Origin: Streptomyces sp. R44
Lineage (GTDB): Bacteria; Actinomycetota; Actinomycetes; Streptomycetales; Streptomycetaceae
DNA: 64,000 nt
Reading direction: 5' to 3'
NCBI RefSeq assembly: GCF_041053105.1
Contig: NZ_CP163444.1
Location: 4,092,001-4,156,000, forward strand
Position numbers and translations under genes: made by a program. The notes beneath the pieces were generated by a model. It ran no database searches. It saw only the letters and a program-made list of their open reading frames with translations, and was not told the origin of the DNA. This document shows positions 1-64,000 of the stretch, in pieces; position 1 is the stretch's first letter, and each line of letters opens with the position of its first letter.

Positions 1-848
1 TCGAAGAGCTCCGTCGGGAACGGGCCGGCGCCGACGCGGGTCGTGTACGCCTTGAGGATGCCGATGACGCGGGAGATCTTCGTCGGGCCCACGCCCGCAC
101 CCGTGCAGGCGCCGCCCGCGGTCGGGTTCGAGGAGGTGACGAAGGGGTACGTGCCGTGGTCGACGTCGAGCAGGGTGCCCTGGCCGCCCTCGAAGAGCAC
201 GACCTTGTCCTCGTCGAGCGCCTTGTTGAGGATCAGCGTCGTGTCGGCGACGAAGGGCTTGATCTGCTCCGCGTACTGGAGCATCTCCTCGACGATCTGC
301 TCCGCCTCGATCGCGCGGCGGTTGTACAGCTTGGCGAGCAGCTGGTTCTTGCCCTCCAGCGCCGCCTCGACCTTCTGCTCCAGGATCGACTCGTCGTACA
401 GGTCCTGGACCCGGATGCCGACGCGGTTGATCTTGTCGGCGTAGGTCGGGCCGATGCCGCGGCCCGTGGTGCCGATCTTGCGCTTACCGAGGAACCGTTC
501 CGTCACCTTGTCGAGGGTGACGTTGTACGGGGTGATCAGGTGGGCGTTGCCGCTGATCAGGAGCTTCGACGTGTCGACGCCGCGCTCGTTCAGTCCGCTC
601 AGCTCGGAGAGCAGGACCGCCGGGTCGACGACGACACCGTTTCCGATCACCGGGGTGCACCCCGGGGAGAGGATTCCGGAAGGGAGGAGATGCAGCGCGT
701 ACTTCTGGTCGCCGACGACGACCGTGTGGCCGGCATTGTTGCCGCCCTGGTAACGCACCACGTAGTCCACGGATCCACCGAGCAGGTCGGTGGCCTTTCC
801 CTTGCCCTCGTCACCCCACTGAGCACCGAGCAGCACAAGTGCGGGCAC
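1..848 (-). CDS. purA: Adenylosuccinate synthetase (partial, C-terminus beyond window)
   Basis: PurA joins IMP and aspartate using GTP to make adenylosuccinate, the first committed step to AMP, in the cytoplasm. About 282 N-terminal residues of a roughly 427-residue family are visible; the gene runs off the left edge. The start is GTG at 848, giving [18 protein letters not shown] with the P-loop GDEGKGK at residues 12-18 (catalytic Asp13) and NNAGH with catalytic His41. Further family motifs are [10 protein letters not shown] and EGGQGTLLD. Nothing in the visible part is odd. The gene is divergent from a diacylglycerol-kinase-like gene, and a hairpin lies between the two starts. Confidence 0.97.
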
Positions 849-929
849 AGGCGTACACCCCTTCCGGGTGGGGCATGTCCAAGGTCAGGGGGCGTACGCC
901 GCCTCACCGGTGTGCCCCGGAATAGACGA

Positions 930-956
930 AGCCCCTGGCGCAATAGCGCAAGGGGC
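930..956. promoter_or_regulatory. Imperfect hairpin between purA and the divergent gene
   Basis: Twelve-base arms (930-941 and 945-956) pair with one mismatch around a short loop. The hairpin is upstream of both divergent starts (848 and 992), so it is not a 3' terminator for either. It could be an attenuator, an operator or a 5'-leader structure. Its function cannot be decided from sequence. Confidence 0.4.
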
Positions 957-991
957 TCTTGCACAAAGATGCTACCCGAGGAAGGACCGAG

Positions 992-1783
992 GTGTCGGAT
1001 CACGACCAGCTGCTGGTCATCGTCGACCCGGTCGCCCGCCGAATGGACGGCGAGTCCGTACGGATCGCGAAAGATGTGCTGTCCGCGGGCGCGGAGGCGA
1101 AGATCTGCCTGCCGGACAGCCCGGAAGAATTCTCCCGGGCCCTGGCCCGGCGCGGCTCCCGGCGCCCCGTCGTGCTCGGCGACGACCGTGCGCTGCTCCG
1201 CACGGTCGCCCTGCTGCACCGCGAGCGGGAGCTCGCCGAGGGGGCCCTCTCGCTCGTCCCGATCGGCCCCCAGGACGCCCTGGAAGTGGCCCACGCGCTC
1301 GGCGTGCCGCGCTCCACGCCGGCAGCGGCCCGGGTCGCCCTGCACGGGGCCGTACGCCGCCTCGACCTGCTCGTCGACGACAGCGACGGCGTCGTCCTCG
1401 GCGACCTCCTGGTCCCGGGCGTGCCCCTCCCCGTCGCCGCCGCGCCGTCCGTGTGGGGCACCTGCCGCTCCCTCGTCCGCACCCTGGTCCGCCCGGCTCC
1501 CGCGCCCGTCGCCCGGCTGCGGGTAGAGGCGGACGGGATCCTCCTCGCCGACGTCGACGCTCCCCTTGAGGGCCTCACGGTCCGGCCCGTCGGCGGTACG
1601 GCCGAGGTGACCGTCCACCCGGCCTCCGCCCCCACGCGGCACGCGACCGCCGGGACGGTCACGGTCTCGGGCCCGGACTTCCGCTACCGCGCGGACGGGC
1701 GGCTGACGGGGCCGGTGCGGCGGCGCACCTGGACGGTGCGGGCGGGGGCCTGGGGGCTGACACTGCCCGTCGAGGCCGCATAA
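992..1783 (+). CDS. Diacylglycerol kinase-like protein with degenerate catalytic motifs
   Basis: About 263 residues. GTG at 992 is chosen because GAGGAAGG (978-985) lies six bases upstream. The N-terminus (LLVIVDPVARRMDG) and C-terminal beta-rich part resemble lipid kinases of the DAGK/YegS fold, which phosphorylate diacylglycerol at the membrane. However, the nucleotide-binding GGDGT motif reads LGDDRALL near residue 75, and the second loop (usually PxGTGND) reads VPIGPQDALEV. Known kinases need both loops, so activity is doubtful. It may be a lipid-binding or regulatory relic. The fold assignment is moderately sure; the function is unknown. Confidence 0.6.
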   Translation: MSDHDQLLVIVDPVARRMDGESVRIAKDVLSAGAEAKICLPDSPEEFSRALARRGSRRPVVLGDDRALLRTVALLHRERELAEGALSLVPIGPQDALEVAHALGVPRSTPAAARVALHGAVRRLDLLVDDSDGVVLGDLLVPGVPLPVAAAPSVWGTCRSLVRTLVRPAPAPVARLRVEADGILLADVDAPLEGLTVRPVGGTAEVTVHPASAPTRHATAGTVTVSGPDFRYRADGRLTGPVRRRTWTVRAGAWGLTLPVEAA

Positions 1784-1825
1784 CCTCACGAGCGGGGACA
1801 CGTACTCAGGGGTGGGGGAAGTGCG

Positions 1826-3343
1826 ATGACGCGTGCGGAGACGCGTGCGGTGACGTCCGCGCTGGACGTCGAGACGACGGCGCGGGCGCTGGACGAGTAC
1901 CGGGGGAAGATCTTCGGGCTGATGTGCGCGGGGGTGGTGCTGCTCCTCCTCGCCCTCGCCGCGGGAGAGCTGCTCGGGGAGGAGTGGGCCGAGCAGGTCG
2001 CGGCCATGTTCACCGCGTTCGGGATCCTCTCGCTGGGCGCCGGGATCGGCTCGTGGATCATCGCGCGGCGGATGCGGCGGGCCCTCGGCTCGGGCACCTG
2101 GTCGGCACACCCCGCCGTGGCGATCGGCCACGGCCGGACCGCGACGACCGTCGTGCTGCGCTCCCCGGACCGCTCCGAGGCGTGGCCGCTGACCGTGATC
2201 GCGACCCGGCAGCGCTACGAGCTGGTGCGGCCGGGCCCGGACGGCGTGCTGTGGTGGTGCGGCGACCCGCGCGTGGGCGGGGTCCTGGCGCCGCCCGGCG
2301 GCGGCGAGCTGATCTGGGCGAAGCAGATGCGCGGCGGGCACGTGCGACGCCGGGTCGTCGCGCGTGCGGAGGCGGAGGGCCTGATGCACCGGGCGACGCC
2401 ACGACAGCCGCAGTGGCAGGGGGCGGTGCCGGAGCGGGTGCTGGGTGTGGATTCCGTGGAGGGCCTGGATTCTGTAGAGGGCCTGGATTCGGTACGGGGC
2501 CTGGATTCCGCGCAGGCCCCTGATCCCGTACAGGGCCTGGATCCCGTCACCGGCCGCGATTCCGTCACCGACCGCGATTCCGTCACCGGTCCCGGTCCCG
2601 GCACCGTCGACGGCTCCCCCGACGGCCCTCCCGTGCGACTCGACAAGGCGCCTCCCGCGCCGGCCCTGCCCACGTACGCCGAGCTCGTCGAGCACGCCCG
2701 TCGGCAGGCCGGGCCCAAGGCCGCCCGGGCGCCGCGTCGGGAGGCGGACGTGCGCGAGGTGGCGTGGTGGCGGGTGCGGGGCCTGCGGCGGGCCGCCGGG
2801 CTGCACCGGGTGCTGATCGCGCTGACCTTCTGCGCGGCCGTGGGCGCCGTCGCGCTGACCGGGCCGCCGGAGGAGGACCGGCTGAAGCTGTACGCCGTCG
2901 GCGCGGTGGTCGTGCTCGCGCTCGTCTACTCCGTCTACCGGTTCCTGGCCTTCGGCAGGCGGTCCGCGCGGGTGCTGGCCCGGGCCGCGACCGCGCCCGT
3001 CCACCTACTGCGCCGGTACGTCCTGCTGTACGACCCGCAGGGTGGCGGGCCCGTCCTGGTGCTCTTCCCGATGTACGGCGGCTGGGGCGCCGGGCCCGAG
3101 GCGGTGCTCCCGCTGATTCCGCCCGGCCCGCAGAAGGATCCGCGCCGCGGCCTGCCCGCCGCACCCGCCGGCAAGGTCGCGCTGCACGGCTGGCTGGACT
3201 TCGTCGAGCGCCGGTCGTTCGTGGTGCCGTGGATCGAAGGGCGCCCGCTGTGGCCGGCGGGGACGTACCACGAGCCGGACGGGCAGGAGTTCGCCGCGCT
3301 CCTCGACCGGCTCGCCCCGCCGCTGGAGGCTCAGGCCTCCTGA
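1826..3343 (+). CDS. Membrane protein of unknown function with a hexapeptide-repeat linker
   Basis: 505 residues; ATG at 1826 is preceded by GGGGGAAG. Two hydrophobic segments lie near residues 32-52 and 62-82. A cytoplasmic-looking domain follows, then a low-complexity linker at about 209-256 made of imperfect six-residue repeats (DSVEGL type). Two more hydrophobic segments lie around 327-345 and 355-375. I do not recognise a catalytic motif or family. The stop codon overlaps the end of the convergent regulator gene by 13 bases. The pairs of membrane segments at each end suggest a membrane-tethered protein. Confidence 0.65.
   Translation: MTRAETRAVTSALDVETTARALDEYRGKIFGLMCAGVVLLLLALAAGELLGEEWAEQVAAMFTAFGILSLGAGIGSWIIARRMRRALGSGTWSAHPAVAIGHGRTATTVVLRSPDRSEAWPLTVIATRQRYELVRPGPDGVLWWCGDPRVGGVLAPPGGGELIWAKQMRGGHVRRRVVARAEAEGLMHRATPRQPQWQGAVPERVLGVDSVEGLDSVEGLDSVRGLDSAQAPDPVQGLDPVTGRDSVTDRDSVTGPGPGTVDGSPDGPPVRLDKAPPAPALPTYAELVEHARRQAGPKAARAPRREADVREVAWWRVRGLRRAAGLHRVLIALTFCAAVGAVALTGPPEEDRLKLYAVGAVVVLALVYSVYRFLAFGRRSARVLARAATAPVHLLRRYVLLYDPQGGGPVLVLFPMYGGWGAGPEAVLPLIPPGPQKDPRRGLPAAPAGKVALHGWLDFVERRSFVVPWIEGRPLWPAGTYHEPDGQEFAALLDRLAPPLEAQAS
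2450..2593 (+). repeat. Eight tandem 18-bp repeats inside a coding region
   Basis: Units begin at 2450, 2468, 2486, 2504, 2522, 2540, 2558 and 2576, each starting GATTCC, GATTCT, GATTCG or GATCCC. They are in frame and encode six-residue DSV/DPV-type repeats. Copy number probably varies between strains. Confidence 0.85.
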
Positions 3344-3849
3344 GGGGCCTCGGCCGCCCGGCCCTGCTTGTGGGCGCGCCAGCGGTCCATGATCCCGGCC
3401 ATCTCGCCGTGCAGGAAGGCGAAGAACTCCGCCGTCTCGGCCGTCCGGCGCCCCGCCGCGGTGTCGGGGCCCAGGGTCTCCGCGCCGTCCTGGAGGACCT
3501 TCTCCCACCGCACCAGTACCTGGTCGCGGCGGGTGAAGGTCTCGTACCAGAGCTCGTTGTGGAGGACGTACCGCTCGCGGCGCGTGCCGGGGTCGCGCTC
3601 GCGGCTGACCATGCCGACCCGGGTGAGGTAGCCGATCGCGCCGGAGACCGCCGCGGGGCTGATCCGCAGGCGCTCGGCGAGTTCGGCCGAGGTCAGGGAG
3701 GCCGTCTCCGAGGCGAGGAGCGCCGCGAAGACGCGGCTCGCCATGCGCTGCATGCCGGCCGCGGTCATCTCCCCCGCGAAGCGTTCGACGAAGCGGGACA
3801 CCGCTTCCTCGTCGCCGCCGTCGGTCTTCGTCATCTCGCTCTCACCCAT
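3331..3849 (-). CDS. MarR/GbsR-type transcriptional regulator
   Basis: 172 residues with a winged helix at about 45-105 (LTSAELAERLRISPAAVSGA, then a wing with RRERYVLHN). Family members are dimeric repressors that respond to small ligands. It is divergent from the ABC exporter genes, and a perfect 16-bp palindrome (3888-3903) lies between them, so it very likely controls that exporter and perhaps itself. A second in-frame ATG at 3834 is an alternative start; neither has a strong ribosome binding site. The 3' end overlaps the upstream membrane-protein gene by 13 bases in a convergent arrangement. Confidence 0.85.
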   Translation of the reverse strand: MGESEMTKTDGGDEEAVSRFVERFAGEMTAAGMQRMASRVFAALLASETASLTSAELAERLRISPAAVSGAIGYLTRVGMVSRERDPGTRRERYVLHNELWYETFTRRDQVLVRWEKVLQDGAETLGPDTAAGRRTAETAEFFAFLHGEMAGIMDRWRAHKQGRAAEAPQEA

Positions 3850-3887
3850 CCTCTGACTCTATCTCCGGCTTTCCGCCGTTCCTTAAC

Positions 3888-3916
3888 TTCACAAATTTGT
3901 GAAACTACCGTACGTT
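3888..3916 (+). promoter_or_regulatory. Promoter and MarR operator for a leaderless ABC exporter gene
   Basis: The palindrome TTCACAAATTTGTGAA (3888-3903) is perfect. Its left half supplies a -35-like TTCACA (3888-3893). Seventeen bases later comes TACGTT (3911-3916), a -10-like hexamer, which places the transcript start at or next to the ATG at 3924. A repressor bound here would block the -35 region. This is read from sequence; no experiment is implied. Confidence 0.65.
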
Positions 3917-3923
3917 CAGAACC

Positions 3924-4823
3924 ATGACGAAGGCAATCAGCGTCGTCGGACTCCACAAGTCCTTCGGGCGCACCCACGCGCTCGACGGCCTCGACCTCAC
4001 GGTCGAGACCGGCGAGGTCCACGGCTTCCTCGGCCCCAACGGCGCCGGGAAGTCCACCACCATCCGGGTCCTCCTGGGCCTGCTGCGGCCCGACTCCGGC
4101 GCCGCCCAGCTCCTCGGCCGCGACCCCTGGCGGGACGCCGTCGAGCTGCACCGCCGCATCGCGTACGTCCCCGGCGACGTCACCCTCTGGCGCAATCTGT
4201 CCGGAGGCGAGGTCATCGACCTGTACGGGCGGCTGCGCGGCGGCGGAGGCCTCGACAAGGCTCGGCGCGCCGAGCTCATCGAGCGCTTCGAGCTCGACCC
4301 CACCAAGAAGGGCCGCACCTACTCCAAGGGCAACCGGCAGAAGGTCGCCCTGGTCGCCGCGTTCGCCGCCGACGTCGACCTGCTCGTCCTCGACGAACCG
4401 ACCAGCGGCCTCGACCCCCTGATGGAGGAGGTGTTCCAGGACTGCGTGGAGGAGGCCCGCCGGCAGGGGCGGACGGTGCTGCTGTCCTCGCACATCCTCA
4501 GCGAGGTCGAGGCGCTCTGCGACCGGATCAGCATCGTCCGCAAGGGCCGGACCGTCGAGTCGGGCTCGCTCGCGGAGCTGCGGCACCTGACCCGTACCAG
4601 CGTCACCGCCGAACTCGCCGGACCGCCCAACGGTCTCGCCCACCTCCCCGGCGTCCACGGCTTCGACCTGCGGGGCGACCGCGTGTCGTTCCAGGTCGAC
4701 ACCGACAAGCTCGACGCCGTCCTGCGCTCCCTGACCGCCTCGGGCGTACGGAGCCTGACCTCCACCCCGCCCACCCTGGAGGAGCTCTTCCTCCGGCACT
4801 ACACCGACGAGGCGGCGTCATGA
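3924..4823 (+). CDS. ABC transporter ATP-binding protein (exporter type)
   Basis: 299 residues. Walker [10 protein letters not shown] lies at 37-45, Walker B LLVLDEP near 153-159, and the H-loop follows in LLSSHILSE. The signature is YSKGNRQK at about 133-140 instead of the canonical LSGGQ, as in many actinomycete drug-exporter ATPases. It powers the membrane subunit encoded next, whose ATG overlaps this stop by four bases, so the two are translationally coupled. The substrate is unknown. The start ATG has no Shine-Dalgarno sequence, which fits a leaderless transcript from the promoter just upstream. Confidence 0.9.
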
Positions 4824-6388
4824 GCCTCGCCGGCACCGGACCGCTCACCCGGCTCGCCCTGCACCGCGACCGGCTGATGCTCCCCGTCTGGGCGGTCGTC
4901 ACCGGCGGCATGGTCGCGAGCGGCGCCGGCTCCCTGGAGGGGCTGTACGGGACAGCCGCCGAACGCGCCGAGGTCGCGGCCTCGATGACCGCCAACAGCT
5001 CGATGCGCGCCCTGTACGGGCCGGTCTTCGGCGACTCCCTCGGCGGGCTCGTCGCCTGGCGCTTCGGCACCTTCGGCGCGGTCCTCGCCGCCGTCGCGAG
5101 CCTGATCGTGGTCGTCCGGCACACCCGCGAGGAGGAGGAGACGGGCCGTCAGGAGATGCTGTCCGCCGGGGCGGTGGGCCGCAGGGCCCCGCTGACGGCG
5201 GCCCTCCTCGCCGCGCTCACCCTCAACACGGCCGTCGCCCTCGTCGTCACCGCCGGCCTCGCCGGACAGGGAGCGGCCGGGGCGCTCGCGCTCGGCCTGG
5301 CGATCGGCGGCACCGGCATGGTCTTCGCGACCACGGCCGCGCTCGCCGCCCAGTTCACCGAGAGCGCCCGGCTCGCGAAGGGCCTGTCGGCCGGCGTCCT
5401 GGGGCTGGCGTTCGCCCTGCGGGCGGCGGGGGACTCCGGAAGCGCCGACGGCGACTCGGTCCTCACCTGGATCTCGCCGATCGGCTGGGCCGAGCACGTC
5501 CGCGCCTTCGCCGGCGAACGCTGGTGGGTGCTGCTCCTGATCGCCGCGGCCGTCCTGGTCCAGACGACGGCGGCGTACGCGCTGACCGCCCGCCGGGACG
5601 TCGGCGCGAGCTTCCTCGCGACCCGGCCCGGCCCGGCGGAGGGGCGGCTCGGGTCGGCCGGGGCGCTCGCGTGGCGGCTCCAGCGCGGCACGCTCCTCGG
5701 CTGGTCGCTCGGCTTCCTGCTCGCCGGGCTCGTCTTCGGCGGGATGGTCGAGGGCGCGGCCGACATCGTCGGCGACAACGAACGGGCCCGGGAGATCTTC
5801 GAGCGGATGGGCGGCCAGAACGCGCTGACCGACGCGTTCCTCGCCACCATGGTGTCCCTCTTCGGGATGCTCGCGGCGCTGTACGCGGTCGGGTCCGTGC
5901 TGCGGCCGCACGGCGAGGAGACCTCGGGCCGGGCCGAACCGCTCCTCGCGAACGCCCTGGGCCGGGTCCGCTGGGCCGCCGGGCACCTGGTCATCGCCTT
6001 CGGCGGCTCCGTGCTGATCCTGGCCCTCGCCGGGCTCGGCCTCGCCCTGTCGTACGGGCACGACCTCGGGCCCGTCCTGGGCGCCGCGCTCGTCCAGCTC
6101 CCGGCCGTGTGGACACTCGCCGGACTCGCGGTCCTGCTCTGGGGCGCGGCCCCGAAGGCGGCGGCCGCCGGGTGGGGCGTGGCCGGTCTCTGCCTGGCCC
6201 TCGGCTGGATCGGCCCGGCGCTCGGGCTGCCGCAGGGCGTCCTGGACCTCTCCCCCTTCGGCCACCTGCCGAAGCTGCCGGGCCCGGAGATGGCCTGGGG
6301 GCCGGTCCTGGTCCTGACGGCCCTGGCGGCGGCCCTGACGGCGGCGGGGCTTGCGGGGCTGCGGCGGCGGGATGTGGCCGGGGGCTGA
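4820..6388 (+). CDS. ABC-2 type transporter permease
   Basis: 522 residues, starting at the ATG that overlaps the ATPase stop (ATGA). Roughly twelve hydrophobic segments are arranged as two similar halves, each beginning with an RLALHRDRL- or [13 protein letters not shown] stretch. This matches large actinomycete ABC-2 permeases that act with a single ATPase in antibiotic or lipid export. It acts in the cytoplasmic membrane with the preceding ATPase. The substrate cannot be read from sequence; regulation by the divergent MarR-type protein is inferred. Confidence 0.88.
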
Positions 6389-6408
6389 GGCTCCCCTCGG
6401 CCGATCCG

Positions 6409-6876
6409 TCAGGAGCGGGCCGGTGAGGCCGGCATGAGCGTGCGGGCCAGTACTTCCAGCGCCTGGGTGACCTCACCCAGGCGCTGCGGGTCGTCGGACC
6501 CCAGCGCCGCGGCGAGCGCGCCTTCGATCCGGGTGGCCCGCACCTCCGCCACGCGCTCGGACGCCTCCGCGGCCGGGCGCACGAGCACCCGGCGCCGGTC
6601 GGCGGGGTCCGGCACGGCCCGCACCGAGCCGGCCTCCTTCAGCCGGGCCACGGCGGTGGACACCTGACTCTGCGGCAGACCGGTCCGGGCGGCGATCTCG
6701 CCGACGGCGCTGTCGGGGTGGGCGGCGATGTCACCGGCGACGATCAGGACCAGCCGGGCGCTGCCGGCGTACCGGCCCTCGCCGCCGGGAGGCTCGGGCA
6801 GCGCGTCCTCGCCGATCTTCATCAGGAGGCGGCCCAGCAGGAACAGTTCGGCTCCATTCACCCCGCCAACATACAT
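6409..6876 (-). CDS. MarR family transcriptional regulator
   Basis: 155 residues from ATG at 6876 (MYVGGVNGAELF). The winged helix spans about 50-115, with AVGEIAARTGLPQSQVSTAV as recognition helix region and DPADRRRVLV as the wing. MarR proteins are dimeric repressors that sense small molecules. A longer reading frame upstream would run through the 14-bp repeat array, so the shorter start is preferred. It is divergent from an alpha/beta hydrolase, and the array between them is the obvious candidate operator. Confidence 0.85.
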   Translation of the reverse strand: MYVGGVNGAELFLLGRLLMKIGEDALPEPPGGEGRYAGSARLVLIVAGDIAAHPDSAVGEIAARTGLPQSQVSTAVARLKEAGSVRAVPDPADRRRVLVRPAAEASERVAEVRATRIEGALAAALGSDDPQRLGEVTQALEVLARTLMPASPARS

Positions 6877-6947
6877 CGAACTGGATTCATCCGAACTGAT
6901 GCATCTGAATTGATGCATCGGGATTGATGTATCGAGTTGGATGGAAT
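6870..6947. repeat. Array of 14-bp direct repeats between divergent regulator and hydrolase
   Basis: Octamers related to GATGCATC begin at 6870, 6884, 6898, 6912 and 6926, exactly 14 bp apart, and a weaker unit begins at 6940. The inter-octamer bases also repeat (GAACT, GAATT, GGATT). Two octamers are perfect GATGCATC palindromes. The array starts at the regulator's ATG and covers the promoter area of the hydrolase. It is probably a cooperative operator for the MarR-type protein. Confidence 0.85.
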
Positions 6948-7004
6948 AACGTTGTTGAGGAGGACGGGGGGCGAGAAGCCCGCCGCACACGAAGGGGGAG
7001 CATC

Positions 7005-7862
7005 ATGACCACGACCACTGCCGCCACCACTGCCGTCACCGTCGGCACGCTGGACGTTCCCGGCGCGGTCCTGCACTACCGGGTCGAGGGCGCCGGACCG
7101 ACGCTGCTGATCTCGCAGAGCGGGGAGGGCGACGCCGACCGCACCACCGACCTCGTCGCCCGGCTCACCGACTCCTACCGCGTGATCACCTACGACCGCC
7201 GCGGCCTCTCCCGGAGCCGGCTCGACGACCCGGAGCGGGGGGCGACGCTGGTGGAGCACGCCGACGACGTCCAGCGCCTCCTCGCCGCCCTCGCTGACGG
7301 GCCCGCCCTCATGCTGGGCTGCAGCCTGGGAGCGGTCATCGGGCTGCACGCGGCCGTGCGCCACCCCGGCCTCCTTCACACGCTCGTCGCCCACGAGCCC
7401 GTCGCCCCGCGCCTGCTGCCCGACGAGGAGCGCGCCCACCACGAGGGCGAACTGGCCGCTCTCCAGGACCTGTACGGCCAGGGAGGTCTCGGCGCCGTGC
7501 TGCCGGAGATCGCCCGGACCCTGGGCATCGACACCACCGGCACCGATGCCGAACCCGGCCTCACGCCCCAGCCGATGAACGCGCAGCGGATCGCGAACTT
7601 CGACCACTTCATCCGCCGCGACTTCAGCGCGATCGTCCACGACACGCTCGACACCACCGCACTGGCGAGCACCGGCACCCGCATAGTCCCCGCCGTCGGC
7701 CGCACCACCCCGCACACCGTCTTCGACCGCCTGTGCGCGGCCTCCCTGGCCGAGCTCGTCGGCGGGGAGCTCGTCGAGTTCCCCGGCGGCCACAACGGCA
7801 ACACGAGCCACCCGGAGGCGTACGCGGCCCGCCTCCGCCAGGTCCTGGCGGAGACATGCTGA
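7005..7862 (+). CDS. Alpha/beta hydrolase
   Basis: 285 residues; ATG at 7005 follows GAAGGGGGAG. The alpha/beta-hydrolase fold is supported by YDRRGLSRS near 63-71, the nucleophile elbow GCSLG with Ser107, and a C-terminal His in PGGHNG near 262. Such enzymes hydrolyse esters, epoxides or haloalkanes, or act as haloperoxidase-like enzymes; the substrate is unknown. It is divergent from a MarR regulator and probably induced by whatever ligand that regulator senses, which would fit a detoxification role. Cytoplasmic, with no signal peptide. Confidence 0.87.
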   Translation: MTTTTAATTAVTVGTLDVPGAVLHYRVEGAGPTLLISQSGEGDADRTTDLVARLTDSYRVITYDRRGLSRSRLDDPERGATLVEHADDVQRLLAALADGPALMLGCSLGAVIGLHAAVRHPGLLHTLVAHEPVAPRLLPDEERAHHEGELAALQDLYGQGGLGAVLPEIARTLGIDTTGTDAEPGLTPQPMNAQRIANFDHFIRRDFSAIVHDTLDTTALASTGTRIVPAVGRTTPHTVFDRLCAASLAELVGGELVEFPGGHNGNTSHPEAYAARLRQVLAETC

Positions 7863-7876
7863 GCCGCAGGGCCGGG

Positions 7877-9073
7877 TCACACCTCCACGAGCAGCTCCTC
7901 GAAGCCCCGGATGACGTAACCGGGTTTCCACACCGGCTCCGCCGAGAGCTTCAGGCCCGGCGCCTGGCGCAGCAACTCGCCGAAGACGGCGGTCAGTTCG
8001 AGGCGGGCGAGCGGGGCGCCCAGGCAGTAGTGGATGCCGGCACCGAAGGTGATGTGCGGATTGTCGGCCCGTTCGAGGTCGAGGACGTCGGCGGTGGGGC
8101 CGAAGCGGGCGGGGTCACGGTTGGCGGAACCGAAGAGGAGGGCGACCTCGGAGCCGCGCGGGAGGGTGACGCCACCGAGCTCGATGTCGTCGAGGACCCA
8201 GCGCTCGAACATCTGGAGCGGGGTGTCGTAGCGCAGAAGTTCTTCCACAGCTGTGGACAACTTTTCGGGATCGGGACGTACGCCCTGCTTGAGGAGCGTC
8301 CGGCAGCCGTTGACCGTGGTGTTCACGGTGGCCTCGTGGCCGGCGTTGAGGAGCAGGACACAGGTGGAGATCATCTCCTGTTCCGTCAGCTCCTCCACCG
8401 CGATCAGGGACGAGATCAGGTCCTCCCCCGGGGCCTTCCGCCGACGGGCGATCAGTTCCCGCAGGTAGTCCGAGAATTCGACGGAGGCCTGCACCGCGCG
8501 CCGGGCCGTCCCCTCAGAGGGGTTCAGCTCGAACATCCCGCAGATCGCCGCCGACCAGGGCCGCAGCCGCGCCCGCTCCTCGTCCTCGGCCGGGATGCCG
8601 AGCATCTCGGCGATCACCGCGACCGGGAGCGGCTCGGCGACGGCGGACAGCAGGTCGCCACCGCCCGCCGCGACCAGATCACCGACGAGCCCGGCGGCGA
8701 GGCGCCGTACCGTCGGGGCCAGGTTCTCCACGGTCCTCGGCGTGAATGCCTTGGAGACCAGCCGCCGGATCCGGGTGTGGTCGGCGGCCTCCAGATCGAG
8801 CAGCCCGTGGTCGTTGAGCGTGTGGAACGGCTCGTACGCGGCGTCCGGCGCCGTCCGCCCGAACTCCTCGTGCGTGAAGCGATGGGTGTACGTCCGGCCG
8901 AGCCGCCGGTCCCGCAGCAGCGCGGACACGTCCTCGTAGTGCGGGACGAGCCACTGGCGGGTGGGGGCGTGCCAGTGGGCGCGGCCGGCGGCGCGGAGCC
9001 GGGCGTAGGCGGGATAGGGGTCGGCGACGAACTCGGCCGACCAGGGGTCGTACACAGCGTCAACAGCGTCCAT
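7877..9073 (-). CDS. Cytochrome P450
   Basis: 398 residues, the usual length for soluble actinomycete P450s. The I-helix oxygen-binding motif AGHEAT, the K-helix ExxR (ELLR) and the heme loop FGAGIHYCLG with ligand Cys350 are all present. It would hydroxylate or epoxidise a hydrophobic substrate using electrons from a ferredoxin and reductase encoded elsewhere; no ferredoxin gene is adjacent. It is convergent with the alpha/beta hydrolase. The substrate cannot be predicted. Confidence 0.95.
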   Translation of the reverse strand: MDAVDAVYDPWSAEFVADPYPAYARLRAAGRAHWHAPTRQWLVPHYEDVSALLRDRRLGRTYTHRFTHEEFGRTAPDAAYEPFHTLNDHGLLDLEAADHTRIRRLVSKAFTPRTVENLAPTVRRLAAGLVGDLVAAGGGDLLSAVAEPLPVAVIAEMLGIPAEDEERARLRPWSAAICGMFELNPSEGTARRAVQASVEFSDYLRELIARRRKAPGEDLISSLIAVEELTEQEMISTCVLLLNAGHEATVNTTVNGCRTLLKQGVRPDPEKLSTAVEELLRYDTPLQMFERWVLDDIELGGVTLPRGSEVALLFGSANRDPARFGPTADVLDLERADNPHITFGAGIHYCLGAPLARLELTAVFGELLRQAPGLKLSAEPVWKPGYVIRGFEELLVEV

Positions 9074-9128
9074 GACCGGACGCTACCCCTCCCGCCCCGT
9101 CACGCACCGGCTCGGCGGAAGCGGCACC

Positions 9129-9201
9129 GGCGCCGTCACGGACCGCGGCCGGCCGCCGACGCGCGAGGGCGCCGTCACGGACCGGCTCAGCCGCCGACGC
9201 G
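9129..9201. repeat. 39-bp duplication at the 3' end of the response-regulator gene
   Basis: GGCGCCGTCACGGACCG occurs at 9129-9145 and 9168-9184, and GCCGCCGACGCG at 9152-9163 and 9190-9201. The copy on the right includes the last codons and stop of the response regulator; the left copy is noncoding. Confidence 0.8.
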
Positions 9202-9849
9202 TACCAGGCCCGCCTCGTACGCGAAGACGGCCGCCTGGGTGCGGTCGCGGAGGCCCAGCTTCACCAGGATCCGGCTGACGTGGGTCTTGATCGTCGACTC
9301 GGCGACGACGAGGTGGTCGGCGATCTCGGCGTTCGACAGGCCCTGCGCGATGAGGACCAGGACCTCCGTCTCCCGCTCGGTCAGCTCCCCGATGCGCGCC
9401 ATCGCCGGCGGGCGCGGAGCGCTCCCCGGGGCCTTCGCGAACTCGGTGATCAGCCGCTTCGTGACGGTCGGCGCGAGCAGCGCCTCGCCCGCCGCGACCA
9501 CCCGCACCCCGTCCGCGAGCTGGCGGGCCGAGGCGTCCTTCAGGAGGAAGCCGGAGGCCCCGGCGCGCAGTGCCTGGTACACGTACTCGTCGAGGTCGAA
9601 GGTCGTCAGGACCAGCACCTTCGCGTCCGCGTCGGCGGCGACGATCTCCCGGGTGGCCTCGATGCCGTTCAGCTCGGGCATCCGAATGTCCATGAGGACC
9701 ACGTCGGGGTGGAGGGCGGCGACCTGCGTGATCGCCTCCCGGCCGTTGACGGCCTCGCCGACGACCTCGATGTCCGGCATCGCGCCGAGCAGCACGGAGA
9801 AGCCCTCACGGACCATCATCTGGTCGTCGACGATCAGTACCCGGATCAC
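9187..9849 (-). CDS. NarL/LuxR-family response regulator
   Basis: 220 residues. The receiver domain has acidic Asp8-Asp9, phosphoacceptor Asp54 (VLMDIRMPE) and a Lys near 104. The C-terminal LuxR helix-turn-helix (LTERETEVLVLIAQGLSNAE, then STIKTHVSRIL) spans about 150-210. It is the cognate output of the histidine kinase whose stop overlaps its start by four bases. Targets are unknown. The DNA immediately after the stop carries a duplication of the gene's end. Confidence 0.95.
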   Translation of the reverse strand: MIRVLIVDDQMMVREGFSVLLGAMPDIEVVGEAVNGREAITQVAALHPDVVLMDIRMPELNGIEATREIVAADADAKVLVLTTFDLDEYVYQALRAGASGFLLKDASARQLADGVRVVAAGEALLAPTVTKRLITEFAKAPGSAPRPPAMARIGELTERETEVLVLIAQGLSNAEIADHLVVAESTIKTHVSRILVKLGLRDRTQAAVFAYEAGLVRVGG

Positions 9850-11168
9850 GCCTGCTGCTCCTCACGGCTCACGGGGACGAAGGCGGTCACCTCGTAGCCA
9901 CCGTCCTCGGTCGCCTCCGCCGTCATCTCCCCGCCCAGCATCGTCACACGCTCCCGCATGCCGGTGATGCCGTGCCCAGCGCCCGGGGAGGGCTTGACCA
10001 GGCCGCGCGCGGGGCCGTTGGCGACGCGCAGGCCGAGGCCGCCGAGGACATAGCTGACCTCGACCTTCGCGGCCGCGCCCGGGGCGTGCCGCAGGACGTT
10101 CGACAGGGCCTCCTGGACGATCCGGTACGCGGAGAGTTCGACGCCCTGCGGCAGCTCGCGCACGGCGCCGGTCACCGTCTTCTCGACGTCGAGCCCGGCC
10201 TCACGGACGTTGGCGACGAGCGCGTCGAGGTCGGCGAGGGTCGGCTGCGGGGCGTCGGGGGCCTCGTAGTCCTCGGCCCGGACGACCCCGAGGATGCGGC
10301 GCAGCTCGGTCAGCGCGGCGACGGCGTTCTCCCGGATGGTGAGGAAGGCCTGCTCCAGCTCGGGCGGCGGGTTCTCCACCCGGTAGGGCGCGGCCTCCGC
10401 CTGGATGGCGACCACGGACATGTGGTGGGCGACGACGTCGTGCAGCTCGCGGGCGATGGTCGTCCGCTCCTCCAGGACCGTCCGCTTCGAGATCTCCTGG
10501 GCGGTGACGGTCTGCTGGGCGCTGACGTCGCGGTCGGCCTGGCGGCGGACCTGGAAGACGGTGACGGTGAGCAGGACGAGGGCCGCGACGAACAGCAGCG
10601 GTACCGAGTCGGAGCTGCGTCCGACCCCGAGGAACATCTCGGCGAAGAAGGAGTAGGCGGCCGTCACCACCCACATCCACGCGGCGGTACGGGGCCGGGT
10701 GCGGGCGGCGACGACGGCGAGGACCACCAGATGGGCGGCGAGCGAGTTCGCCGCCCAGGGCCAGCCGCCGTCGTAGCCGGCGATGTATCCCACGAAGGGG
10801 GTCGACGCCAGCGAGGCCCAGAAGGCGAGGACGGGCCGGACCAGGGTGAGCAGCACGATCGCGGCCGGTGCGGCGGCGGTGACGAAGGCCAGGGGGCCGA
10901 AGGCGTAGTAGATGCGGTCGTACCCCATGGCGAAGACGATCACCGCGCAGAACGCGACGAAGGCGTGCGGCAGGAGGCCCGCGTAGATCCGTATGCGCTT
11001 CGGCAGGAAGCGGGTCGGACCCCGCTCCACGTCCATGCGCGACAGCGGGCGGTAGGCGAAGGCGTCGTGGAAGAGGTCGGCGCGCAGCCCACCGAGCGCG
11101 TCCTGCGCCAGGCGGAGCTCGGGGCTGCGGCTCGTGTCGGTGGTCTGCGTCTCGGTCACGCGAACCAC
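9846..11168 (-). CDS. Sensor histidine kinase (HisKA_3 type)
   Basis: 440 residues with about five to six hydrophobic segments between 50 and 180, then a dimerisation/phosphoacceptor helix ARELHDVVAHH with His243 and an HATPase domain with N-box ALSNVLRHA and a GHGITGMRERV glycine box. It autophosphorylates and passes phosphate to the adjacent NarL-type regulator, with which it is translationally coupled. The lack of an extracytoplasmic domain suggests membrane or intramembrane sensing. The signal is unknown. Confidence 0.94.
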   Translation of the reverse strand: MVRVTETQTTDTSRSPELRLAQDALGGLRADLFHDAFAYRPLSRMDVERGPTRFLPKRIRIYAGLLPHAFVAFCAVIVFAMGYDRIYYAFGPLAFVTAAAPAAIVLLTLVRPVLAFWASLASTPFVGYIAGYDGGWPWAANSLAAHLVVLAVVAARTRPRTAAWMWVVTAAYSFFAEMFLGVGRSSDSVPLLFVAALVLLTVTVFQVRRQADRDVSAQQTVTAQEISKRTVLEERTTIARELHDVVAHHMSVVAIQAEAAPYRVENPPPELEQAFLTIRENAVAALTELRRILGVVRAEDYEAPDAPQPTLADLDALVANVREAGLDVEKTVTGAVRELPQGVELSAYRIVQEALSNVLRHAPGAAAKVEVSYVLGGLGLRVANGPARGLVKPSPGAGHGITGMRERVTMLGGEMTAEATEDGGYEVTAFVPVSREEQQA

Positions 11169-11242
11169 CGTACGGGCGGCGGGGGACCCGGTCGTCCCGC
11201 TGGATGCGGATCCTTCCGGGTCCCCCTTGAGGACTAGCGTCC

Positions 11243-13465
11243 TTACAGGACGTGGTTGAACTTCGAGCCCTCGCCCGCGTACAGCGAGGTCGTCTGACGG
11301 CTGAAGGGGGCGGTCGCGGAGCCCGTCGAGCGGTAGACGTACGTGGCGTTCGCGCCGTACGCGATCAGGTCCGGGCGGCCGTCGTTGTCGAGGTCGCCGG
11401 CGCCGACGAGCTGGGAGAACGCGCCCCAGCCGGCACCGACCTTCACGCGCGTGGCGAAGCCGCCGCGGCCGTTGCCCTGGTACAGCCAGAGGACGCCGGT
11501 GGTGTCGCGGGCGATCAGGTCACCCGTGGCCGTGCCGGCGATGTCGCCGACGGCGGTGATGTGGTTGTAGGCCTGCCAGCCGCCGCCGACCTTGGCCCGG
11601 GTCCCGAACGGCTTCGTGTAGTCGCCCGTGCCCTTGTAGAACCACAGGTCGCCGGCGCCGTCCGTGGCCACCAGGTCGGCGCGGCCGTCGCCGTCGAGGT
11701 CCGAGCCCCCGGCCAGCTTGTTGTAGCCCTGCCACCCCGTGCCGACCTTCACCCGGGTGGCGAACGTGCCGTCGCCCTTGCCGAGGTAGAGCCACAGCAC
11801 GCCCGAGCCGTCGACCGCGATCAGGTCGCCGGTGGCGGCACCGCCGAGGTTGCCGACGGCCTCGATCTGCTTGTAGATCCCCCAGCCGCTGCCGATCGAC
11901 GCGCGCTGTGCCCGGGTCACCTGGCCGTTCACCGGCCGGTCCCGCAGGTCGTCGCGCCACAGCACGCCGGAGGCGTCCCGGGCGAGGACGTCGGTGGAGC
12001 CGTTGTTCGTGTAGTCGTGCGGGTTGGGGGTGCGGGTGACGTTCAGAAGCCAGCCGTCGTAGGCGGTCACGCCGGTGTCGGCGAGCAGCGTCGCCTCGGC
12101 CTCCACACCGTAGGTGCCGTTCGGCGCGTCCACCCCGGCGATGACGCCGTCCCAGTCGAAGGAGAACAGCGTGCCGCTCGCGGGAGCGGTCAGGCGCTTC
12201 TTGAACTCCTTGCCGGTGGCGGTGTGCGTGAGGGTGACGTCCACGACGGCGTCGGCACGCGACAGCGTCCAGCCGAGGGTCACCTTGCCGCCGGTCTGGT
12301 CGAGGTTCACCGCGTCGGGGACGTGGGTCTGCTCGAACTGCAGCCGCTGCTCGGTCACCGGGGCGCCGATCTCCGCGACCTTGGTGACGGTCGGGGCGCC
12401 GTCCGCGCCGGCCACGACGCGGAACAGTCCTTCGCCGTCCGCGGTCCGGGTGCCGCGCAGCACGACGCTGCCGTCGCCCACGGACACCGCGCGCGAGGCC
12501 GAGACGCCGAGCTCGATGGTCTCGTCGCTGGTGCTGGTCAGGTTGCGGGCCTTGGCGGGGTGATAGGCGTTGCCGTAGACCAGCCATTCGCCCACGAGCG
12601 TGCCGTACCACTCCTCGTCGTGACGGCCCAGGACGGTCTTCTTCTGCTCGCCCGTCTTGCGGTCCACGGACGTGATGTAGTCGCCGGTGCCGGACTCGTA
12701 GCCGTACCAGGTCACGTGCGAGGCCGAGAAGCCCAGAGCGCTCATGCCGTACCCGGACTCGGGTGCGGCGTACGTCGCGGTGACCGTCGCGCCCTTCAGG
12801 TCGACCATGGCCCGGCCACCGACCCTCTTGTCCGCCGGCCCCGTCTCGTACCCGACGAAGACCTGGTCGTCGTGGGCCTGCGAGCCGAAGAAGTCGGTGG
12901 CTTCCGCGGGCAGGCCCGCGATCTTGGTGGTGGTGGTCGTGGCGCCGTCCTTGGTCACGACGTGCAGTTCCGCCGTGCCGTCTTCGTTCTTGATCTGCGC
13001 GAGGACGCTCGTCGGGCTCAGCACGGCCACGTAGTTGCCGTTCAGCGCGCCGAGGTCGATGGACACCACGGGCGCGGCGGGGTCGGCCATGTTCCGCAGG
13101 GTGATCGCCTTGAACTCGGCGGTCCAGTTGTGGTCGCCGAGGACGACCACGTCACCGGCCCCCAGGTCCCAGCCCGTGGGGTCCTGGAGCGGGATCGCGG
13201 CGCTGCCGTCGTACGGCGTCCACAGCAGGTTCCTGTTCAGGTCCTGGTCGAAGGAGTAGCTCAGGAAGCCGGAAGTGGCGGCGCCGCCGAGGTCGGAGCC
13301 CTTCGGGAAGACGGGAAGGGCGGTGTCCTGGGTGGCCGAGACGCCCGCCGGGACCGCCGCGAAGGCGGTCGGGGCGGTGGCCAGGGTGCCCGCGCCCAGC
13401 GCCGTGACGGCGAGGACGGCCGTGACGGCCGAGGCGAGGCGGATGCCGGTGGTGCGGAACTGCAA
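11243..13465 (-). CDS. Secreted FG-GAP/VCBS repeat protein
   Basis: 740 residues. A Sec signal peptide occupies about 1-36 (two Arg, hydrophobic core, then TAFAA before the mature VPAG). The middle part looks like a beta-propeller. The C-terminal third has repeated calcium-binding FG-GAP blades (DLDGDGRADLVATD and DLDNDGRPDLIAYG) alternating with LWLYKG-type strands. Such proteins are extracellular, often carbohydrate- or cell-surface-associated, without a catalytic motif of their own. No partner gene is adjacent. Short 5' leader; no special regulation is seen. Confidence 0.85.
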   Translation of the reverse strand: MQFRTTGIRLASAVTAVLAVTALGAGTLATAPTAFAAVPAGVSATQDTALPVFPKGSDLGGAATSGFLSYSFDQDLNRNLLWTPYDGSAAIPLQDPTGWDLGAGDVVVLGDHNWTAEFKAITLRNMADPAAPVVSIDLGALNGNYVAVLSPTSVLAQIKNEDGTAELHVVTKDGATTTTTKIAGLPAEATDFFGSQAHDDQVFVGYETGPADKRVGGRAMVDLKGATVTATYAAPESGYGMSALGFSASHVTWYGYESGTGDYITSVDRKTGEQKKTVLGRHDEEWYGTLVGEWLVYGNAYHPAKARNLTSTSDETIELGVSASRAVSVGDGSVVLRGTRTADGEGLFRVVAGADGAPTVTKVAEIGAPVTEQRLQFEQTHVPDAVNLDQTGGKVTLGWTLSRADAVVDVTLTHTATGKEFKKRLTAPASGTLFSFDWDGVIAGVDAPNGTYGVEAEATLLADTGVTAYDGWLLNVTRTPNPHDYTNNGSTDVLARDASGVLWRDDLRDRPVNGQVTRAQRASIGSGWGIYKQIEAVGNLGGAATGDLIAVDGSGVLWLYLGKGDGTFATRVKVGTGWQGYNKLAGGSDLDGDGRADLVATDGAGDLWFYKGTGDYTKPFGTRAKVGGGWQAYNHITAVGDIAGTATGDLIARDTTGVLWLYQGNGRGGFATRVKVGAGWGAFSQLVGAGDLDNDGRPDLIAYGANATYVYRSTGSATAPFSRQTTSLYAGEGSKFNHVL

Positions 13466-13564
13466 GGTGAACCCCCACGAAGAAGATCGGACACGGGAGT
13501 GCCGTGCCCGATGAGACTCGTGATCCGTTCGAAGGGTTGTACGGGCGGCGGACGGAATTCCGGT

Positions 13565-14434
13565 TCACCAGGCGAGCTGGGCGATCTCCTCCGCCACCAC
13601 CGCGCACGCGTCCGCCGCCGGGTCGATCAGCGGGAAGTGGCCGATCCCCTCCAGGAGCGTCAGGCCGACCTCCTCGCCCGCCTTCGCCGCCGCCTCCGCG
13701 TACGCCTCGGCCACCGCGTACGGGACGACGATGTCCTCGCGGCCCTGGACCAGGGTCGTCGCGATGCCGGTCGGCAGGAGGACCGACGGGTCCGTGACCG
13801 CCGCGCGCGCCGCGTACTCCGTCTCTCCGCCCAGGAGTTCGGTGACCGCGCCGCCGCACACCCCGAGCTCCACCGACCGGCCGAAGTGGGCGATCGGGGC
13901 GAGGGCGACGACCCCGCGCAGCTCCGGCGGGGACGGCAGGCGCCAGGGCGCGTCCGCGGGCAGGACGTGCCGGGCGGCCGCCCACAGCGCGAGGTGGCCG
14001 CCCGCCGAGTGGCCGGTGAGGACCGTACGCCGCGGATCGGCCTGCGGAAGGTGCGTCGCGGCCAGCTCCGGTACGGCGTCGAGCGCCGCCGCCACGTCGT
14101 CGAAGGTCTCCGGCCAGCGCCCCGCCACCGGAGCCGTACCGCCCTGGTGGGGCAGGCCGGGGCCGCGGCGGTACTCGACGCTCGCCACGGCGAAGCCCCG
14201 GCGGGCCAGGAAGTCCACGAACGGGGTCAGGTGCTGCCGGTCGTACGGTGCCCGCCAGGCGCCGCCGTGCAGGGCGACGACGAGCGGGGCCCGGGTGCGC
14301 CCGTCACGCGGGGCGTAGAAGTCGACCACCTGGTCCGGGTGGTCGCCGTACGCGGCGGTGGCGTCCGGGGCGACGGCCGGGTGCGAGAAGGCCGACGCCT
14401 CTTCGGCGGCATCGCGCGCGGCGGGGTCCGGCAT
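13565..14434 (-). CDS. kynB: Kynurenine formamidase (alpha/beta hydrolase type)
   Basis: 289 residues from ATG at 14434, with GAGAGG ten bases upstream. It has the HGGAW oxyanion motif at 56-60 typical of arylformamidases and the nucleophile elbow GHSAGG with Ser143. It should hydrolyse N-formylkynurenine to kynurenine and formate. It lies 94 bp downstream of kynureninase and tryptophan dioxygenase on the same strand, which makes the assignment much stronger than the fold alone. The symbol kynB is functional; this is the alpha/beta-hydrolase class, not the metal-dependent cyclase-like KynB. Cytoplasmic. Confidence 0.82.
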   Translation of the reverse strand: MPDPAARDAAEEASAFSHPAVAPDATAAYGDHPDQVVDFYAPRDGRTRAPLVVALHGGAWRAPYDRQHLTPFVDFLARRGFAVASVEYRRGPGLPHQGGTAPVAGRWPETFDDVAAALDAVPELAATHLPQADPRRTVLTGHSAGGHLALWAAARHVLPADAPWRLPSPPELRGVVALAPIAHFGRSVELGVCGGAVTELLGGETEYAARAAVTDPSVLLPTGIATTLVQGREDIVVPYAVAEAYAEAAAKAGEEVGLTLLEGIGHFPLIDPAADACAVVAEEIAQLAW

Positions 14435-14528
14435 GCTGTTCCAACCTCTCGGGTACGCGGCCGAATTGGCCTGACCTGCGGGGACGGTACCAGCACCGGA
14501 ACCCCCGCAGATCAGGCGATCATCCGAC

Positions 14529-15719
14529 CTACGCAAGAACCTCCGCGAGGATCCTCGCCGCCCGCTCCGCGTCCGCGAAGCCCACGTACAGCGGCGTGAA
14601 GCCGAACCGCAGGATGTCCGGACGGCGCAGGTCCCCGACGATCCCGCGCTTGATCAGCTCGGTCATCACGGCCGGCGCGTCCGCGCAGCGCAGCGCCACC
14701 TGGCTGCCGCGCTCCCCGTGCGCCCCGGGGGTCACGGAGGTGACGCGGCCCTCGGGGACGTACGCCTCGACGCACTCCAGGAAGAAGTCCGTCAGCGCGA
14801 GGGACTTGGCGCGCACGTCCTCGACGGCGACCCCGTCCCAGACGTCGAGGGCCGCTTCGAGGGCCAGCATGGAGAGGATGTCGGGCGTGCCGACCCGGCC
14901 CCGGAGCGCGCCGTCCGCCGCCTCGTAGCCGGGGGTCATGCCGAACGGGTCGGCGTGCGAGTTCCAGCCGGGCAGCGGCGAGTCGAAGGCCCCCTGGTGG
15001 CGCTCGGCCACGTAGAGGTAGGCCGGTGAACCCGGGCCGCCGTTCAGGTACTTGTACGTGCAGCCGACCGCCAGGTCCACCCCGTGCGCGTCCAGGCCGA
15101 CGGGCAGGGCGCCCGCGCTGTGGCACAGGTCCCAGACGGCGAGCGCGCCCGCCGCGTGGAGCGCGGCGGTGATGCCGGGCAGGTCCTGGAGCCGGCCCGT
15201 GCGGTAGTCGACGTGGTTGACGAGCGCGAGGGCCGTCCGGTCGCCGGCCGCGGCCGCCATGTCGGCCGGGTCGCAGGGCACGATCTCGTGACCCGTCATC
15301 CGCGCGGCGGACTGCGCGATGTACCCGTCCGTGGGAAAGGTCGTCGCGTCGACGAGGATCTCGTCCCGGTCGTCACCGTTCAGCCGGGCCGCGGCGACGA
15401 CCGCCTTGAAGACGTTCACGCTCGTCGAGTCGCCGACCACGATCTGCCCCGGGGCGGCGCCGACGATCGGGGCGATCCGGTCGCCGATCCGCTCGGGGGC
15501 GGTCCACCAGCCGGACTCGTCCCAGGAGCGGATGCGCAGTTCGCCCCACTCCCGGGTGATGACGTCGGCCATGCGGGCCGGGACGTGCGCCGGCAGGGCG
15601 CCCAGTGAGTTGCCGTCGAGGTAGACGGTCCCCTCGTCGAGGGCGAACTTCGCGCGGTGCCCGGACAGGGCGTCGGCCGCGTCGAGTCGCGCGGCCCTCT
15701 CCTCGTACGACTCAGACAT
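14529..15719 (-). CDS. kynU: Kynureninase
   Basis: 396 residues, a PLP enzyme of the aspartate-aminotransferase fold that cleaves kynurenine to anthranilate and alanine. The PLP lysine is Lys223 in VGCTYKYLNGGPGSP, a family signature. Its start overlaps the 3' end of tryptophan dioxygenase by eight bases, so they are translationally coupled. Together the three genes convert tryptophan to anthranilate; no downstream NAD-branch genes (kynurenine monooxygenase, 3-HAO) are present, so the operon serves tryptophan catabolism or anthranilate supply. Confidence 0.96.
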   Translation of the reverse strand: MSESYEERAARLDAADALSGHRAKFALDEGTVYLDGNSLGALPAHVPARMADVITREWGELRIRSWDESGWWTAPERIGDRIAPIVGAAPGQIVVGDSTSVNVFKAVVAAARLNGDDRDEILVDATTFPTDGYIAQSAARMTGHEIVPCDPADMAAAAGDRTALALVNHVDYRTGRLQDLPGITAALHAAGALAVWDLCHSAGALPVGLDAHGVDLAVGCTYKYLNGGPGSPAYLYVAERHQGAFDSPLPGWNSHADPFGMTPGYEAADGALRGRVGTPDILSMLALEAALDVWDGVAVEDVRAKSLALTDFFLECVEAYVPEGRVTSVTPGAHGERGSQVALRCADAPAVMTELIKRGIVGDLRRPDILRFGFTPLYVGFADAERAARILAEVLA

Positions 15720-16563
15720 GGCTGCGGGCCGTCCAGAGCTCGGGGAACACGTTCTTCTGGGCCCGCTTCTCCAGCCAGGCCACGCCCGCGGAGCCGCCGG
15801 TGCCGGTCTTCGCGCCCATCGCGCGCCGGGTCGCCACCAGGTGGTCGTTGCGCCAGCGCCAGACCAGCTCGGCGACGTCGCTCAGGGCCTCGCCGAGCCG
15901 GACGAGCTCGGCGTTCTGGTCGGTGTCCGCGTAGATCCCGGCCCAGACCGCCTCGACCTCGGGCGAGGGCTCGTACCGCTGGGAGAGGTCGCGGGAGAGG
16001 GCCGACGCCGGCACGGGCAGACCGCGGCGGGCGAGGAGGCCGAGGACCTCGTCGTACAGGCTCGGCTCCTGGAGCGCCTTCTCCAGCTCGGCGTGGACGC
16101 GGGGCGCGCCCCGGTGCGGGACGAGCATCGACGCGGACTTCTCGCCGAGCAGGAACTCCATGCGCCGGTACATCGCCGACTGGAAGCCGGAGCCCTCGCC
16201 GAGCGCCGCCCGGTAGGCGTTGAACTGGCCGGGGGTGAGCTGGGCGAGCGGGCGCCAGGAGTGGTTGAGTGCCTCCAGCTCGCGGACGGAGCGCTTGAGC
16301 GCGTCCATCGCGACCGGGACCCGGTCCTCGCGCAGGGCGCGGCTCGCGGTCTCCCACTCGTGGACGATCACCGTGAACCACAGCTCCATGACCTGGGTGG
16401 TGACCAGGAAGACCATCTCGCCGGGGTCGTCCGAGCGGAGGTGCTGGAGGTGGGTGAGGACGTCCGCCTGGACGTAGTCCTCGTACGGCGTCGTGCCCGC
16501 GAAGTCGAGGTTCGGGTCGTCGACGACCGAGCCGGCTCCGGAGGCATCGGGGAAGGTGGACAT
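15712..16563 (-). CDS. kynA: Tryptophan 2,3-dioxygenase
   Basis: 283 residues from ATG at 16563, preceded by GAGGAG six bases upstream. The heme enzyme opens the indole ring of L-tryptophan with O2 to form N-formylkynurenine. Recognisable family segments are DPNLDFAGTTPYEDYVQAD at the N-terminus, FLVTTQVMELWFTVIVHE and the C-terminal RRAMGAKTGTGGSAGVAWL, which binds substrate and heme propionate. It is the first gene of the kyn operon. A 13-bp perfect inverted repeat sits 20 bp upstream of the start. Confidence 0.97.
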   Translation of the reverse strand: MSTFPDASGAGSVVDDPNLDFAGTTPYEDYVQADVLTHLQHLRSDDPGEMVFLVTTQVMELWFTVIVHEWETASRALREDRVPVAMDALKRSVRELEALNHSWRPLAQLTPGQFNAYRAALGEGSGFQSAMYRRMEFLLGEKSASMLVPHRGAPRVHAELEKALQEPSLYDEVLGLLARRGLPVPASALSRDLSQRYEPSPEVEAVWAGIYADTDQNAELVRLGEALSDVAELVWRWRNDHLVATRRAMGAKTGTGGSAGVAWLEKRAQKNVFPELWTARSHV

Positions 16564-16582
16564 TTCTGTCTCCTCGATACGT

Positions 16583-16595
16583 GCTACCGGGTAGC
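16583..16595 (-). promoter_or_regulatory. Candidate operator in the kynA leader
   Basis: GCTACCGGGTAGC is a perfect inverted repeat around a single central base, 20 bp upstream of the kynA start. It could be a regulator-binding site for the tryptophan-inducible operon. No regulator gene is adjacent. Confidence 0.4.
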
Positions 16596-16684
16596 GGTCC
16601 GCTCCACCGTGTGCACGCTGCGATGCCCTACGGGAGCTCCGGTCCCCTCGGGAGGCGCGCTCCTTCGCGCGCGTCCCAAGCGCA

Positions 16685-17560
16685 TCATGACACGATCGGG
16701 CCCGTGATGTAGCTCCCGTCTTCGTCATACGGAAAAGCGTTCGACCGGCAGCCGTCGAGGCCCTTGATCTGCTGCATCATCGCGGGCGCGAGCCTGCCCG
16801 GACCCGGGCAGCCCATGTGCGTGTGGATGCCGATCTCGTGCCCGACCTCGTGGTTGATGATCAGGTGCCGGTACTCCGCGGCCGGCCCCGCGAAGGTCGG
16901 CGAGCCGAGCATCCACCGCTTGAGGTTCACGACGACGCCGTCGGCGGTCTCGCAGTTCAGCTCGCCGTGGGTGCGGAGCCCCTGCCGCAGGCAGAGCGCG
17001 TCGGCGGTGTCCGGGGTGGCGATCCGGATGACGAAGTCGGCGTTCTCCGAGACCAGCTGGAAGCGGCCCCGGCCGTGCGCGGCCCAGCTGCGCGGATGCG
17101 CCAGGATCCGCTGGATCTCGGCGGCCGTCTCGCGCGCCGACAGGTCGATGCCGTCCTCGACCTGGACCCGGTAGCGGCGCAGCGTGCCGGTGTCCCCGAC
17201 GGGCGATCCGGAGGCCCGCGCGGTGGTGAAGGTGCCGGCCCCGGACTGCGGGACGGTGCCCTTCTTCCTGGTCGCCGTGGGCTTGGGGGCCGGCTTCGTC
17301 GTCTTCCTGGGCGTCGGCTTCGGCGCCGGCTTCGCCGTCGTGGGGCGGGGGCGCGGCGCAGCGGTCGTCGGTTCCACCGCGCCGGGTGCCGCCGTCGTCG
17401 CCTCGTCGGCGGCCCTGCCCTGGTAGTGCGCGAGGGCGGCCCCGGCACCGAGCGAGACCGTCATCAGGACCAGGGCCGGCAGGACGAGCCCGGACCTGGA
17501 CCTGGATCTGCGCTGTTTCCTCTTTCCCCGCCTTCCGGCGGGTAAGGCACGTTTCCCCAT
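16685..17560 (-). CDS. DUF3152 protein with a metzincin-type zinc protease motif
   Basis: 291 residues from ATG at 17560, preceded by a run of G. A very basic N-terminus precedes one membrane segment near 25-45, then a Pro/Thr/Lys-rich linker to about 100, then the DUF3152 domain. Residues 237-246 read HEVGHEIGIH, which fits the metzincin zinc motif HExxHxxGxxH, and a Met-containing segment (APAMMQQ) follows as a possible Met-turn. Two conserved Cys pairs could be disulphides. It is probably a membrane-anchored, outward-facing metallopeptidase of unknown substrate. Confidence 0.8.
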   Translation of the reverse strand: MGKRALPAGRRGKRKQRRSRSRSGLVLPALVLMTVSLGAGAALAHYQGRAADEATTAAPGAVEPTTAAPRPRPTTAKPAPKPTPRKTTKPAPKPTATRKKGTVPQSGAGTFTTARASGSPVGDTGTLRRYRVQVEDGIDLSARETAAEIQRILAHPRSWAAHGRGRFQLVSENADFVIRIATPDTADALCLRQGLRTHGELNCETADGVVVNLKRWMLGSPTFAGPAAEYRHLIINHEVGHEIGIHTHMGCPGPGRLAPAMMQQIKGLDGCRSNAFPYDEDGSYITGPIVS

Positions 17561-17814
17561 GGCAGAGTTCCCCCCCCTGGTCCGGTCCCGGGATCGTACC
17601 CGCCACTTCGAACACCTTCGAACGGAACGGGGGGATCGCACAGGCCTCCGGGGACGACCGCAGCTCGATCACGCTGATGTCCGGGGCGGCGCCGACCCAC
17701 GGAACTCGGCACCGAACCGGGCCGCGCCCTGCAGGAGCTCCAACGGCGCGTGCTCCGAATGCCGCAGCTGAAACGGCCCGCCGGCCGCCGGTTCCCTGAT
17801 GGCAGACTGCAGGC

Positions 17815-18234
17815 ATGGACATTCACCAGAACCTGCTGAGCGGGCCGAACCCGACCTACCTGCCGGAGAACGAGGAGGCGAACCGCCTGCTCGTCGAGGA
17901 GTCGAAGCCGGCGGTCGAGGTCGTCGCCGCCCACCCCACCTTCTCCCTGGCCTGGGCGCTGCTCGCCGACGAGGCGTGGGAGGCGGGCCGCGTGGTCGAG
18001 TCGTACGCCTACGCCCGCACCGGCTACCACCGGGGCCTCGACGCGCTGCGCCGCGCGGGCTGGAAGGGCCACGGCCCGATCCCCTGGGAGCACGAGGCCA
18101 ACCGCGGTTTCCTGCGCTGCCTGGCCGCGCTCGCCCGCGCCGCCGAGGCGATCGGTGAGCAGGACGAGGCGGAGCGCTGCGGGCAGTTCCTGAAGGACAG
18201 CAGCGCCGAGGCGTACGCCGAGCTCTCGCGGTAA
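17815..18234 (+). CDS. DUF3151 protein
   Basis: 139 residues, all helical in appearance, with the family opening HQNLLSGPNPTYLP and LLADEAWEAG. DUF3151 is widespread and conserved in Streptomyces and relatives; the alpha-helical repeat-like layout resembles TPR proteins but no function is established. Divergent from the DUF3152 gene with a 250-bp intergenic region in which I see no clear operator. Cytoplasmic. Confidence 0.85.
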   Translation: MDIHQNLLSGPNPTYLPENEEANRLLVEESKPAVEVVAAHPTFSLAWALLADEAWEAGRVVESYAYARTGYHRGLDALRRAGWKGHGPIPWEHEANRGFLRCLAALARAAEAIGEQDEAERCGQFLKDSSAEAYAELSR

Positions 18235-18250
18235 CAGCGGCCGGAACCGG

Positions 18251-19720
18251 TCAGGGAGCCACGTCCCGCCGCCCCGGGTCGAGCGGCGGGGACTGCACCC
18301 CGCAGTGGACCTTGCACTCCGGGTGGCAGTCCCCCGCCGCGGCGGGGGTCCGCATCGTCGTCCAGGCGAGGACCGCGCCCACCACCAGGATCCCCGCGCA
18401 CATCGGCATCGCCCGCCGGAACGTGTCCCCGAACTCTTCCGCCGAGCGGTACGCCTCCGGGCCCATCCCGGCGAGCAGCGGCAGCGCGGCCACCGCGATC
18501 AGCCCGGCGGCGCGCGCGGCCGCGTTGTTGATGCCGCTCGCGAGACCCGCCCGGGACACGTCCACGGAGGCGAGGACGGTCGCGGTCAGCGGGGCGACCA
18601 GGGTCGTCATGCCGAGCCCGAGGACGAGCATCGCCGGCAGCACGTCGGTCACGTACGAGGCGTCCTCCCCGACCCGCAGCATCAGCAGCATCCCGCCGGC
18701 GCACAGCAGCGGCCCCACCGTGAGCGGGATCCTCGGCCCGATCTTCTCCCCCAGCTCCCCGGACTTCGCGGAGAGCAGCAGCATCAGCACGGTCGTCGGC
18801 AGCAGCGCCACTCCCGCGCCGAGCGCCGAGTAGCCGGCGACCACCTGGAGCTGGAGCGCCGCCAGGAAGAAGAAACCGGCGAACGCCGCGTACACACAGA
18901 GGGTCACCAGGTTGACCGCGGTGAACAGGCGCGAGCGGAAGATCGACGGCGGCACCATCGCCCGCTCCCCGCGCCGCCGCTCCACCACCACGAACCCGGC
19001 GCCGGCCACGAACCCGGCCACCCCGGCCCACCAGGCCGCGCCGATCAGCGCGTACGTGACGAGCGCGAGCGCCACCGCGCCCAGGACCGCGCCGAGCACG
19101 TCGAAGCGGCCGTGCGCGGTCTCGTCCCGCGACTCCGGCACGTGCCGCAGGGCCACCGGTACGCAGAGCGCGGCGAGCGGCACGTTCAGCAGGAACACCC
19201 ACCGCCAGCCGGGACCGTCCACCAGCCAGCCGCCCACGAACGGCCCGATCGCCGCGCCCACACCGCCGAAGCCCGACCAGAGCCCGACGGCTCGCGCCCG
19301 GTCGTCCGGGTGGAAGCTCGCCTGGATCAGCGCGAGGGAGCCGGGCGTGAGCAGCGCCCCGCCGACACCTTGGAGGGCGCGGGCCGCGATCAGCACCCCG
19401 GCGTTCGGGGCGAGCCCGCACAGCAGGGAGGCGAGGGCGAACCAGACCACGCCGAGGACGAAGACCTTCCGCCGCCCGTACCGGTCGCCGAGGGAGCCGC
19501 CGAGCAGGATCAGCCCGGCGAGGGTCAGCATGTAGGCGTTGACGGTCCACTGGAGGACGGCGAGGTCGGCGCCCAGGTCCTCGCCGATGTGCGGCAGGGC
19601 GACATTGACGACGGTCGAGTCGAGCAGCGCCATCCCGGAGCCGAGGACCGTGGTGAACACGATCCACCGGCCGGTCCCCGTGGCCATCCGCACGTCCCGC
19701 ACGCCCGTAGCCGCACCCAT
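18251..19720 (-). CDS. MFS drug efflux transporter (DHA2, 14-TM type)
   Basis: 489 residues from ATG at 19720; a second ATG at 19687 is an alternative start. About fourteen hydrophobic segments and the DHA2 landmarks LDSTVVNVALPHIGEDL (TM1), GGSLGDRYGRRKVF (motif A) and GPFVGGWLVDGPGWRWVFLLN (motif C-like) are present. It would export drugs or metabolites by proton antiport. A Cys-containing C-terminal tail (DCHPECKVHCG) after the last membrane segment is unusual and could bind metal. Downstream of a degenerate repeat array, on the same strand as the MalY-like gene. Confidence 0.9.
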   Translation of the reverse strand: MGAATGVRDVRMATGTGRWIVFTTVLGSGMALLDSTVVNVALPHIGEDLGADLAVLQWTVNAYMLTLAGLILLGGSLGDRYGRRKVFVLGVVWFALASLLCGLAPNAGVLIAARALQGVGGALLTPGSLALIQASFHPDDRARAVGLWSGFGGVGAAIGPFVGGWLVDGPGWRWVFLLNVPLAALCVPVALRHVPESRDETAHGRFDVLGAVLGAVALALVTYALIGAAWWAGVAGFVAGAGFVVVERRRGERAMVPPSIFRSRLFTAVNLVTLCVYAAFAGFFFLAALQLQVVAGYSALGAGVALLPTTVLMLLLSAKSGELGEKIGPRIPLTVGPLLCAGGMLLMLRVGEDASYVTDVLPAMLVLGLGMTTLVAPLTATVLASVDVSRAGLASGINNAAARAAGLIAVAALPLLAGMGPEAYRSAEEFGDTFRRAMPMCAGILVVGAVLAWTTMRTPAAAGDCHPECKVHCGVQSPPLDPGRRDVAP

Positions 19721-19758
19721 GTCTGCATGGTCCCGCGAAGCGGGGGCCTCCGCGCGCC

Positions 19759-19930
19759 GGGACCGGCCCGTACGCAGCGGGTTCGCCGTGCCCCCGCTCA
19801 GGCCGTACGCAGCGGGTTCGTCGCGCCGGGACCGGGCCGTACGCAGCCGGTTCGCCGCGCCGGGACCGGGCCGTACGCAGGCCGGTTCGCCACGCCCCCC
19901 GCTCAGGCCGTACGCAGCCGGTTCGCCGCC
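19759..19930. repeat. Five degenerate 34-37 bp tandem repeats at the 3' end of the MalY-like gene
   Basis: The core CGTACGCAG recurs at 19769, 19804, 19838, 19872 and 19909, each followed by (G)CGGGTTCG or CCGGTTCG. The rightmost copy is the coding end (AANRLRTA) of the aminotransferase gene; the others are noncoding copies of it between that stop and the MFS gene start. Confidence 0.85.
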
Positions 19931-21063
19931 CGGACCAGCGCGTCCACGCCCCGCTCGGCCTTGCCGCGCGGGCAGCCGACGTTCAGCCGGACGAAGCCGG
20001 GCGTGCCGTACACCCCGCCCGGCATGATCGCGACCTTCTCCACCGCCACCAGCTCCTCCTGGAGCCGGGTCTCCTCGATCCCGAGCGGCCGCAGGTCGAT
20101 CCAGGCCAGATAGCCGGCCTGCGGCGGCGCCCAGTCGACCTCGGGCAGCCCGTCCGCGAGGCGCTCCCGGACCAGCCCCATCGTGCCCGCGACGTATCCG
20201 CGCAGCTCGTCGAGCCAGGGAGCGCCCTGCCGGTACGCGGCGATGTGGGCCGTCAGGGAGAGCACGGCGGGCGAGGCGAGGCCCTCGCCGGTCTCCATGC
20301 GCCGCACGAAGGCCTCGCGCTCGTCGGGGTCGCCGACCATGCCGTACGAACCGGAGAGCGCCGGGAAGTTGAAGGCCTTCGTGCCGGAGGTGACCAGCGC
20401 CCAGCGGCGGCCCCGGCCCGGCTCGGCGATCCGGGTCCAGGGGATGTGCCGGTGGCCGTCGGTCGTCAGGTCGGCGTGGATCTCGTCGCTGACGACGGCC
20501 GCGCCGTGCCGCTCGGCCAGCTCGGCGAAGCCCCTGAGCTCCTCCTCCGTCCACACCCGGCCGGTCGGGTTGTGCGGGGAGCAGAGCAGCAGCATCCGGC
20601 TGTCCGGCCGGGCGAGCTCCCGCTCCAGGGCCTCCGGGTCGCCGACGGGGACGCCCCGCAGCTCGCGCCCGAGCCCGGTGACGGCCTTTCGGAAGCCGTC
20701 GTACGTGGGGGTGTGGACGACGACGCCGTCGCCGGGTTCCGTCCACATCTGGAGGAGCTGCGAGAGCTGGGAGAGCACCGAGGGCGCGTACACCAGCGTC
20801 TCCGGGTCGATCTCGGTGCCGTACCGGCTCGCGTACCAGTGGCGGATCGCCTCCCGGAACTCGCCGAGCCGCCAGTCGGTGTAGCCGAAGACCCCGTGGT
20901 CGACGCGCTCGCGCAGGGCCGCGAGGACCTCCGGCGGGGAGGCGAAGTCCATGTCGGAGATGGTGAAGGGCAGCAGGTCGGAGACGCCGAAGCGGTCCGC
21001 GATGCCGTCCCACTGCACGGACCAGGTCCCGTGCCGGTCTATCTCACGGTCGAAGTCGTACAT
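19903..21063 (-). CDS. MalY/PatB-type PLP-dependent C-S lyase or aminotransferase
   Basis: 386 residues of the aspartate-aminotransferase fold I. The PLP lysine lies in VTSGTKAFNFPALSG, and the family segments SPHNPTGRVWTEEEL and RLNVGCPRG (substrate carboxylate Arg) are present. MalY/PatB proteins act as cystathionine beta-lyases and can be moonlighting regulators in enterics; which applies here is unknown. The C-terminal coding end has been tandemly copied into the downstream DNA. Separated from fba by a strong terminator. Confidence 0.88.
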   Translation of the reverse strand: MYDFDREIDRHGTWSVQWDGIADRFGVSDLLPFTISDMDFASPPEVLAALRERVDHGVFGYTDWRLGEFREAIRHWYASRYGTEIDPETLVYAPSVLSQLSQLLQMWTEPGDGVVVHTPTYDGFRKAVTGLGRELRGVPVGDPEALERELARPDSRMLLLCSPHNPTGRVWTEEELRGFAELAERHGAAVVSDEIHADLTTDGHRHIPWTRIAEPGRGRRWALVTSGTKAFNFPALSGSYGMVGDPDEREAFVRRMETGEGLASPAVLSLTAHIAAYRQGAPWLDELRGYVAGTMGLVRERLADGLPEVDWAPPQAGYLAWIDLRPLGIEETRLQEELVAVEKVAIMPGGVYGTPGFVRLNVGCPRGKAERGVDALVRAANRLRTA

Positions 21064-21080
21064 CAGCCCTCCAGGGACGC

Positions 21081-21120
21081 ACGAGGGCCCGGCACCTCGG
21101 GAGGTACCGGGCCCCGTCGT
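21081..21120 (-). terminator. Hairpin terminator of fba
   Basis: Long GC-rich arms (21085-21098 and 21101-21114, with one mismatch, extended by ACGA/TCGT) lie between the fba stop and the next gene's start. It probably ends the fba transcript on the minus strand. Confidence 0.75.
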
Positions 21121-21128
21121 GCACGGTC

Positions 21129-22151
21129 CTACTTCAGCTTCGTGCCGGCCGAGCGCAGCGCGACACAGGCCTCGCCGACGCGCTGGGCCATGCCGGCCTC
21201 GGCCAGCTTGCCCCAGGTGCGCGGGTCGTAGGTGGACTTCTTGCCGACCTCGCCGTCGACCTTCAGGACACCGTCGTAGTTGCGGAACATGTGGTCCACG
21301 ACCGGGCGGGTGAAGGCGTACTGGGTGTCGGTGTCGAGGTTCATCTTCACGACGCCGTTCTCCAGCGCGGTGGCGATCTCCTCGGCCGTCGAGCCCGAGC
21401 CGCCGTGGAAGACGAAGTCGAACGGGTCGGCCTTGCCGAACTTGGCGGCGACGCCGGCCTGGAGGTCCTTGAGGAGCTCGGGGCGGAGCACGACGTTGCC
21501 CGGCTTGTAGACGCCGTGCACGTTGCCGAAGGACGCGGCGAGCAGGTAGCGGCCCTTCTCGCCCAGGCCGAGCGCCTCGGCGGTGCGGATGGCGTCCTCG
21601 ACGGTGGTGTACAGCTCGTCGTTGATCTCGTGGCTGACGCCGTCCTCCTCGCCGCCGGTCGGGGTGATCTCGACCTCAAGGATGATCTTGGCGGCGGCGG
21701 CCTTCGCGAGCAGCTCCTGGCCGATGGCCAGGTTGTCGGCGAGGGTCTCGGCGGAGCCGTCCCACATGTGCGACTGGAACAGCGGGTTCAGACCCTTGGC
21801 GACGCGCTCGGCGGAGACGTCGAGCAGCGGACGGACGTAGCCGTCCAGCTTGTCCTTCGGGCAGTGGTCGGTGTGGAGGGCGACCGTGATGTCGTACTTC
21901 GCGGCGACGATGTGCGCGAACTCGGCCAGGGCAACGGCGCCCGTGACCATGTCCTTGTTGTACTGACCGCCCAGGAACTCGGCACCGCCGGTCGAGATCT
22001 GGATGATGCCGTCGCTCTCGGCCTCCGCGAAGCCGCGCAGCGCAGCGTGCAGGGTCTGGGACGAGGTCACGTTGATGGCCGGGTAGGCGAACTTGCCTGC
22101 CTTCGCCCGGTCGAGCATCTCGGTGTAGACCTCGGGGGTTGCGATGGGCAT
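21129..22151 (-). CDS. fba: Class II fructose-bisphosphate aldolase
   Basis: 340 residues. The zinc enzyme cleaves fructose 1,6-bisphosphate to dihydroxyacetone phosphate and glyceraldehyde 3-phosphate in glycolysis and gluconeogenesis. Zinc and phosphate motifs include LHTDHCPKDKLDG, LEVEITPTGGEEDG and HGGSGSTAEEI, and NLDTDTQYAF supplies conserved active-site residues of the class IIA enzymes. Monocistronic in appearance: a hairpin terminator lies downstream and the parS/terminator palindrome upstream separates it from pyrE. Confidence 0.97.
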   Translation of the reverse strand: MPIATPEVYTEMLDRAKAGKFAYPAINVTSSQTLHAALRGFAEAESDGIIQISTGGAEFLGGQYNKDMVTGAVALAEFAHIVAAKYDITVALHTDHCPKDKLDGYVRPLLDVSAERVAKGLNPLFQSHMWDGSAETLADNLAIGQELLAKAAAAKIILEVEITPTGGEEDGVSHEINDELYTTVEDAIRTAEALGLGEKGRYLLAASFGNVHGVYKPGNVVLRPELLKDLQAGVAAKFGKADPFDFVFHGGSGSTAEEIATALENGVVKMNLDTDTQYAFTRPVVDHMFRNYDGVLKVDGEVGKKSTYDPRTWGKLAEAGMAQRVGEACVALRSAGTKLK

Positions 22152-22270
22152 TCGTCCGCTCCTTGTGATGTGCGGGGTGTGTGCGTTGCTGTCCCTGACC
22201 TAGGGGCGACGTCATCGTCGCGGCCCATCTTTCCAGACTCTTGTGCGGGCTCCCACGGGCGCGGCATGAC

Positions 22271-22308
22271 GAAGGGCGGGGTGTTTCACGTGAAACACCC
22301 CGCCCTTC
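22271..22308. terminator. 38-bp perfect palindrome enclosing a parS site, 3' of pyrE
   Basis: The 38 bases form a perfect palindrome. It can serve as a hairpin terminator for pyrE on the minus strand. Its centre is an exact ParB-binding parS sequence, annotated separately. Confidence 0.8.
22282..22297. promoter_or_regulatory. parS: parS centromere site (ParB binding)
   Basis: TGTTTCACGTGAAACA matches the conserved bacterial parS 16-mer exactly. In Streptomyces, ParB loads on a cluster of such sites around oriC to organise and segregate chromosomes during sporulation. The site is intergenic between pyrE and fba. Its presence suggests the window is origin-proximal. Confidence 0.9.
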
Positions 22309-22373
22309 GGTGAAATCGCAGGTCAGGACCGTTCTGGCGGGGGTCCGGGACCTAAGTCACGACTTCGCGGCGG

Positions 22374-22922
22374 TTACGCCAGGCCGAGCTCGTCCAGCGC
22401 GTACGCGTAGAGGTACGGAACGCCCGCCGTGCCGCTGATCTTCTCGCCGGCTCCGGTGGCCCGGTCCACGATCGTGGCGACGGCGACGACCTCGGCGCCG
22501 GCGGCGCGCGCCGCCTCGACGGCGGTCAGCGGCGAGCCGCCGGTGGTGGAGGTGTCCTCGACGATCAGGACGCGACGGCCCTTGATGTCCGGGCCCTCGA
22601 CCTGGCGCTGCATCCCGTGGGCCTTGGCGGCCTTGCGGACGACGAAGGCGTCGAGCCGCTCGCCCCGCGCGGCGGCGGCGTGCAGCATCGACGTCGCGAC
22701 CGGGTCGGCGCCCAGCGTGAGGCCGCCGACCGCGTCGAAGTCGAGGTCCTTGGTCAGTTCGAGCATGACCTGGCCGACCAGCGGCGAAGCCGCACCGTCC
22801 AGCGTGATCCGGCGCAGGTCCACGTAGTAGTCGGCTTCCAGACCCGAGGAGAGGGTCACCTTGCCGTGCACCACGGCCTTGTCCTTGATCTGCTGGAGCA
22901 GCTCAGCGCGTACGTCAGTCAT
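22374..22922 (-). CDS. pyrE: Orotate phosphoribosyltransferase
   Basis: 182 residues. It transfers phosphoribose from PRPP to orotate to give OMP in pyrimidine synthesis. The PRPP loop VLIVEDTSTTGGS and the substrate segments SSGLEADYYVDLR and GGLTLGADPVA are present, as is the flexible-loop RKAAKAHG. Ten bases separate it from the upstream aldose-epimerase gene on the same strand, so the two are probably co-transcribed. The transcript ends at the palindrome carrying parS. Confidence 0.96.
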   Translation of the reverse strand: MTDVRAELLQQIKDKAVVHGKVTLSSGLEADYYVDLRRITLDGAASPLVGQVMLELTKDLDFDAVGGLTLGADPVATSMLHAAAARGERLDAFVVRKAAKAHGMQRQVEGPDIKGRRVLIVEDTSTTGGSPLTAVEAARAAGAEVVAVATIVDRATGAGEKISGTAGVPYLYAYALDELGLA

Positions 22923-22932
22923 GCCCCTGAGC

Positions 22933-23724
22933 TTAAAGCCGCCGCCAGGTCCAGGTGCTCTCGACCTCCAGGGGGTCGATCGGGGTGACCAGGCGCGGAT
23001 GCGTGTTGAGGCCGTTCGGCGGGCCGGACTGCGGCTCGACGCAGACCGCCTCGGCGGGCTCGTCGTAGATCACGACCCACTCGGCGCGGCTCGCGAGCTT
23101 GAGCTCCAGCTCCTCCGGCCAGACGAGGGTGACGTCGACGCCGTCGGGCATGCCGAAGCAGTCGTCCCAGGGGCCCGGGAGGGGGTCGATGCGGTGGCCG
23201 GTGGGGAGGTGGTTCTCCCCGCGCTCCTCCTGCCAGGCGGGCGTGAAGTCGATCCGTACGTCCTGACCGCCCTGCCCGAGGTTGCGCAGGAACCAGGGGT
23301 GCCAGCCGGCCTGCGCCGGGAAGGAGTCGTCGTAGGTCTCGACGCCGAAGCGGAGGGTGAGGGAGTCCTCGGCCAGCTCGAAGACCTGGGTGACCCGGCC
23401 CTTGTACGGCCAGGGGTCGCCGAGCTCGCAGGTGAAGACGGCCTCGGTCGCGGAGGTCCGGGCGGTCTTCCAGGCGAGGTCGCGGACGGTGCCGTGGATG
23501 GCGTGCGGGGCGGCGTTGACCGGGAGCTGGTGGGTGGTGGCGCCGTTGCGGAAGCGGCCGTTCTCGGTCCGCCCGCACCAGGGCACCATCGGGAAGCTTC
23601 CGTAGCGCTCGCCCTGGCGCAGCACCTCGGTGCCGGCGATGCGCAGGCTCTCGATCCGGCAGCCGTGGTCGGGGTTGATGGTCAACTCGGCGTCGCCCGC
23701 CGTCAGTCGCGTCTGCATGCTCAC
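22933..23724 (-). CDS. Aldose 1-epimerase family protein
   Basis: 263 residues of the galactose-mutarotase beta-sandwich family. Conserved features are FPMVPWCGRTENGRF (sugar-binding Arg), HAIHGTVRDLAW with the catalytic His, and a later HPWFLRNLG with the second His. It would interconvert sugar anomers or bind phosphorylated sugars in the YeaD-like branch; the exact substrate is unknown. It lies ten bases upstream of pyrE in an apparent two-gene unit. Its upstream region holds the 165-bp palindromic element. Confidence 0.85.
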   Translation of the reverse strand: MSMQTRLTAGDAELTINPDHGCRIESLRIAGTEVLRQGERYGSFPMVPWCGRTENGRFRNGATTHQLPVNAAPHAIHGTVRDLAWKTARTSATEAVFTCELGDPWPYKGRVTQVFELAEDSLTLRFGVETYDDSFPAQAGWHPWFLRNLGQGGQDVRIDFTPAWQEERGENHLPTGHRIDPLPGPWDDCFGMPDGVDVTLVWPEELELKLASRAEWVVIYDEPAEAVCVEPQSGPPNGLNTHPRLVTPIDPLEVESTWTWRRL

Positions 23725-23735
23725 GTCCTGAGCCT

Positions 23736-23946
23736 AGGGCCTGTCCGACCATTCGCGCCGGATCAGGCCGGGCCGTCCGGTGCGTGCGATCGGCGTGCGG
23801 CCGGGGCGCCCTCGTAGCGGAGCTACTTGGGCGTTTCGGCCGTGCGGCGAGCGTGCGTGCCGGACGGGCCGGACCCGGCGGGAATGGTCGGACAGGCCCT
23901 GGGGCCTGTCCGACCATTCGCGCCGGATCAGGCCGGGCCGTCCGGG
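23736..23946. mobile_element. Palindromic MITE-like element plus a third partial arm
   Basis: 23736-23900 is a nearly perfect palindrome of about 165 bp with arms of about 80 bp. The arms begin with AGGGCCTGTCCGACCATTC and meet at GTAGC-GGA-GCTAC near 23815-23827; four extra bases in the left arm are the main difference. A further direct copy of the outer 45 bp follows at 23901-23946. It has no coding capacity. It looks like a non-autonomous transposable or REP-like unit and could also terminate transcription. Confidence 0.75.
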
Positions 23947-23950
23947 CCGG

Positions 23951-24751
23951 TCAGCGGCGGCGGCGCAGGGCCCGGCCGACGACGACGGCGGAGGCGAGGG
24001 CGAGGGCGGCGGCCGGGGCGATCCACCGAAGGGTGGCGCCGGCGCTCGTCGCCTCGGGGGCGGGGACGGGGGCGTAGCGGCCGCGCGGCGGGGCGTGGTC
24101 GACCTCCTCCGCGCTCCGCCCGATCATGGTCCGGCGGGCGTGGGCGGCCTCGGCGGCGGGCTGCGGGGCGGGGAACTCGATCGGGCTGTCGGCGAAGTCC
24201 TCGTCGAGGAGCGGGTCGAGGGAGGGCGGCGGTACGGGCACGTCGAAGGCGGCGGTACGGGCGGGCTCCTCCACCCCGTCGTCGACCCCGTCGTCGTCGG
24301 TGGCCTCTTCGAGGGCCTCGGGCTCCTCGGCGAGCGCCGCGACCGCCTCCACGAACTTGTCGAGGAGTCGGACGCCGGCCGTGGAGCGTGCCTCGTCCGT
24401 GGCGTCGGCGAGCCGGCCGACGGCGGTGAGGGCGCCGGTGAAGCTCAGGCTGGTCCCCTCAGCCACCGGGGTGAGGACGACGGTGAGGGACAGCTCGGCC
24501 GAGCCCTTGCCGCGGGCCTCGGTGCCCTCGCCCTCGTAGGTGATGGCACCGTCCCGCTCGACGACCCGCAGGGCGCCCCGGTAGGTGATGGTGTTGCCGC
24601 CGACCCGCACCTTCAGCCGGCCCGTGAGGGGGCCCGCCTCCGCGTCGGCGTCCCGCTGGAGACCGGGCACGCAGCGCACCACTCGGGCCGGGTCCGTGAG
24701 CGTCGCGCGCAGGGCCTCGGCCGGGACGGGTACGAACACCTCATGCTCCAT
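23951..24751 (-). CDS. SRPBCC / CoxG-family protein with C-terminal membrane anchor
   Basis: 266 residues. Residues 1-145 fit the carbon monoxide dehydrogenase subunit G (CoxG) type of the START/SRPBCC lipid-binding fold (LTDPARVVRCVPGLQ, then FTGALTAVGRLAD). An acidic/Pro-rich linker follows, and one hydrophobic segment near 240-258 ends in a basic tail, so it is probably a tail-anchored membrane protein. CoxG helps recruit CO dehydrogenase to the membrane elsewhere, but no cox genes are nearby, so the role here is unknown. Confidence 0.75.
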   Translation of the reverse strand: MEHEVFVPVPAEALRATLTDPARVVRCVPGLQRDADAEAGPLTGRLKVRVGGNTITYRGALRVVERDGAITYEGEGTEARGKGSAELSLTVVLTPVAEGTSLSFTGALTAVGRLADATDEARSTAGVRLLDKFVEAVAALAEEPEALEEATDDDGVDDGVEEPARTAAFDVPVPPPSLDPLLDEDFADSPIEFPAPQPAAEAAHARRTMIGRSAEEVDHAPPRGRYAPVPAPEATSAGATLRWIAPAAALALASAVVVGRALRRRR

Positions 24752-24797
24752 GGAAGCCGAGCCTACTCAGGGCGGGGCGCGGCGTCGCCTGTTTGCG

Positions 24798-24838
24798 CCC
24801 GGCAGACGGGTCCCGGCAGTCGTCCCGGCAGACGGGTC
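24798..24838. repeat. Short tandem duplication at the 3' end of the spermidine-synthase-like gene
   Basis: CCCGGCAGACGGGTC occurs at 24798-24812 and 24824-24838, with a shorter CCCGGCAG at 24812-24819. The right copy overlaps the stop codon of the minus-strand gene that ends at 24837. Confidence 0.7.
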
Positions 24839-26546
24839 AGGCTCCGTACCGCGGGTGCACCAGGGTCGAGGGCGGCGGTTCGGCGCCCCGGGTCCGTTCG
24901 GCGCGGCGCGCCGCGCTCTCCAGGGTCCCGGCGCCGAGCGAGCGCAGCCGGGGCGCGTCGGCGGCGAGGCGGAGGGCGGGCGGCCGCTCGCCCCGTACGG
25001 CCAGGAGGAAGCCCCAGTCCCCCGGCCCGCGCTCCGTGCCGCTGGTGCGGTCGGCGCGGTCGGGTCCCGCGGCGAAGCCGGGGGCGCGGCCGCTCGCGCT
25101 GTAGGGCCGGGTCGCGAAGCCGGCGGCGCGCAGGGTGGCGTCGACGGTCCAGTAGGTGCGGGGCCGGTCGGTGACCGATCCGGCGTGCACGGCGAACCGT
25201 CCGGACGCGGTGAGCACCCGGGCCACGAGGCCGTAGAACTCCTCCGAGTAGAGCTTGGTGCTGGGGGTGATCCCGGGGTCGGGCAGATCGGAGATCACCA
25301 CGTCGTACCGTTCCTGCAGGCGATCGGCGGCCCCCCTCAGCCAGCGGAACGCGTCCGCGTAGACCACCCGGACGCGGGGGTCGCGGAAGGCCTGGGCGTT
25401 GAGGGCGGCGAGCGCCGGGTCCGTACGGGCGAGGCGGACGACTCCCGGGTCGAGCTCGACGACGGTGACGGAGCGGACCCCGGCGTAGCGCAGGACCTCG
25501 CGGGCGGCCATGCCGTCGCCGCCGCCGACGATCAGTACGCGCGCGTGGGCGCCGTTCATCGCGGGGTGGACGAGCGCCTCGTGGTAGCGGTACTCGTCCC
25601 GGCCGGCCACCCGGAGGCGTCCGTCGAGGAACAGGTCGGGCAGCTCCTCGACGCCCCCGGTCACCACGACCTCCTGGAGCTCGGTGTGGACGGCGACCCG
25701 TACCCGTTCCCCGTAGACGGCCCGGCGCGCGGCCTGTTCGAAGTCGTCGACGAGGACGGTCGCGGTGGCGAGGACGGCGAGGACGCCCACGTTCACGGCC
25801 ACGAGCAGCGCACGGGACCGACCGGTCAGGTCGCGGCGGAACACCCACAGCACGAGGCCGCCGCCCGCGACGGCGTTGACCGCGCCGGTGACGAGCGCGC
25901 CGGTGAGCTGGCCGAGCCAGGGCAGCAGCAGGAAGGGGAAGGCGAGGCCGCCGACGAGCGCGCCGACGTAGTCGGCGGCGAAGAGGTCGGCGACCGTCCC
26001 CGCGGCGTCGTCCCGCTCCCCGAGCGAGGTCTGCCGCCCGGCCCGACCGGAGCCGGCGGCGCGCGCGGCCCGATCGGCCCCCGCCGCCTGGCCCCGCTGT
26101 ATCAGCGACATCAGGAGCGGGATCTCGGCGCCGATGAGCACACCGATCGCGAGCGAGAACGCCACGAGCACGTACCGCGATTCGCCGAGCCAGGCGAAGG
26201 ACGCGTACAGCACCATCGCCGAGCAGCCGCCGATCAGCGCGAGTCCGGCCTCGACCAGGCCGAAGCCGACGGCGGCGCGGCAGCGCAGCCGCTTGGCGAG
26301 GAGCGAGCCCACCCCCATCGCGAAGACCATCACGGAGAGCACGACGGAGGCCTGGGTGACCGAGTCGCCGATCAAGTACGAGGCGAGGGCCACCAGTTCG
26401 AGCTCGTAGACCAGGCCGCAGGCGGCGCAGACGAAGACGACCGCGAGGACCGGGAACCGCACCGCCTCGCGCGGCGGCCGCACGGAGCGCCGCGCGGGCG
26501 GCCGGCGCACCCGCTTGGGCGGCATGGTCACGGTCGGCTCGATCAT
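24837..26546 (-). CDS. Membrane-bound polyamine aminopropyltransferase (spermidine synthase-like)
   Basis: 569 residues. The N-terminal half has about seven to eight hydrophobic segments (residues 30-270, beginning [20 protein letters not shown]). The C-terminal half is a SAM-type methyltransferase fold with the nucleotide site [20 protein letters not shown] and VELDPGV, the active-site Asp loop VISDLPDPG, and [21 protein letters not shown]. Soluble relatives transfer aminopropyl groups to putrescine. Membrane-fused forms are widespread in actinobacteria but their in vivo substrate is uncertain. An ATG at residue 8 is an alternative start. Confidence 0.85.
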
Positions 26547-26621
26547 GCCCGTAACGCTACGTCACGATTCTCACACCCCTTGTCACCCACACGAGTGCAC
26601 ATGGGGTGCCGGGAGGGCGCA

Positions 26622-27140
26622 TCAGAGCGTTGCGGGCATACGTGCGCCGATACGGGTCCTGGTCACCACCAACTGCCCCTCCTGCGGGTAGGCGTGCCAG
26701 GTGCGCCACCGCACCTGACCCTCATGACGCTGCGCCAGCATCGCGGTGAAGGCGTGCGGGGAACCGGGGAAGGTCCCCGCGAGCCCGTTCGGGTGGTCGG
26801 CGACGAGCGCGAGGAGCTCCTGCGCACGGCCCGCGAAGGAGCCGTGCGAGAGCGTCTCGACGCGCGCCGCGAATTCGTACTCCCACTCGCCGACGCGCTT
26901 GGAGACGCCGAGCGGGAGCGGGGTGCTGCTGCCGGGCATGCAGGCCACGGTCTCCGAGCAGTGGCGCCCCTCCTCCTCCAGGAGGACCTGGTGGGAGGCG
27001 CCGAGCAGCCTCAACTGGAGCTTGGCTCCGGAGAGTTCGAGATCGAGCACGGCGAGCGCGGGCAGCGGCTCGCGCCCGAGGGCCCAGGCCAGATCGGCCG
27101 CGCGCGTATCGGTGTAGGAGGTCTTCAGGGTGGTGAGCAT
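26622..27140 (-). CDS. DUF2617 protein
   Basis: 172 residues from ATG at 27140 (MLTTLKTSYTDTRAADLAW). It matches the conserved Streptomyces DUF2617 family by its layout: LDLELSGAKLQLRLLGASHQ near the N-terminus, then LSHGSFAGRAQELLALVADH and a C-terminal WHAYPQEGQLVVTRTRI. No catalytic residues or membrane segments are evident and no function is known. Upstream of it lie 217 bases without a gene, before the small Cys-rich protein. Confidence 0.75.
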   Translation of the reverse strand: MLTTLKTSYTDTRAADLAWALGREPLPALAVLDLELSGAKLQLRLLGASHQVLLEEEGRHCSETVACMPGSSTPLPLGVSKRVGEWEYEFAARVETLSHGSFAGRAQELLALVADHPNGLAGTFPGSPHAFTAMLAQRHEGQVRWRTWHAYPQEGQLVVTRTRIGARMPATL

Positions 27141-27357
27141 GGGTCGGCTCCGCAAACACGGTTTGACGGGTGGGCCGGGGGCGCCCCGGAGAAGGGTTCT
27201 ACGGGAGTGGGGAATCGCCGGCTCGGGTCCACACACGGTCCGAGGGCTGTCTCTGTCAGGAGCGAGAGAACCACGGACCCCGGGCGACTCGCAGCGTTTT
27301 TACCCAACTTGCTGTGTTTTCCAACCCCTTCGGGGCCCCAACAGTTCACTTGTTCAG

Positions 27358-27576
27358 TCAGCTGCCGCCGCCGCAGCCACCACCGCCACAGCCGGACCCG
27401 CAGGAGCCGCCCGATCCACAGGAGCTGTTGCTGCCGCAGCCGCCGCCCCCGCCGTCGGCCCAGGAGCTGCCGCCCCGCCGCCCGCCGCGCCGCTTGCCTC
27501 CACCGCGCGCCTTCCGGCCTCCTTTGAAGAGCGCGAAGACCACCATCGCGATGACGACGAAGATGAAGATTTCCAT
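27358..27576 (-). CDS. Small membrane protein with a Gly/Cys-rich tail
   Basis: 72 residues from ATG at 27576. Residues 1-16 form a hydrophobic helix (MEIFIFVVIAMVVFALF). A basic stretch follows (GGRKARGGGKRRGGRRGG), then a Gly/Ser/Cys tail ending CGSGCGGGGCGGGS with six Cys. The single helix with positive residues after it suggests an inside-facing tail, though orientation is uncertain. It is paired with a Ser/Cys-rich analogue just upstream on the same strand. Function is unknown; metal binding or crosslinking through the Cys residues is possible. Confidence 0.65.
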   Translation of the reverse strand: MEIFIFVVIAMVVFALFKGGRKARGGGKRRGGRRGGSSWADGGGGGCGSNSSCGSGGSCGSGCGGGGCGGGS

Positions 27577-27625
27577 CTGTACTACCCCCGTTCTTCTGTG
27601 CGAGGGGGATGCCCGGTCCGACACC

Positions 27626-27658
27626 CCGTCAAAGCCGACTTGAGCGAGTCCAGAGCTT
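27626..27658. repeat. 33-bp direct repeat, copy 1 (partner at 27957-27989)
   Basis: This segment matches 27957-27989 at 30 of 33 positions. Each copy lies just upstream of one of the two small Cys-rich membrane-protein genes. Each contains ACTTG-AG-C(A/G)AGT. A shared regulatory site is likely. Confidence 0.75.
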
Positions 27659-27930
27659 CAGCTGCAGGAGGACGAACTGGAGCAGCTGGAGCACGAGGAC
27701 GACGAGCAGGAAGAGCTCGAACAGGAGGTGCTGGAGCAGGAGAACGAGGACGAGGAGCAGGAGGTGGAGGACGACGAGGAGGAGGACGAGGAGGACGATC
27801 CCGCCCACCAGCTGTCGCCCCCGTTGCCCCCGCGCTTCGCCCCGCCCGTCCCCCTCATCCCGCTCACGATGAGCCACACCCCGAGCGCGAGCACGGCCGC
27901 GATCCCGAGAATGAAGAATGCGATGTCCAT
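27658..27930 (-). CDS. Small membrane protein with a Ser/Cys-rich tail
   Basis: 90 residues from ATG at 27930. Residues 1-24 form a hydrophobic helix (MDIAFFILGIAAVLALGVWL), followed by a Gly/Lys/Arg segment and then a tail of about 45 residues that is almost only Ser and Cys (about ten Cys), ending SCS. It has the same architecture as the next gene downstream but Ser replaces Gly, suggesting duplication and drift. Family and function are unrecognised. The tail is encoded by skewed repeats, and a long antisense reading frame across it is an artefact of that composition. Confidence 0.6.
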   Translation of the reverse strand: MDIAFFILGIAAVLALGVWLIVSGMRGTGGAKRGGNGGDSWWAGSSSSSSSSSSSTSCSSSSFSCSSTSCSSSSCSSSSCSSCSSSSSCS

Positions 27931-27956
27931 GCCAGGGCGATCCCCGCCCCGGCCGG

Positions 27957-27989
27957 CCGTCAAAGCGCACTTGAGCAAGTCCAGAGCTT
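27957..27989. repeat. 33-bp direct repeat, copy 2 (partner at 27626-27658)
   Basis: This is the same element as at 27626-27658, here with the interrupted palindrome ACTTGAGCAAGT (27969-27980) intact. It lies between the divergent small membrane-protein gene (start 27930) and the aminotransferase (start 27999), so it could affect both. Confidence 0.75.
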
Positions 27990-27998
27990 GGCCCCAGG

Positions 27999-29177
27999 AT
28001 GGCGGTCATGACACGACCGCTGCTCAATCGCCGCCTCGCCGAGTTCGGGACGACGATCTTCGCCGAGATGTCCGCGCTCGCCGCCAGGACCGGGTCGATC
28101 AACCTCGGCCAGGGCTTCCCCGACACCGACGGCCCGGAGGAGATCCGGGAGGCTGCGGTCCGCGCGCTGCGGGACGGCCTCGGCAACCAGTACCCGCCCG
28201 GCCCCGGCATCCCCGAGCTGCGGACGGCGATCGCCGACCACCAGCGGGAGCGGTACGGCCTGGCGTACGACCCCGACACCGAGGTCCTCGTCACGGCGGG
28301 CGCCACCGAGGCGATCGCGGCGGCCCTGCTCGCCCTGGTCGAGCCCGGCGACGAGGTCATCGCCCTGGAGCCGTACTACGACTCGTACGCCGCCTGCATC
28401 GCGATGGCCGGCGGCACCCGCGTCCCCGTCACCCTCCGCCCCCACGAGGGCAGCTACGTCCTCGACCTCGACGAGCTGCGGGCCGCCGTCACCGACCGGA
28501 CCCGGCTGATCCTGCTCAACACCCCGCACAACCCCACCGGCACCGTCCTCACCCGCGCCGAACTGACCGCCGTCGCCGAGCTCGCGATCGAGCGGGACCT
28601 GCTCGTCGTCACGGACGAGGTGTACGAGCACCTGGTCTTCGACGACGCCGAGCACCTGCCGATCGCGAGCCTCCCGGGCATGCGGGAGCGCACGGTCACC
28701 ATCGGCTCGGCCGGCAAGACGTTCTCCTTCACCGGCTGGAAGGTCGGCTGGATCACCGCGAGCCCCGGGCTGACCTCCGCCGTCCGCTCGGCCAAGCAGT
28801 TCCTCACCTACGTCTCCTCGGGCCCGTTCCAGTACGCGATCGCCGAGGCCCTGCGCCTCCCGGCCGCCTACTTCGACACCCTCAGGGCCGAGCTGCGCGC
28901 CAAGCGGGACCTGCTGAGCGAGGGCCTCGCGCAGGCGGGCTTCGAGGTCTACCGCCCGGCCGGCACCTACTTCGTCACCACCGACATCCGCCCCCTCGGC
29001 GCCACCGACGGCTTCGCCTTCTGCCGCTCCCTCCCGGAGCGCGCCGGCGTCGTCGCCATCCCCAACGCCGTCTTCTATGACCACCGCGAGGCCGGCGCCC
29101 CCTTCGTCCGCTTCGCCTTCTGCAAGCGGACCGAGGTCCTGGAGGAGGCCGTCTCGCGCCTGAAGCGGCTGGGCTGA
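27999..29177 (+). CDS. Class I aminotransferase (DapC/methionine-aminotransferase type)
   Basis: 392 residues; a second ATG at 28008 is an alternative start. Fold-I PLP enzyme with INLGQGFPDTDGPEE, NTPHNPTGTVL, VVTDEVYEHL and the PLP lysine in SAGKTFSFTGWKVGW; the carboxylate-binding Arg lies in the C-terminal FVRFAFCKR. Close families act on N-succinyl-L,L-diaminopimelate in lysine synthesis or on methionine/glutamine keto acids; sequence alone does not separate these. Divergent from the Ser/Cys-rich membrane-protein gene. Confidence 0.88.
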   Translation: MAVMTRPLLNRRLAEFGTTIFAEMSALAARTGSINLGQGFPDTDGPEEIREAAVRALRDGLGNQYPPGPGIPELRTAIADHQRERYGLAYDPDTEVLVTAGATEAIAAALLALVEPGDEVIALEPYYDSYAACIAMAGGTRVPVTLRPHEGSYVLDLDELRAAVTDRTRLILLNTPHNPTGTVLTRAELTAVAELAIERDLLVVTDEVYEHLVFDDAEHLPIASLPGMRERTVTIGSAGKTFSFTGWKVGWITASPGLTSAVRSAKQFLTYVSSGPFQYAIAEALRLPAAYFDTLRAELRAKRDLLSEGLAQAGFEVYRPAGTYFVTTDIRPLGATDGFAFCRSLPERAGVVAIPNAVFYDHREAGAPFVRFAFCKRTEVLEEAVSRLKRLG

Positions 29178-29258
29178 ACGGCGGGGTGTTCGGCCGGGTG
29201 GGGTGTGGGCGCCCGCACCCGCGCGCGCCCTCCGGGCGCCGGGACGATCGTCGGGTAG

Positions 29259-29283
29259 ACCGATTTACCGGGTAAGAATCGGT
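29259..29283. promoter_or_regulatory. Nested inverted repeat upstream of the mannosyltransferase
   Basis: ACCGATT (29259-29265) pairs with AATCGGT (29277-29283), and inside them TTACCGGGTAA is itself a perfect inverted repeat about one base. It is 23 bp upstream of the predicted CTG start. It is a candidate operator or leader hairpin. Confidence 0.45.
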
Positions 29284-29305
29284 TTCCCGCGCCCGGAGGT
29301 GCACC

Positions 29306-30496
29306 CTGTCCGCCGAGACCCTCGACCGCCCGGCGGCCCCGGCCGCGGTCCGGAGCGGCCCCCGCGACCGCAGGCCGCCCCGGAGCGCACTGCGCCGGGC
29401 CGCCCCCGCGCTCGGGCTCTTCGCCGCCGCCCGGCTCACCGGTCTGCTCGTCCTCACCCTGTGGGCCCGGCACACCGGCCGCTCGCCCCGGGCGCTCCTC
29501 GCGACCTCCTGGGACTCCGAGTGGTACACCGGGATCGCCGCGCACGGCTACGGGCGCGTCCTTCACGGCGCCCACGGCATGGTCCTGAACGACCTGGCCT
29601 TCTTCCCGCTCTACCCGGCGCTCGTCCGGGCCGTGACCACCGTGCTGCCCGTCACCGGGGGCACCGCCGGGCTGCTCCTGTCCTGGCTGGCCGCCGGGGC
29701 CGCCGCCTGGGGCGTCTACCTGGTCGGGGAGCGACTGCGCGGGCGCCGGACCGCCACGGTGCTCGTCCTGCTGTGGGGCCTGCTGCCGCACTCGGTCGTG
29801 CTGACCATGGCGTACACGGAGCCGGTGATGACCGCGTTCGCCGCCTGGGCGCTGTACGCGCTGCTCACCCGGCGCTGGCTGTGGGCCGCCGCCCTCGCGG
29901 CCCTCGCCGGGCTCACCCGGCCGAACGGCGTCGCGGTCGCCGCCGCCGTCCTGACCGCCGTCGCCTGCGAGCTGTGGCGGACCCGGGGCCGGTCCGGGCC
30001 GCGCGTATGGGCGGCGGGCCTGCTCGCGCCCACGGGCTGGCTCTCGTACGTCCTCTGGGTCGGCGTCCGCAGCGGCGATCCGCTCGGCGGCTACTTCGCC
30101 GTGCAAAAGGGCTGGACGTCCCGGTTCGACTTCGGCAAGGGCGCGCTCGTCTTCGTACGGGACATGCTCGGCGGCCCGACCCAGTTCGGGTTCGCGATGG
30201 CGCTGCTCATCACCGGCGCCGGGGTGCTGCTCTTCGCGCTCCTCGTGTGCGGGGAGCGGCTGCCGCTGCCCGTCCTCGCCTACACGGCGGTGCTCGTGGT
30301 CATCGCCGTCGGCGGCTCGGGCTTCTTCGAGTCCAAACCGCGCTTCCTGCTGCCGGCCTTCCCGCTTCTGCTCCCGCTCGCGGCGGCACTGACGAAAGCC
30401 CGGCCGAGGGCCGCGGTCCTGGTGATCGCGGCCCTGGCCGGGCTCTCGTGCTGCTACGGGGCGTACGCCCTGACGCTCGCACGCATGGCGATCTGA
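29306..30496 (+). CDS. Integral membrane mannosyltransferase (PIG-V-like), CTG start
   Basis: 396 residues. The frame has a stop at 29273 and no ATG, GTG or TTG before CTG at 29306, which has GGAGG (29295-29299) six bases upstream, so CTG is the likely start. The next ATG (29579) would remove the first membrane segment and the conserved WDSEWYTGIAAHGY motif near residues 73-86. About nine membrane segments follow (LAFFPLYPALVRA, then GLTRPNG). Relatives use polyprenyl-phosphate mannose to mannosylate lipids or proteins on the outer face of the membrane. Confidence 0.8.
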   Translation: MSAETLDRPAAPAAVRSGPRDRRPPRSALRRAAPALGLFAAARLTGLLVLTLWARHTGRSPRALLATSWDSEWYTGIAAHGYGRVLHGAHGMVLNDLAFFPLYPALVRAVTTVLPVTGGTAGLLLSWLAAGAAAWGVYLVGERLRGRRTATVLVLLWGLLPHSVVLTMAYTEPVMTAFAAWALYALLTRRWLWAAALAALAGLTRPNGVAVAAAVLTAVACELWRTRGRSGPRVWAAGLLAPTGWLSYVLWVGVRSGDPLGGYFAVQKGWTSRFDFGKGALVFVRDMLGGPTQFGFAMALLITGAGVLLFALLVCGERLPLPVLAYTAVLVVIAVGGSGFFESKPRFLLPAFPLLLPLAAALTKARPRAAVLVIAALAGLSCCYGAYALTLARMAI

Positions 30497-30518
30497 GCGG
30501 CAGGGGTACGGGGAGGAC

Positions 30519-31055
30519 TCAGGCCTCGTCGTCGCCCGTGGCCTTCTCCTCGGGAGACTCCAGGCCGAACTGCTCGACGATCCACTTGTCGAACTCGATG
30601 GAGGCGCGGACCCAGCTGACCGTGGAGGACACGAAGTGCTCCAGGGCGACGCCGGTGCCGATCAGCATCTGCGCCTCGCCGATGAGGCGGAGGGTGGCGG
30701 AGCCGTCCTCCTCCTCGTGCAGGTGCGTGTAGACCTTGGGCCACAGGGTGCGGCGGTTCCAGTCGTCGATCGCGTCGAGGATCTTGGCGCGGTCGTCGGC
30801 GGCGTGCGGACGGTCGTAGAACGTCCGCACCGAGAAGACCTGCTGCTCGCCCTCGCCGCGGAACATGAAGTACGTGCGGAACTCCTCCCACGGCGCCGCG
30901 AGGTCACCCTCGTCGTCGACGACGTACTTGAGTTCCATCTGCTCGAGGAGCTGCTTGACGAGGTCCTGGTCGGGGACGACGGGGCCCGCCGGTCCTGCGG
31001 CCTGAGGCTGGGGCTGGCCCCCGAAATTCGGAATCGAGGACGGGTCGATGCTCAC
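30519..31055 (-). CDS. YbjN domain protein
   Basis: 178 residues from GTG at 31055, preceded by GAAGGGA. The YbjN fold resembles type III secretion chaperones; in actinobacteria these proteins are conserved but of unsettled role. The N-terminus is Pro/Gln-rich (SSIPNFGGQPQPQAAG) and the domain begins near residue 35 (VKQLLEQMELKYVVDDEGDL). The C-terminal acidic tail is disordered-looking. The gene is on the opposite strand to both neighbours. Cytoplasmic, no motif of catalysis. Confidence 0.8.
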   Translation of the reverse strand: MSIDPSSIPNFGGQPQPQAAGPAGPVVPDQDLVKQLLEQMELKYVVDDEGDLAAPWEEFRTYFMFRGEGEQQVFSVRTFYDRPHAADDRAKILDAIDDWNRRTLWPKVYTHLHEEEDGSATLRLIGEAQMLIGTGVALEHFVSSTVSWVRASIEFDKWIVEQFGLESPEEKATGDDEA

Positions 31056-31165
31056 CGTTATTTCCCTTCGTACGGATGCTCGCCATCCTCCCCCATGCCG
31101 GGCGGTACGTGGCAAGCCCCGCTGGTCCGGAAGCGGCAAGATCCGCTGCGAGCTGACATGATCTC

Positions 31166-31597
31166 GTGCCCATGGGGGACGCGAAGAGGAAATCCCGGTG
31201 GTGGATCTGGCTGCTCGTGGGGCTCGTCGCCCTCTGCGGTCTGCCGGTCACGCTACTGGCCTGGGGCGCCTACTCCATCAGTGAGAGCGCAAGGACCCAG
31301 ACGGTGGACTGCGCCAAGGCGATGGAGTTCGCCCACGGCAGGCTTCCGGCGGACGCCGAGGACGCCCGGTGCACCGGGACGCACTGGCAGGACTCGTACA
31401 TCACCGCGGATTTCCGCATGCCGCGCGCCGACGTCGCCGACTGGCTGAGAACCACCTATCCGGAGGGCAAGCCGTCGATCGGCTGCGACAAGGACCTGTG
31501 CGTGTCGGTCGACTACGACCAGGCGCTCTACGTCGACGTGGAGGTGGTGTACGAGGGCTCCACCGCCCTCGTACACCTCAGCTCCTACGACATGTAG
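31166..31597 (+). CDS. Small membrane-anchored protein of unknown function
   Basis: 143 residues from GTG at 31166, or 141 from ATG at 31172; neither has a clear ribosome binding site. A basic start (DAKRKSRW) and one hydrophobic segment (WIWLLVGLVALCGLPVTLLAWG) precede an exported domain with four Cys that could form two disulphides (DCAKAMEF, ARCTGTHW, GCDKDLCV). No family recognised. It ends ten bases from the convergent clpB stop. Confidence 0.65.
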   Translation: MPMGDAKRKSRWWIWLLVGLVALCGLPVTLLAWGAYSISESARTQTVDCAKAMEFAHGRLPADAEDARCTGTHWQDSYITADFRMPRADVADWLRTTYPEGKPSIGCDKDLCVSVDYDQALYVDVEVVYEGSTALVHLSSYDM

Positions 31598-31606
31598 CCG
31601 GCACGG

Positions 31607-34198
<2,592 letters not shown>

Positions 34199-34263
34199 GT
34201 GCGGTGCTCCTCCTCGAACGTCGTGGGTCGTCTCTCTCTATGACCCTTCCAACGTACACAAAG

Positions 34264-34284
34264 TTGAGTCCATTCCGCTCAAGG
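34264..34284 (-). promoter_or_regulatory. HAIR operator (HspR binding) upstream of clpB
   Basis: GTTGAGT, seven bases, GCTCAAG: it matches the HspR inverted repeat CTTGAGT-N7-ACTCAAG at all but two outer positions. It lies in the clpB promoter region. Confidence 0.88.
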
Positions 34285-34320
34285 TATCGGAGGGAGTCCC
34301 GTCACAGGTAGTTTCCGGGC

Positions 34321-34725
34321 ATGGCCACAGACCCCAGGAACCCCTCCGACTCGTACCTGAGCTTCTGGCGCGAGTACCACATGTGCACCCTGACCACCCC
34401 GCGCGCGGACGGCACGCCGCACGTCGTCGCGGTCGGCGTGACGTACGACCCCGAGGGCGGGTACGCGCGCGTGATCACCAACAAGAACAGCCGGAAGGTC
34501 GCCAACGTCCTGGCGGCGGGCGCGGACGGCGCGCGGGTCGCGGTCTGCCAGGTCGACAAGGGGCGCTGGGCCACCCTGGAGGGCGTCGCCCGCATCCGTA
34601 CGGAGGCCGAGACCGTCGCGGACGCCGTCGCCCGCTACGCCGAGCGGTACGGGCGCACGCCGGCCCCGAACCCGGACCGGGTCGTCATCGAGATCGCCCT
34701 CACCCGGGCGATGGGCCGCGCCTGA
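34321..34725 (+). CDS. PPOX-class F420/FMN-dependent oxidoreductase
   Basis: 134 residues of the pyridoxamine-phosphate-oxidase-like split barrel (TFWREYHMCTLTTPRADGTP-type opening, then VTYDPEGGYARVITNKNSRKVAN and CQVDKGRWATLEGVARI). Actinobacterial members of this small class use F420 or FMN, or bind heme or biliverdin; which applies here is not determinable by eye. Divergent from clpB. A perfect 18-bp stem terminator follows. No adjacent partner gene. Confidence 0.8.
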   Translation: MATDPRNPSDSYLSFWREYHMCTLTTPRADGTPHVVAVGVTYDPEGGYARVITNKNSRKVANVLAAGADGARVAVCQVDKGRWATLEGVARIRTEAETVADAVARYAERYGRTPAPNPDRVVIEIALTRAMGRA

Positions 34726-34743
34726 GCGACCCGCACGCAGACG

Positions 34744-34788
34744 CACAGCGGCGCCATCGCGTTTCAGGTCCGCGATGGCGCCGCTGTG
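34744..34788 (+). terminator. Hairpin terminator, perfect 18-bp stem
   Basis: Arms 34744-34761 and 34771-34788 are perfectly complementary around a nine-base loop, 18 bp after the oxidoreductase stop. The next gene is convergent, so it may work for both strands. Confidence 0.85.
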
Positions 34789-34830
34789 TGGGGGAAGTGC
34801 CGGAGCGATCTACAACGACGGGGGAATCGC

Positions 34831-35148
34831 TCAGGCACTGCGGGGGGTGGCGGTGATGGCCTCTGGTTCGATCAGCTGGTGGTCCCGCTGATCGAGATTG
34901 ACGAAGATCATGCCGTACCGGATGGCACAGCGGATGGGCTGCGGAGCGCCGCGGGGACGGCGCAGACAGCGGTACGCGCGGACGTCTTCGTCCTGCTCAC
35001 GGGCGACGACGATCGGCTCTCCGAAGAGCGTGACCTTCAGCGAGTCACCACGGTGGGGGATGGCCGTGGCGAGATCGACGAAGTGCCAGCCGGAGCGATA
35101 GGCCGAGGCCATCTCCCGGCGGAACCTGGGGTCATCGGGAACATTCAT
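34831..35148 (-). CDS. Rieske-like small protein lacking the histidine ligands
   Basis: 105 residues. The middle (SLKVTLFGEPIVVAREQDED, then VRAYRC) resembles the start of a Rieske [2Fe-2S] domain of ring-hydroxylating enzymes. A true Rieske domain has CxH and CxxH; here the equivalent Cys residues are followed by Arg (CLR and CAIR) with a shorter spacing, so a normal cluster is unlikely. The C-terminus (GMIFVNLD) is again Rieske-like. Eight bases separate it from the upstream peptide gene, so the two form an operon. Function unknown; relationship to Rieske proteins is moderately sure. Confidence 0.6.
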   Translation of the reverse strand: MNVPDDPRFRREMASAYRSGWHFVDLATAIPHRGDSLKVTLFGEPIVVAREQDEDVRAYRCLRRPRGAPQPIRCAIRYGMIFVNLDQRDHQLIEPEAITATPRSA

Positions 35149-35156
35149 GCGCCCGA

Positions 35157-35375
35157 CTAGCTCCAGCCGGGGTCCTGCGCGGGGGCCACGCTCCAGCCCG
35201 GGTCATCGAGGAGCGTGGGGGCAGAGAAGTGCCAGCCCGGGTCGAGCGGAGCAGCCTGCACATGGGCCGGCTCCGAGTGCCAGCCCGGGTCCGGAACCAC
35301 TCCCACCGCGCCCACTGTGGCGGCCGCGATGAAGGCGACTCCGGCCGCCGCGCGTATGAGCTTCTTCATCATCAC
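35157..35375 (-). CDS. Secreted small peptide with four DPGW repeats
   Basis: 72 residues from GTG at 35375 (GAGG seven bases upstream), with in-frame ATGs one and two codons later. A basic start (KKLIR) and hydrophobic core (AAAGVAFIAAATVGAVGVV) form a signal peptide. The mature part has four DPGW copies, two of them DPGWH and two DPGWS, separated by 12, 9 and 6 residues, and ends DPGWS. No Cys. It looks like a secreted precursor or signalling peptide. It is co-oriented with the Rieske-like gene and divergent from a LuxR-type regulator. Confidence 0.7.
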   Translation of the reverse strand: MMMKKLIRAAAGVAFIAAATVGAVGVVPDPGWHSEPAHVQAAPLDPGWHFSAPTLLDDPGWSVAPAQDPGWS

Positions 35376-35418
35376 CGAGCAACCTCACTTGAAGGCAACG
35401 TCTACTTCCAACCCCCGC

Positions 35419-35439
35419 GAGTAAGACGATGGCTTACTC
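35419..35439. promoter_or_regulatory. Candidate operator between the peptide operon and the LuxR-type gene
   Basis: GAGTAAG, seven bases, CTTACTC: a perfect 7-7-7 inverted repeat midway between the divergent starts (35375 and 35505). It fits a dimeric regulator controlling one or both directions. Confidence 0.6.
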
Positions 35440-35504
35440 TCTGCGCCTGCACCACCAAACCCAGGCATCATGTTCCTGAGATGCAGGAGCCTGGGGGTGT
35501 ACAT

Positions 35505-36485
35505 ATGCGGAAACAAGCGGACGAAACAGGTCACCCTCATTCGCATGCCGAACTGTGCGCAGCGGGCTCCGAGCTGTACGCGGCCGCTCTGCGGACCGGG
35601 CGAATACCCCGGTCAGAGGCGGTCGAGGCACCGTGCCTCCTCGATCTGTCGCTGCTCCACCCCGACCCCGACGACGCGCAGTGGCTCCGCCCGGTTCCCC
35701 CCTCCGCGGCGCTCGCCCAGCTGCTCCAGCCGATCGAGCGGGAGATACTCGACCGCCGGCGGCGCACCGTCGCCCTGTCGGACGCCTTCGAGCCCTTCAT
35801 GGCCCTCAGCGCCCACGACTCGCCCGCCACACACGCCATCACCGTGCTCGAGGGCATCGACCGCATCAACTCGACCCTCGACCGCGTCGTGGCCGACTGC
35901 CGCAGCGAACTCCTCACCGTCCAGCCGGGCGGCGGCCGCCCCGCACAGGCCCTCAGCGAGGCCCTGGACCGCGTCTCCCCGCTGCTCGGGCGCGGCATCA
36001 GCATGCGCACGCTCTACCAGCACACCGCGCGCCACACCGAACTCACGCTGACCTATCTGGAGCACGTCGGCCCCGAGGTCCAGGTCCGCACCCTCGAAGA
36101 GATCATCGACCGGCTGATCATCGTCGACCGCGAGGTCGCCTTCATCCCGGCCCGCAGCGACCGCCAGGTCGCCCTGGAGCTGCGCCACCCCGGCCTGGTC
36201 GCCTACCTCGGCGGCGTCTTCGACCAGTTCTGGCAGCTGGCGGTGCCGATACGGGAGGAGATCCCGTACGACATCAAGACCGACGGCATCGGCGGCGTCC
36301 AGCGCTCCATCGCCAAGCTCCTCGTCGAAGGACACGTCGACGAGGCCATCGCCCGCCGGCTCGGGATGAACGTGCGGACCTGCCGCGCGCACATCGCCAA
36401 GCTCGCCGCCGCCCTCGGCAGCGGGAGCCGGGCCCAGCTCGGCTATCTGATCGCCCAGTCCGGGATCCTCGAACGGGACAGCTGA
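35505..36485 (+). CDS. LuxR-type helix-turn-helix transcriptional regulator
   Basis: 326 residues from ATG at 35505, with a G-rich ribosome binding site (GGGGGTG). The C-terminal helix-turn-helix (LLVEGHVDEAIARRLGMNVR, then TCRAHIAKLAAALG) is LuxR/NarL-like. The N-terminal two thirds is helical at first, then resembles a PLD-like or effector-binding fold (ITVLEGIDRINSTLDRVVAD, then IIDRLIIVDREVAFIPA). This architecture is common among orphan Streptomyces regulators. Divergent from the DPGW-peptide operon with a perfect 21-bp inverted repeat between them, so it very likely controls that operon. Confidence 0.82.
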   Translation: MRKQADETGHPHSHAELCAAGSELYAAALRTGRIPRSEAVEAPCLLDLSLLHPDPDDAQWLRPVPPSAALAQLLQPIEREILDRRRRTVALSDAFEPFMALSAHDSPATHAITVLEGIDRINSTLDRVVADCRSELLTVQPGGGRPAQALSEALDRVSPLLGRGISMRTLYQHTARHTELTLTYLEHVGPEVQVRTLEEIIDRLIIVDREVAFIPARSDRQVALELRHPGLVAYLGGVFDQFWQLAVPIREEIPYDIKTDGIGGVQRSIAKLLVEGHVDEAIARRLGMNVRTCRAHIAKLAAALGSGSRAQLGYLIAQSGILERDS

Positions 36486-36490
36486 ACGAC

Positions 36491-36522
36491 GAGGCCCCCT
36501 CCACCGCGGTGGAGGGGGCCTC
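36491..36522. terminator. Bidirectional terminator (32-bp perfect palindrome)
   Basis: A perfect palindrome lies between the convergent ends of the LuxR-type gene (36485) and hspR (36557). It can form a long GC-rich hairpin in either transcript. Confidence 0.88.
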
Positions 36523-36556
36523 ATGGCTCTGCGTGTACCCGGGGATGCACCAGGAG

Positions 36557-36991
36557 CTACTCGCCGCGCTTCGGGCGCCACACCACGAGGGCGCTCGCCT
36601 GCTGCACGTCGGTGTACGGCACCAGGTCCCGGCGGTACGAGGCGTGCACCTGGGCCTCGCGCTGGCGCAGCGTCGCCGCCGCGCCCTCGACCGCCGCCGA
36701 CAGCTCGGACACCCGTGCCTGGAGCGCCGCGACCTGGTTCTCCAGTTCGATGATCCGCTTGATTCCGGCCAGGTTGATGCCCTCGTCCTGCGACAGCTGC
36801 TGCACCTGACGGAGCAGCTCGATGTCACGGGCCGAGTAGCGCCGTCCGCGGCCTGCCGTGCGGTCCGGGGAGACCAGACCGAGCCGGTCGTACTGCCGGA
36901 GGGTCTGCGGGTGCAGACCGGAGAGCTGGGCCGCCACCGAGATGACGTACACGGGGCTCTCGTCGGTCAGCTCGTACGGATTGCGTCTCAC
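36557..36991 (-). CDS. hspR: HspR, MerR-type heat-shock repressor
   Basis: 144 residues. The MerR-like winged helix at about 14-80 (YVISVAAQLSGLHPQTLRQY, then RRYSARDIELLRQVQQLS) is followed by a coiled-coil dimerisation helix. HspR represses dnaK and clpB operons by binding HAIR inverted repeats, with DnaK as co-repressor, giving feedback control. It is the last gene of the dnaK operon, four bases after dnaJ, as is typical in Streptomyces. All three HAIR sites visible here belong to its two main targets. Confidence 0.97.
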   Translation of the reverse strand: MRRNPYELTDESPVYVISVAAQLSGLHPQTLRQYDRLGLVSPDRTAGRGRRYSARDIELLRQVQQLSQDEGINLAGIKRIIELENQVAALQARVSELSAAVEGAAATLRQREAQVHASYRRDLVPYTDVQQASALVVWRPKRGE

Positions 36992-36995
36992 CGGG

Positions 36996-38171
36996 TCACG
37001 CTCCCTTCGCGGCCTGGAACAGCTCGGCCCGCGGGTCCTCGGAGGCGGTCGCCTCGCGGAAGGTCTCCAGGGCCTCGCGTGCCTTGTCGTCCAGCTCCTT
37101 CGGCACCGCCACCTCGACCGTCACGAGGAGGTCGCCGCGCGTGCCGTCCTTGCGGACCGCGCCCTTGCCCCGGGCGCGCATCGTCCGGCCGTTCGGGGTG
37201 CCCGCGGGCAGCTTGAGCGTGACCGCGGGGCCGCCGAGGGTCGGCACCTTGATCTCGCCGCCGAGCGCCGCCTCCGAGAAGGAGACCGGCACCGTGACGG
37301 TGAGGTTGTCGTCCCTGCGGCCGAAGACCGGGTGGTCGTCGACGTGCACGACGACGTACAGGTCGCCGTTCTGCCCGCCGCGCTCGCCCGGCGCTCCCTT
37401 GCCGCGGAGACGGATCTTCTGGTTGTCGCTGACGCCCGCGGGGATGCGGACCTGCATGGTGCGGGAGGACTTGGCCCGGCCGCTGCCCTTGCAGACCTCG
37501 CAGGGGTTCTCGGCGATCAGGCCGCGGCCCTTGCAGTCCACGCAGGGGTCGGTGAGCGAGAAGGAGCCGCTGCCGCCGCGCGAGACCTGCCCGGTGCCGA
37601 CGCAGGTCGGGCACACCCGGGGGGTGCCGTTCTTGTCGCCGGTGCCCGAGCACGCCGTGCACGGCTGCTGGCTGGACATCCGCAGCGGTACGGTCGCGCC
37701 CTCGATGGCCTCGGTGAAGCTGAGCGTCACCTCGGACTCGATGTCCTGGCCGCGCCGCGGCTGGGTGCGGGTGCCCGCGCTCCCGCCGCGGTTGAACAGG
37801 CCGCCGAAGACGTCCCCGATCCCGCCGCCGCTCCCGAAGCCGCCACCCGCCCCGCCCTGGGCGCCGCCGAAGAGGTCGCCCAGGTCGAAGTTGAACGAGC
37901 CGCCGCCGGGGCCGCCGGCCCGGAAGCCGCCGTTCCCGAAGAGGGCGCGGGCGTCGTCGTACTCCTTGCGCTTCTTGGGGTCGCCGATGACGTCATTCGC
38001 CTCGGAGATCTCCTTGAAGCGCGCCTCGGCGCTCGCGTCACCCTTGTTGGCGTCCGGATGGTTCTCGCGTGCGAGCTTCCGGTACGCCTTCTTGATCTCG
38101 GCCTCGGTGGCGTCCTTGGGGACGCCGAGAACCTTGTAGTAGTCCTTCTCGACGAAGTCCTTCGTGTTCAT
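36996..38171 (-). CDS. dnaJ: DnaJ co-chaperone
   Basis: 391 residues. The J domain (1-75) has the HPD triad in ENHPDANKG that stimulates DnaK ATPase. A Gly-rich linker follows (about 85-150), then four zinc-binding CxxCxGxG repeats (CTACSGTG, CPTCVGTG, CVDCKGRG, CEVCKGSG), then the client-binding C-terminal domains. The gene lies between grpE (33-base gap) and hspR (four-base gap) in the heat-shock operon. Confidence 0.98.
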   Translation of the reverse strand: MNTKDFVEKDYYKVLGVPKDATEAEIKKAYRKLARENHPDANKGDASAEARFKEISEANDVIGDPKKRKEYDDARALFGNGGFRAGGPGGGSFNFDLGDLFGGAQGGAGGGFGSGGGIGDVFGGLFNRGGSAGTRTQPRRGQDIESEVTLSFTEAIEGATVPLRMSSQQPCTACSGTGDKNGTPRVCPTCVGTGQVSRGGSGSFSLTDPCVDCKGRGLIAENPCEVCKGSGRAKSSRTMQVRIPAGVSDNQKIRLRGKGAPGERGGQNGDLYVVVHVDDHPVFGRRDDNLTVTVPVSFSEAALGGEIKVPTLGGPAVTLKLPAGTPNGRTMRARGKGAVRKDGTRGDLLVTVEVAVPKELDDKAREALETFREATASEDPRAELFQAAKGA

Positions 38172-38204
38172 CGACGTCCCTCCTCCCGCGTACGGGTACG
38201 GCTG

Positions 38205-38852
38205 TTACTCGCTGTCCTTCTCGGACGTGTCGGACTTGTTGGGGTCTTCCGACTCCTCGGCCTTGCCCTGCGCCCCGGGCTGGGGCTCGGCGACGGCCAC
38301 GCGGGCGGGCCGGATGGTCCGCTCGCCGATCCGGTACCCCGGCTGCAGGATCGCCACGCAGGTCGTCTCGGTGACGTCCGGCGCGTACGAGTGCATCAGG
38401 GCCTCGTGGATCGTCGGGTCGAAGGGCTCGCCCTCCTTGCCGAACTGCTGCAGACCCATCTTGGCGACGACGGTCTCCAGCGATTCGGCCACCGACTTGA
38501 ACCCGCCCACGAGCTCTCCGTGGTCCCGGGCCCGGCCGACGTCGTCGAGGACGGGCAGGAGCTCGGACAGGAGGCTCGCAACGGCGATCTCCTTGACCGT
38601 GACCCGGTCCCGCTCCACGCGGCGGCGGTAGTTCTGGTACTCGGCCTGGAGCCGCTGGAGGTCGCCCGTGCGCTCGGTGAGCGCGGTGCGGGCCTGGTCC
38701 AGCTGCGCCAGCATGGCTACGTCCGTAGCGTCCCCGGCCGGGGCCGTCGAGTCCTCCTCGGGGGAGTTCTCGACGGCCTCGGCGGCGTCGTCAGCGGTGG
38801 CGCCGGAGGGGACGTCGGGCTTCTCCTCGAAGCCCGGGGTCTCCTCGGTCAC
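38205..38852 (-). CDS. grpE: GrpE nucleotide exchange factor
   Basis: 215 residues. An acidic disordered N-terminus of about 50 residues precedes the long dimerisation helix ([20 protein letters not shown], then [16 protein letters not shown]) and a C-terminal beta-wing ([20 protein letters not shown], then [19 protein letters not shown]). It releases ADP from DnaK. The start overlaps the dnaK stop by four bases, giving translational coupling within the heat-shock operon. Confidence 0.97.
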
Positions 38853-40687
38853 GCCTGGCCACCCTTCGGCTTGTCCTCGTCGACGATCTCGGCGTCGACG
38901 ACGTCGTCGTCCTGGGCCTGGGCCTGGCCGGCGTCGCCGGCGGCCGGGGCGCCCTGGGCGTCGGCGTACAGCGCCTGACCGAGCTTCTGCGAGACGGCCG
39001 CGACCTTCTCGGTGGCGGTGCGGATCTCGGCGGTGTCCTCGCCCTTGAGCTTCTCCTTCAGCTCGACGAGCGCGGCCTCGACCTCGGCCTTGACGTCACC
39101 GGGGAGCTTGTCCTCGTTGTCCTTGATGAACTTCTCCGTCTGGTAGACGAGCTGCTCACCCTGGTTGCGGGACTCGGCGGCCTCGCGGCGACGGTGGTCC
39201 TCGTCCGCGTACTGCTCGGCCTCCTGGCGCATCCGGTCGACCTCGTCCTTCGGCAGCGAGGAGCCGCCGGTGACGGTCATCTTCTGCTCCTTGCCCGTGC
39301 CCAGGTCCTTCGCGGTCACGTGCATGATGCCGTTGGCGTCGATGTCGAAGGCGACCTCGATCTGCGGGACGCCACGCGGGGCCGGCGGCAGACCGGTCAG
39401 CTCGAACATGCCGAGCTTCTTGTTGTACGCCGCGATCTCGCGCTCGCCCTGGTAGACCTGGATCTGCACGGACGGCTGGTTGTCCTCGGCCGTCGTGAAG
39501 ATCTCGGACCGCTTGGTCGGGATCGTGGTGTTGCGCTCGATGAGCTTGGTCATGATGCCGCCCTTGGTCTCGATGCCGAGGGACAGCGGGGTCACGTCGA
39601 GGAGCAGGACGTCCTTGACCTCACCCTTGAGGACACCGGCCTGGAGGGCGGCGCCGATGGCGACGACCTCGTCCGGGTTGACGCCCTTGTTGGCGTCCTG
39701 ACCGCCGGTCAGCTCCTTGACGAGCTCGGCGACGGCCGGCATACGGGTCGAGCCACCGACGAGGACGACGTGGTCGATCTCGGAGAGCTGGATGCCCGCG
39801 TCCTTGATGACGTTGTGGAACGGCACCTTGCAGCGGTCGAGCAGGTCGGAGGTGAGCTGCTGGAACTGGGCGCGCGTGAGCTTCTCGTCCAGGTGCAGCG
39901 GGCCCTCGGCGGAGGCCGTGATGTAGGGCAGGTTGATCGAGGTCTCCGTGGAGGAGGACAGCTCGATCTTCGCCTTCTCGGCGGCCTCGCGCAGACGCTG
40001 GAGGGCCATCTTGTCCTTGGCCAGGTCCACGCCGTGACCGTTCTGGAACTGCGTCACCAGGTAGTCGACGACGCGCTGGTCCCAGTCGTCACCACCGAGG
40101 TGGTTGTCACCGTTGGTGGCCTTCACCTCGACGACGCCGTCGCCGATCTCCAGGAGGGACACGTCGAAGGTGCCGCCACCGAGGTCGAAGACGAGGATCG
40201 TCTGGTCGTCCTTGTCCAGGCCGTAGGCCAGGGCGGCCGCGGTCGGCTCGTTGACGATGCGCAGGACGTTGAGGCCCGCGATCTCACCGGCCTCCTTGGT
40301 GGCCTGACGCTCGGAGTCGTTGAAGTACGCCGGGACGGTGATGACCGCGTCGACGACCTTCTCGCCCAGGTACGCCTCGGCGTCACGCTTGAGCTTCTGC
40401 AGGATGAAGGCGCTCATCTGCTGCGGGTTGAAGTTCTTGCCGTCGATCTCGATCTTCCAGTCGGTGCCCATGTGGCGCTTGACCGACCGGATGGTCCTGT
40501 CGACGTTGGTGACGGCCTGACGCTTGGCCACCTCGCCGACGAGCACCTCGCCGTTCTTCGCGAAGGCGACGACGGACGGCGTGGTCCTGGCGCCCTCGGC
40601 GTTGGTGATGACGGTGGGCTCGCCGCCTTCCAGAACGCTGACGACGGAGTTAGTCGTGCCCAGGTCGATGCCGACCGCACGTGCCAT
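38849..40687 (-). CDS. dnaK: DnaK, Hsp70 chaperone
   Basis: 612 residues from ATG at 40687, preceded by GGAGGAA. The N-terminal ATPase has phosphate loops GIDLGTTNS and [12 protein letters not shown] and the motif [13 protein letters not shown]; the substrate-binding domain follows the [14 protein letters not shown] linker. The C-terminus is Ala/Gln/Asp-rich. It folds nascent and heat-damaged proteins with DnaJ and GrpE and acts as co-repressor with HspR. Two HAIR operators flank its promoter. Confidence 0.99.
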
Positions 40688-40709
40688 TTCGATTCCTCCA
40701 GCTGACTGA

Positions 40710-40730
40710 CTTGAGTGGAACTGACTCAAG
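40710..40730 (-). promoter_or_regulatory. HAIR operator 1 of dnaK (perfect)
   Basis: CTTGAGT, seven bases, ACTCAAG: an exact match to the HspR inverted-repeat consensus. It overlaps the -10 region and likely start site of the dnaK promoter. Confidence 0.95.
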
Positions 40731-40757
40731 GATGCACGAGGAGGTCTCTCGCGTCAA
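40729..40757 (-). promoter_or_regulatory. Candidate dnaK promoter
   Basis: On the minus strand TTGACG (40757-40752) and CATCCT (40734-40729) are 17 bases apart, a vegetative-sigma-like pair with a weak -10. It sits between the two HAIR operators, so HspR bound to both would cover it. Confidence 0.6.
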
Positions 40758-40761
40758 CAGA

Positions 40762-40782
40762 CCTGAGCGGGGTCGACTCAAC
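40762..40782 (-). promoter_or_regulatory. HAIR operator 2 of dnaK (imperfect)
   Basis: CCTGAGC, seven bases, ACTCAAC: three changes from the HAIR consensus, upstream of the candidate -35. A half-site (ACTCAAA at 40800-40806) lies further out. Confidence 0.78.
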
Positions 40783-40914
40783 TCTTCGTCGGCCAGGCCA
40801 CTCAAAGGGCGTGCCGCTCCCCCGTTTGACCAGGTTCGCATGAGAGGGTCCGGACATACTCAGGACATGTCCGGGATTCCCGATCCCAGGATTCCCGCCG
40901 AAGGGTGTGAGCGC

Positions 40915-41394
40915 ATGACGGCGAAGCGCGCGTTCGACGTGGCGGGCGGGCTCGTCCTGCTCCTCGCCCTCGCGCCCCTGATCGCCGGGACCGCCCTGTC
41001 CGTCTCCCTCGGCGGCAGCGGGGCGGTGCTGCGCCGCCGGACGGTGGCCGGCCTTGAGGGGCGGCCCTTCACGATGCTGACCTTCCGCACCAGGAGCCCG
41101 CTGGCCGCGCTGCCGCTGCTGCTGCACGTCGTCGCGGGCCGGATGTCGCTGGTCGGACCGTGCCCGCTGACCCCGGCCCACCGCGAGTGCGCGGGCGAGG
41201 GCCGCCGCCGGCTCTCCGTACGCCCGGGGGTGACCGGACCGTGGCAGATCAGCGGCCGCTCGGACCTGCCGTGGGAGGAGCGCGAGCTGCTCGATCTCCA
41301 CTATGTGGACCACCACTGGCTGGGGATGGATCTGCTGATCCTTGCGCGTACGCTTCCAGCTGTACGCAGGCGTCGCGCGGCAAGGTTTACCTGA
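40915..41394 (+). CDS. Truncated bacterial sugar transferase, catalytic dyad missing
   Basis: 159 residues from ATG at 40915 (AAGGGTG seven bases upstream). It begins with the family's KRAFDVAGGLVLLLALAPL membrane helix and ends with SVRPGVTGPWQISGRSD and YVDHHWLGMDLLIL. These match polyprenol-phosphate sugar-1-phosphate transferases. But the region that should contain LDELPQLWNVL reads PLAALPLLLHVV, so the catalytic Asp-Glu dyad is lost, and the protein is shorter than usual. It is probably inactive or has a non-catalytic role. Divergent from dnaK. Confidence 0.75.
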   Translation: MTAKRAFDVAGGLVLLLALAPLIAGTALSVSLGGSGAVLRRRTVAGLEGRPFTMLTFRTRSPLAALPLLLHVVAGRMSLVGPCPLTPAHRECAGEGRRRLSVRPGVTGPWQISGRSDLPWEERELLDLHYVDHHWLGMDLLILARTLPAVRRRRAARFT

Positions 41395-41520
41395 GAGGGC
41401 AAGGTTTGCCTGAGCGACACATATCACCGCGAGCGCCGCTACAGCGCGGCGCCGTGACCGGGTAATCTCAGCAGGAACTCAATAAGTTACCGCTTAGTAG
41501 GCCCGCCCGAGGAGCCCGTC

Positions 41521-43779
41521 ATGCAACTCGCCGCGATCATCGTGTCGATCGCCATCACGGTGGTGGCCGTCGCGCTGTTCGGCCGCGCCATCGTGCAGAT
41601 CTACCGCTTCGTGCAGCTCGGCCAGCCGGTCCCCGCCGGCACGCGCACCGGAGACCCCAAGGCCCGCACCATCACGCTGGTCAAGGAATTCCTCGGCCAC
41701 ACCCGCATGAACCGCTGGGGCATCGTCGGCTTCGCGCACTGGTTCGTCGCGGTGGGCTTCTTCTCGCTGCTCCTCACGATCGTCAACGCCTTCGGCCAGC
41801 TCTTCCAGGCCGACTGGCTCATCCCGATCATCGGCGACTGGCTGCCGTACGAGATCTTCACCGAGTTCCTCGGCCTGATGACGGTCCTCGGCATCGTGAC
41901 CCTCATCGTCATCCGCCAGCTGAGCAAGCCGACCAAGGCCGGCCGCAAGTCCCGCTTCGCCGGCTCCAAGACCGGCCAGGCGTACTTCGTCGAGGCCGTC
42001 ATCCTGATCGTCGGCGTCTGCATCATGACGCTCCGCGCCCTCGAAGGCGTCCAGCACCACGTGACGAGCTGGGAGCCGGGCTTCTTCGCCTCGTACCCGC
42101 TGATCGCGCTCCTGGACGGCCTGGACCTGAGCACGATCCAGTACCTCACCTACTTCTTCGCGTGCCTCAAGATCGTCACGTCCTTCACCTGGATGATCAC
42201 GGTCTCGCTCAACACCAACATGGGCGTCGCCTGGCACCGCTTCCTCGGCTTCCCGAACATCTGGTTCAAGCGCAACGCCGACGGCTCCACCGCCCTGGGC
42301 GCGCTCCAGCCGATGAGCACCGGCGGCAAGGAGATCGACTGGGAGGACCCGGCCGAGGACGCCGTCTTCGGTGTCTCCCAGGTCGAGCAGTTCTCCTGGA
42401 AGGGCATCCTCGACTTCTCCACCTGCACCGAGTGCGGCCGCTGCCAGTCGCAGTGCCCCGCCTGGAACACCGGCAAGCCGCTCTCCCCGAAGCTCCTCAT
42501 CATGTCGCTGCGCGACCACGCGCACGCCAAGGCGCCGTACCTGCTCGCGGGCGGCGGCAAGGACATGGAGGGCAACGAGAAGGCTTCCGAGGAGCAGCTC
42601 AAGGACGTCCCCGCCGCCGCCCTCGCCGAGGCCGAGCGCCCCCTCATCGGCACCGCCGAGGAGAACGGCGTCATCGACCCGGACGTCCTGTGGTCCTGCA
42701 CCACCTGCGGCGCCTGCGTCGAGCAGTGCCCGGTCGACATCGAGCACATCGACCACATCGTCGACATGCGCCGCTACCAGGTGATGATCGAGTCCGCGTT
42801 CCCGTCCGAGGCGGGCACGATGCTCAAGAACCTGGAGAAGAAGGGCAACCCCTGGGGTCTCGCCAAGAAGCAGCGCGTCGAGTGGACCAAGGAGGTCGAC
42901 TTCGAGGTCCCGATCATCGGGAAGGACGCGGAGGACCTCTCCGAGTTCGACTACCTCTACTGGGTCGGCTGCGCCGGCGCCCTGGAGGACCGGGCCAAGA
43001 AGACCACCAAGGCCTTCGCGGAGCTCCTCCACATCGCGGGCGTCAAGTTCGCGATCATGGGCGGCGACGAGAAGTGCACCGGTGACTCCCCCCGCCGCCT
43101 GGGCAACGAGCCGCTGTTCCAGCAGCTCGCCGCGGAGAACGTCGCGATGCTGAACATGGCGTTCGGCGAGGACGACGAGGACGAGTCGACGAAGAAGCCG
43201 AAGTCGGCCAAGAAGATCGTCTCGACCTGCCCGCACTGCTTCAACACCATCGCCAACGAGTACCCGCAGCTCGGCGGCGAGTACGAGGTCATCCACCACA
43301 CCCAGCTGCTCCAGCACCTCATCGACGAGGGCAAGCTGATCCCGGTGACCCCGGTCGAGGGCCTCATCACCTACCACGACCCCTGCTACCTGGGCCGTCA
43401 CAACAAGGTCTACACGCCGCCGCGCGAGATCATGTCCGCCGTCCCCGGCCTGCGCCAGCAGGAGATGCACCGCCACAAGGAGCGCGGCTTCTGCTGCGGC
43501 GCCGGTGGTGCCCGGATGTGGATGGAGGAGCGGATCGGCAAGCGCATCAACAACGAGCGCGTCGACGAGGCCCTGTCCCTCAACCCGGACATCGTCTCCA
43601 CCGCCTGCCCGTTCTGCCTCGTCATGCTCACGGACTCCGTGAACGGCAAGAAGAACGAGGGCAAGGCCAAGGAGTCGGTCACGGTCGTCGACGTCGCCCA
43701 GCTCCTCCTCGACTCGGTGAAGACCCCGGTCGAGCCGGAGGAGCAGCCGGCGGCCGAGGAGCCGGAGCCGGCCGTCTGA
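41521..43779 (+). CDS. Membrane-bound Fe-S oxidoreductase (heterodisulfide-reductase-like)
   Basis: 752 residues with GAGGAG upstream. The N-terminal part has about five to six membrane segments (residues 1-230, nitrate-reductase-gamma-like). Two [4Fe-4S] motifs follow: Cys302/305/308/312 and Cys393/396/399/403. Then come two CCG-type cysteine-rich domains, the second with FCCGAGGARMW near residues 657-667 and the first with CPHCFNT. This architecture is conserved in actinobacteria and thought to pass electrons between quinones and an unidentified partner. Acidic C-terminal tail. A strong terminator follows. Confidence 0.9.
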   Translation: MQLAAIIVSIAITVVAVALFGRAIVQIYRFVQLGQPVPAGTRTGDPKARTITLVKEFLGHTRMNRWGIVGFAHWFVAVGFFSLLLTIVNAFGQLFQADWLIPIIGDWLPYEIFTEFLGLMTVLGIVTLIVIRQLSKPTKAGRKSRFAGSKTGQAYFVEAVILIVGVCIMTLRALEGVQHHVTSWEPGFFASYPLIALLDGLDLSTIQYLTYFFACLKIVTSFTWMITVSLNTNMGVAWHRFLGFPNIWFKRNADGSTALGALQPMSTGGKEIDWEDPAEDAVFGVSQVEQFSWKGILDFSTCTECGRCQSQCPAWNTGKPLSPKLLIMSLRDHAHAKAPYLLAGGGKDMEGNEKASEEQLKDVPAAALAEAERPLIGTAEENGVIDPDVLWSCTTCGACVEQCPVDIEHIDHIVDMRRYQVMIESAFPSEAGTMLKNLEKKGNPWGLAKKQRVEWTKEVDFEVPIIGKDAEDLSEFDYLYWVGCAGALEDRAKKTTKAFAELLHIAGVKFAIMGGDEKCTGDSPRRLGNEPLFQQLAAENVAMLNMAFGEDDEDESTKKPKSAKKIVSTCPHCFNTIANEYPQLGGEYEVIHHTQLLQHLIDEGKLIPVTPVEGLITYHDPCYLGRHNKVYTPPREIMSAVPGLRQQEMHRHKERGFCCGAGGARMWMEERIGKRINNERVDEALSLNPDIVSTACPFCLVMLTDSVNGKKNEGKAKESVTVVDVAQLLLDSVKTPVEPEEQPAAEEPEPAV

Positions 43780-43791
43780 TCCCGGACACCT

Positions 43792-43832
43792 GAAAGGGCC
43801 GCCCCGCGCGAGAAGCGCGAGGCGGCCCTTTT
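43792..43832. terminator. Bidirectional terminator
   Basis: AAAGGGCCGCC at 43793-43803 pairs with GGCGGCCCTTT at 43821-43831, with a further inner CGCGC/GCGCG stem; T- and A-runs flank both sides. It lies between the convergent Fe-S oxidoreductase and small secreted protein genes. Confidence 0.88.
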
Positions 43833-43834
43833 CG

Positions 43835-44167
43835 CTACTTCTGGCCCACGAGAACGCCATGGAAGTCGTAGGTCCAGCTCGTGCCGCCGGGGACGGAGAG
43901 CTTGACGTAGGGCCGCCCGTCCTTGCCGGCGAAGAAGGTGGCGGTGTGCCCGTCGGGCAGCTTGACGACCTTGGCGGCCTTGGCGAGGGACCCGTCGGCG
44001 AGGTCGACGTTCCGCCAGAAGACCGCCTGGTCGCTCGCGGTCTGGTCGCTCGTGGTCTGGCCGCTGCCGGAATCGGCGGCGAAGGCGGCCCCGGTGGCCG
44101 GCAGGAGGAGGGCGGCGGCCCCGGTGGCGACGGCGGCGGTACGGACGGAACGACGGGTGACACGCAT
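43835..44167 (-). CDS. Small secreted protein of unknown function
   Basis: 110 residues. A clear signal peptide with Arg-rich start (TRRSVRTAAVATGAAALLLP) and a cleavage site near GAAFAAD at about 28-31 is followed by a Ser/Thr/Gln stretch and a compact domain (KVVKLPDGHTATFFAGKDGR, then YDFHGVLVG). No Cys and no catalytic motif. The family is not recognised by name, though similar small exported proteins are common in Streptomyces. Probably monocistronic. Confidence 0.75.
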   Translation of the reverse strand: MRVTRRSVRTAAVATGAAALLLPATGAAFAADSGSGQTTSDQTASDQAVFWRNVDLADGSLAKAAKVVKLPDGHTATFFAGKDGRPYVKLSVPGGTSWTYDFHGVLVGQK

Positions 44168-44370
44168 CGGAAGAACTCCTTGCTCGGGTCGCTGAGATCT
44201 CCGAAGCTACGAGTACGACATTCAGGTGATATGTCGGATTCGTAACAGCGCTCCCGCGCCTCCCCCACAGCCACGTCACGCCCGTCGGGTCCCCTAGGGG
44301 ATGTCACAGCTCAGTGGCAAGCACCGGCCTGTGGAGCAACCACCCGGCAGAACCGGGTACGTTCGACGAC

Positions 44371-45225
44371 GTGGCTGGATTCAGGAACGGACGCGGCCGG
44401 GACAACCGCCCCCCGCAACAACAACCGCAGCAGGCGCCGTACGGGTACAACGCGGCCCCGCCGCCCTACCCGCAGCAGCAGTGGCAGCAGCCGCCGCAGG
44501 GGCAGTCGTACGGGCAGCAGGGGCAGCAGGGGCAGCAGCCCTACGGGGAGCCGGAGTACTTCGGCGAGCCGTACGGCGGGCAGCAGCACGCGGCGGCGGC
44601 GAACAACCCGGGCCACACCCAGATGTTCAGCGTCGACGACCCGTACGGGCAGCAGGGGCCGGCCCCCGCCCCCGTACCGACGGGCCCCCGGCTCCCGTGG
44701 AAGGCGCTCCTGAGCGGCATCGTGCTCCGCCCGGCGGACACGTTCCTGCGGATGCGGGACCACGCCGTCTGGGGACCGGCGCTCATCGTCACGTTCCTCT
44801 ACGGACTCCTCGCGATCTTCGGCTTCGAGAAGGCCCGCGAAGAGGCGATCAACGCGACGCTGTCGACGGCGATCCCGTACGTCCTGATGACCGCCCTCGG
44901 CTTCGTGCTCGGCGGCCTGATCCTGGGCGCGGTCACCCACACCCTGGCGCGCCAGCTGGGCGGCGACGGCGCCTGGCAGCCCACGGTCGGCCTGTCGATG
45001 CTGATCATGTCGATCACGGACGCGCCGCGCCTGCTCTTCGCCCTCTTCCTGGGCGGCGAGAACGGCCTGGTGCAGGTCCTCGGCTGGGCGACCTGGCTGG
45101 CGGCGGGCGCCCTGTTCACCGTGATGGTGAGCCGCTCGCACGACCTGCCGTGGCCGAAGGCGCTGGGAGCGTCGGCGATCCAGCTGGTGGCACTGCTGAG
45201 CCTGATCAAGCTGGGCATGCTGTAG
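44371..45225 (+). CDS. Yip1-family membrane protein with Gln/Pro-rich N-terminus
   Basis: 284 residues from GTG at 44371. There is no Shine-Dalgarno; TACGTT (44358-44363) lies eight bases upstream, so the mRNA may be leaderless. Residues 1-95 are Gly/Gln/Pro/Tyr-rich and disordered; about five membrane segments follow (VLRPADTFLRMRDHAVWGPA onwards), as in the bacterial YIP1 domain. In eukaryotes Yip1 proteins work in vesicle traffic; the bacterial role is unknown. A hairpin terminator follows. Confidence 0.82.
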   Translation: MAGFRNGRGRDNRPPQQQPQQAPYGYNAAPPPYPQQQWQQPPQGQSYGQQGQQGQQPYGEPEYFGEPYGGQQHAAAANNPGHTQMFSVDDPYGQQGPAPAPVPTGPRLPWKALLSGIVLRPADTFLRMRDHAVWGPALIVTFLYGLLAIFGFEKAREEAINATLSTAIPYVLMTALGFVLGGLILGAVTHTLARQLGGDGAWQPTVGLSMLIMSITDAPRLLFALFLGGENGLVQVLGWATWLAAGALFTVMVSRSHDLPWPKALGASAIQLVALLSLIKLGML

Positions 45226-45244
45226 ACGACGTACGCAGACGGAA

Positions 45245-45274
45245 AAGGCCCCCACCGGGGACGGTGGGGGCCTT
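45245..45274. terminator. Hairpin terminator between convergent genes
   Basis: Twelve-base perfect arms (45245-45256 and 45263-45274), beginning AAGG and ending CCTT, with a six-base loop. It lies between the Yip1 gene and the convergent phosphoribosyltransferase gene. Confidence 0.88.
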
Positions 45275-45296
45275 CTCCTTTGCGCATATGGGGGGC

Positions 45297-45794
45297 TCAG
45301 GCGTCGAGAACCTGACCCTCGCGCTTCACGACGGGCGGTTCGACCGACCAGGGGAAGTTGATCCACTCGTCGGTCTTCTTCCACACGTACTCGCACTTCA
45401 CGAGGGAGTGGGACTTCTCGTAGATGACGGCGGAGCGGACCTCGGCGACGTGGTCGACGCAGAAGTCGTGGACGAGCTTCAGGGTCTTGCCGGTGTCGGC
45501 GACGTCGTCGGTGATCAGCACCTTCTTGTCGCTGAAGTCGATCGCGTTGGGCACGGGCGCCAGCATGACCGGCATCTCCAGCGTCGTCCCCACACCGGTG
45601 TAGAACTCCACGTTCACCAGGTGGATGTTCTTGCAGTCGAGGGCGTAGGCGAGCCCGCCGGCGACGAACACCCCGCCACGGGCGATGGAGAGCACGAGGT
45701 CGGGCTCGTAGCCGTCGTCGGCGATGGTCTGCGCGAGCTCGCGGATGGCGGTCCCGAAGCCCTCGTACGTCAGGTTCTCGCGTACTTCACTCAT
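45297..45794 (-). CDS. Purine-type phosphoribosyltransferase
   Basis: 165 residues of the type I PRTase fold. The PRPP loop VLITDDVADTGKTL is clear, preceded by LVLSIARGGVFVAGGLAYAL and followed by YVWKKTDEWINFPW, as in xanthine/hypoxanthine/guanine phosphoribosyltransferases. It salvages a free purine base to the nucleotide using PRPP; the exact base is uncertain. It is 13 bases downstream of dcd on the same strand and is probably co-transcribed with it, which makes a nucleotide-metabolism pair. Confidence 0.88.
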   Translation of the reverse strand: MSEVRENLTYEGFGTAIRELAQTIADDGYEPDLVLSIARGGVFVAGGLAYALDCKNIHLVNVEFYTGVGTTLEMPVMLAPVPNAIDFSDKKVLITDDVADTGKTLKLVHDFCVDHVAEVRSAVIYEKSHSLVKCEYVWKKTDEWINFPWSVEPPVVKREGQVLDA

Positions 45795-45807
45795 GCCTGC
45801 GACCGCC

Positions 45808-46383
45808 TCACACCTGGGTCCGATGGAAGTTCATGTAGGAACGGGAGGCCGTCGGCCCCCGCTGACCCTGGTACCGCGAGCCGTACCGCTCGCTCCCGTA
45901 CGGGAACTCGGCGGGCGAGCTCAGCCGGAACATGCACAGCTGGCCGATCTTCATGCCGGGCCAGAGCTTGATCGGCAGGGTGGCGAGGTTCGACAGCTCC
46001 AGGGTCACGTGCCCCGAGAAACCGGGGTCGATGAACCCGGCGGTCGAGTGCGTGACGAGCCCGAGCCGCCCGAGGGAACTCTTCCCCTCCAGACGCGACG
46101 CGATGTCGTCCGGCAGGGTGATGACCTCGTAGGTCGAGGCGAGCACGAACTCGCCCGGATGCAGGATGAACGCCTCGTCGCCCTCCGGCTCGACCTCACG
46201 GGTGAGGTCCAGCTGCTCGACGGCGGGGTCGATGTGGGGGTAGCGGTGGTTCTCGAACACCCGGAAAAAGCGGTCGAGACGCACGTCGATGCTCGACGGC
46301 TGCACCATGGATTCGTCGTACGGGTCGATGCGCACCCGTCCGGCGTCGATCTCGGCCCGGATGTCCTTGTCTGAGAGAAGCAC
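45808..46383 (-). CDS. dcd: dCTP deaminase (housekeeping)
   Basis: 191 residues from GTG at 46383 ([16 protein letters not shown]). It deaminates dCTP to dUTP for dTTP synthesis. Intact family motifs: [10 protein letters not shown] at about 29-38, [10 protein letters not shown] with Arg106, and GHVTLELSN with catalytic Glu129. This complete copy is the reference for the two altered paralogues at 59456-60528. A tRNA-Gly gene, the integration target of the mobile element, lies about 400 bp upstream. Confidence 0.96.
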
Positions 46384-46452
46384 GCCCCCACGATACGCAG
46401 AGGGCGCGGACCTGCCCCAATCGGCAGCCGTCCGCGCCCGGCACCGCACGGC

Positions 46453-46626
46453 TCAGCGCCGCCCGACCTCCACCGGCACCGCGTGCCGCAACCGCGCACA
46501 CCGCGGACAGCGGATGAGCCGCCCGGGCCCGATGCGCCCGGCACCGAGCTGCTGAAGCGGGAACGAGGCGGTACTGAACACATGCCCTTCGGCACAACGG
46601 ACGACGGTGCGCTCCATCGAAGCCAT
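46453..46626 (-). CDS. Small zinc-ribbon-like protein
   Basis: 57 residues from ATG at 46626, with GGGAAGGGA upstream; an ATG three codons later is an alternative. A Cys-His pair in RCAEGHVF and a second knuckle RCPRCARLRHAV suggest one zinc site formed by Cys, His and two Cys. Similar short proteins are common in Streptomyces chromosomes next to dcd or tRNA genes. Function unknown; nucleic-acid or protein binding is possible. Confidence 0.7.
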   Translation of the reverse strand: MASMERTVVRCAEGHVFSTASFPLQQLGAGRIGPGRLIRCPRCARLRHAVPVEVGRR

Positions 46627-46788
46627 CAAGTCCCTTCCCCTACACATGTGGTGGACGATCAGCCACATTAGGGGATGAAGGGGGCGCCCTCCACGCGGCA
46701 CTCCGCACGGCCGAAGCGGTGAGCTTCGCCTCAAGTGGCGCATGGGGTACAGTGTGCAACGATGCGGCACGGATCATCCGGCCGCTGT

Positions 46789-46862
46789 GCGGATGTAGTT
46801 TAATGGTAGAACATGAGCTTCCCAAGCTTATAGCGCGGGTTCGATTCCCGTCATCCGCTCCA
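46789..46862 (+). tRNA. tRNA-Gly (anticodon CCC), element integration target
   Basis: A complete cloverleaf: acceptor GCGGATG (46789-46795) with CATCCGC (46852-46858), D-arm GTTT/GAAC, anticodon loop TTCCCAA with CCC at 46821-46823, T-loop TTCGATT, discriminator T and encoded CCA (46860-46862). The integrase gene begins to the right in the usual arrangement for a tRNA-targeting element; the gene remains intact. Confidence 0.95.
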
Positions 46863-46867
46863 CAGTA

Positions 46868-46894
46868 AAGCCCCAGGTCAGCGACCTGGGGCTT
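46868..46894 (+). terminator. Terminator after tRNA-Gly
   Basis: AAGCCCCAGGTC, AGC loop, GACCTGGGGCTT, followed by GTTTGTTG. A perfect 12-bp stem directly after the tRNA. Thirteen of its bases (46873-46885) recur at 63041-63053. Confidence 0.88.
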
Positions 46895-46921
46895 GTTTGT
46901 TGTCTAGACCTCTCGGGGCCT

Positions 46922-46950
46922 GCGTGCCATTCGCGTGCCATAAGTGCCGT
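46922..46950. promoter_or_regulatory. Candidate integrase arm-type sites
   Basis: GCGTGCCAT occurs at 46922-46930 and 46933-46941, with the related AGTGCCGT after it, between the tRNA and the integrase stop. Short direct repeats at this place are typical integrase arm sites. The rest of 46863-47098 holds no gene. Confidence 0.4.
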
Positions 46951-47098
46951 AACGGTGCGTCAGATTGGGCCCCGAACCGTCACTCGCGGCCACCGCACGC
47001 CGAGTGGTCTTGAATCCCGAGACGGATTTCGAGTGACCTGCACCACACGCCGCAGGGAGTGCGGCCCGGGTAGGTTCCGGGACCGCACCCCCTGTGCG

Positions 47099-48310
47099 TC
47101 ACCTCCGCCGGGCCACTCCGGCAGGAGCCGCGAGCGGGGGAACGATCCGGTGGACGGTGGCGGTCGCGCTGTTGCCCGACTCGCGGTCCGCCGACGCGAG
47201 CTGGCTCCGGACGGTGGCGTCGATGTCACCGGCGAGCTTGCGCTGGTGCTCCTTGGTGGAGTGCTGGTAGATCAGCTGCGCACGCTCGGACGACTGACCC
47301 GCGCGGACCATCAGGTCCTTGAGCTTGGCGCCGGTGTCGGCGGCGAGGGTGTTTCCGGTGTGCCGGAGGTCGTAGAAGCGGAACTCCTTCGGCATGCCGA
47401 CCGCGTCACGGGCCTTGCGCCACTTCCGACCGAAGGTGGTGCCACGGAGGGCGGCACCCCTCTCCCCTACGAAGACGAGGCCGTCGGGTCCGTCCTGGGC
47501 GAACCACTCCAGGTGCCGGCGGACGTCGAGGAGGATGAAGCCGGGCAGCATGATCTCCCGTTTGCCCGCTCGGGACTTGGGGTCGCCGATGACCCTTCTG
47601 CCGGTGTTGAGTTCCGGAGCGGCTCGCCGCACCCGAACCGAACCGGTGTCGAGGTCGATGTCGCCTCGGCGTAGCTCGGCCAGTTCCTCGGGCCGCATGG
47701 AGGCGAAGGCGCCGAGCAGAACCATCAGCCGCCAGCGGATGCCGATGGCCTCGGCGAGAGCGAAGACCTGCCCGACGGTGGCCACGGGGCGTTCGTCCGC
47801 ATCCTCGCGCCCTGCCCCGCGGATCGAGCAGGGGTTCCGCCGGATCAGGTCGTCCTCGACTGCCGTCTGCATGATGGCCTTCAGCAGCCGGTACGACTTG
47901 GCGGTCGTCGTGGCACCGGTCGCGTTCCGCCGTTCCGCGCGCCAGGTCCTGACCTTGGCGGGGCTGATGGCGTTGACGTACTGGCTGCCAAACGTCGGCT
48001 CCAGGTGGAGGCGGAGCAGCCGCCGGTACAGCTCGTCGGTCGTGGCCGCGACGCCGCGCTCGTCGATCCAGCGCGTGGCGTACTCGGCGAACAGGACCTC
48101 GCCAGCGGCCGGGTCGATCCAGTCGCCCCGGGCCTGTTCGGCCTGGATCTGAGCGAGGAACAGCTCGGCTTCGCGCTTGGTCTCGTAGGTCTGCGGCGCC
48201 GCGCGCAGTACGCCGCCCGCTCCGGGATAGCGGGCCTGGTAGCGGCCCGAGGGCAGCTTGCGGATCGCGCCGAAGCTGCGGCGCGGGGCCTTCCTGCGAG
48301 ATCGCGTCAT
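47099..48310 (-). CDS. int: Tyrosine recombinase (integrase)
   Basis: 403 residues. An AP2-like N-terminal DNA-binding part (IRKLPSGRYQARYPGAGG) and a SAM-like core-binding domain (about 75-170) precede the catalytic domain with Arg in ASMRPEELAEL, the HxxR-type YDLRHTGNTLAA, and the nucleophile Tyr in ERAQLIYQHST near residue 355. It should integrate and excise the element at the tRNA-Gly 3' end. The excisionase gene ends one base before it on the same strand. Confidence 0.96.
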   Translation of the reverse strand: MTRSRRKAPRRSFGAIRKLPSGRYQARYPGAGGVLRAAPQTYETKREAELFLAQIQAEQARGDWIDPAAGEVLFAEYATRWIDERGVAATTDELYRRLLRLHLEPTFGSQYVNAISPAKVRTWRAERRNATGATTTAKSYRLLKAIMQTAVEDDLIRRNPCSIRGAGREDADERPVATVGQVFALAEAIGIRWRLMVLLGAFASMRPEELAELRRGDIDLDTGSVRVRRAAPELNTGRRVIGDPKSRAGKREIMLPGFILLDVRRHLEWFAQDGPDGLVFVGERGAALRGTTFGRKWRKARDAVGMPKEFRFYDLRHTGNTLAADTGAKLKDLMVRAGQSSERAQLIYQHSTKEHQRKLAGDIDATVRSQLASADRESGNSATATVHRIVPPLAAPAGVARRR

Positions 48311-48311
48311 G

Positions 48312-48584
48312 TCAGGCCACCAGCCCGAAGCCCGTGCGGCGGGCGCGGACGGGTTCGACCGTGCGCTCCTCTACATACGCGGTCAGGACGCTGTCGGCGA
48401 TGCGGACGTGCTTGCCGAGCTTGACGTAGCGGATGCGGCGCTCGGAGATGAGGCGTCGGATGAAGCGGACGCCGGTGCCGAGGCGTTCGGCGGCCTCGTC
48501 GACCGTGAGCAGGCGGTCGTTGTTGTTCACCTCCTTCGCCGTGCGGGGCCGGGTGGAGGCGTGGGGTATCGCCGTGTGGCGCAA
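48312..48584 (-). CDS. xis: Excisionase (MerR/HTH_17-type), TTG start
   Basis: 90 residues. TTG at 48584 is chosen because AGGAGAGG lies seven bases upstream; the only other candidate, GTG at codon 20, has its ribosome binding site overlapping. The helix-turn-helix (LLTVDEAAERLGTGVRFIRR, then LISERRIRYVKLGKHVRI) is of the Xis/HTH_17 class that directs the integrase toward excision. It is one base from int, so they are co-expressed. Confidence 0.88.
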   Translation of the reverse strand: MRHTAIPHASTRPRTAKEVNNNDRLLTVDEAAERLGTGVRFIRRLISERRIRYVKLGKHVRIADSVLTAYVEERTVEPVRARRTGFGLVA

Positions 48585-48639
48585 GCGGGGTCCTCTCCTG
48601 GCCTCGGCTGGTGGGGCGGCAACCCCCGGCCGGGCCGGT

Positions 48640-48654
48640 GTCGTTCAGGGATGG
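48640..48654. repeat. Left arm of a 15-bp inverted repeat flanking the XRE gene
   Basis: TCGTTCAGGGATGGG here is the exact reverse complement of 49423-49437. The pair brackets the XRE regulator and its upstream region. Confidence 0.8.
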
Positions 48655-48715
48655 GATGGGCGTGTGACTGGCCGGGTCCTGGGGTTTGCGGTCCAGGGGC
48701 GGCCGGAGGAGCCGG

Positions 48716-49210
48716 CTACGGCTCGGGCGGCAGGCCGAACTCCTCCTGGTTGATCTTCATGGTGCTCTCGGCGATGGCGTTGCTGACCACCGCGTTGGCC
48801 TCCTCGCGGATGTCCGGGTGCTCGTCGAGGTAGGCGATGAGTTCGGCGTTGACCCGGCGGTACGTGTGCTGAGCGCGCTGGGCGGCCGCGCTGGCGGCCA
48901 CCACGGTGTCGATCAGCTCCATGGCGCGGCCGGCGGCGGCCAGGGCGGGCGGGCCGACGAGGTTGGACAGGGAGACCCCGAAGACCTCGGCGAAGCCGAT
49001 GGCCTCGTCGAGGTTGATGCGGCGCTTGCCGTTCTCGATCCGCCACACCCCTGACGGGTTCATCTCGTAGCCGGCCTCGTTGAGGCGGTCGGAGAGCGTG
49101 GTGGTGCTCCAGCCGCGCTGCTCGCGCTCGGCCTTGATCCGCTTGGCGGCGTTGTCCTCGCCCTTGAGCAGGACGCCCTCGGACGCGTTCTCGTGGTCGT
49201 CGTCGGACAT
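48716..49210 (-). CDS. XRE-family regulator of the element
   Basis: 164 residues from ATG at 49210, with a strong AAGGAGGGGG site. The Cro/CI helix-turn-helix is at about 25-85 (IKAEREQRGWSTTTLSDRLN, then GVWRIENGKRRINLDEAIGF). The C-terminal part is helical. It probably represses element functions such as the divergent operon beginning with the DUF3631 ATPase, or int/xis downstream. It is bracketed by a 15-bp inverted repeat. Confidence 0.85.
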   Translation of the reverse strand: MSDDDHENASEGVLLKGEDNAAKRIKAEREQRGWSTTTLSDRLNEAGYEMNPSGVWRIENGKRRINLDEAIGFAEVFGVSLSNLVGPPALAAAGRAMELIDTVVAASAAAQRAQHTYRRVNAELIAYLDEHPDIREEANAVVSNAIAESTMKINQEEFGLPPEP

Positions 49211-49370
49211 TCCCCCTCCTTCCTGTCGCAGCACGTTCCTGCAATTCGCAGCAGCCTAAACAGTACACCATGCTCTGCCGCTTGCATAGTCGCTCTGCGT
49301 GTGGCATGGTTGTTGTGCTGGACCGCTGCTGTCCGCAGGAGACCGCCAGCACCTAGCCAGACATGCAAAA

Positions 49371-49401
49371 AGCCCCCCAGTGCTTGCGACACCGAGGGGC
49401 T
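49371..49401 (-). terminator. Hairpin with T-run facing the XRE promoter
   Basis: AGCCCC (49371-49376) pairs with GGGGCT (49396-49401). Read on the minus strand it is followed by a run of T, so it would stop leftward transcription before the XRE gene. The surrounding 49211-49491 region holds no gene; CGCAGCA is repeated 20 bp apart at 49227 and 49247. Confidence 0.55.
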
Positions 49402-49422
49402 CAAAGCGCAAACCTCACGCCG

Positions 49423-49437
49423 CCCATCCCTGAACGA
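49423..49437. repeat. Right arm of the 15-bp inverted repeat flanking the XRE gene
   Basis: This is the exact reverse complement of 48640-48654. It lies about 55 bp upstream of the DUF3631 gene, so it could also be an operator for that operon. Confidence 0.8.
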
Positions 49438-49491
49438 CTAGCTGCAAGGCCGGGATTGCCGTCCCGTATGGCCCGCAGATTGAGGAGCTCG

Positions 49492-50703
49492 ATGTCCAGT
49501 ATGGACGAAGCCACCCCGAACACGCCATCGCTTCCCGTCGAGTGGCCGCCGACAGCGATCCCCGGCCAGCCGACCGCCCCGCCGCCCGCCGCAGACCCCG
49601 AGGGCGTAGAGGTCCTGGACCTGCTCCGGGACGCGATCCGGCGCTACGTCGTGATGCCGAGCGACGAAGCCCTGACCGCGACCACGCTCTGGGCCGCGGC
49701 GACCCACCTGCAGACGGTGTGGCAGCACGCACCGCGCCTGGCGGTGGTCGGGCCCGCCAAGCGCTGCGGGAAATCGCGGCTGCTCGAAGTCCTGATCGAG
49801 GCGGTCCACGAGCCGCTGATCACGGTCAACGCCTCCGCCGCGGCGATCTTCCGGTCGATCGGCGAGGGCAACCCGCCCACGCTCCTGGTCGACGAAGTCG
49901 ACACGATCTTCGGCAGCGCGAAGGTCGCGGAGAAGAACGAGGAGATGCGCGGCCTGCTCAACGCCGGCCACCAGCGCAACCGGCCCACCCTGCGCGTCAC
50001 CGGCCCCAACCACGAGGTGGTCAAGTTCGACACCTTCGCCATGGCCGCCCTCGCCGGAATCGGCGACCTCCCCGACACGATCATGGACCGGTCGGTCGTC
50101 ATCCGCATGCGCCGCCGAGCCGAGACCGAGAAGGTCAGCGCCTGGCGCTACGGCCGCGACGACCTGACCGTACGCGAGCTCCGGACCCGGCTGGCGGCCT
50201 GGCTCGCCTCCGTACGCGAGAAGGCACTCGCCCTGGAACCGAAGATGCCGGTCGAGGACCGCGCCGCCGACACCTGGGCGCCGCTGATCAGCGTCGCCGA
50301 CCTCGCGGGCGGACACTGGCCCGTCCTCGCCCGCACCGCGTGCACGGCCATGACCGACTACGAGGCCGGGCGCGACGAGGACGGCGGACTGAAGATCCGC
50401 ATCCTCGCCGACATCCGCCGCGCCTTCGCCTCCGAAGGAGACCAGCCGGCGATCCGCACCGGCCGCCTCCTGGAGATCCTCAACGCCGACCCAGAGGCGC
50501 CCTGGGCCGAGCACAGCCCCAACGGGCTCACGCCGCGCGGCCTGCAGATCCTGCTCCAGGACTACGGCATCAAGTCGGCCAACCGCCGCTTCCCCGGCGG
50601 CCACCAGGCCAAGGGCTTCACCCGCGCCCAGTTCACCGACGCCTGGACCCGCTACTGCCCGCCCGAGGCAACCGCGACCCTCCCGGTCGAGCCCGGCGCC
50701 TGA
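49492..50703 (+). CDS. DUF3631 P-loop ATPase of the mobile element
   Basis: 403 residues from ATG at 49492 (GAGGAG four bases upstream); ATG at 49468 and 49501 are alternatives. Walker A GPAKRCGKS is at 87-95 and Walker B PTLLVDEVDT about 45 residues later. The C-terminal part matches DUF3631, a domain found on actinobacterial mobile elements and prophages and linked to primase/helicase-like proteins. It likely acts in element replication or maintenance. It is the first gene of the plus-strand mobilisation block. Confidence 0.82.
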   Translation: MSSMDEATPNTPSLPVEWPPTAIPGQPTAPPPAADPEGVEVLDLLRDAIRRYVVMPSDEALTATTLWAAATHLQTVWQHAPRLAVVGPAKRCGKSRLLEVLIEAVHEPLITVNASAAAIFRSIGEGNPPTLLVDEVDTIFGSAKVAEKNEEMRGLLNAGHQRNRPTLRVTGPNHEVVKFDTFAMAALAGIGDLPDTIMDRSVVIRMRRRAETEKVSAWRYGRDDLTVRELRTRLAAWLASVREKALALEPKMPVEDRAADTWAPLISVADLAGGHWPVLARTACTAMTDYEAGRDEDGGLKIRILADIRRAFASEGDQPAIRTGRLLEILNADPEAPWAEHSPNGLTPRGLQILLQDYGIKSANRRFPGGHQAKGFTRAQFTDAWTRYCPPEATATLPVEPGA

Positions 50704-51047
50704 CCCTCCCCGACTCGTCCCACTCGTCCCCGCGCAGGTCAGCGCGGGGACGAGTCAGCGACCCGCAACGAGTCGACTCGACATCACCGCCCCACCCGTA
50801 CCAGCCCTGACCAGCAGCGGGACGGGTGGGACGAGTCCCCACCGCTCACGGCCGCCCACGCCGGCGGCCACACCCAGCCCTGGAGCCCTCCACCTTGCAC
50901 CTCCCTGCTCCAAGCGCCCCGGCAGCCATGCGCAGCATCCGCGCCGGTATCGCGCGGTTCGCCTCCGGCGCCAAGAACGACGACCTCAAGCGGCGTGCCG
51001 ACCCTGGCAACACTCGCCGAGCACCCACACCCGCTGGGAGTCGGCGC
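50704..51047. other. Repeat-rich noncoding region with ACTCGT/ACGAGT boxes
   Basis: ACTCGT or its complement ACGAGT occurs at 50713, 50722, 50750, 50768 and 50831, and CGAGTCGACTCG (50769-50780) is a perfect palindrome. A perfect 14-bp stem hairpin (50722-50735 with 50742-50755) follows the ATPase stop and can terminate its transcript. CCCACCCGT (50791) pairs with ACGGGTGGG (50822). The density of repeats suggests an origin or control region. If the next gene starts at 50928, part of this is coding. Confidence 0.6.
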
Positions 51048-51983
51048 GTGAACCGCACGGGACGCATCGCCCTCGTCATCGGCCTGGTGGCCGTCGTCCT
51101 CATGGCCTTCCGAGTCTCGTGGAACGCGCTGTCCGACGTGGCCCGCGCCATCGGCGCCGACTCCACCGCCGCCCTGCTCTACCCGATCGTGGTCGACGGG
51201 CTCATGGCCCTCGCGCTGATCGCCACGCTCGTGCTGACCGGGGCCGACCGGAAGTTCGCGCTACGGGTCCTGGCGACCTACACGATCGCCAGCCTCCTAC
51301 TGAACTACGTGCACGGCCTCGTACCGGCCCTGCACACCGACTCGATCCAGTGGGGCCGACTGACCGACTTGGACTACGCGAACTGGGCCCTCGTCCTGCT
51401 GGCGACCTCACTGCCGGTCGGGTCGATCTACTTCGGGTCGGACCTCGTGGCCAAGGTGCTGCACCACAACCCCGAGTCGGCCGACTCCTCCGAACTGGCC
51501 TCTGGCCAGTCGGCTGGCGAGCAGGCCCCGCAGTCGACGCCTGACCGGGCCGAATCGGTCCCCCAGCAGTTGCCCGAGTCGACCCGCATGGAGGTCACCG
51601 AAGCGCCCGTGACGGGGCCGGCCGAGGGAGCCGAATCGTCCCCCGCCACCCGGCCGCCCCGATCGGCCGCAGTGGCGGAGTCGACCGGAGCCTCCCCACG
51701 TCGGGCGACCGGTCAGGTCCCCGCTCCCGCCAAGTCGACCACCGACCAGACCGGCATCTCGCCCGAACTCCTCGATCGGGCCCGACTCCTGACCGCCGAC
51801 TGGACCGACGAACAGCTCACCGCCGTGCGGCTGCGTACCGAACTACGGATCGGCCAGAAACCCTCCCGACTCCTGCGCGACCAACTGCAGGCCGACCGCA
51901 CCGGTCAGGTCCAACCCGTCACGTACAACGCCTTCGAGGCCGGGTCGCTCGACGAAGGCGCCTCCCCCGCGCGCACCGTCTGA
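51048..51983 (+). CDS. DUF2637 membrane protein
   Basis: 311 residues from GTG at 51048 (CTGGGAG seven bases upstream); ATG at 50928 would add 40 residues but lacks a ribosome binding site. About four membrane segments lie at 5-135 (RIALVIGLVAVVLMAFRVSW, then LYPIVVDGLMALALIATLVL). A long Pro/Ser/Glu-rich cytoplasmic tail ends in a small helical domain (LLDRARLLTADWTDEQLTAV). DUF2637 proteins are typical of Streptomyces plasmids and integrative elements, probably in transfer or spreading. Followed by mobC and the relaxase. Confidence 0.75.
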   Translation: MNRTGRIALVIGLVAVVLMAFRVSWNALSDVARAIGADSTAALLYPIVVDGLMALALIATLVLTGADRKFALRVLATYTIASLLLNYVHGLVPALHTDSIQWGRLTDLDYANWALVLLATSLPVGSIYFGSDLVAKVLHHNPESADSSELASGQSAGEQAPQSTPDRAESVPQQLPESTRMEVTEAPVTGPAEGAESSPATRPPRSAAVAESTGASPRRATGQVPAPAKSTTDQTGISPELLDRARLLTADWTDEQLTAVRLRTELRIGQKPSRLLRDQLQADRTGQVQPVTYNAFEAGSLDEGASPARTV

Positions 51984-52087
51984 TCCTGCCCTTCGGCGCA
52001 TCCCGTGTCCCCGTGCAGCCGAGCACGGGGACACGGGGCCTCGCACAGCCAAGCCCCAGGCACTATCACCCCACGGAGAACCGACCC

Positions 52088-52669
52088 ATGCACGACCCGC
52101 ACCACGAACTCCCCACCACCCAGCAGGAGACGATCACCGGCCTCAACAGCGCAGCAAGTTGTCGGGTAAGGAGTCCTTACCCGGCCTCCGCCCCAGGGGA
52201 GGCGGAGGCGTCCGGCGCTGAGGGGACGCCGCTGTCGGCCGGCCCGGGGGAGCCGACTCAGGGAGAAGCCACACAGCCGTCCGCGCCGCGCCGCCGTCTT
52301 CGCGAACCCACGCTGCGCGAGAAGCGCGTCCACCCCCGTTACAGCCACGATGAGTTCGCCCTCCTCGCAACCGCCGCTCACCTCAGCCGCATGCAGATCG
52401 GCGGCTACGTCGCCGAGACCTCGCTCGCCGCCGCCCGCTCCGACGACCCCACCGCCGCGGTCGCCGACTACCGCGCCATGGTCAAGGCGCTGATGGCCGC
52501 CAATCGCCAGCTCGCACTGATCGGCAACAACCTCAACCAGCTCGCCTGCCACCTCAACAAGGACGGCGCCTGGCCCGCGCCGGACATCGTGGCGAGGCTG
52601 CTGGACCGGGTCGAGACATCGGTCGACGATGTGGACCTGGCCGTCGCCCAGGTGATCTCGGGGCGGTGA
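52088..52669 (+). CDS. mobC: MobC-like relaxosome accessory protein
   Basis: 193 residues from ATG at 52088. Residues 1-75 are low-complexity; the conserved part begins RRLREPTLREKRVHPRYSHD, a ribbon-helix-helix-like DNA-binding start, and continues to the MobC signature ANRQLALIGNNLNQLACHLN. MobC loads the relaxase at oriT. The N-terminal coding region holds perfect inverted repeats (52163-52183 and 52185-52210), so either oriT overlaps the gene or translation starts later. Four bases upstream of the relaxase. Confidence 0.85.
   Translation: MHDPHHELPTTQQETITGLNSAASCRVRSPYPASAPGEAEASGAEGTPLSAGPGEPTQGEATQPSAPRRRLREPTLREKRVHPRYSHDEFALLATAAHLSRMQIGGYVAETSLAAARSDDPTAAVADYRAMVKALMAANRQLALIGNNLNQLACHLNKDGAWPAPDIVARLLDRVETSVDDVDLAVAQVISGR
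52163..52210. other. Candidate oriT: two adjacent inverted repeats
   Basis: CGGGTAAGGA and TCCTTACCCG (52163-52172, 52174-52183) form a perfect repeat around one base. GCCTCCGCC (from 52185) pairs with GGCGGAGGC just after. A hairpin beside the mobC-relaxase genes is the usual place for the nick site. Confidence 0.5.
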
Positions 52670-52673
52670 CCGC

Positions 52674-54380
52674 GTGATACCGAAGATCATCCTTGGCAAG
52701 GGTGCGCGTGCCACCCGCCGCCTGATCGGCTACCTCTACGGCCCGGGCTCCGCCAACGAGCACACCGACCCGCACCTGGTGGCGTCCTGGAACGGCTTCG
52801 CCCCCGACCCCGGCCGCAGCCCCCGCCGCAATCCCAGGGACGTCGAGGACCAGCTCGCCGCGCAGCTCGACCAGCCCGTGAAGATGCTCGGCGACAAGGC
52901 CCCGACGACCACGGTGTGGCACTGCCCCATGCGTGCCGCGCCCGAGGACCCGATCCTGACCGACGCCCAGTGGGCGGACATCGCCCGCCGGATCGTGGCC
53001 GTCGCCGGCATCGCCCCCGAAGGCGACGAGGAAGCCTGCCGCTGGGTCGCGGTCCGCCACGCCGACGACCACATCCACATCGCCGCCACCCTCGTACGCC
53101 AGGACGGACGCCGCCCCCGCCGCGACCACGACATCCGCGCCGTCCAGCGCGAAGCCCGCCAGATCGAAGCCGACCTCGGCCTGCGCCGCCTCAACCCCGG
53201 CGACGGCACCGCCGCCAAACGCCCCACCAGCAAGGAGCACTTCAAGGCCAAGCGCCAGGGCCAGGACACCACCACCCGCGAGATCCTGCGCATGCGCGTC
53301 CGCCGCGCCGTGGCAGCCGCCTCCAGCGAGACCGAGTTCTTCGCCCTGCTGGAGGCGACCGGCGTAGACGTCCGGCCCAAGGTCGGACCGTCCGGCGACA
53401 TCCTCGGCTACAGCGTCGCCCTGGCCGGCGACCTCAACAAACACGGGGAACCGGTGTGGTTCTCCGGCTCCACCCTTGCCGGCGACCTCTCCCTGCCCAA
53501 GATCCGCCACCGCCTCACCGACACCACACCCGAACCGGTCACCGCCCGGCCGGCCGACCCCTGGCACCAGGCCACCGCCGCCACCGAACGCATCCCCCAC
53601 CGCCTCACGCACAGCAGCGACCACATCGCCCAAGGCCAGCTCGTCGCCCTCGGTGGAGCCCTCGACCTGCTGCCACTCACCGCACCAGCCGCGGCGAGGA
53701 CCGAACTCGAACGGGCCGCCGCCCTCTTCGAGCGCGCCACCCGCTCCCGCCTCACCGCCGACCTCGACAGCGCCCGCGTCCTGCGCCGCAGCGTCCAGGC
53801 GATCCTGCGCACCCCCGCCGCGACGCGCGACGGGGCCGGGCTGGCGATGTTGCTGGACGCCGCCCTCATCGCCGTGGCCTTCGCGAAGCATTGGCACCGC
53901 ACCCACCAGCACGCCCAGCAGGAGGCGGCAGCCCAGCAGGCCCTCGTCCACCTCCAGACCGCCTATGCCCAGGTCGCCGTCCCGGTCCTGGACGGCCTCG
54001 CCCGCCGCACCCCCGGCATCCAGACCAAACAGCGCTACGCCCGTCACCTCCAGCAGGCCGCCCCCGAGCACGCCGACCGCATCCTGAAGGACCCCGCCTG
54101 GGACGCCCTCGCCACCGTCCTCGCCGACGCGGAAACGGCGGGCCACAACCCGACCACTCTCCTCGACCAGGCCCTCGGCCAACGCACCCTCGACGACGCC
54201 CGCAACCCCGCCCGCGCCCTGACCTGGCGCATCCACCGCCTCGGCCAACGCCACGCACCCGGCCCTCTCGCCCAGGCAGCCATGTCCCGCAGCACCACAC
54301 GCCGTCCCAGCGCCCAGATCCACCCGCCGACGGCCACACCAGCCGCTGCACCGCAGCAGCCACACGTGCGGCGACGTTGA
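52674..54380 (+). CDS. HUH relaxase / mobilization nuclease
   Basis: 568 residues from GTG at 52674. The N-terminal relaxase domain has the metal-binding HADDHIH motif with His129, His133 and His135, and early Tyr residues in LIGYLYGPG as nucleophile candidates. The C-terminal 300 residues are helical and Ala/Arg-rich. It nicks oriT and pilots the strand in conjugation. With MobC but no TraB or type IV genes visible, the element looks mobilizable rather than self-transmissible. Confidence 0.92.
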   Translation: MIPKIILGKGARATRRLIGYLYGPGSANEHTDPHLVASWNGFAPDPGRSPRRNPRDVEDQLAAQLDQPVKMLGDKAPTTTVWHCPMRAAPEDPILTDAQWADIARRIVAVAGIAPEGDEEACRWVAVRHADDHIHIAATLVRQDGRRPRRDHDIRAVQREARQIEADLGLRRLNPGDGTAAKRPTSKEHFKAKRQGQDTTTREILRMRVRRAVAAASSETEFFALLEATGVDVRPKVGPSGDILGYSVALAGDLNKHGEPVWFSGSTLAGDLSLPKIRHRLTDTTPEPVTARPADPWHQATAATERIPHRLTHSSDHIAQGQLVALGGALDLLPLTAPAAARTELERAAALFERATRSRLTADLDSARVLRRSVQAILRTPAATRDGAGLAMLLDAALIAVAFAKHWHRTHQHAQQEAAAQQALVHLQTAYAQVAVPVLDGLARRTPGIQTKQRYARHLQQAAPEHADRILKDPAWDALATVLADAETAGHNPTTLLDQALGQRTLDDARNPARALTWRIHRLGQRHAPGPLAQAAMSRSTTRRPSAQIHPPTATPAAAPQQPHVRRR

Positions 54381-54390
54381 CCGGCCGATG

Positions 54391-54455
54391 TGTTCCCCGA
54401 AGGAACATCGAATGCGTTCCCTTGGGGAACAGCCGTCGCGTTCCCCAAGGGAACG
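54391..54455. repeat. Three GTTCC-N5-GGAAC palindromes on a 24-bp pitch (left array)
   Basis: GTTCC begins at 54392, 54416 and 54440 and GGAAC at 54402, 54426 and 54450, so each unit is a 15-bp palindrome and the spacing is exactly 24 bp. Inner arm bases vary in compensating pairs. It lies between the convergent relaxase and flavoprotein genes. A matching array is at 62816-62951. Confidence 0.88.
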
Positions 54456-54459
54456 GCGA

Positions 54460-55002
54460 TCACCGTCCGGAAGAGCCTGCGATCTTGCCGTCCAGCAGCT
54501 CCAGCGCCTCCTCCCAACGGAAGCGGTCCGCTCCACCGCCTGCCTTGGGGCGGTGAGGCTCGTACGACCCGACCAGCACACCCATCTCGCGCAGCTGGTC
54601 CAGGCTCCGGCCGTAGGCCGGGTGTGCGGCCATGGCGGCGTTCACGTACGGCAGGACGGCAATCGGAATGCCCATCCCGTACGCCTCGCACAGGATGCCG
54701 AGGGCGAGGGTGTCGGCGATGCCTGCCGCCCACTTGTTGATCGTGTTGAACGTAGCCGGCGCGACAGCGATGGCGTCGGCCGGCGGGAGCGGGCGCGGGT
54801 CACCCGGGCTGCGCCAGGCCGAGCGGATCGGGTAGCCGGTCTGGGCCTCGATCGCCTCGGTGTCGAGGAAGCCGAGCCCTTGGGGTGTGGCTATGACGCC
54901 GACGCCCCAGCCCTGCTCCTGCGCGGCGGTGATCAGCTTGTGGGCGTCGCCCGCGATGCCGGCGGCGCAGACGACGACGTACAGGAACGGCTGTGCGGTC
55001 AC
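54460..55002 (-). CDS. Flavoprotein of the HFCD (Dfp/EpiD-like) family
   Basis: 180 residues. The Rossmann-like flavodoxin fold of phosphopantothenoylcysteine decarboxylases is suggested by VVVCAAGIAGDAHKLI at the N-terminus, ADAIAVAPATFNTINKWAAG near 75-94 and GIPIAVLPYVNAAMAAHPAY near 112-131. Relatives bind FMN and oxidatively decarboxylate C-terminal or peptide-like cysteines (CoaC, EpiD), but the catalytic His and substrate-loop identity cannot be settled by eye. Its start overlaps the regulator stop by four bases, so they form a coupled pair. Confidence 0.8.
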   Translation of the reverse strand: MTAQPFLYVVVCAAGIAGDAHKLITAAQEQGWGVGVIATPQGLGFLDTEAIEAQTGYPIRSAWRSPGDPRPLPPADAIAVAPATFNTINKWAAGIADTLALGILCEAYGMGIPIAVLPYVNAAMAAHPAYGRSLDQLREMGVLVGSYEPHRPKAGGGADRFRWEEALELLDGKIAGSSGR

Positions 55003-56282
55003 GCGGGGACTCCCAGTCGGCGGCTGAAGTGGTGGAGCTCGGGCAGCGTACGTCGCCGGTCGCGGGCGGCCATGTCGGCGACCAGGTCGCGGACGGCGGG
55101 GCGGCGTACGTCCTGGGCGGCGCAGGTCTCGGCGATGCGGAGGGCCTGGTAGCCCTCGGCAAGGCGGCCCTGCTGGTTGTAGGCACGCGCGGCTTCGACC
55201 CAGAGCGCTGCTCGTCGTTCGGGCGCGGGAATGTGTCGGCGCATAAGGGGTGCCGCGGCGTTCAGGGCGATACCGGCGTCGCCGAAGGACACCGAGGCGC
55301 TGACGGCATGGATCGCGACGTTGGTCGGGCTGAAGTTGGCCCAGGCGTCGGGCTGGTCGAGCGCGACGTACCGGGCGACCTCCCGTGCCTCGTCGAGGAA
55401 CTCCCGGGTGGCGGCGCGGTCACCGCCGCGGCTGGCCGCGGTCGCTCCCCGTAGAAGCAGCAGACCGACGGCGGCGAGGTATCGGGGCGGGTGCCGATCG
55501 TAGGAGCCGGCGAGCTGGCCCGCGGTGTGGCGGACGAGGGTGACGGCCTGGGCGGTGTGTTTCTCGCGGGTCAGGACGTGGGCGTGAAGGCGGACGCTGG
55601 AGGCGAGGACGACGGGATCACCGGAGCGCTCGGCCTCTGCCATGGCACGTCCCACCGCCAACCAGGCGTTGCCCTGGTCGCCCTGCTTGAGCAGCAGGCT
55701 CGTCGAGGTCCGGTAAGCGGTGGCCAGAAGCCCGGCCGTCTCCTCGGCGTTGCGGTGATCGCCTGTCGCCTCCCGCAGATCGGCGATGAGACCAGGCAGC
55801 ATCGCCTCCAGCTCCGCGTAGTCGCAGGTGCAGAAGAGGCGGCGGGCGGTGGTGAGTCTGTCCCGCAGGGGCTGCATCTCTCCGTTCCACGAAGAGGCGG
55901 AGCCTGCTCTGGGGCCAGGGAGAAGTGCGCGTACAAGGTCGTCATGGGCGGCGGTGGCGGGCGTCGCCGGGGCCGTGAGGGAGGCGATGCTCGCGGCGAG
56001 GAAGGTTCGGCGGCGCATGTCTTCTGTCTCGGGATCGTCGGTCGTTTCTACGGACGGGCCGGGGCCGCTCAGGCCAAGAAGATGGAGGGCGATGCCCAGT
56101 TCGGAGGCGACAGCACGTAAGACCCGGGTGTCTTCCGTACCCCGTCCGTTCTCCAGGCGGCTGAGCTTCGACTGGTGGTAGCCCAGCGCGGTGGCAACGT
56201 CCGTCTGCGAGCGGCCGGTGCGCTGTCGGGCGTGTTTGATCGTCTCGCCGATCTTCTCGGCCTCGGTCTTCACTTCTGCCAT
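54999..56282 (-). CDS. XRE regulator with TPR-like C-terminus
   Basis: 427 residues from ATG at 56282 (GGAAGGG upstream). The helix-turn-helix at about 10-70 (IKHARQRTGRSQTDVATALG, then YHQSKLSRLENGRG) is followed by a linker and, from about 140, helical TPR-like repeats to the end. Such regulators sense ligands or peptides and are common beside Streptomyces mobile or biosynthetic genes. It is coupled to the flavoprotein and divergent from the six-gene operon, with two perfect inverted repeats between, so it probably controls both. Confidence 0.85.
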   Translation of the reverse strand: MAEVKTEAEKIGETIKHARQRTGRSQTDVATALGYHQSKLSRLENGRGTEDTRVLRAVASELGIALHLLGLSGPGPSVETTDDPETEDMRRRTFLAASIASLTAPATPATAAHDDLVRALLPGPRAGSASSWNGEMQPLRDRLTTARRLFCTCDYAELEAMLPGLIADLREATGDHRNAEETAGLLATAYRTSTSLLLKQGDQGNAWLAVGRAMAEAERSGDPVVLASSVRLHAHVLTREKHTAQAVTLVRHTAGQLAGSYDRHPPRYLAAVGLLLLRGATAASRGGDRAATREFLDEAREVARYVALDQPDAWANFSPTNVAIHAVSASVSFGDAGIALNAAAPLMRRHIPAPERRAALWVEAARAYNQQGRLAEGYQALRIAETCAAQDVRRPAVRDLVADMAARDRRRTLPELHHFSRRLGVPA

Positions 56283-56309
56283 CCATGCCCTTCCGTCCGC
56301 GTCGAGCAT

Positions 56310-56364
56310 GCCCCTGCGGTCGAGCGTAGGCGAGCGACGCAGGGGCTTCATGCAGCTTCTGCAT
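56310..56364. promoter_or_regulatory. Divergent control region of the cargo: two inverted repeats
   Basis: GCCCCTGCG (56310-56318) pairs with CGCAGGGGC (56338-56346), and ATGCAG-CTT-CTGCAT (56350-56364) is a perfect repeat. Both lie between the divergent XRE-TPR gene and the operon starting at 56453. They are candidate operators. Confidence 0.55.
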
Positions 56365-56452
56365 AGAAGATGCGGGACGGGCACACGGCGTCGCGAACGA
56401 GGCTGACCGCGCGGTTCCTTGGGGTGGTCGATCCGACTCCTGGAGGCCGCTC

Positions 56453-56905
56453 GTGGAAGCGCACCAGCTCACCTTGACTCTCCCTCCCGCACCGGTCGCC
56501 GTGCCCACGGCACGACGCCAGGTGCGGGAGGCCATAACCGCCTGCCCCACGGTGACAGCGGCGTCGGAAGCCATCCAGACGGCCGAGCTGGTCGTCAGCG
56601 AGCTCGTCACGAACGCGGTCCGATACGCCGGCCACCAGCCGATCAGCTTCGTCATCCAATTCTGCGCCACGGCCTTGCGGGTGGAGGTCAGCGACGCGAG
56701 CCGCACTCTGCCGAGACCGGCGCTACCTGACGAAGACAGCGAGGGCGGACGTGGTCTCTTCCTCGTCGGTGTCCTCGCAGACCGCTTCGGCACGACGCCG
56801 ACCGACTCCGGCAAGTGCTGCTGGGCCGAGATCGACTTGGCCGCCCCGCCTCCGGCCGGGGCTGCTGCCGCCTTGTCCCTTCCCACGCAGAGGAGTTGTA
56901 CGTGA
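56453..56905 (+). CDS. RsbW-like ATP-binding protein
   Basis: 150 residues from GTG at 56453 (GGAGG seven bases upstream). A GHKL ATPase of the anti-sigma type with N-box ELVVSELVTNAVRYAG at about 44-59, a DASR G1-like motif and GGRGLFLVGVLADRFG. Streptomyces has many such proteins, usually regulatory kinases or sensors. Here it leads an operon, and its stop overlaps the next start by four bases (GTGA), so it may control or be co-expressed with the pathway. Its partner is unknown. Confidence 0.85.
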   Translation: MEAHQLTLTLPPAPVAVPTARRQVREAITACPTVTAASEAIQTAELVVSELVTNAVRYAGHQPISFVIQFCATALRVEVSDASRTLPRPALPDEDSEGGRGLFLVGVLADRFGTTPTDSGKCCWAEIDLAAPPPAGAAAALSLPTQRSCT

Positions 56906-58224
56906 GTACCCGCGTCCCCGCCGTCATGTCCCAGGTGATCGCGATCCGGCCCGGCCGGCCCCTCACCGGTGCCGTGACGGTCGATGGTTCGAAGAACGCC
57001 GCGCTCCCGCTCGTAGCCGCTGCGGCAGCCCTCCTTCGCCCCGTCCGTCTCGACAACGTGCCCGCCAGCTCGGACGTCCAGACCCTTCTGGATCTGCTGC
57101 GGCAGTCGGGCTGGAACACCGCCCATCCGGTCGGTGACGACCACACCGTCCTTGTCCTTCCCCGCGAGACGGCCCCGATGCCCGACGGCCTGCGCGAGGC
57201 CGCGTCCAGCATCCGGGCCTCGTACTACCTCGTCCCCGCTCTGATCGCCCTGTGCGGCCAGGCCCGGCTTCCCTGGCCAGGCGGTTGCCGGATCGGCGAC
57301 CGCGGGATGGAGCAGCACTTCAAGGTGTACGAAGCCTTCGGCGATCGCGTCCGCGTAGATGACAACGGGTACGTCGTCGAAGCCGGCAAGGCCGTCCGTG
57401 GCACGGTGTCGCTGGTCCTGCCGTTCCGGTCGCGCGGGGCGACGATCGCCGCGGTCCTGCGCGCTGTGGTTGCCGGTACGCCGCTGCGGCTCGGGCAGCC
57501 GAACCTCTCCCCGGAGGTCCTCGGCGTCCTGAACGCGCTGATGGCCGTGGGGTACGAGTGCCGTGCCCGCGAGCGCGTCCTGACTCTCGTGCCGCCGTCT
57601 TCCGTCCCGGAAGAGGATGTACCCGTCTGGAAGGTGCCTGGAGACAAGATCGAGGCCGGGACCTTGGCCTGCGCCGTGGCCGCAACCGGCGGAACCGCGC
57701 GGGTCGAGGGCGTCCACGGACCCGATGTCGCGCCGCTGGTCGGCGCCCTCCACCGGATGGGCATCCCCACGACCAACGAACCGGAGACCCTGGTCGTCCA
57801 CGGACGGGACACCCAGCCGACCGGCCGCCCCCTGCGGGCCATGGCCACCCTCGCCCCCAACGGCCTCGACGCCGACTTCGAGCCGCCGCTCCTCGGGCTC
57901 GCCCTGGGCTTCCCCGGCACCCACCTCTTCTCGGACCCGATCAACCCCGGGCGCCACAGCAACCTCATTCCCCAGCTCGTCCGCATGGGCGGCGAGATCA
58001 CCGAACTGTCCTCCACCGAATGCCGGTTCACTGGCCCGCAGCGGCTGACGGGTGCAGGAGTGGAGGCAACCGACATCCGCACGGGTTCAGCGCTGATGGT
58101 CGCCGGCCTCACCGCCCGCGGCGTCACGACGCTCGGCGGGGTCAACCAAATCCGCCGCGGCCACGCCGACCTGCCCGGAAAGCTCCTCGCTCTGGGAGCC
58201 GACATCTGCGAGGTCACCCCATGA
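56902..58224 (+). CDS. MurA/NikO-like enolpyruvyl transferase
   Basis: 440 residues from GTG at 56902 (GAGGAG six bases upstream). Inside-out alpha/beta barrel family of MurA: Lys31-Asn32 in DGSKNAALPL and the loop Cys129 in PGGCRIGDRG match the catalytic Lys-Asn and Cys of MurA. MurA adds enolpyruvate to UDP-GlcNAc; relatives NikO and PolA use UMP in nikkomycin and polyoxin. A cargo location and neighbours acting on nucleotides favour a nucleotide acceptor here, by inference. A spare MurA giving fosfomycin tolerance is the alternative. Confidence 0.88.
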   Translation: MSTRVPAVMSQVIAIRPGRPLTGAVTVDGSKNAALPLVAAAAALLRPVRLDNVPASSDVQTLLDLLRQSGWNTAHPVGDDHTVLVLPRETAPMPDGLREAASSIRASYYLVPALIALCGQARLPWPGGCRIGDRGMEQHFKVYEAFGDRVRVDDNGYVVEAGKAVRGTVSLVLPFRSRGATIAAVLRAVVAGTPLRLGQPNLSPEVLGVLNALMAVGYECRARERVLTLVPPSSVPEEDVPVWKVPGDKIEAGTLACAVAATGGTARVEGVHGPDVAPLVGALHRMGIPTTNEPETLVVHGRDTQPTGRPLRAMATLAPNGLDADFEPPLLGLALGFPGTHLFSDPINPGRHSNLIPQLVRMGGEITELSSTECRFTGPQRLTGAGVEATDIRTGSALMVAGLTARGVTTLGGVNQIRRGHADLPGKLLALGADICEVTP

Positions 58225-59459
58225 CCGCGACCGGGCGCTTCGAGCGCATCATCGCTACCACCGATGTCCACTCGGCCTTCGACGACGCCCTGCCGATGCT
58301 CGCGTACCTGCACACGATGAGGCACGACAGCCTCGTCGTCGACTGTGGGGACTTCTTCGAGGGCACGGGCTACTACCGCCTGGGCAAGGGCGCCATCGAG
58401 CGGGAGATCGTCACGACGCTGTACGACGTGCTCGCTCCCGGCAACCACGGCTGGCCCCACTACTTCGAGCCCGGCCTGCGCGAGATGACGGTCTGCGCCA
58501 ACGTCGTCGACGACGCCACCGGACGACCGCTGTTCGACCGTCTCCGTGTCGTCGAGGTACACGGCCGCCGGGTCGCCGTCACCGCGGTCATCGGCGTGAG
58601 CGCGTTCCACACCGTCCCTGCCGTCCAGCGGGCCGGACACCACGTCACCGACCCCGTGACCGCGCTGCGCGAGCTGATGCTGGAACACCATCACCACGTG
58701 GACTCGTGGATCGTGCTGTCCCACTCCGGCTTCGACGAGGACCTCAAGCTCGCCGAGGCTTGTCCGTTCGTGGACGTCATCTTCGCCGGTCACTGCCACA
58801 GCGACACCTACGGTCCGGTGCACGTCGGCGACACCCTCGTGGTCAAGGGCCGTGAGCTGGCCGCCGGATACGCCGCCGCCGAACCCGTCGGCTCCGGCTG
58901 GGCCGCCCGTACCGCCGTCTTCCCCACCCCACCGGACGTCCCGAACGACCTCGCAGCCCTGGACGAGAGGGTCAGCTCCACCTGCCGGATGCTCGCCACT
59001 CCCCTCGGCACCCTCGACGAGCCCTACCGCGACACCGTCCTCGACCGCCGCCAGCTCCTCCAGGACATCACCGCCCGGCTGCACACGGGCCTCGGCGCCG
59101 ACGCCGTCCTCCTCAACGAAACCGCCCTGCGCTCCACCCGCCTGGGCGACGTCCTGACGCTCGGGGACCTGCTGGCCATCGAGCCGTTCGACAACCAGCT
59201 CGTCCACGCCTACCTCCCCAACGGGTACGCGGAGGATCCGGACAGCCTGCTCAAGCACCTGACCCAGCAGACCGGCCCACTGGCCCTCGCCCCCCGGCCG
59301 CTGCCGCAGGGCATCCGGTCCGTCCTGACCACGGACTACCTCGCCGACACCTACCTCGGCGGACGCACCCACCAGGCCGGCCTCCGCCTCGGCGAGGCCG
59401 TCCGCGGAACCATCGCCACGCCCTTACCCCGGAGCGAGAACAAGGACGGTGCCCGATGA
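58221..59459 (+). CDS. 5'-nucleotidase-like metallophosphatase
   Basis: 412 residues, ATG overlapping the previous stop (ATGA). Calcineurin-like metal motifs: DVH (Asp15, His17), CGDFFEG with Asp44, APGNHGW, and GHCHSD; a C-terminal domain (about 265-400) resembles the substrate domain of UshA-type 5'-nucleotidases (DAVLLNETALRS, then LTLGDLLAIEPFDNQL). UshA proteins are exported, but no signal peptide is present, so this one is cytoplasmic. It would dephosphorylate a nucleotide or UDP-sugar-like intermediate. Confidence 0.85.
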   Translation: MTATGRFERIIATTDVHSAFDDALPMLAYLHTMRHDSLVVDCGDFFEGTGYYRLGKGAIEREIVTTLYDVLAPGNHGWPHYFEPGLREMTVCANVVDDATGRPLFDRLRVVEVHGRRVAVTAVIGVSAFHTVPAVQRAGHHVTDPVTALRELMLEHHHHVDSWIVLSHSGFDEDLKLAEACPFVDVIFAGHCHSDTYGPVHVGDTLVVKGRELAAGYAAAEPVGSGWAARTAVFPTPPDVPNDLAALDERVSSTCRMLATPLGTLDEPYRDTVLDRRQLLQDITARLHTGLGADAVLLNETALRSTRLGDVLTLGDLLAIEPFDNQLVHAYLPNGYAEDPDSLLKHLTQQTGPLALAPRPLPQGIRSVLTTDYLADTYLGGRTHQAGLRLGEAVRGTIATPLPRSENKDGAR

Positions 59460-59995
59460 TCCTCACCGGCCCCGAGATCACTGCCGCCGCCCACGACGGC
59501 CGCCTGACGATCAGCCCGTTCGAACCCGGGCAGGTCAACCCCAACAGCTACAACGTCCGCCTCGGCCCCACCCTGCTGACCTACACGACCGCCGTCATCG
59601 ACGCCCACCAGCCCAACCCGACCGCCACGGTCGAGATCGGCGAGGACGGGTACGTCCTGCAGCCCGGCGAGCTCTACCTCGGCCACACCCTCGAACAGGT
59701 CGGCTCCGACACCTTCGTCCCGCTGCTGTTCGGCCGCTCCTCCGTCGGCCGACTCGGCCTGTTCGTCGAGATCACCGCCCCCATCGGCGACATCGGCTTC
59801 CACGGCCAGTGGACCCTGATGCTCTCCCCGATCCGGCCTCTGCGCGTGTACGCGGGCATGAAGATCGGGCAGATCATGTTCTTCGTCTCCACCGGCGACA
59901 TCGACCTGTACGCGGGCAAGTACCAGGCCGCCGACGGCCCCCAGCCCTCCCGCTACTGGCGGGACACCGCCCGCGTCGGGGCGGTCGCCTCGTGA
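59456..59995 (+). CDS. dCTP deaminase-like protein A (catalytic Glu replaced by Met)
   Basis: 179 residues, start overlapping the previous stop. The dUTPase/DCD trimer fold is evident from NPNSYNVRLG and GRSSVGRLGL with Arg99. The strand that should carry the catalytic Glu reads GQWTLMLSP, with Met122 at the position of Glu129 in the housekeeping enzyme. It therefore should not deaminate on its own. The following gene encodes a paralogue with the opposite loss. The two probably form a mixed trimer or bind a nucleotide without deaminating it. Confidence 0.85.
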   Translation: MILTGPEITAAAHDGRLTISPFEPGQVNPNSYNVRLGPTLLTYTTAVIDAHQPNPTATVEIGEDGYVLQPGELYLGHTLEQVGSDTFVPLLFGRSSVGRLGLFVEITAPIGDIGFHGQWTLMLSPIRPLRVYAGMKIGQIMFFVSTGDIDLYAGKYQAADGPQPSRYWRDTARVGAVAS

Positions 59996-60528
59996 TCCTC
60001 ACCGGCCCCGCGATCACCGCCGCCATCCGAGTCGGCGCGATCACCATCGCCCCGTACGACCCCACCCGTGTCTCCCCGAACGCCTACGACTGGCGCCTCG
60101 GCGACACCCTCCGCGTGTGCGACGGCGACCTCGACGCCGCCGCCCCCACCGCCTACACCGAGCAGACGATCCCCAGCACCGGCCTGGTCCTCCAGCCCGG
60201 ACTGCTCTACCTCGGCGTCACCCACGAGCGCACCGGCTCGGAGACGTACGCGCAGATGCTCAACGGTGACCGCACCATCGGCGCCCTCGGCATCTGGGTC
60301 CACGTCTCCGCCCCGCTCGGGCACCAGGGACACGCGATCCGCTGGACCCTGGAGATCCGCGCCGCCCGCCCCGTCCGCGTATATCCGGGCATGACGTTCG
60401 GCAAGCTGGTCTTCCTAGCCACCCAGGGCACACCGGCCAGCTACCAGCAGCAGCTGGCGAAGTACGCCGCCACCGAGGGCATCGACATCTCCCGCCTCTA
60501 CGAGGAGATCGCCGGAGGCAGCCGATGA
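59992..60528 (+). CDS. dCTP deaminase-like protein B (conserved Arg replaced by Ala)
   Basis: 178 residues from GTG at 59992, overlapping the previous stop (GTGA). It starts MILTGPAITAA, almost identical to protein A, and keeps the Glu (Glu121 in RWTLEIRA), but the loop [10 protein letters not shown] reads GDRTIGALGI, with Ala98 in place of the conserved Arg and the Ser pair changed. SPNAYDWRLG matches the first motif. The pair arose by duplication and each has lost a different active-site element. Confidence 0.83.
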   Translation: MILTGPAITAAIRVGAITIAPYDPTRVSPNAYDWRLGDTLRVCDGDLDAAAPTAYTEQTIPSTGLVLQPGLLYLGVTHERTGSETYAQMLNGDRTIGALGIWVHVSAPLGHQGHAIRWTLEIRAARPVRVYPGMTFGKLVFLATQGTPASYQQQLAKYAATEGIDISRLYEEIAGGSR

Positions 60529-61646
60529 ACTCCCTCGCCAGTCCCGCCCAGGAACCGATGACCGCCACCTTCCTGGACCTGCCTGCCGGCAGCCCCGGCG
60601 GCAGCGTCGAACTCTTCCTCGACCTCTACACCGGCGAAAAGCCCCTCATCCCTGCGAGGGCCTTCATGCTCACCCCGGCCGGACCCGGCCCCCGAACGCC
60701 AGCCGGCCTCGAACTGCTCAGCGCGGGCGGCAAGTGCCTGGAGGGGCCGGCCTTCGGCCGCTACGTCGCCGCCCTGCGCAGGGCTCTGACGGCCGCGCTC
60801 GACCCCTCCCAGATCGACGTCCTCCACCTGCACCACCTCGCCTTCGGTGCCACCCCCGCCTTGATCCGGGCCCTGCCCGCGCACCCCCGCATCGCCCTGG
60901 TCCACGGCACCGACCTGATCTTCGCCGAAGCCCACCGCGACCAGCTCCAGGCCCTGCGGGCGACTGCCCGGGCCGCCGACGCCATCGTCGTCCCCACCGG
61001 CGCCATGGCCGACCACCTCCTCAAGCTCGCCCCGCAGACCGACCGCCGCAAGATCACCCACATCCCCTGGGGCATCCCCGACCGGCTCCTCACTCACCCG
61101 CCCAGCCGCACCGCCCGCACGTCCAAGAGCCACCTCCGCCTGCTGTACGCGGGTCGGCTGACCGCGGAGAAGGGCGCCGAGGCCCTGCTCCGGGGCGTGG
61201 CCCCGCTCCAGGGCGTCGAGCTGTCGATCGCCGCCCCCGGCGCCCAGTTCCGCGCGCTGGCCCCAAGGCTGCAACGAGCCGGGGTGAGGGCCCGTTATCT
61301 CGGCTGGCTCCGCCGTCCCCAGCTGTGGAAAACGTTCGCCGAGCACGACGTGCTCGTCATGCCATCCACGACCCTGGAGGCCATGGGCCTGGTCGCCCTG
61401 GAAGCCCAAGCCTGCGGCCTCCCCGTCCTCTACCAGCCCGTCCCCGGCCTCAGCGAAGCTCTCGCCCGCTCTGGGTTGGCCACGGACTTCACCCATCCCA
61501 CCGCCCTCGCCCGGGACCTCGACCGCCTGCGAACCGAACCCGGCCTCCTCCCCACCCTGCAGCAGGCGGGATACGCCAACGCCGCCCGGTACCCCCTGTC
61601 GAAGACCGCCCGAGAACTGGCCGGCCTCGGCCACCAGCTCACCTGA
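60525..61646 (+). CDS. GT4-family glycosyltransferase
   Basis: 373 residues, ATG overlapping the previous stop (ATGA). GT-B fold: N-terminal Gly/Ser loop (PAGSPGGSVELFL), DVLHLHHLAFG, and a C-terminal nucleotide-sugar site with the retaining EX7E motif in TLEAMGLVALEAQACG and HIPWGIP. No signal or membrane segment. It would glycosylate the product of the upstream enzymes using a nucleotide sugar. It ends the coupled operon; a hairpin terminator follows. Confidence 0.88.
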   Translation: MNSLASPAQEPMTATFLDLPAGSPGGSVELFLDLYTGEKPLIPARAFMLTPAGPGPRTPAGLELLSAGGKCLEGPAFGRYVAALRRALTAALDPSQIDVLHLHHLAFGATPALIRALPAHPRIALVHGTDLIFAEAHRDQLQALRATARAADAIVVPTGAMADHLLKLAPQTDRRKITHIPWGIPDRLLTHPPSRTARTSKSHLRLLYAGRLTAEKGAEALLRGVAPLQGVELSIAAPGAQFRALAPRLQRAGVRARYLGWLRRPQLWKTFAEHDVLVMPSTTLEAMGLVALEAQACGLPVLYQPVPGLSEALARSGLATDFTHPTALARDLDRLRTEPGLLPTLQQAGYANAARYPLSKTARELAGLGHQLT

Positions 61647-61656
61647 ACACCAGTCG

Positions 61657-61703
61657 GGGCCGGGCAACGCCCCCACGACCAGCGGCACGCCGTTGCCCGG
61701 CCC
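61657..61703 (+). terminator. Hairpin terminator of the six-gene operon
   Basis: Perfect 13-base arms (61657-61669 and 61691-61703) around a 21-base loop, just after the glycosyltransferase stop. Confidence 0.78.
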
Positions 61704-61758
61704 ACCCGTCTCACGTCATTACGCTGGCCGCTGGGATACCCAGACGAAGAGGGAGACC

Positions 61759-62802
61759 ATGGCGTACCGCACCGACCGCATCGAGAACCTTCTGAGCGAA
61801 GGCGTCCGCGACAAGGTCTACCCGGGTGCGGTGTGGGCCGTCGGCGACTCCGGCGGAGTCCGGGCGTCGGGTGCCACCGGGGTCCTGGAGCCCGACGAAC
61901 CGGACGTGAGGATGCGGCCGGACACTGTCTTCGACGCTGCCAGCCTCACCAAGATCCTCGCTGTCTGGGCCTCCATCGGCGCCCTGTGGGAGGACAGCGT
62001 CCTCGACCTCGACGCCCCGCTCGGCACCTTCTGGGACGAGGTCACCGGCCACCCCCTCGGGGCCGTAAGCGCCCGCCAGCTCCTGACCCACACCGCCGGC
62101 CTCCCCCTCCGGGCCCAGCTGAAGAACCTCTACGGCACCGACCCCGCCGGCATCCGCCGCGGAGTCCTGCACGAAGCCCTCAACCAGCCACCCGGCGAAG
62201 CCGTCGAGTACACCGACCGGGCCGCCCTCATCCTCGGCTACCTCGCCGAGCACCTCTCCGGCCAACCTCTCGATCAGCTCTGCGAGACGAGGACCTGGCA
62301 CCCACTGGGCATGGACTCGACCCGGTTCGGCCCGCTGCCGGCCGACATCGCGTCCCGATGCGCTCCCACCGAACTGGACCAGGACACCGGCACCCACCTC
62401 AAGGGCACCGCACACGACTTCTCCGCCCGGCTCCTCGGCGGAGTCTGCGGCATCGCCGGCACCTTCACCGTCCTCGACGACTTGGCCGTCTTCCTGCGCT
62501 ACATGCTCGACCACACCACGGCCCCCGGCGAGGCCGGCTTCGGTGCCGAGTGGAGCGCCCACTCCGTCACCGTGCAGACCGGCGGCCTCCAGCCCGAGCG
62601 CGGCCTGTTCTGGCATCCGGCGCCCGGCACCACCGACGAACAGGACGTCTGGGTCCACTACGGCTTCACCGGCACCGGCATGTGGATCTCCCCCACCCAG
62701 GACCGGTGGGCGGTGCTACTGACCAACAAGCTCTACTACACCCGCGACCGCCAGCCGCTGACCGATGTCCGCAACGCCTTCCGCGAGTTGGCGTTCGCCT
62801 GA
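61759..62802 (+). CDS. Serine hydrolase (class C beta-lactamase-like)
   Basis: 347 residues from ATG at 61759 (GAGGGAG upstream). Penicillin-binding/beta-lactamase fold with the SxxK motif SLTK near residue 63, a YTD in the second (YxN) motif position near 143-145, and HYGFTGTG in the place of the KTG strand. Members include esterases, D-amino-acid peptidases and transacylases; no signal peptide is present, so a peptidoglycan role is unlikely. It follows the coupled operon after a terminator and may have its own promoter. Substrate unknown. Confidence 0.82.
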   Translation: MAYRTDRIENLLSEGVRDKVYPGAVWAVGDSGGVRASGATGVLEPDEPDVRMRPDTVFDAASLTKILAVWASIGALWEDSVLDLDAPLGTFWDEVTGHPLGAVSARQLLTHTAGLPLRAQLKNLYGTDPAGIRRGVLHEALNQPPGEAVEYTDRAALILGYLAEHLSGQPLDQLCETRTWHPLGMDSTRFGPLPADIASRCAPTELDQDTGTHLKGTAHDFSARLLGGVCGIAGTFTVLDDLAVFLRYMLDHTTAPGEAGFGAEWSAHSVTVQTGGLQPERGLFWHPAPGTTDEQDVWVHYGFTGTGMWISPTQDRWAVLLTNKLYYTRDRQPLTDVRNAFRELAFA

Positions 62803-62815
62803 GGCAGCCCTGGCA

Positions 62816-62951
62816 TGTTCCCCAAGGGAACAGCAGCCTGTTTCCTCAGGAAACACCCCCTCTATCCCCCGAGGAAACGGCGGATCCTCTCCGTCTCGGA
62901 ACACCGATCCCGTTCCGTCTTGGAACGCTCCTGCCGTTCCGAGACGGAACG
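62816..62951. repeat. Six palindromic units on a 23-25 bp pitch (right array)
   Basis: Centres lie at about 62824, 62847, 62871, 62896, 62919 and 62943. Units 1, 2, 5 and 6 are strong palindromes (TGTTCCC/GGGAACA, TGTTTCC/GGAAACA, CGTTCC/GGAACG, CCGTTCCG/CGGAACGG); units 3 and 4 are decayed. Arms change in compensating pairs. The design matches the left array at 54391-54455, so the two bracket the cargo genes. Confidence 0.85.
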
Positions 62952-63035
62952 GCAGGAACAGCCGGCCTCGCCCCGTCTCCCAACAGGGAGCCTTTGTCGG
63001 TGCCCTCGTACACAGTCAACTCATGCCCTTGATCG

Positions 63036-63062
63036 AAGGTCCAGGTCAGCGACTTGGACCTT
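63036..63062. terminator. Hairpin spanning the DUF5994 stop, similar to the tRNA terminator
   Basis: AAGGTCCAGGTC, AGC, GACTTGGACCTT forms a 12-bp stem with one G-T pair. Thirteen bases (63041-63053) are identical to the terminator after tRNA-Gly, and the following CTTCTTCGTTGTCCAG resembles that copy's tail. It is a possible right boundary of the element. Confidence 0.6.
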
Positions 63063-63570
63063 CTTCGTTGTCCAGGGCGGTGCCGATCGACGGGGCTGCG
63101 GCGTGGGGGAGTTCGGCGAGGAGGATCTCGGCGGCCTGGGTGACGTTGTCGGCGTGGACGGCGCGTGCCATGGCCCTGCGGGCGGCCTCGGGCGTGGTGG
63201 CGGGCGGGACGACCATGAGGGAGAAGTGGTCGTTGTCGCCGCGGGTGATCAGGACGGTGTCGTCGCCGACGGGGAAGGAGTCGAGGTGCACGACCCGGTC
63301 GTCGACGGTCAGGCGAGTGGGGATGTCGTTCCAGGCGGAGGCGTCCAGGCCGACTCGGGTGATGGGCCCGAGGTGTTCGGTCAGGGCGGTGATCAGCGGG
63401 GGGATCTCCCGCTCGACGTCACGCGAGCGCGGCCACCAGGCGCCGTCGAGGAGGCTCTGCCGGGACCCCGTCGTCTCCAGCCGGAGCAGCGCGGTGCCCG
63501 GTCCGACGGCCCGGTGGACCTCGTCCGGCAGGAGGCGTGACGGCGTGTGGGGAATGCCTGTGTCGGTCAT
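63046..63570 (-). CDS. DUF5994 protein
   Basis: 174 residues from ATG at 63570. The conserved core is TGSRQSLLDGAWWPRSRDVE at about 41-60 followed by DNDHFSLMVVPPATTPEAAR; this family is frequent and of unknown function in Streptomyces chromosomes. No membrane segment or catalytic motif. The stop codon lies within a hairpin resembling the tRNA-Gly terminator. It may be the first chromosomal gene beyond the element. 63571-63793 holds no gene that I can support. Confidence 0.78.
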   Translation of the reverse strand: MTDTGIPHTPSRLLPDEVHRAVGPGTALLRLETTGSRQSLLDGAWWPRSRDVEREIPPLITALTEHLGPITRVGLDASAWNDIPTRLTVDDRVVHLDSFPVGDDTVLITRGDNDHFSLMVVPPATTPEAARRAMARAVHADNVTQAAEILLAELPHAAAPSIGTALDNEEGPSR

Positions 63571-63793
63571 GGTCGGTCCGCCCGTCCACGGATGGTGCCG
63601 CTGCCGCCCGAACCGGTGCCACGGCGGACGCCGGGCCGGTGAGCGGGGCGACGGCCCCGTTCTTTCACCGTACTCCGGGAGAACCCGCGGACGCGCCGCT
63701 CCCCGCTGCGGAGCCGATCGGCACCGGCGGCTTCGGACGTACCGTGGACGTACCGAGGCATGCCCGCTCCGGGCGTGCGCGGGCGGGTCGCCG

Positions 63794-64000
63794 ATGGGAA
63801 AGGACGGTGCCGCCTTGGACCGCAACGAGCCGGAAGCCGAAGCCCTGCCGCCGCCGGGGTACGCCGAAGTCCGCATCGTCGCCGCCACCCCGGACGCCGC
63901 CCGGATGGTGACCGATGTCCTCCGTCACTGCTTCGCCGGTGACGAGCAGCGCAGCTACCCCGCCCCCGGCGGAGGCACCCGCCTCCACCTCACCGTCGAC
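63794..64000 (+). CDS. Hypothetical protein, N-terminal part only
   Basis: 69 residues visible before the window ends, from ATG at 63794. TTG at 63815 is an alternative, with GGAAAGGA about ten bases upstream. The frame stays open and codon bias fits a real gene. The visible part (LPPPGYAEVRIVAATPDAAR, then MVTDVLRHCFAGDEQRSYP) resembles a small alpha/beta protein. The family is not recognised. Confidence 0.55.
   Translation, partial: MGKDGAALDRNEPEAEALPPPGYAEVRIVAATPDAARMVTDVLRHCFAGDEQRSYPAPGGGTRLHLTVD

Follow-up and report, generated by a model that had tools for sequence, protein, structure and literature searches.

What might be made by an operon in which a MurA-like enolpyruvyl transferase (EPT), a 5'-nucleotidase, two proteins of the dCTP-deaminase fold (DCD1 and DCD2), a glycosyltransferase and a serine hydrolase are encoded together, and by what is it carried? 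The question arises from the window, the 64,000-nucleotide stretch of Streptomyces sp. R44 analysed here; residue numbers are those of the window's own proteins. The Pfam domains of the cargo are HATPase_c_2, EPSP_synthase, Metallophos, DCD, DCD, GT4 and the Beta-lactamase superfamily, with HTH_31 and Flavoprotein in the divergent genes, in agreement with the domain calls of the initial annotation. The cargo reads as follows:

54460..55002, minus strand: flavoprotein, phosphopantothenoylcysteine-decarboxylase-like (PF02441, E 4.6e-13)
54999..56384, minus strand: NsdA-like XRE regulator, oriented divergently to the operon (PF13560; 53.7 bits for the NsdA family, under its cut-off of 75)
56453..56905, plus strand: RsbW-like ATPase, accessory (PF13581, E 5.3e-14)
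56902..58224, plus strand: EPT, MurA/NikO fold, own clade (Pfam EPSP_synthase, sequence and fold matches, tree)
58221..59459, plus strand: compact two-domain 5'-nucleotidase (Pfam Metallophos)
59456..59995, plus strand: DCD1 (S95, S96, R99 and GKYQ at 154-157 kept; Met122 at the catalytic-Glu position)
59992..60528, plus strand: DCD2 (Glu121 kept; R94, T95 and A98 replace Ser, Ser and Arg; no GKYQ)
60525..61646, plus strand: GT4 glycosyltransferase (PF13692, E 2e-17)
61759..62802, plus strand (ORF opens at 61693): serine hydrolase of the class-C beta-lactamase superfamily (PF00144, E 3.4e-47)

The 4-nt stop/start overlaps claimed for the five junctions between 56453 and 61646 are all present when the open reading frames are read directly (GTGA 56902, ATGA 58221, ATGA 59456, GTGA 59992 and ATGA 60525). 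The EPT starts at GTG 56902, the longer frame at 56815 not having the right start, and the serine hydrolase probably starts at ATG 61759, since conservation in the family alignment begins there (tblastn stretches with a stop or below 85% coverage were removed before counting). The divergent regulator is one that we take to be of the XRE-TPR kind.

The cargo appears to be carried by mobilizable elements, as had been proposed for this locus, and in the window an integrase, an excisionase, MobC and a putative relaxase lie beside a tRNA-Gly gene:

45808-46449, minus strand: host housekeeping dcd, adjoining tRNA-Gly
46789..46862, plus strand: tRNA-Gly(CCC), probable insertion site of the element (ARAGORN)
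47099..48310, minus strand: tyrosine integrase (PF00589, E 1.3e-10)
48312..48584, minus strand: excisionase, HTH_17 (PF12728; TIGR01764 56.9 bits, cut-off 28.8)
49363..54380, plus strand: transfer module (Pfam), made up of the next four genes
49363-50703, plus strand: DUF3631 protein (Pfam)
50826-51983, plus strand: DUF2637 protein (Pfam), presumably SpdB-like
52013-52669, plus strand: MobC (Pfam)
52674-54380, plus strand: putative relaxase (weak NF041325 MobB match, 28.3 bits against a cut-off of 400)
54392..54454, no strand: left array of three GTTCC-N5-GGAAC palindromes with a 24-bp period
62817..62950, no strand: right array of palindromes at 62817, 62912 and 62936, the last two spaced by 24 bp, with a GTTTCC form between

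The putative relaxase has no Pfam match and is so named because of its position and its homologues beside the cargo elsewhere. In the 8.89-Mb genome the two-unit palindrome pattern occurs only in the left array and at 62912-62950. The right border is ambiguous, at least five copies of the tRNA 3' repeat being present, all outside the window: in window-extended coordinates, the 3' half of tRNA-Gly recurs at 67639 (28 bp), 71022 (42), 74530 (28) and 78875 (43); the copy at 66403 is degenerate, and a piece of 23 bp lies at 86320. Loci L032, L075, L076 and L078 have a third dCTP deaminase nearby (34-36%), for which the role of a self-resistance copy was considered and dropped: like the gene at 45808-46449 in the window, it is the host's own dcd, adjoining the tRNA-Gly insertion site.

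Co-occurrence of the genes elsewhere, on which the initial annotation had made its proposal depend, is borne out: the core recurs in identical order in 22 of 31 EPT-seeded loci and 31 of 38 phosphatase-seeded loci, and gene order is constant in every locus holding all six core genes (22/22 and 31/31). These counts carry no coverage limit and include at least four loci with broken or partial genes (L025 and L031 in the first set, L089 and L100 in the second), and the two sets share genomes (e.g. L008/L099 and L009/L106). Among 55 core-gene loci, which include the window and plasmid L133 and represent 54 distinct DCD stretches, the 4-nt overlap is kept at murA/phos in 52, phos/dcd1 in 41, dcd1/dcd2 in 51 and dcd2/gt4 in 53, and at gt4/bla in none. 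The constant order in core-holding loci and the overlaps kept across the 55 loci put this recurrence far beyond chance. What is conserved as the core is EPT–5'-nucleotidase–DCD1–DCD2–GT4–serine hydrolase. The six-gene unit first described thus holds from EPT to GT4, but its RsbW-like gene, absent from 16 of the 55 loci and overlapping EPT in 16, is accessory; of the genes said to complete the cargo, the XRE–flavoprotein pair is accessory, whereas the serine hydrolase belongs to the core. Neither a transporter nor a self-resistance gene was recognised among the core genes. When the XRE and RsbW proteins of the window were compared by tblastn with 18 other loci holding a DCD or a phosphatase, there was no match at 1e-4; in the same comparison type-2 phosphatases and GT4s matched their window counterparts at 28-36%, and the L074 phosphatase matched at 45%.

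An XRE gene stands beside the operon in 20/22 and 20/31 core-holding loci, and in the window the transfer module adjoins the operon. Both observations would suit an operon making a signal rather than an antibiotic, with the XRE protein as receptor and the molecule controlling transfer of the element; 11 of the 31 phosphatase-seeded core loci have no XRE match, however, and we regard this explanation as very unlikely.

The two paralogues had been described as altered dCTP deaminases, and both are, their losses being complementary in 57/57 type-1 pairs and in 15/15 complete pairs from other clusters. In each pair one member has the catalytic Glu without GKYQ, and its partner has GKYQ with Met or Gln in place of Glu. 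Ten loci were not clean pairs, most holding host Dcds only, and L031, with a truncated DCD1, lies outside the 15. Glu, SSxxR and the C-terminal motif are not found together in a single chain of the pair: DCD1 and DCD2 each lack a part and together are complete. Nine host-type Dcds keep Glu and have the C-terminal motif in an RYQ form (the L078 host Dcd was not scored), and two solitary Bacillota DCDs keep both Glu and GKYQ. We take the glutamate to correspond to the catalytic Glu138 in E. coli Dcd numbering, its strand to be motif III and SSxxR to be motif II. Because the losses of Glu and GKYQ are complementary across pairs, the pattern is consistent with a single composite active site shared within a heteromer; PMC4827122 places DCD active sites at intersubunit clefts. 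DCD1 reaches the cut-off of TIGR02274 (104.4 bits against 92.8) and DCD2 falls below it (60.2). In the DCD tree, a clade of 22 sequences (UFBoot 99) unites DCD2 with the Glu-bearing members from other clusters, and 13 of 14 Gln-bearing members make up another (UFBoot 92), with subgroups matching those of the Glu clade; DCD1 lies outside the Gln-bearing clade, on a branch external to the remaining pair members (UFBoot 80). A phage origin of the pair was also considered and rejected: DCD2, the sole query, gave one weak match (30.7%) in 50,697 phage records.

Pairs of this kind are found again among Actinomycetota and on plasmids of Rhizobium, with P450, TauD, methyltransferase or glycosyltransferase genes next to them (of the 16 plasmid records in which a type-2 DCD matched, 13 were examined, two further Paenibacillus records and that of Nonomuraea gerenzanensis being left out). 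Their neighbours are TauD, PIG-L, WbqC, GT4, FGE-like or aaRS-like genes in some clusters, P450, tRNA-synt_2, methyltransferase and PLP decarboxylase genes in another set, and methyltransferase, sugar-nucleotide and glycosyltransferase genes in further ones. The Embleya pair is irregular, its members being 1.2 kb apart and its Gln member outside the Gln clade; Embleya has an additional Glu-type DCD without GKYQ beside a kinase-like gene, with no adjacent partner. L128 and L131 have, apart from the pair, a cytidine-deaminase-like domain (25.2 and 27.0 bits; cut-off 25), which makes it less certain that the pair deaminates. Among the open-access papers searched, as far as their titles and the opening of their abstracts show, none described the operon or linked dCTP deaminase to such a cluster.

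Some dCTP deaminases act against phage, and the mobile location of the operon would suit an anti-phage defence by depletion or alteration of nucleotides, the alternative originally put forward. DCD1 has no catalytic Glu, however; neither GT4 nor EPT nor the serine hydrolase is a depletion enzyme; elsewhere, DCD pairs accompany tailoring enzymes; and a comparison of ten proteins with PADLOC matched nothing beyond the HTH region of the XRE regulator, short of a defence system. We therefore consider defence highly improbable.

For the EPT, the question was whether it falls inside canonical MurA. It does not: 30 EPTs form a clade apart from 31 MurAs, all of one phylum, in a midpoint-rooted tree (support 0.825, stem 1.59). 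The EPT keeps K31, R105, C129, R134, D325, R351, R393 and R419, catalytic or PEP-chemistry residues shared with MurA, and R176, R178, G135, P349 and G350 are fixed within its family. R176 and R178 occur in 30/30 EPTs, where MurAs have P (29/31) and V (25/31). As judged from the alignment, the residues predicted to face the nucleotide are changed and those for PEP chemistry are kept. In the comparison with NikO/PolA that the initial annotation had proposed, the EPT is nearer MurA than NikO among the sequence and fold matches listed.

These data also bear on a route in which EPT is a divergent MurA giving UDP-GlcNAc-enolpyruvate for an amino-sugar metabolite or envelope modification, with the phosphatase as UDP-sugar hydrolase and GT4 using the sugar. 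The best EPT matches among those listed, in both sequence and fold, are MurAs, nearly all named relatives listed are annotated MurA, and every catalytic residue common to MurA is kept; a few of the 31 MurAs have the EPT residue at a changed position (R at R176 in 1, R at R178 in 2, G at G350 in 3). UshA-like enzymes hydrolyse UDP-sugars, and GT4 resembles MshA (53.6 bits, far below the cut-off of 462.5). Against this route stand the replacement of nucleotide-side residues in all 30 EPTs, scores below the cut-offs of the MurA equivalog TIGR01072 (230.5 against 392.7 bits) and of NF006873, and the DCD pair, which it leaves unexplained; we judge it unlikely.

The best reading, which we hold to be moderately probable, is a mobile biosynthetic operon for a nucleotide-derived small molecule, whose substrates, order of steps, heteromer and product we infer from sequence. 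EPT would move enolpyruvyl from PEP onto a hydroxyl of a phosphorylated nucleotide other than UDP-GlcNAc. DCD1 and DCD2 would form one hetero-oligomer, its site composed of SSxxR and the C-terminal GKYQ from DCD1 and the catalytic Glu from DCD2, and would carry out a hydrolytic reaction, for which deamination of a cytosine nucleotide is the likeliest candidate. The predicted 5'-nucleotidase, with both domains present (metallophosphoesterase and second) and its metal-ligand positions kept, would then take off the 5'-phosphate, and GT4 would add a sugar. The serine hydrolase may perform acyl transfer or hydrolysis in the cytosol: its motifs S62-L-T-K65, Y151 and H300-Y-G-F-T-G are invariant in 15 aligned proteins, no signal peptide was seen by eye, and it scores 31.7 bits against the cut-off of 415 for the curated class C beta-lactamase model NF033085. 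Expression would be governed by the divergent XRE regulator where present, and the mobilizable element, as carrier, may swap cargo beside its relaxase. The overall reading of the initial annotation is thus partly supported; its NikO-type route, substrates and product stay conjectural.

A broader proposal, which we weigh as evenly balanced, is that the tandem dCTP-deaminase-fold pair, sharing one composite site, represents a new type of hetero-oligomeric enzyme and marks an unrecognised class of pathways to natural products derived from nucleotides, carried by mobile elements and plasmids in Actinomycetota and Rhizobium, and that the window type also has a third kind of EPT, neither MurA nor NikO, acting on a nucleotide. 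If so, the names 'MurA' and 'dCTP deaminase' would mask, in many Streptomyces genomes, a gene set for an unknown nucleotide-derived compound; the pair would be a handle for finding more pathways without a textbook biosynthetic signature, and a bacterial example of an enzyme split into complementary paralogues.

Several known systems invite comparison. With actinomycete integrative and mobilizable elements the carrier shares an apparent tRNA insertion site, tyrosine integrase, excisionase, MobC, a putative relaxase and DUF2637; it differs in its cargo, a conserved metabolic operon bracketed by palindrome arrays. With MurA the EPT shares fold, PEP-handling residues and catalytic Cys, and it differs in its identity of 27-34%, its own clade and its nucleotide-side residues. 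The nikkomycin/polyoxin pathway (NikO/PolA, NikJ/PolH, PolJ) likewise combines an enolpyruvyl transferase and a phosphatase on nucleotides, and no DCD pair, GT4 or serine hydrolase is known to us from it. The core here differs in having no radical SAM gene, as the claimed absence of NikJ implied, and an EPT nearer MurA than NikO; NikO transfers enolpyruvyl onto the 3'-OH of UMP (PMC6801904). With the dCTP deaminase/dUTPase superfamily DCD1 and DCD2 share fold and motifs, DCD1 reaching the family model; they differ in occurring as a pair in which one member has lost the catalytic Glu and the other the phosphate-site or C-terminal motifs. The monomeric herpesvirus dUTPase, as described in PMC12524310, consists of duplicated units that each lost motifs and have one composite site in common; the partial loss per unit is as in DCD1 and DCD2, but the herpesvirus units are fused in one chain, whereas those described here are encoded by two tandem genes.

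Direct reading of the sequence confirmed the six open reading frames and five 4-nt overlaps of the operon, whose window spans 4,092,001-4,156,000 in a single-contig genome of 8.89 Mb, and each domain assignment in the initial annotation was backed by Pfam. A scan of genome contigs with the MurA/NikO-fold enolpyruvyl transferase (EPT), its sensitivity limited to close relatives, returned 31 loci, every one titled Streptomyces. The complete six-gene core, comprising EPT, a 5'-nucleotidase-like phosphatase, the tandem dCTP-deaminase paralogues DCD1 and DCD2, a GT4 glycosyltransferase and a serine hydrolase, was matched in 22 of these loci, collinear and on a single strand in all 22; five incomplete loci stop at a contig end (L009, L018, L027, L029, L030), and four hold partial, remnant-like matches (L022, L032, L033, L034). 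A phosphatase search of the window's family matched 35 of 394 genomes, from which 38 regions were retrieved: 31 carry the collinear core, two are truncated by contig ends (L106, L107), four contain the type-2 clusters described below (L070-L073) and one is of another kind (L074). Among the 53 core loci from both searches, four appear broken in at least one gene (L025, L031, L089, L100). The initial annotation took the RsbW-like ATPase as part of a six-gene unit; co-occurrence held for the core but only in part for RsbW, matched in 20/22 EPT-seeded and 18/31 phosphatase-seeded core loci. The XRE regulator and the flavoprotein were each matched in 20/22 and 20/31 of these. One complete operon copy is carried by a Streptomyces plasmid. 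In a phylum search of 396 genomes, strong matches were confined to the window's genome and one congener, with short matches (~1e-11) in five further genomes; in a class search of 394 genomes, five, each belonging to the window's family, held two DCD1-like matches (E up to 1e-25), and five others held a single one. The gene set is real and widespread, and no description of it was found in the literature that could be searched. Among 120 of 2234 EPT matches listed, almost every named relative carries the annotation 'UDP-N-acetylglucosamine 1-carboxyvinyltransferase'. By eye, a second MurA-like host protein (L003) seems to bear an XRE-type helix-turn-helix N-terminus.

The element's site is tRNA-Gly(CCC), and it carries a tyrosine integrase, an excisionase, DUF3631, DUF2637, MobC and a relaxase. 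The following repeats lie around the cargo and beyond it.

Repeats near the cargo and in the extended sequence
54392-54454: GTTCC-N5-GGAAC palindrome array on one side of the cargo
62817-62950: GTTCC-N5-GGAAC palindrome array on the other side
66403-78917 (window-extended, L109): tRNA-Gly 3' half in five incomplete copies, at 66.4-78.9 kb
86320 (window-extended, L110): 23-bp piece of the tRNA-Gly 3' half, at 86.3 kb

The tRNA copies at 66.4-86.3 kb place the right border of the element beyond the window and leave it ambiguous; their repetition suggests successive insertions at one site. A relaxase or mobC gene lies within the retrieved stretch in 17/22 EPT-seeded and 13/31 phosphatase-seeded core loci, and a tRNA gene in 9 of 49 related stretches scanned. 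Four of these nine (L032, L075, L076, L078) have tRNA-Gly(CCC) and two (L006, L010) tRNA-Arg, while L011, L028 and L101 have tRNA-Pro, tRNA-Phe and tRNA-Lys, respectively; in L010 and L028 the tRNA gene is several kb away from the cargo. The two-unit, 24-bp palindrome pattern occurs genome-wide only at the cargo flanks (reversed control, zero) and in 9/101 genus genomes, the window's included; a cluster of palindromes of this kind was found in 9/69 related loci. Seven of eight stretches retrieved around the pattern (L182-L189) contain a relaxase homologue, L188 having no relaxase match, and in five of the eight the array lies within ~0.5 kb of the relaxase, L185 with the same operon and the other four without it. 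Since the relaxase is near the arrays mostly with other cargo, the arrays may mark the site of cargo insertion.

Tandem DCD pairs also occur in clusters other than the window's kind (type 1).

Other clusters carrying the DCD pair
Type 2: phosphatase-TauD-DCD-DCD-PIG-L-WbqC-GT4, plus FGE-like or aaRS-like, MurG-like and HIT genes
Type 3 (L126): P450-DCD-DCD-tRNA-synt_2-methyltransferases-PLP decarboxylase
Type 4 (plasmids of Streptomyces, Nonomuraea, Nocardiopsis): P-loop protein-DCD-DCD-methyltransferase-sugar genes-glycosyltransferase
Type 5 (Rhizobium plasmids): DCD-DCD-methyltransferase-NUDIX

A type-2 DCD search of plasmids matched 16 records, 11 of them at more than one place. Two annotated radical SAM genes lie ~7 kb further on in L127 (type 2), within type 4 both L128 and L135 have an HTH regulator, L128 together with a cytidine-deaminase-like gene, and L131 (type 5) also has a P-loop/deaminase-like fusion; gene content of L135-L137, records without annotation, was read by eye. 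Two Rhizobium plasmids with the tandem pair are typed as conjugative. Separately, at L074:7344-10546 (minus strand) a 45% phosphatase relative adjoins a radical SAM protein; RpiB-like and GT2 genes are close by, and the locus may be a further cluster of the nucleotide-derived kind.

The two paralogues have complementary motifs. In DCD1, Met122 replaces the catalytic Glu, and S95, S96, R99 and GKYQ are retained; DCD2 retains Glu121, has R94, T95 and A98, and lacks GKYQ. This Met/Glu split holds in 57/57 type-1 pairs, the Met member keeping SS, R and GKYQ in all. Each of the 15 complete non-type-1 pairs (L070-L073, L126-L132, L135-L138) combines a protein that has Glu but no GKYQ with a partner that has Gln and GKYQ, the Glu member retaining SSxxR in all except L138. 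Host-type Dcds (n = 9) retain Glu, SS and R, with the C-terminal motif in RYQ form, and in Paenibacillus polymyxa and Aneurinibacillus, whose DCDs examined here are solitary, Glu, SS, R and GKYQ are retained together. In a tree of 53 DCD sequences, DCD2 joins the other Glu members (UFBoot 99), 13/14 Gln members form one group (UFBoot 92) with Embleya outside, the Glu and Gln groups show matching subgroups, and DCD1 splits off outside the rest (UFBoot 80). On an Embleya plasmid, a Glu-type DCD (L170:13974-14489, minus strand) adjoins a kinase-like gene and has no adjacent partner. Every site is formed by two subunits in the dUTPase trimers described in PMC12524310 and the DCD trimers described in PMC4827122; because such trimers build each site in this way, the simplest reading is that the DCD pair would form a heteromer with one composite site.

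The initial annotation had also raised a nucleotide-depleting defence, against which the varied tailoring enzymes around a constant DCD pair argue, favoring the biosynthesis of nucleotide-derived compounds. With function and product both predicted, the gene set would represent a new variant among nucleotide-tailoring biosynthetic clusters, distinguished by an unusual split enzyme.
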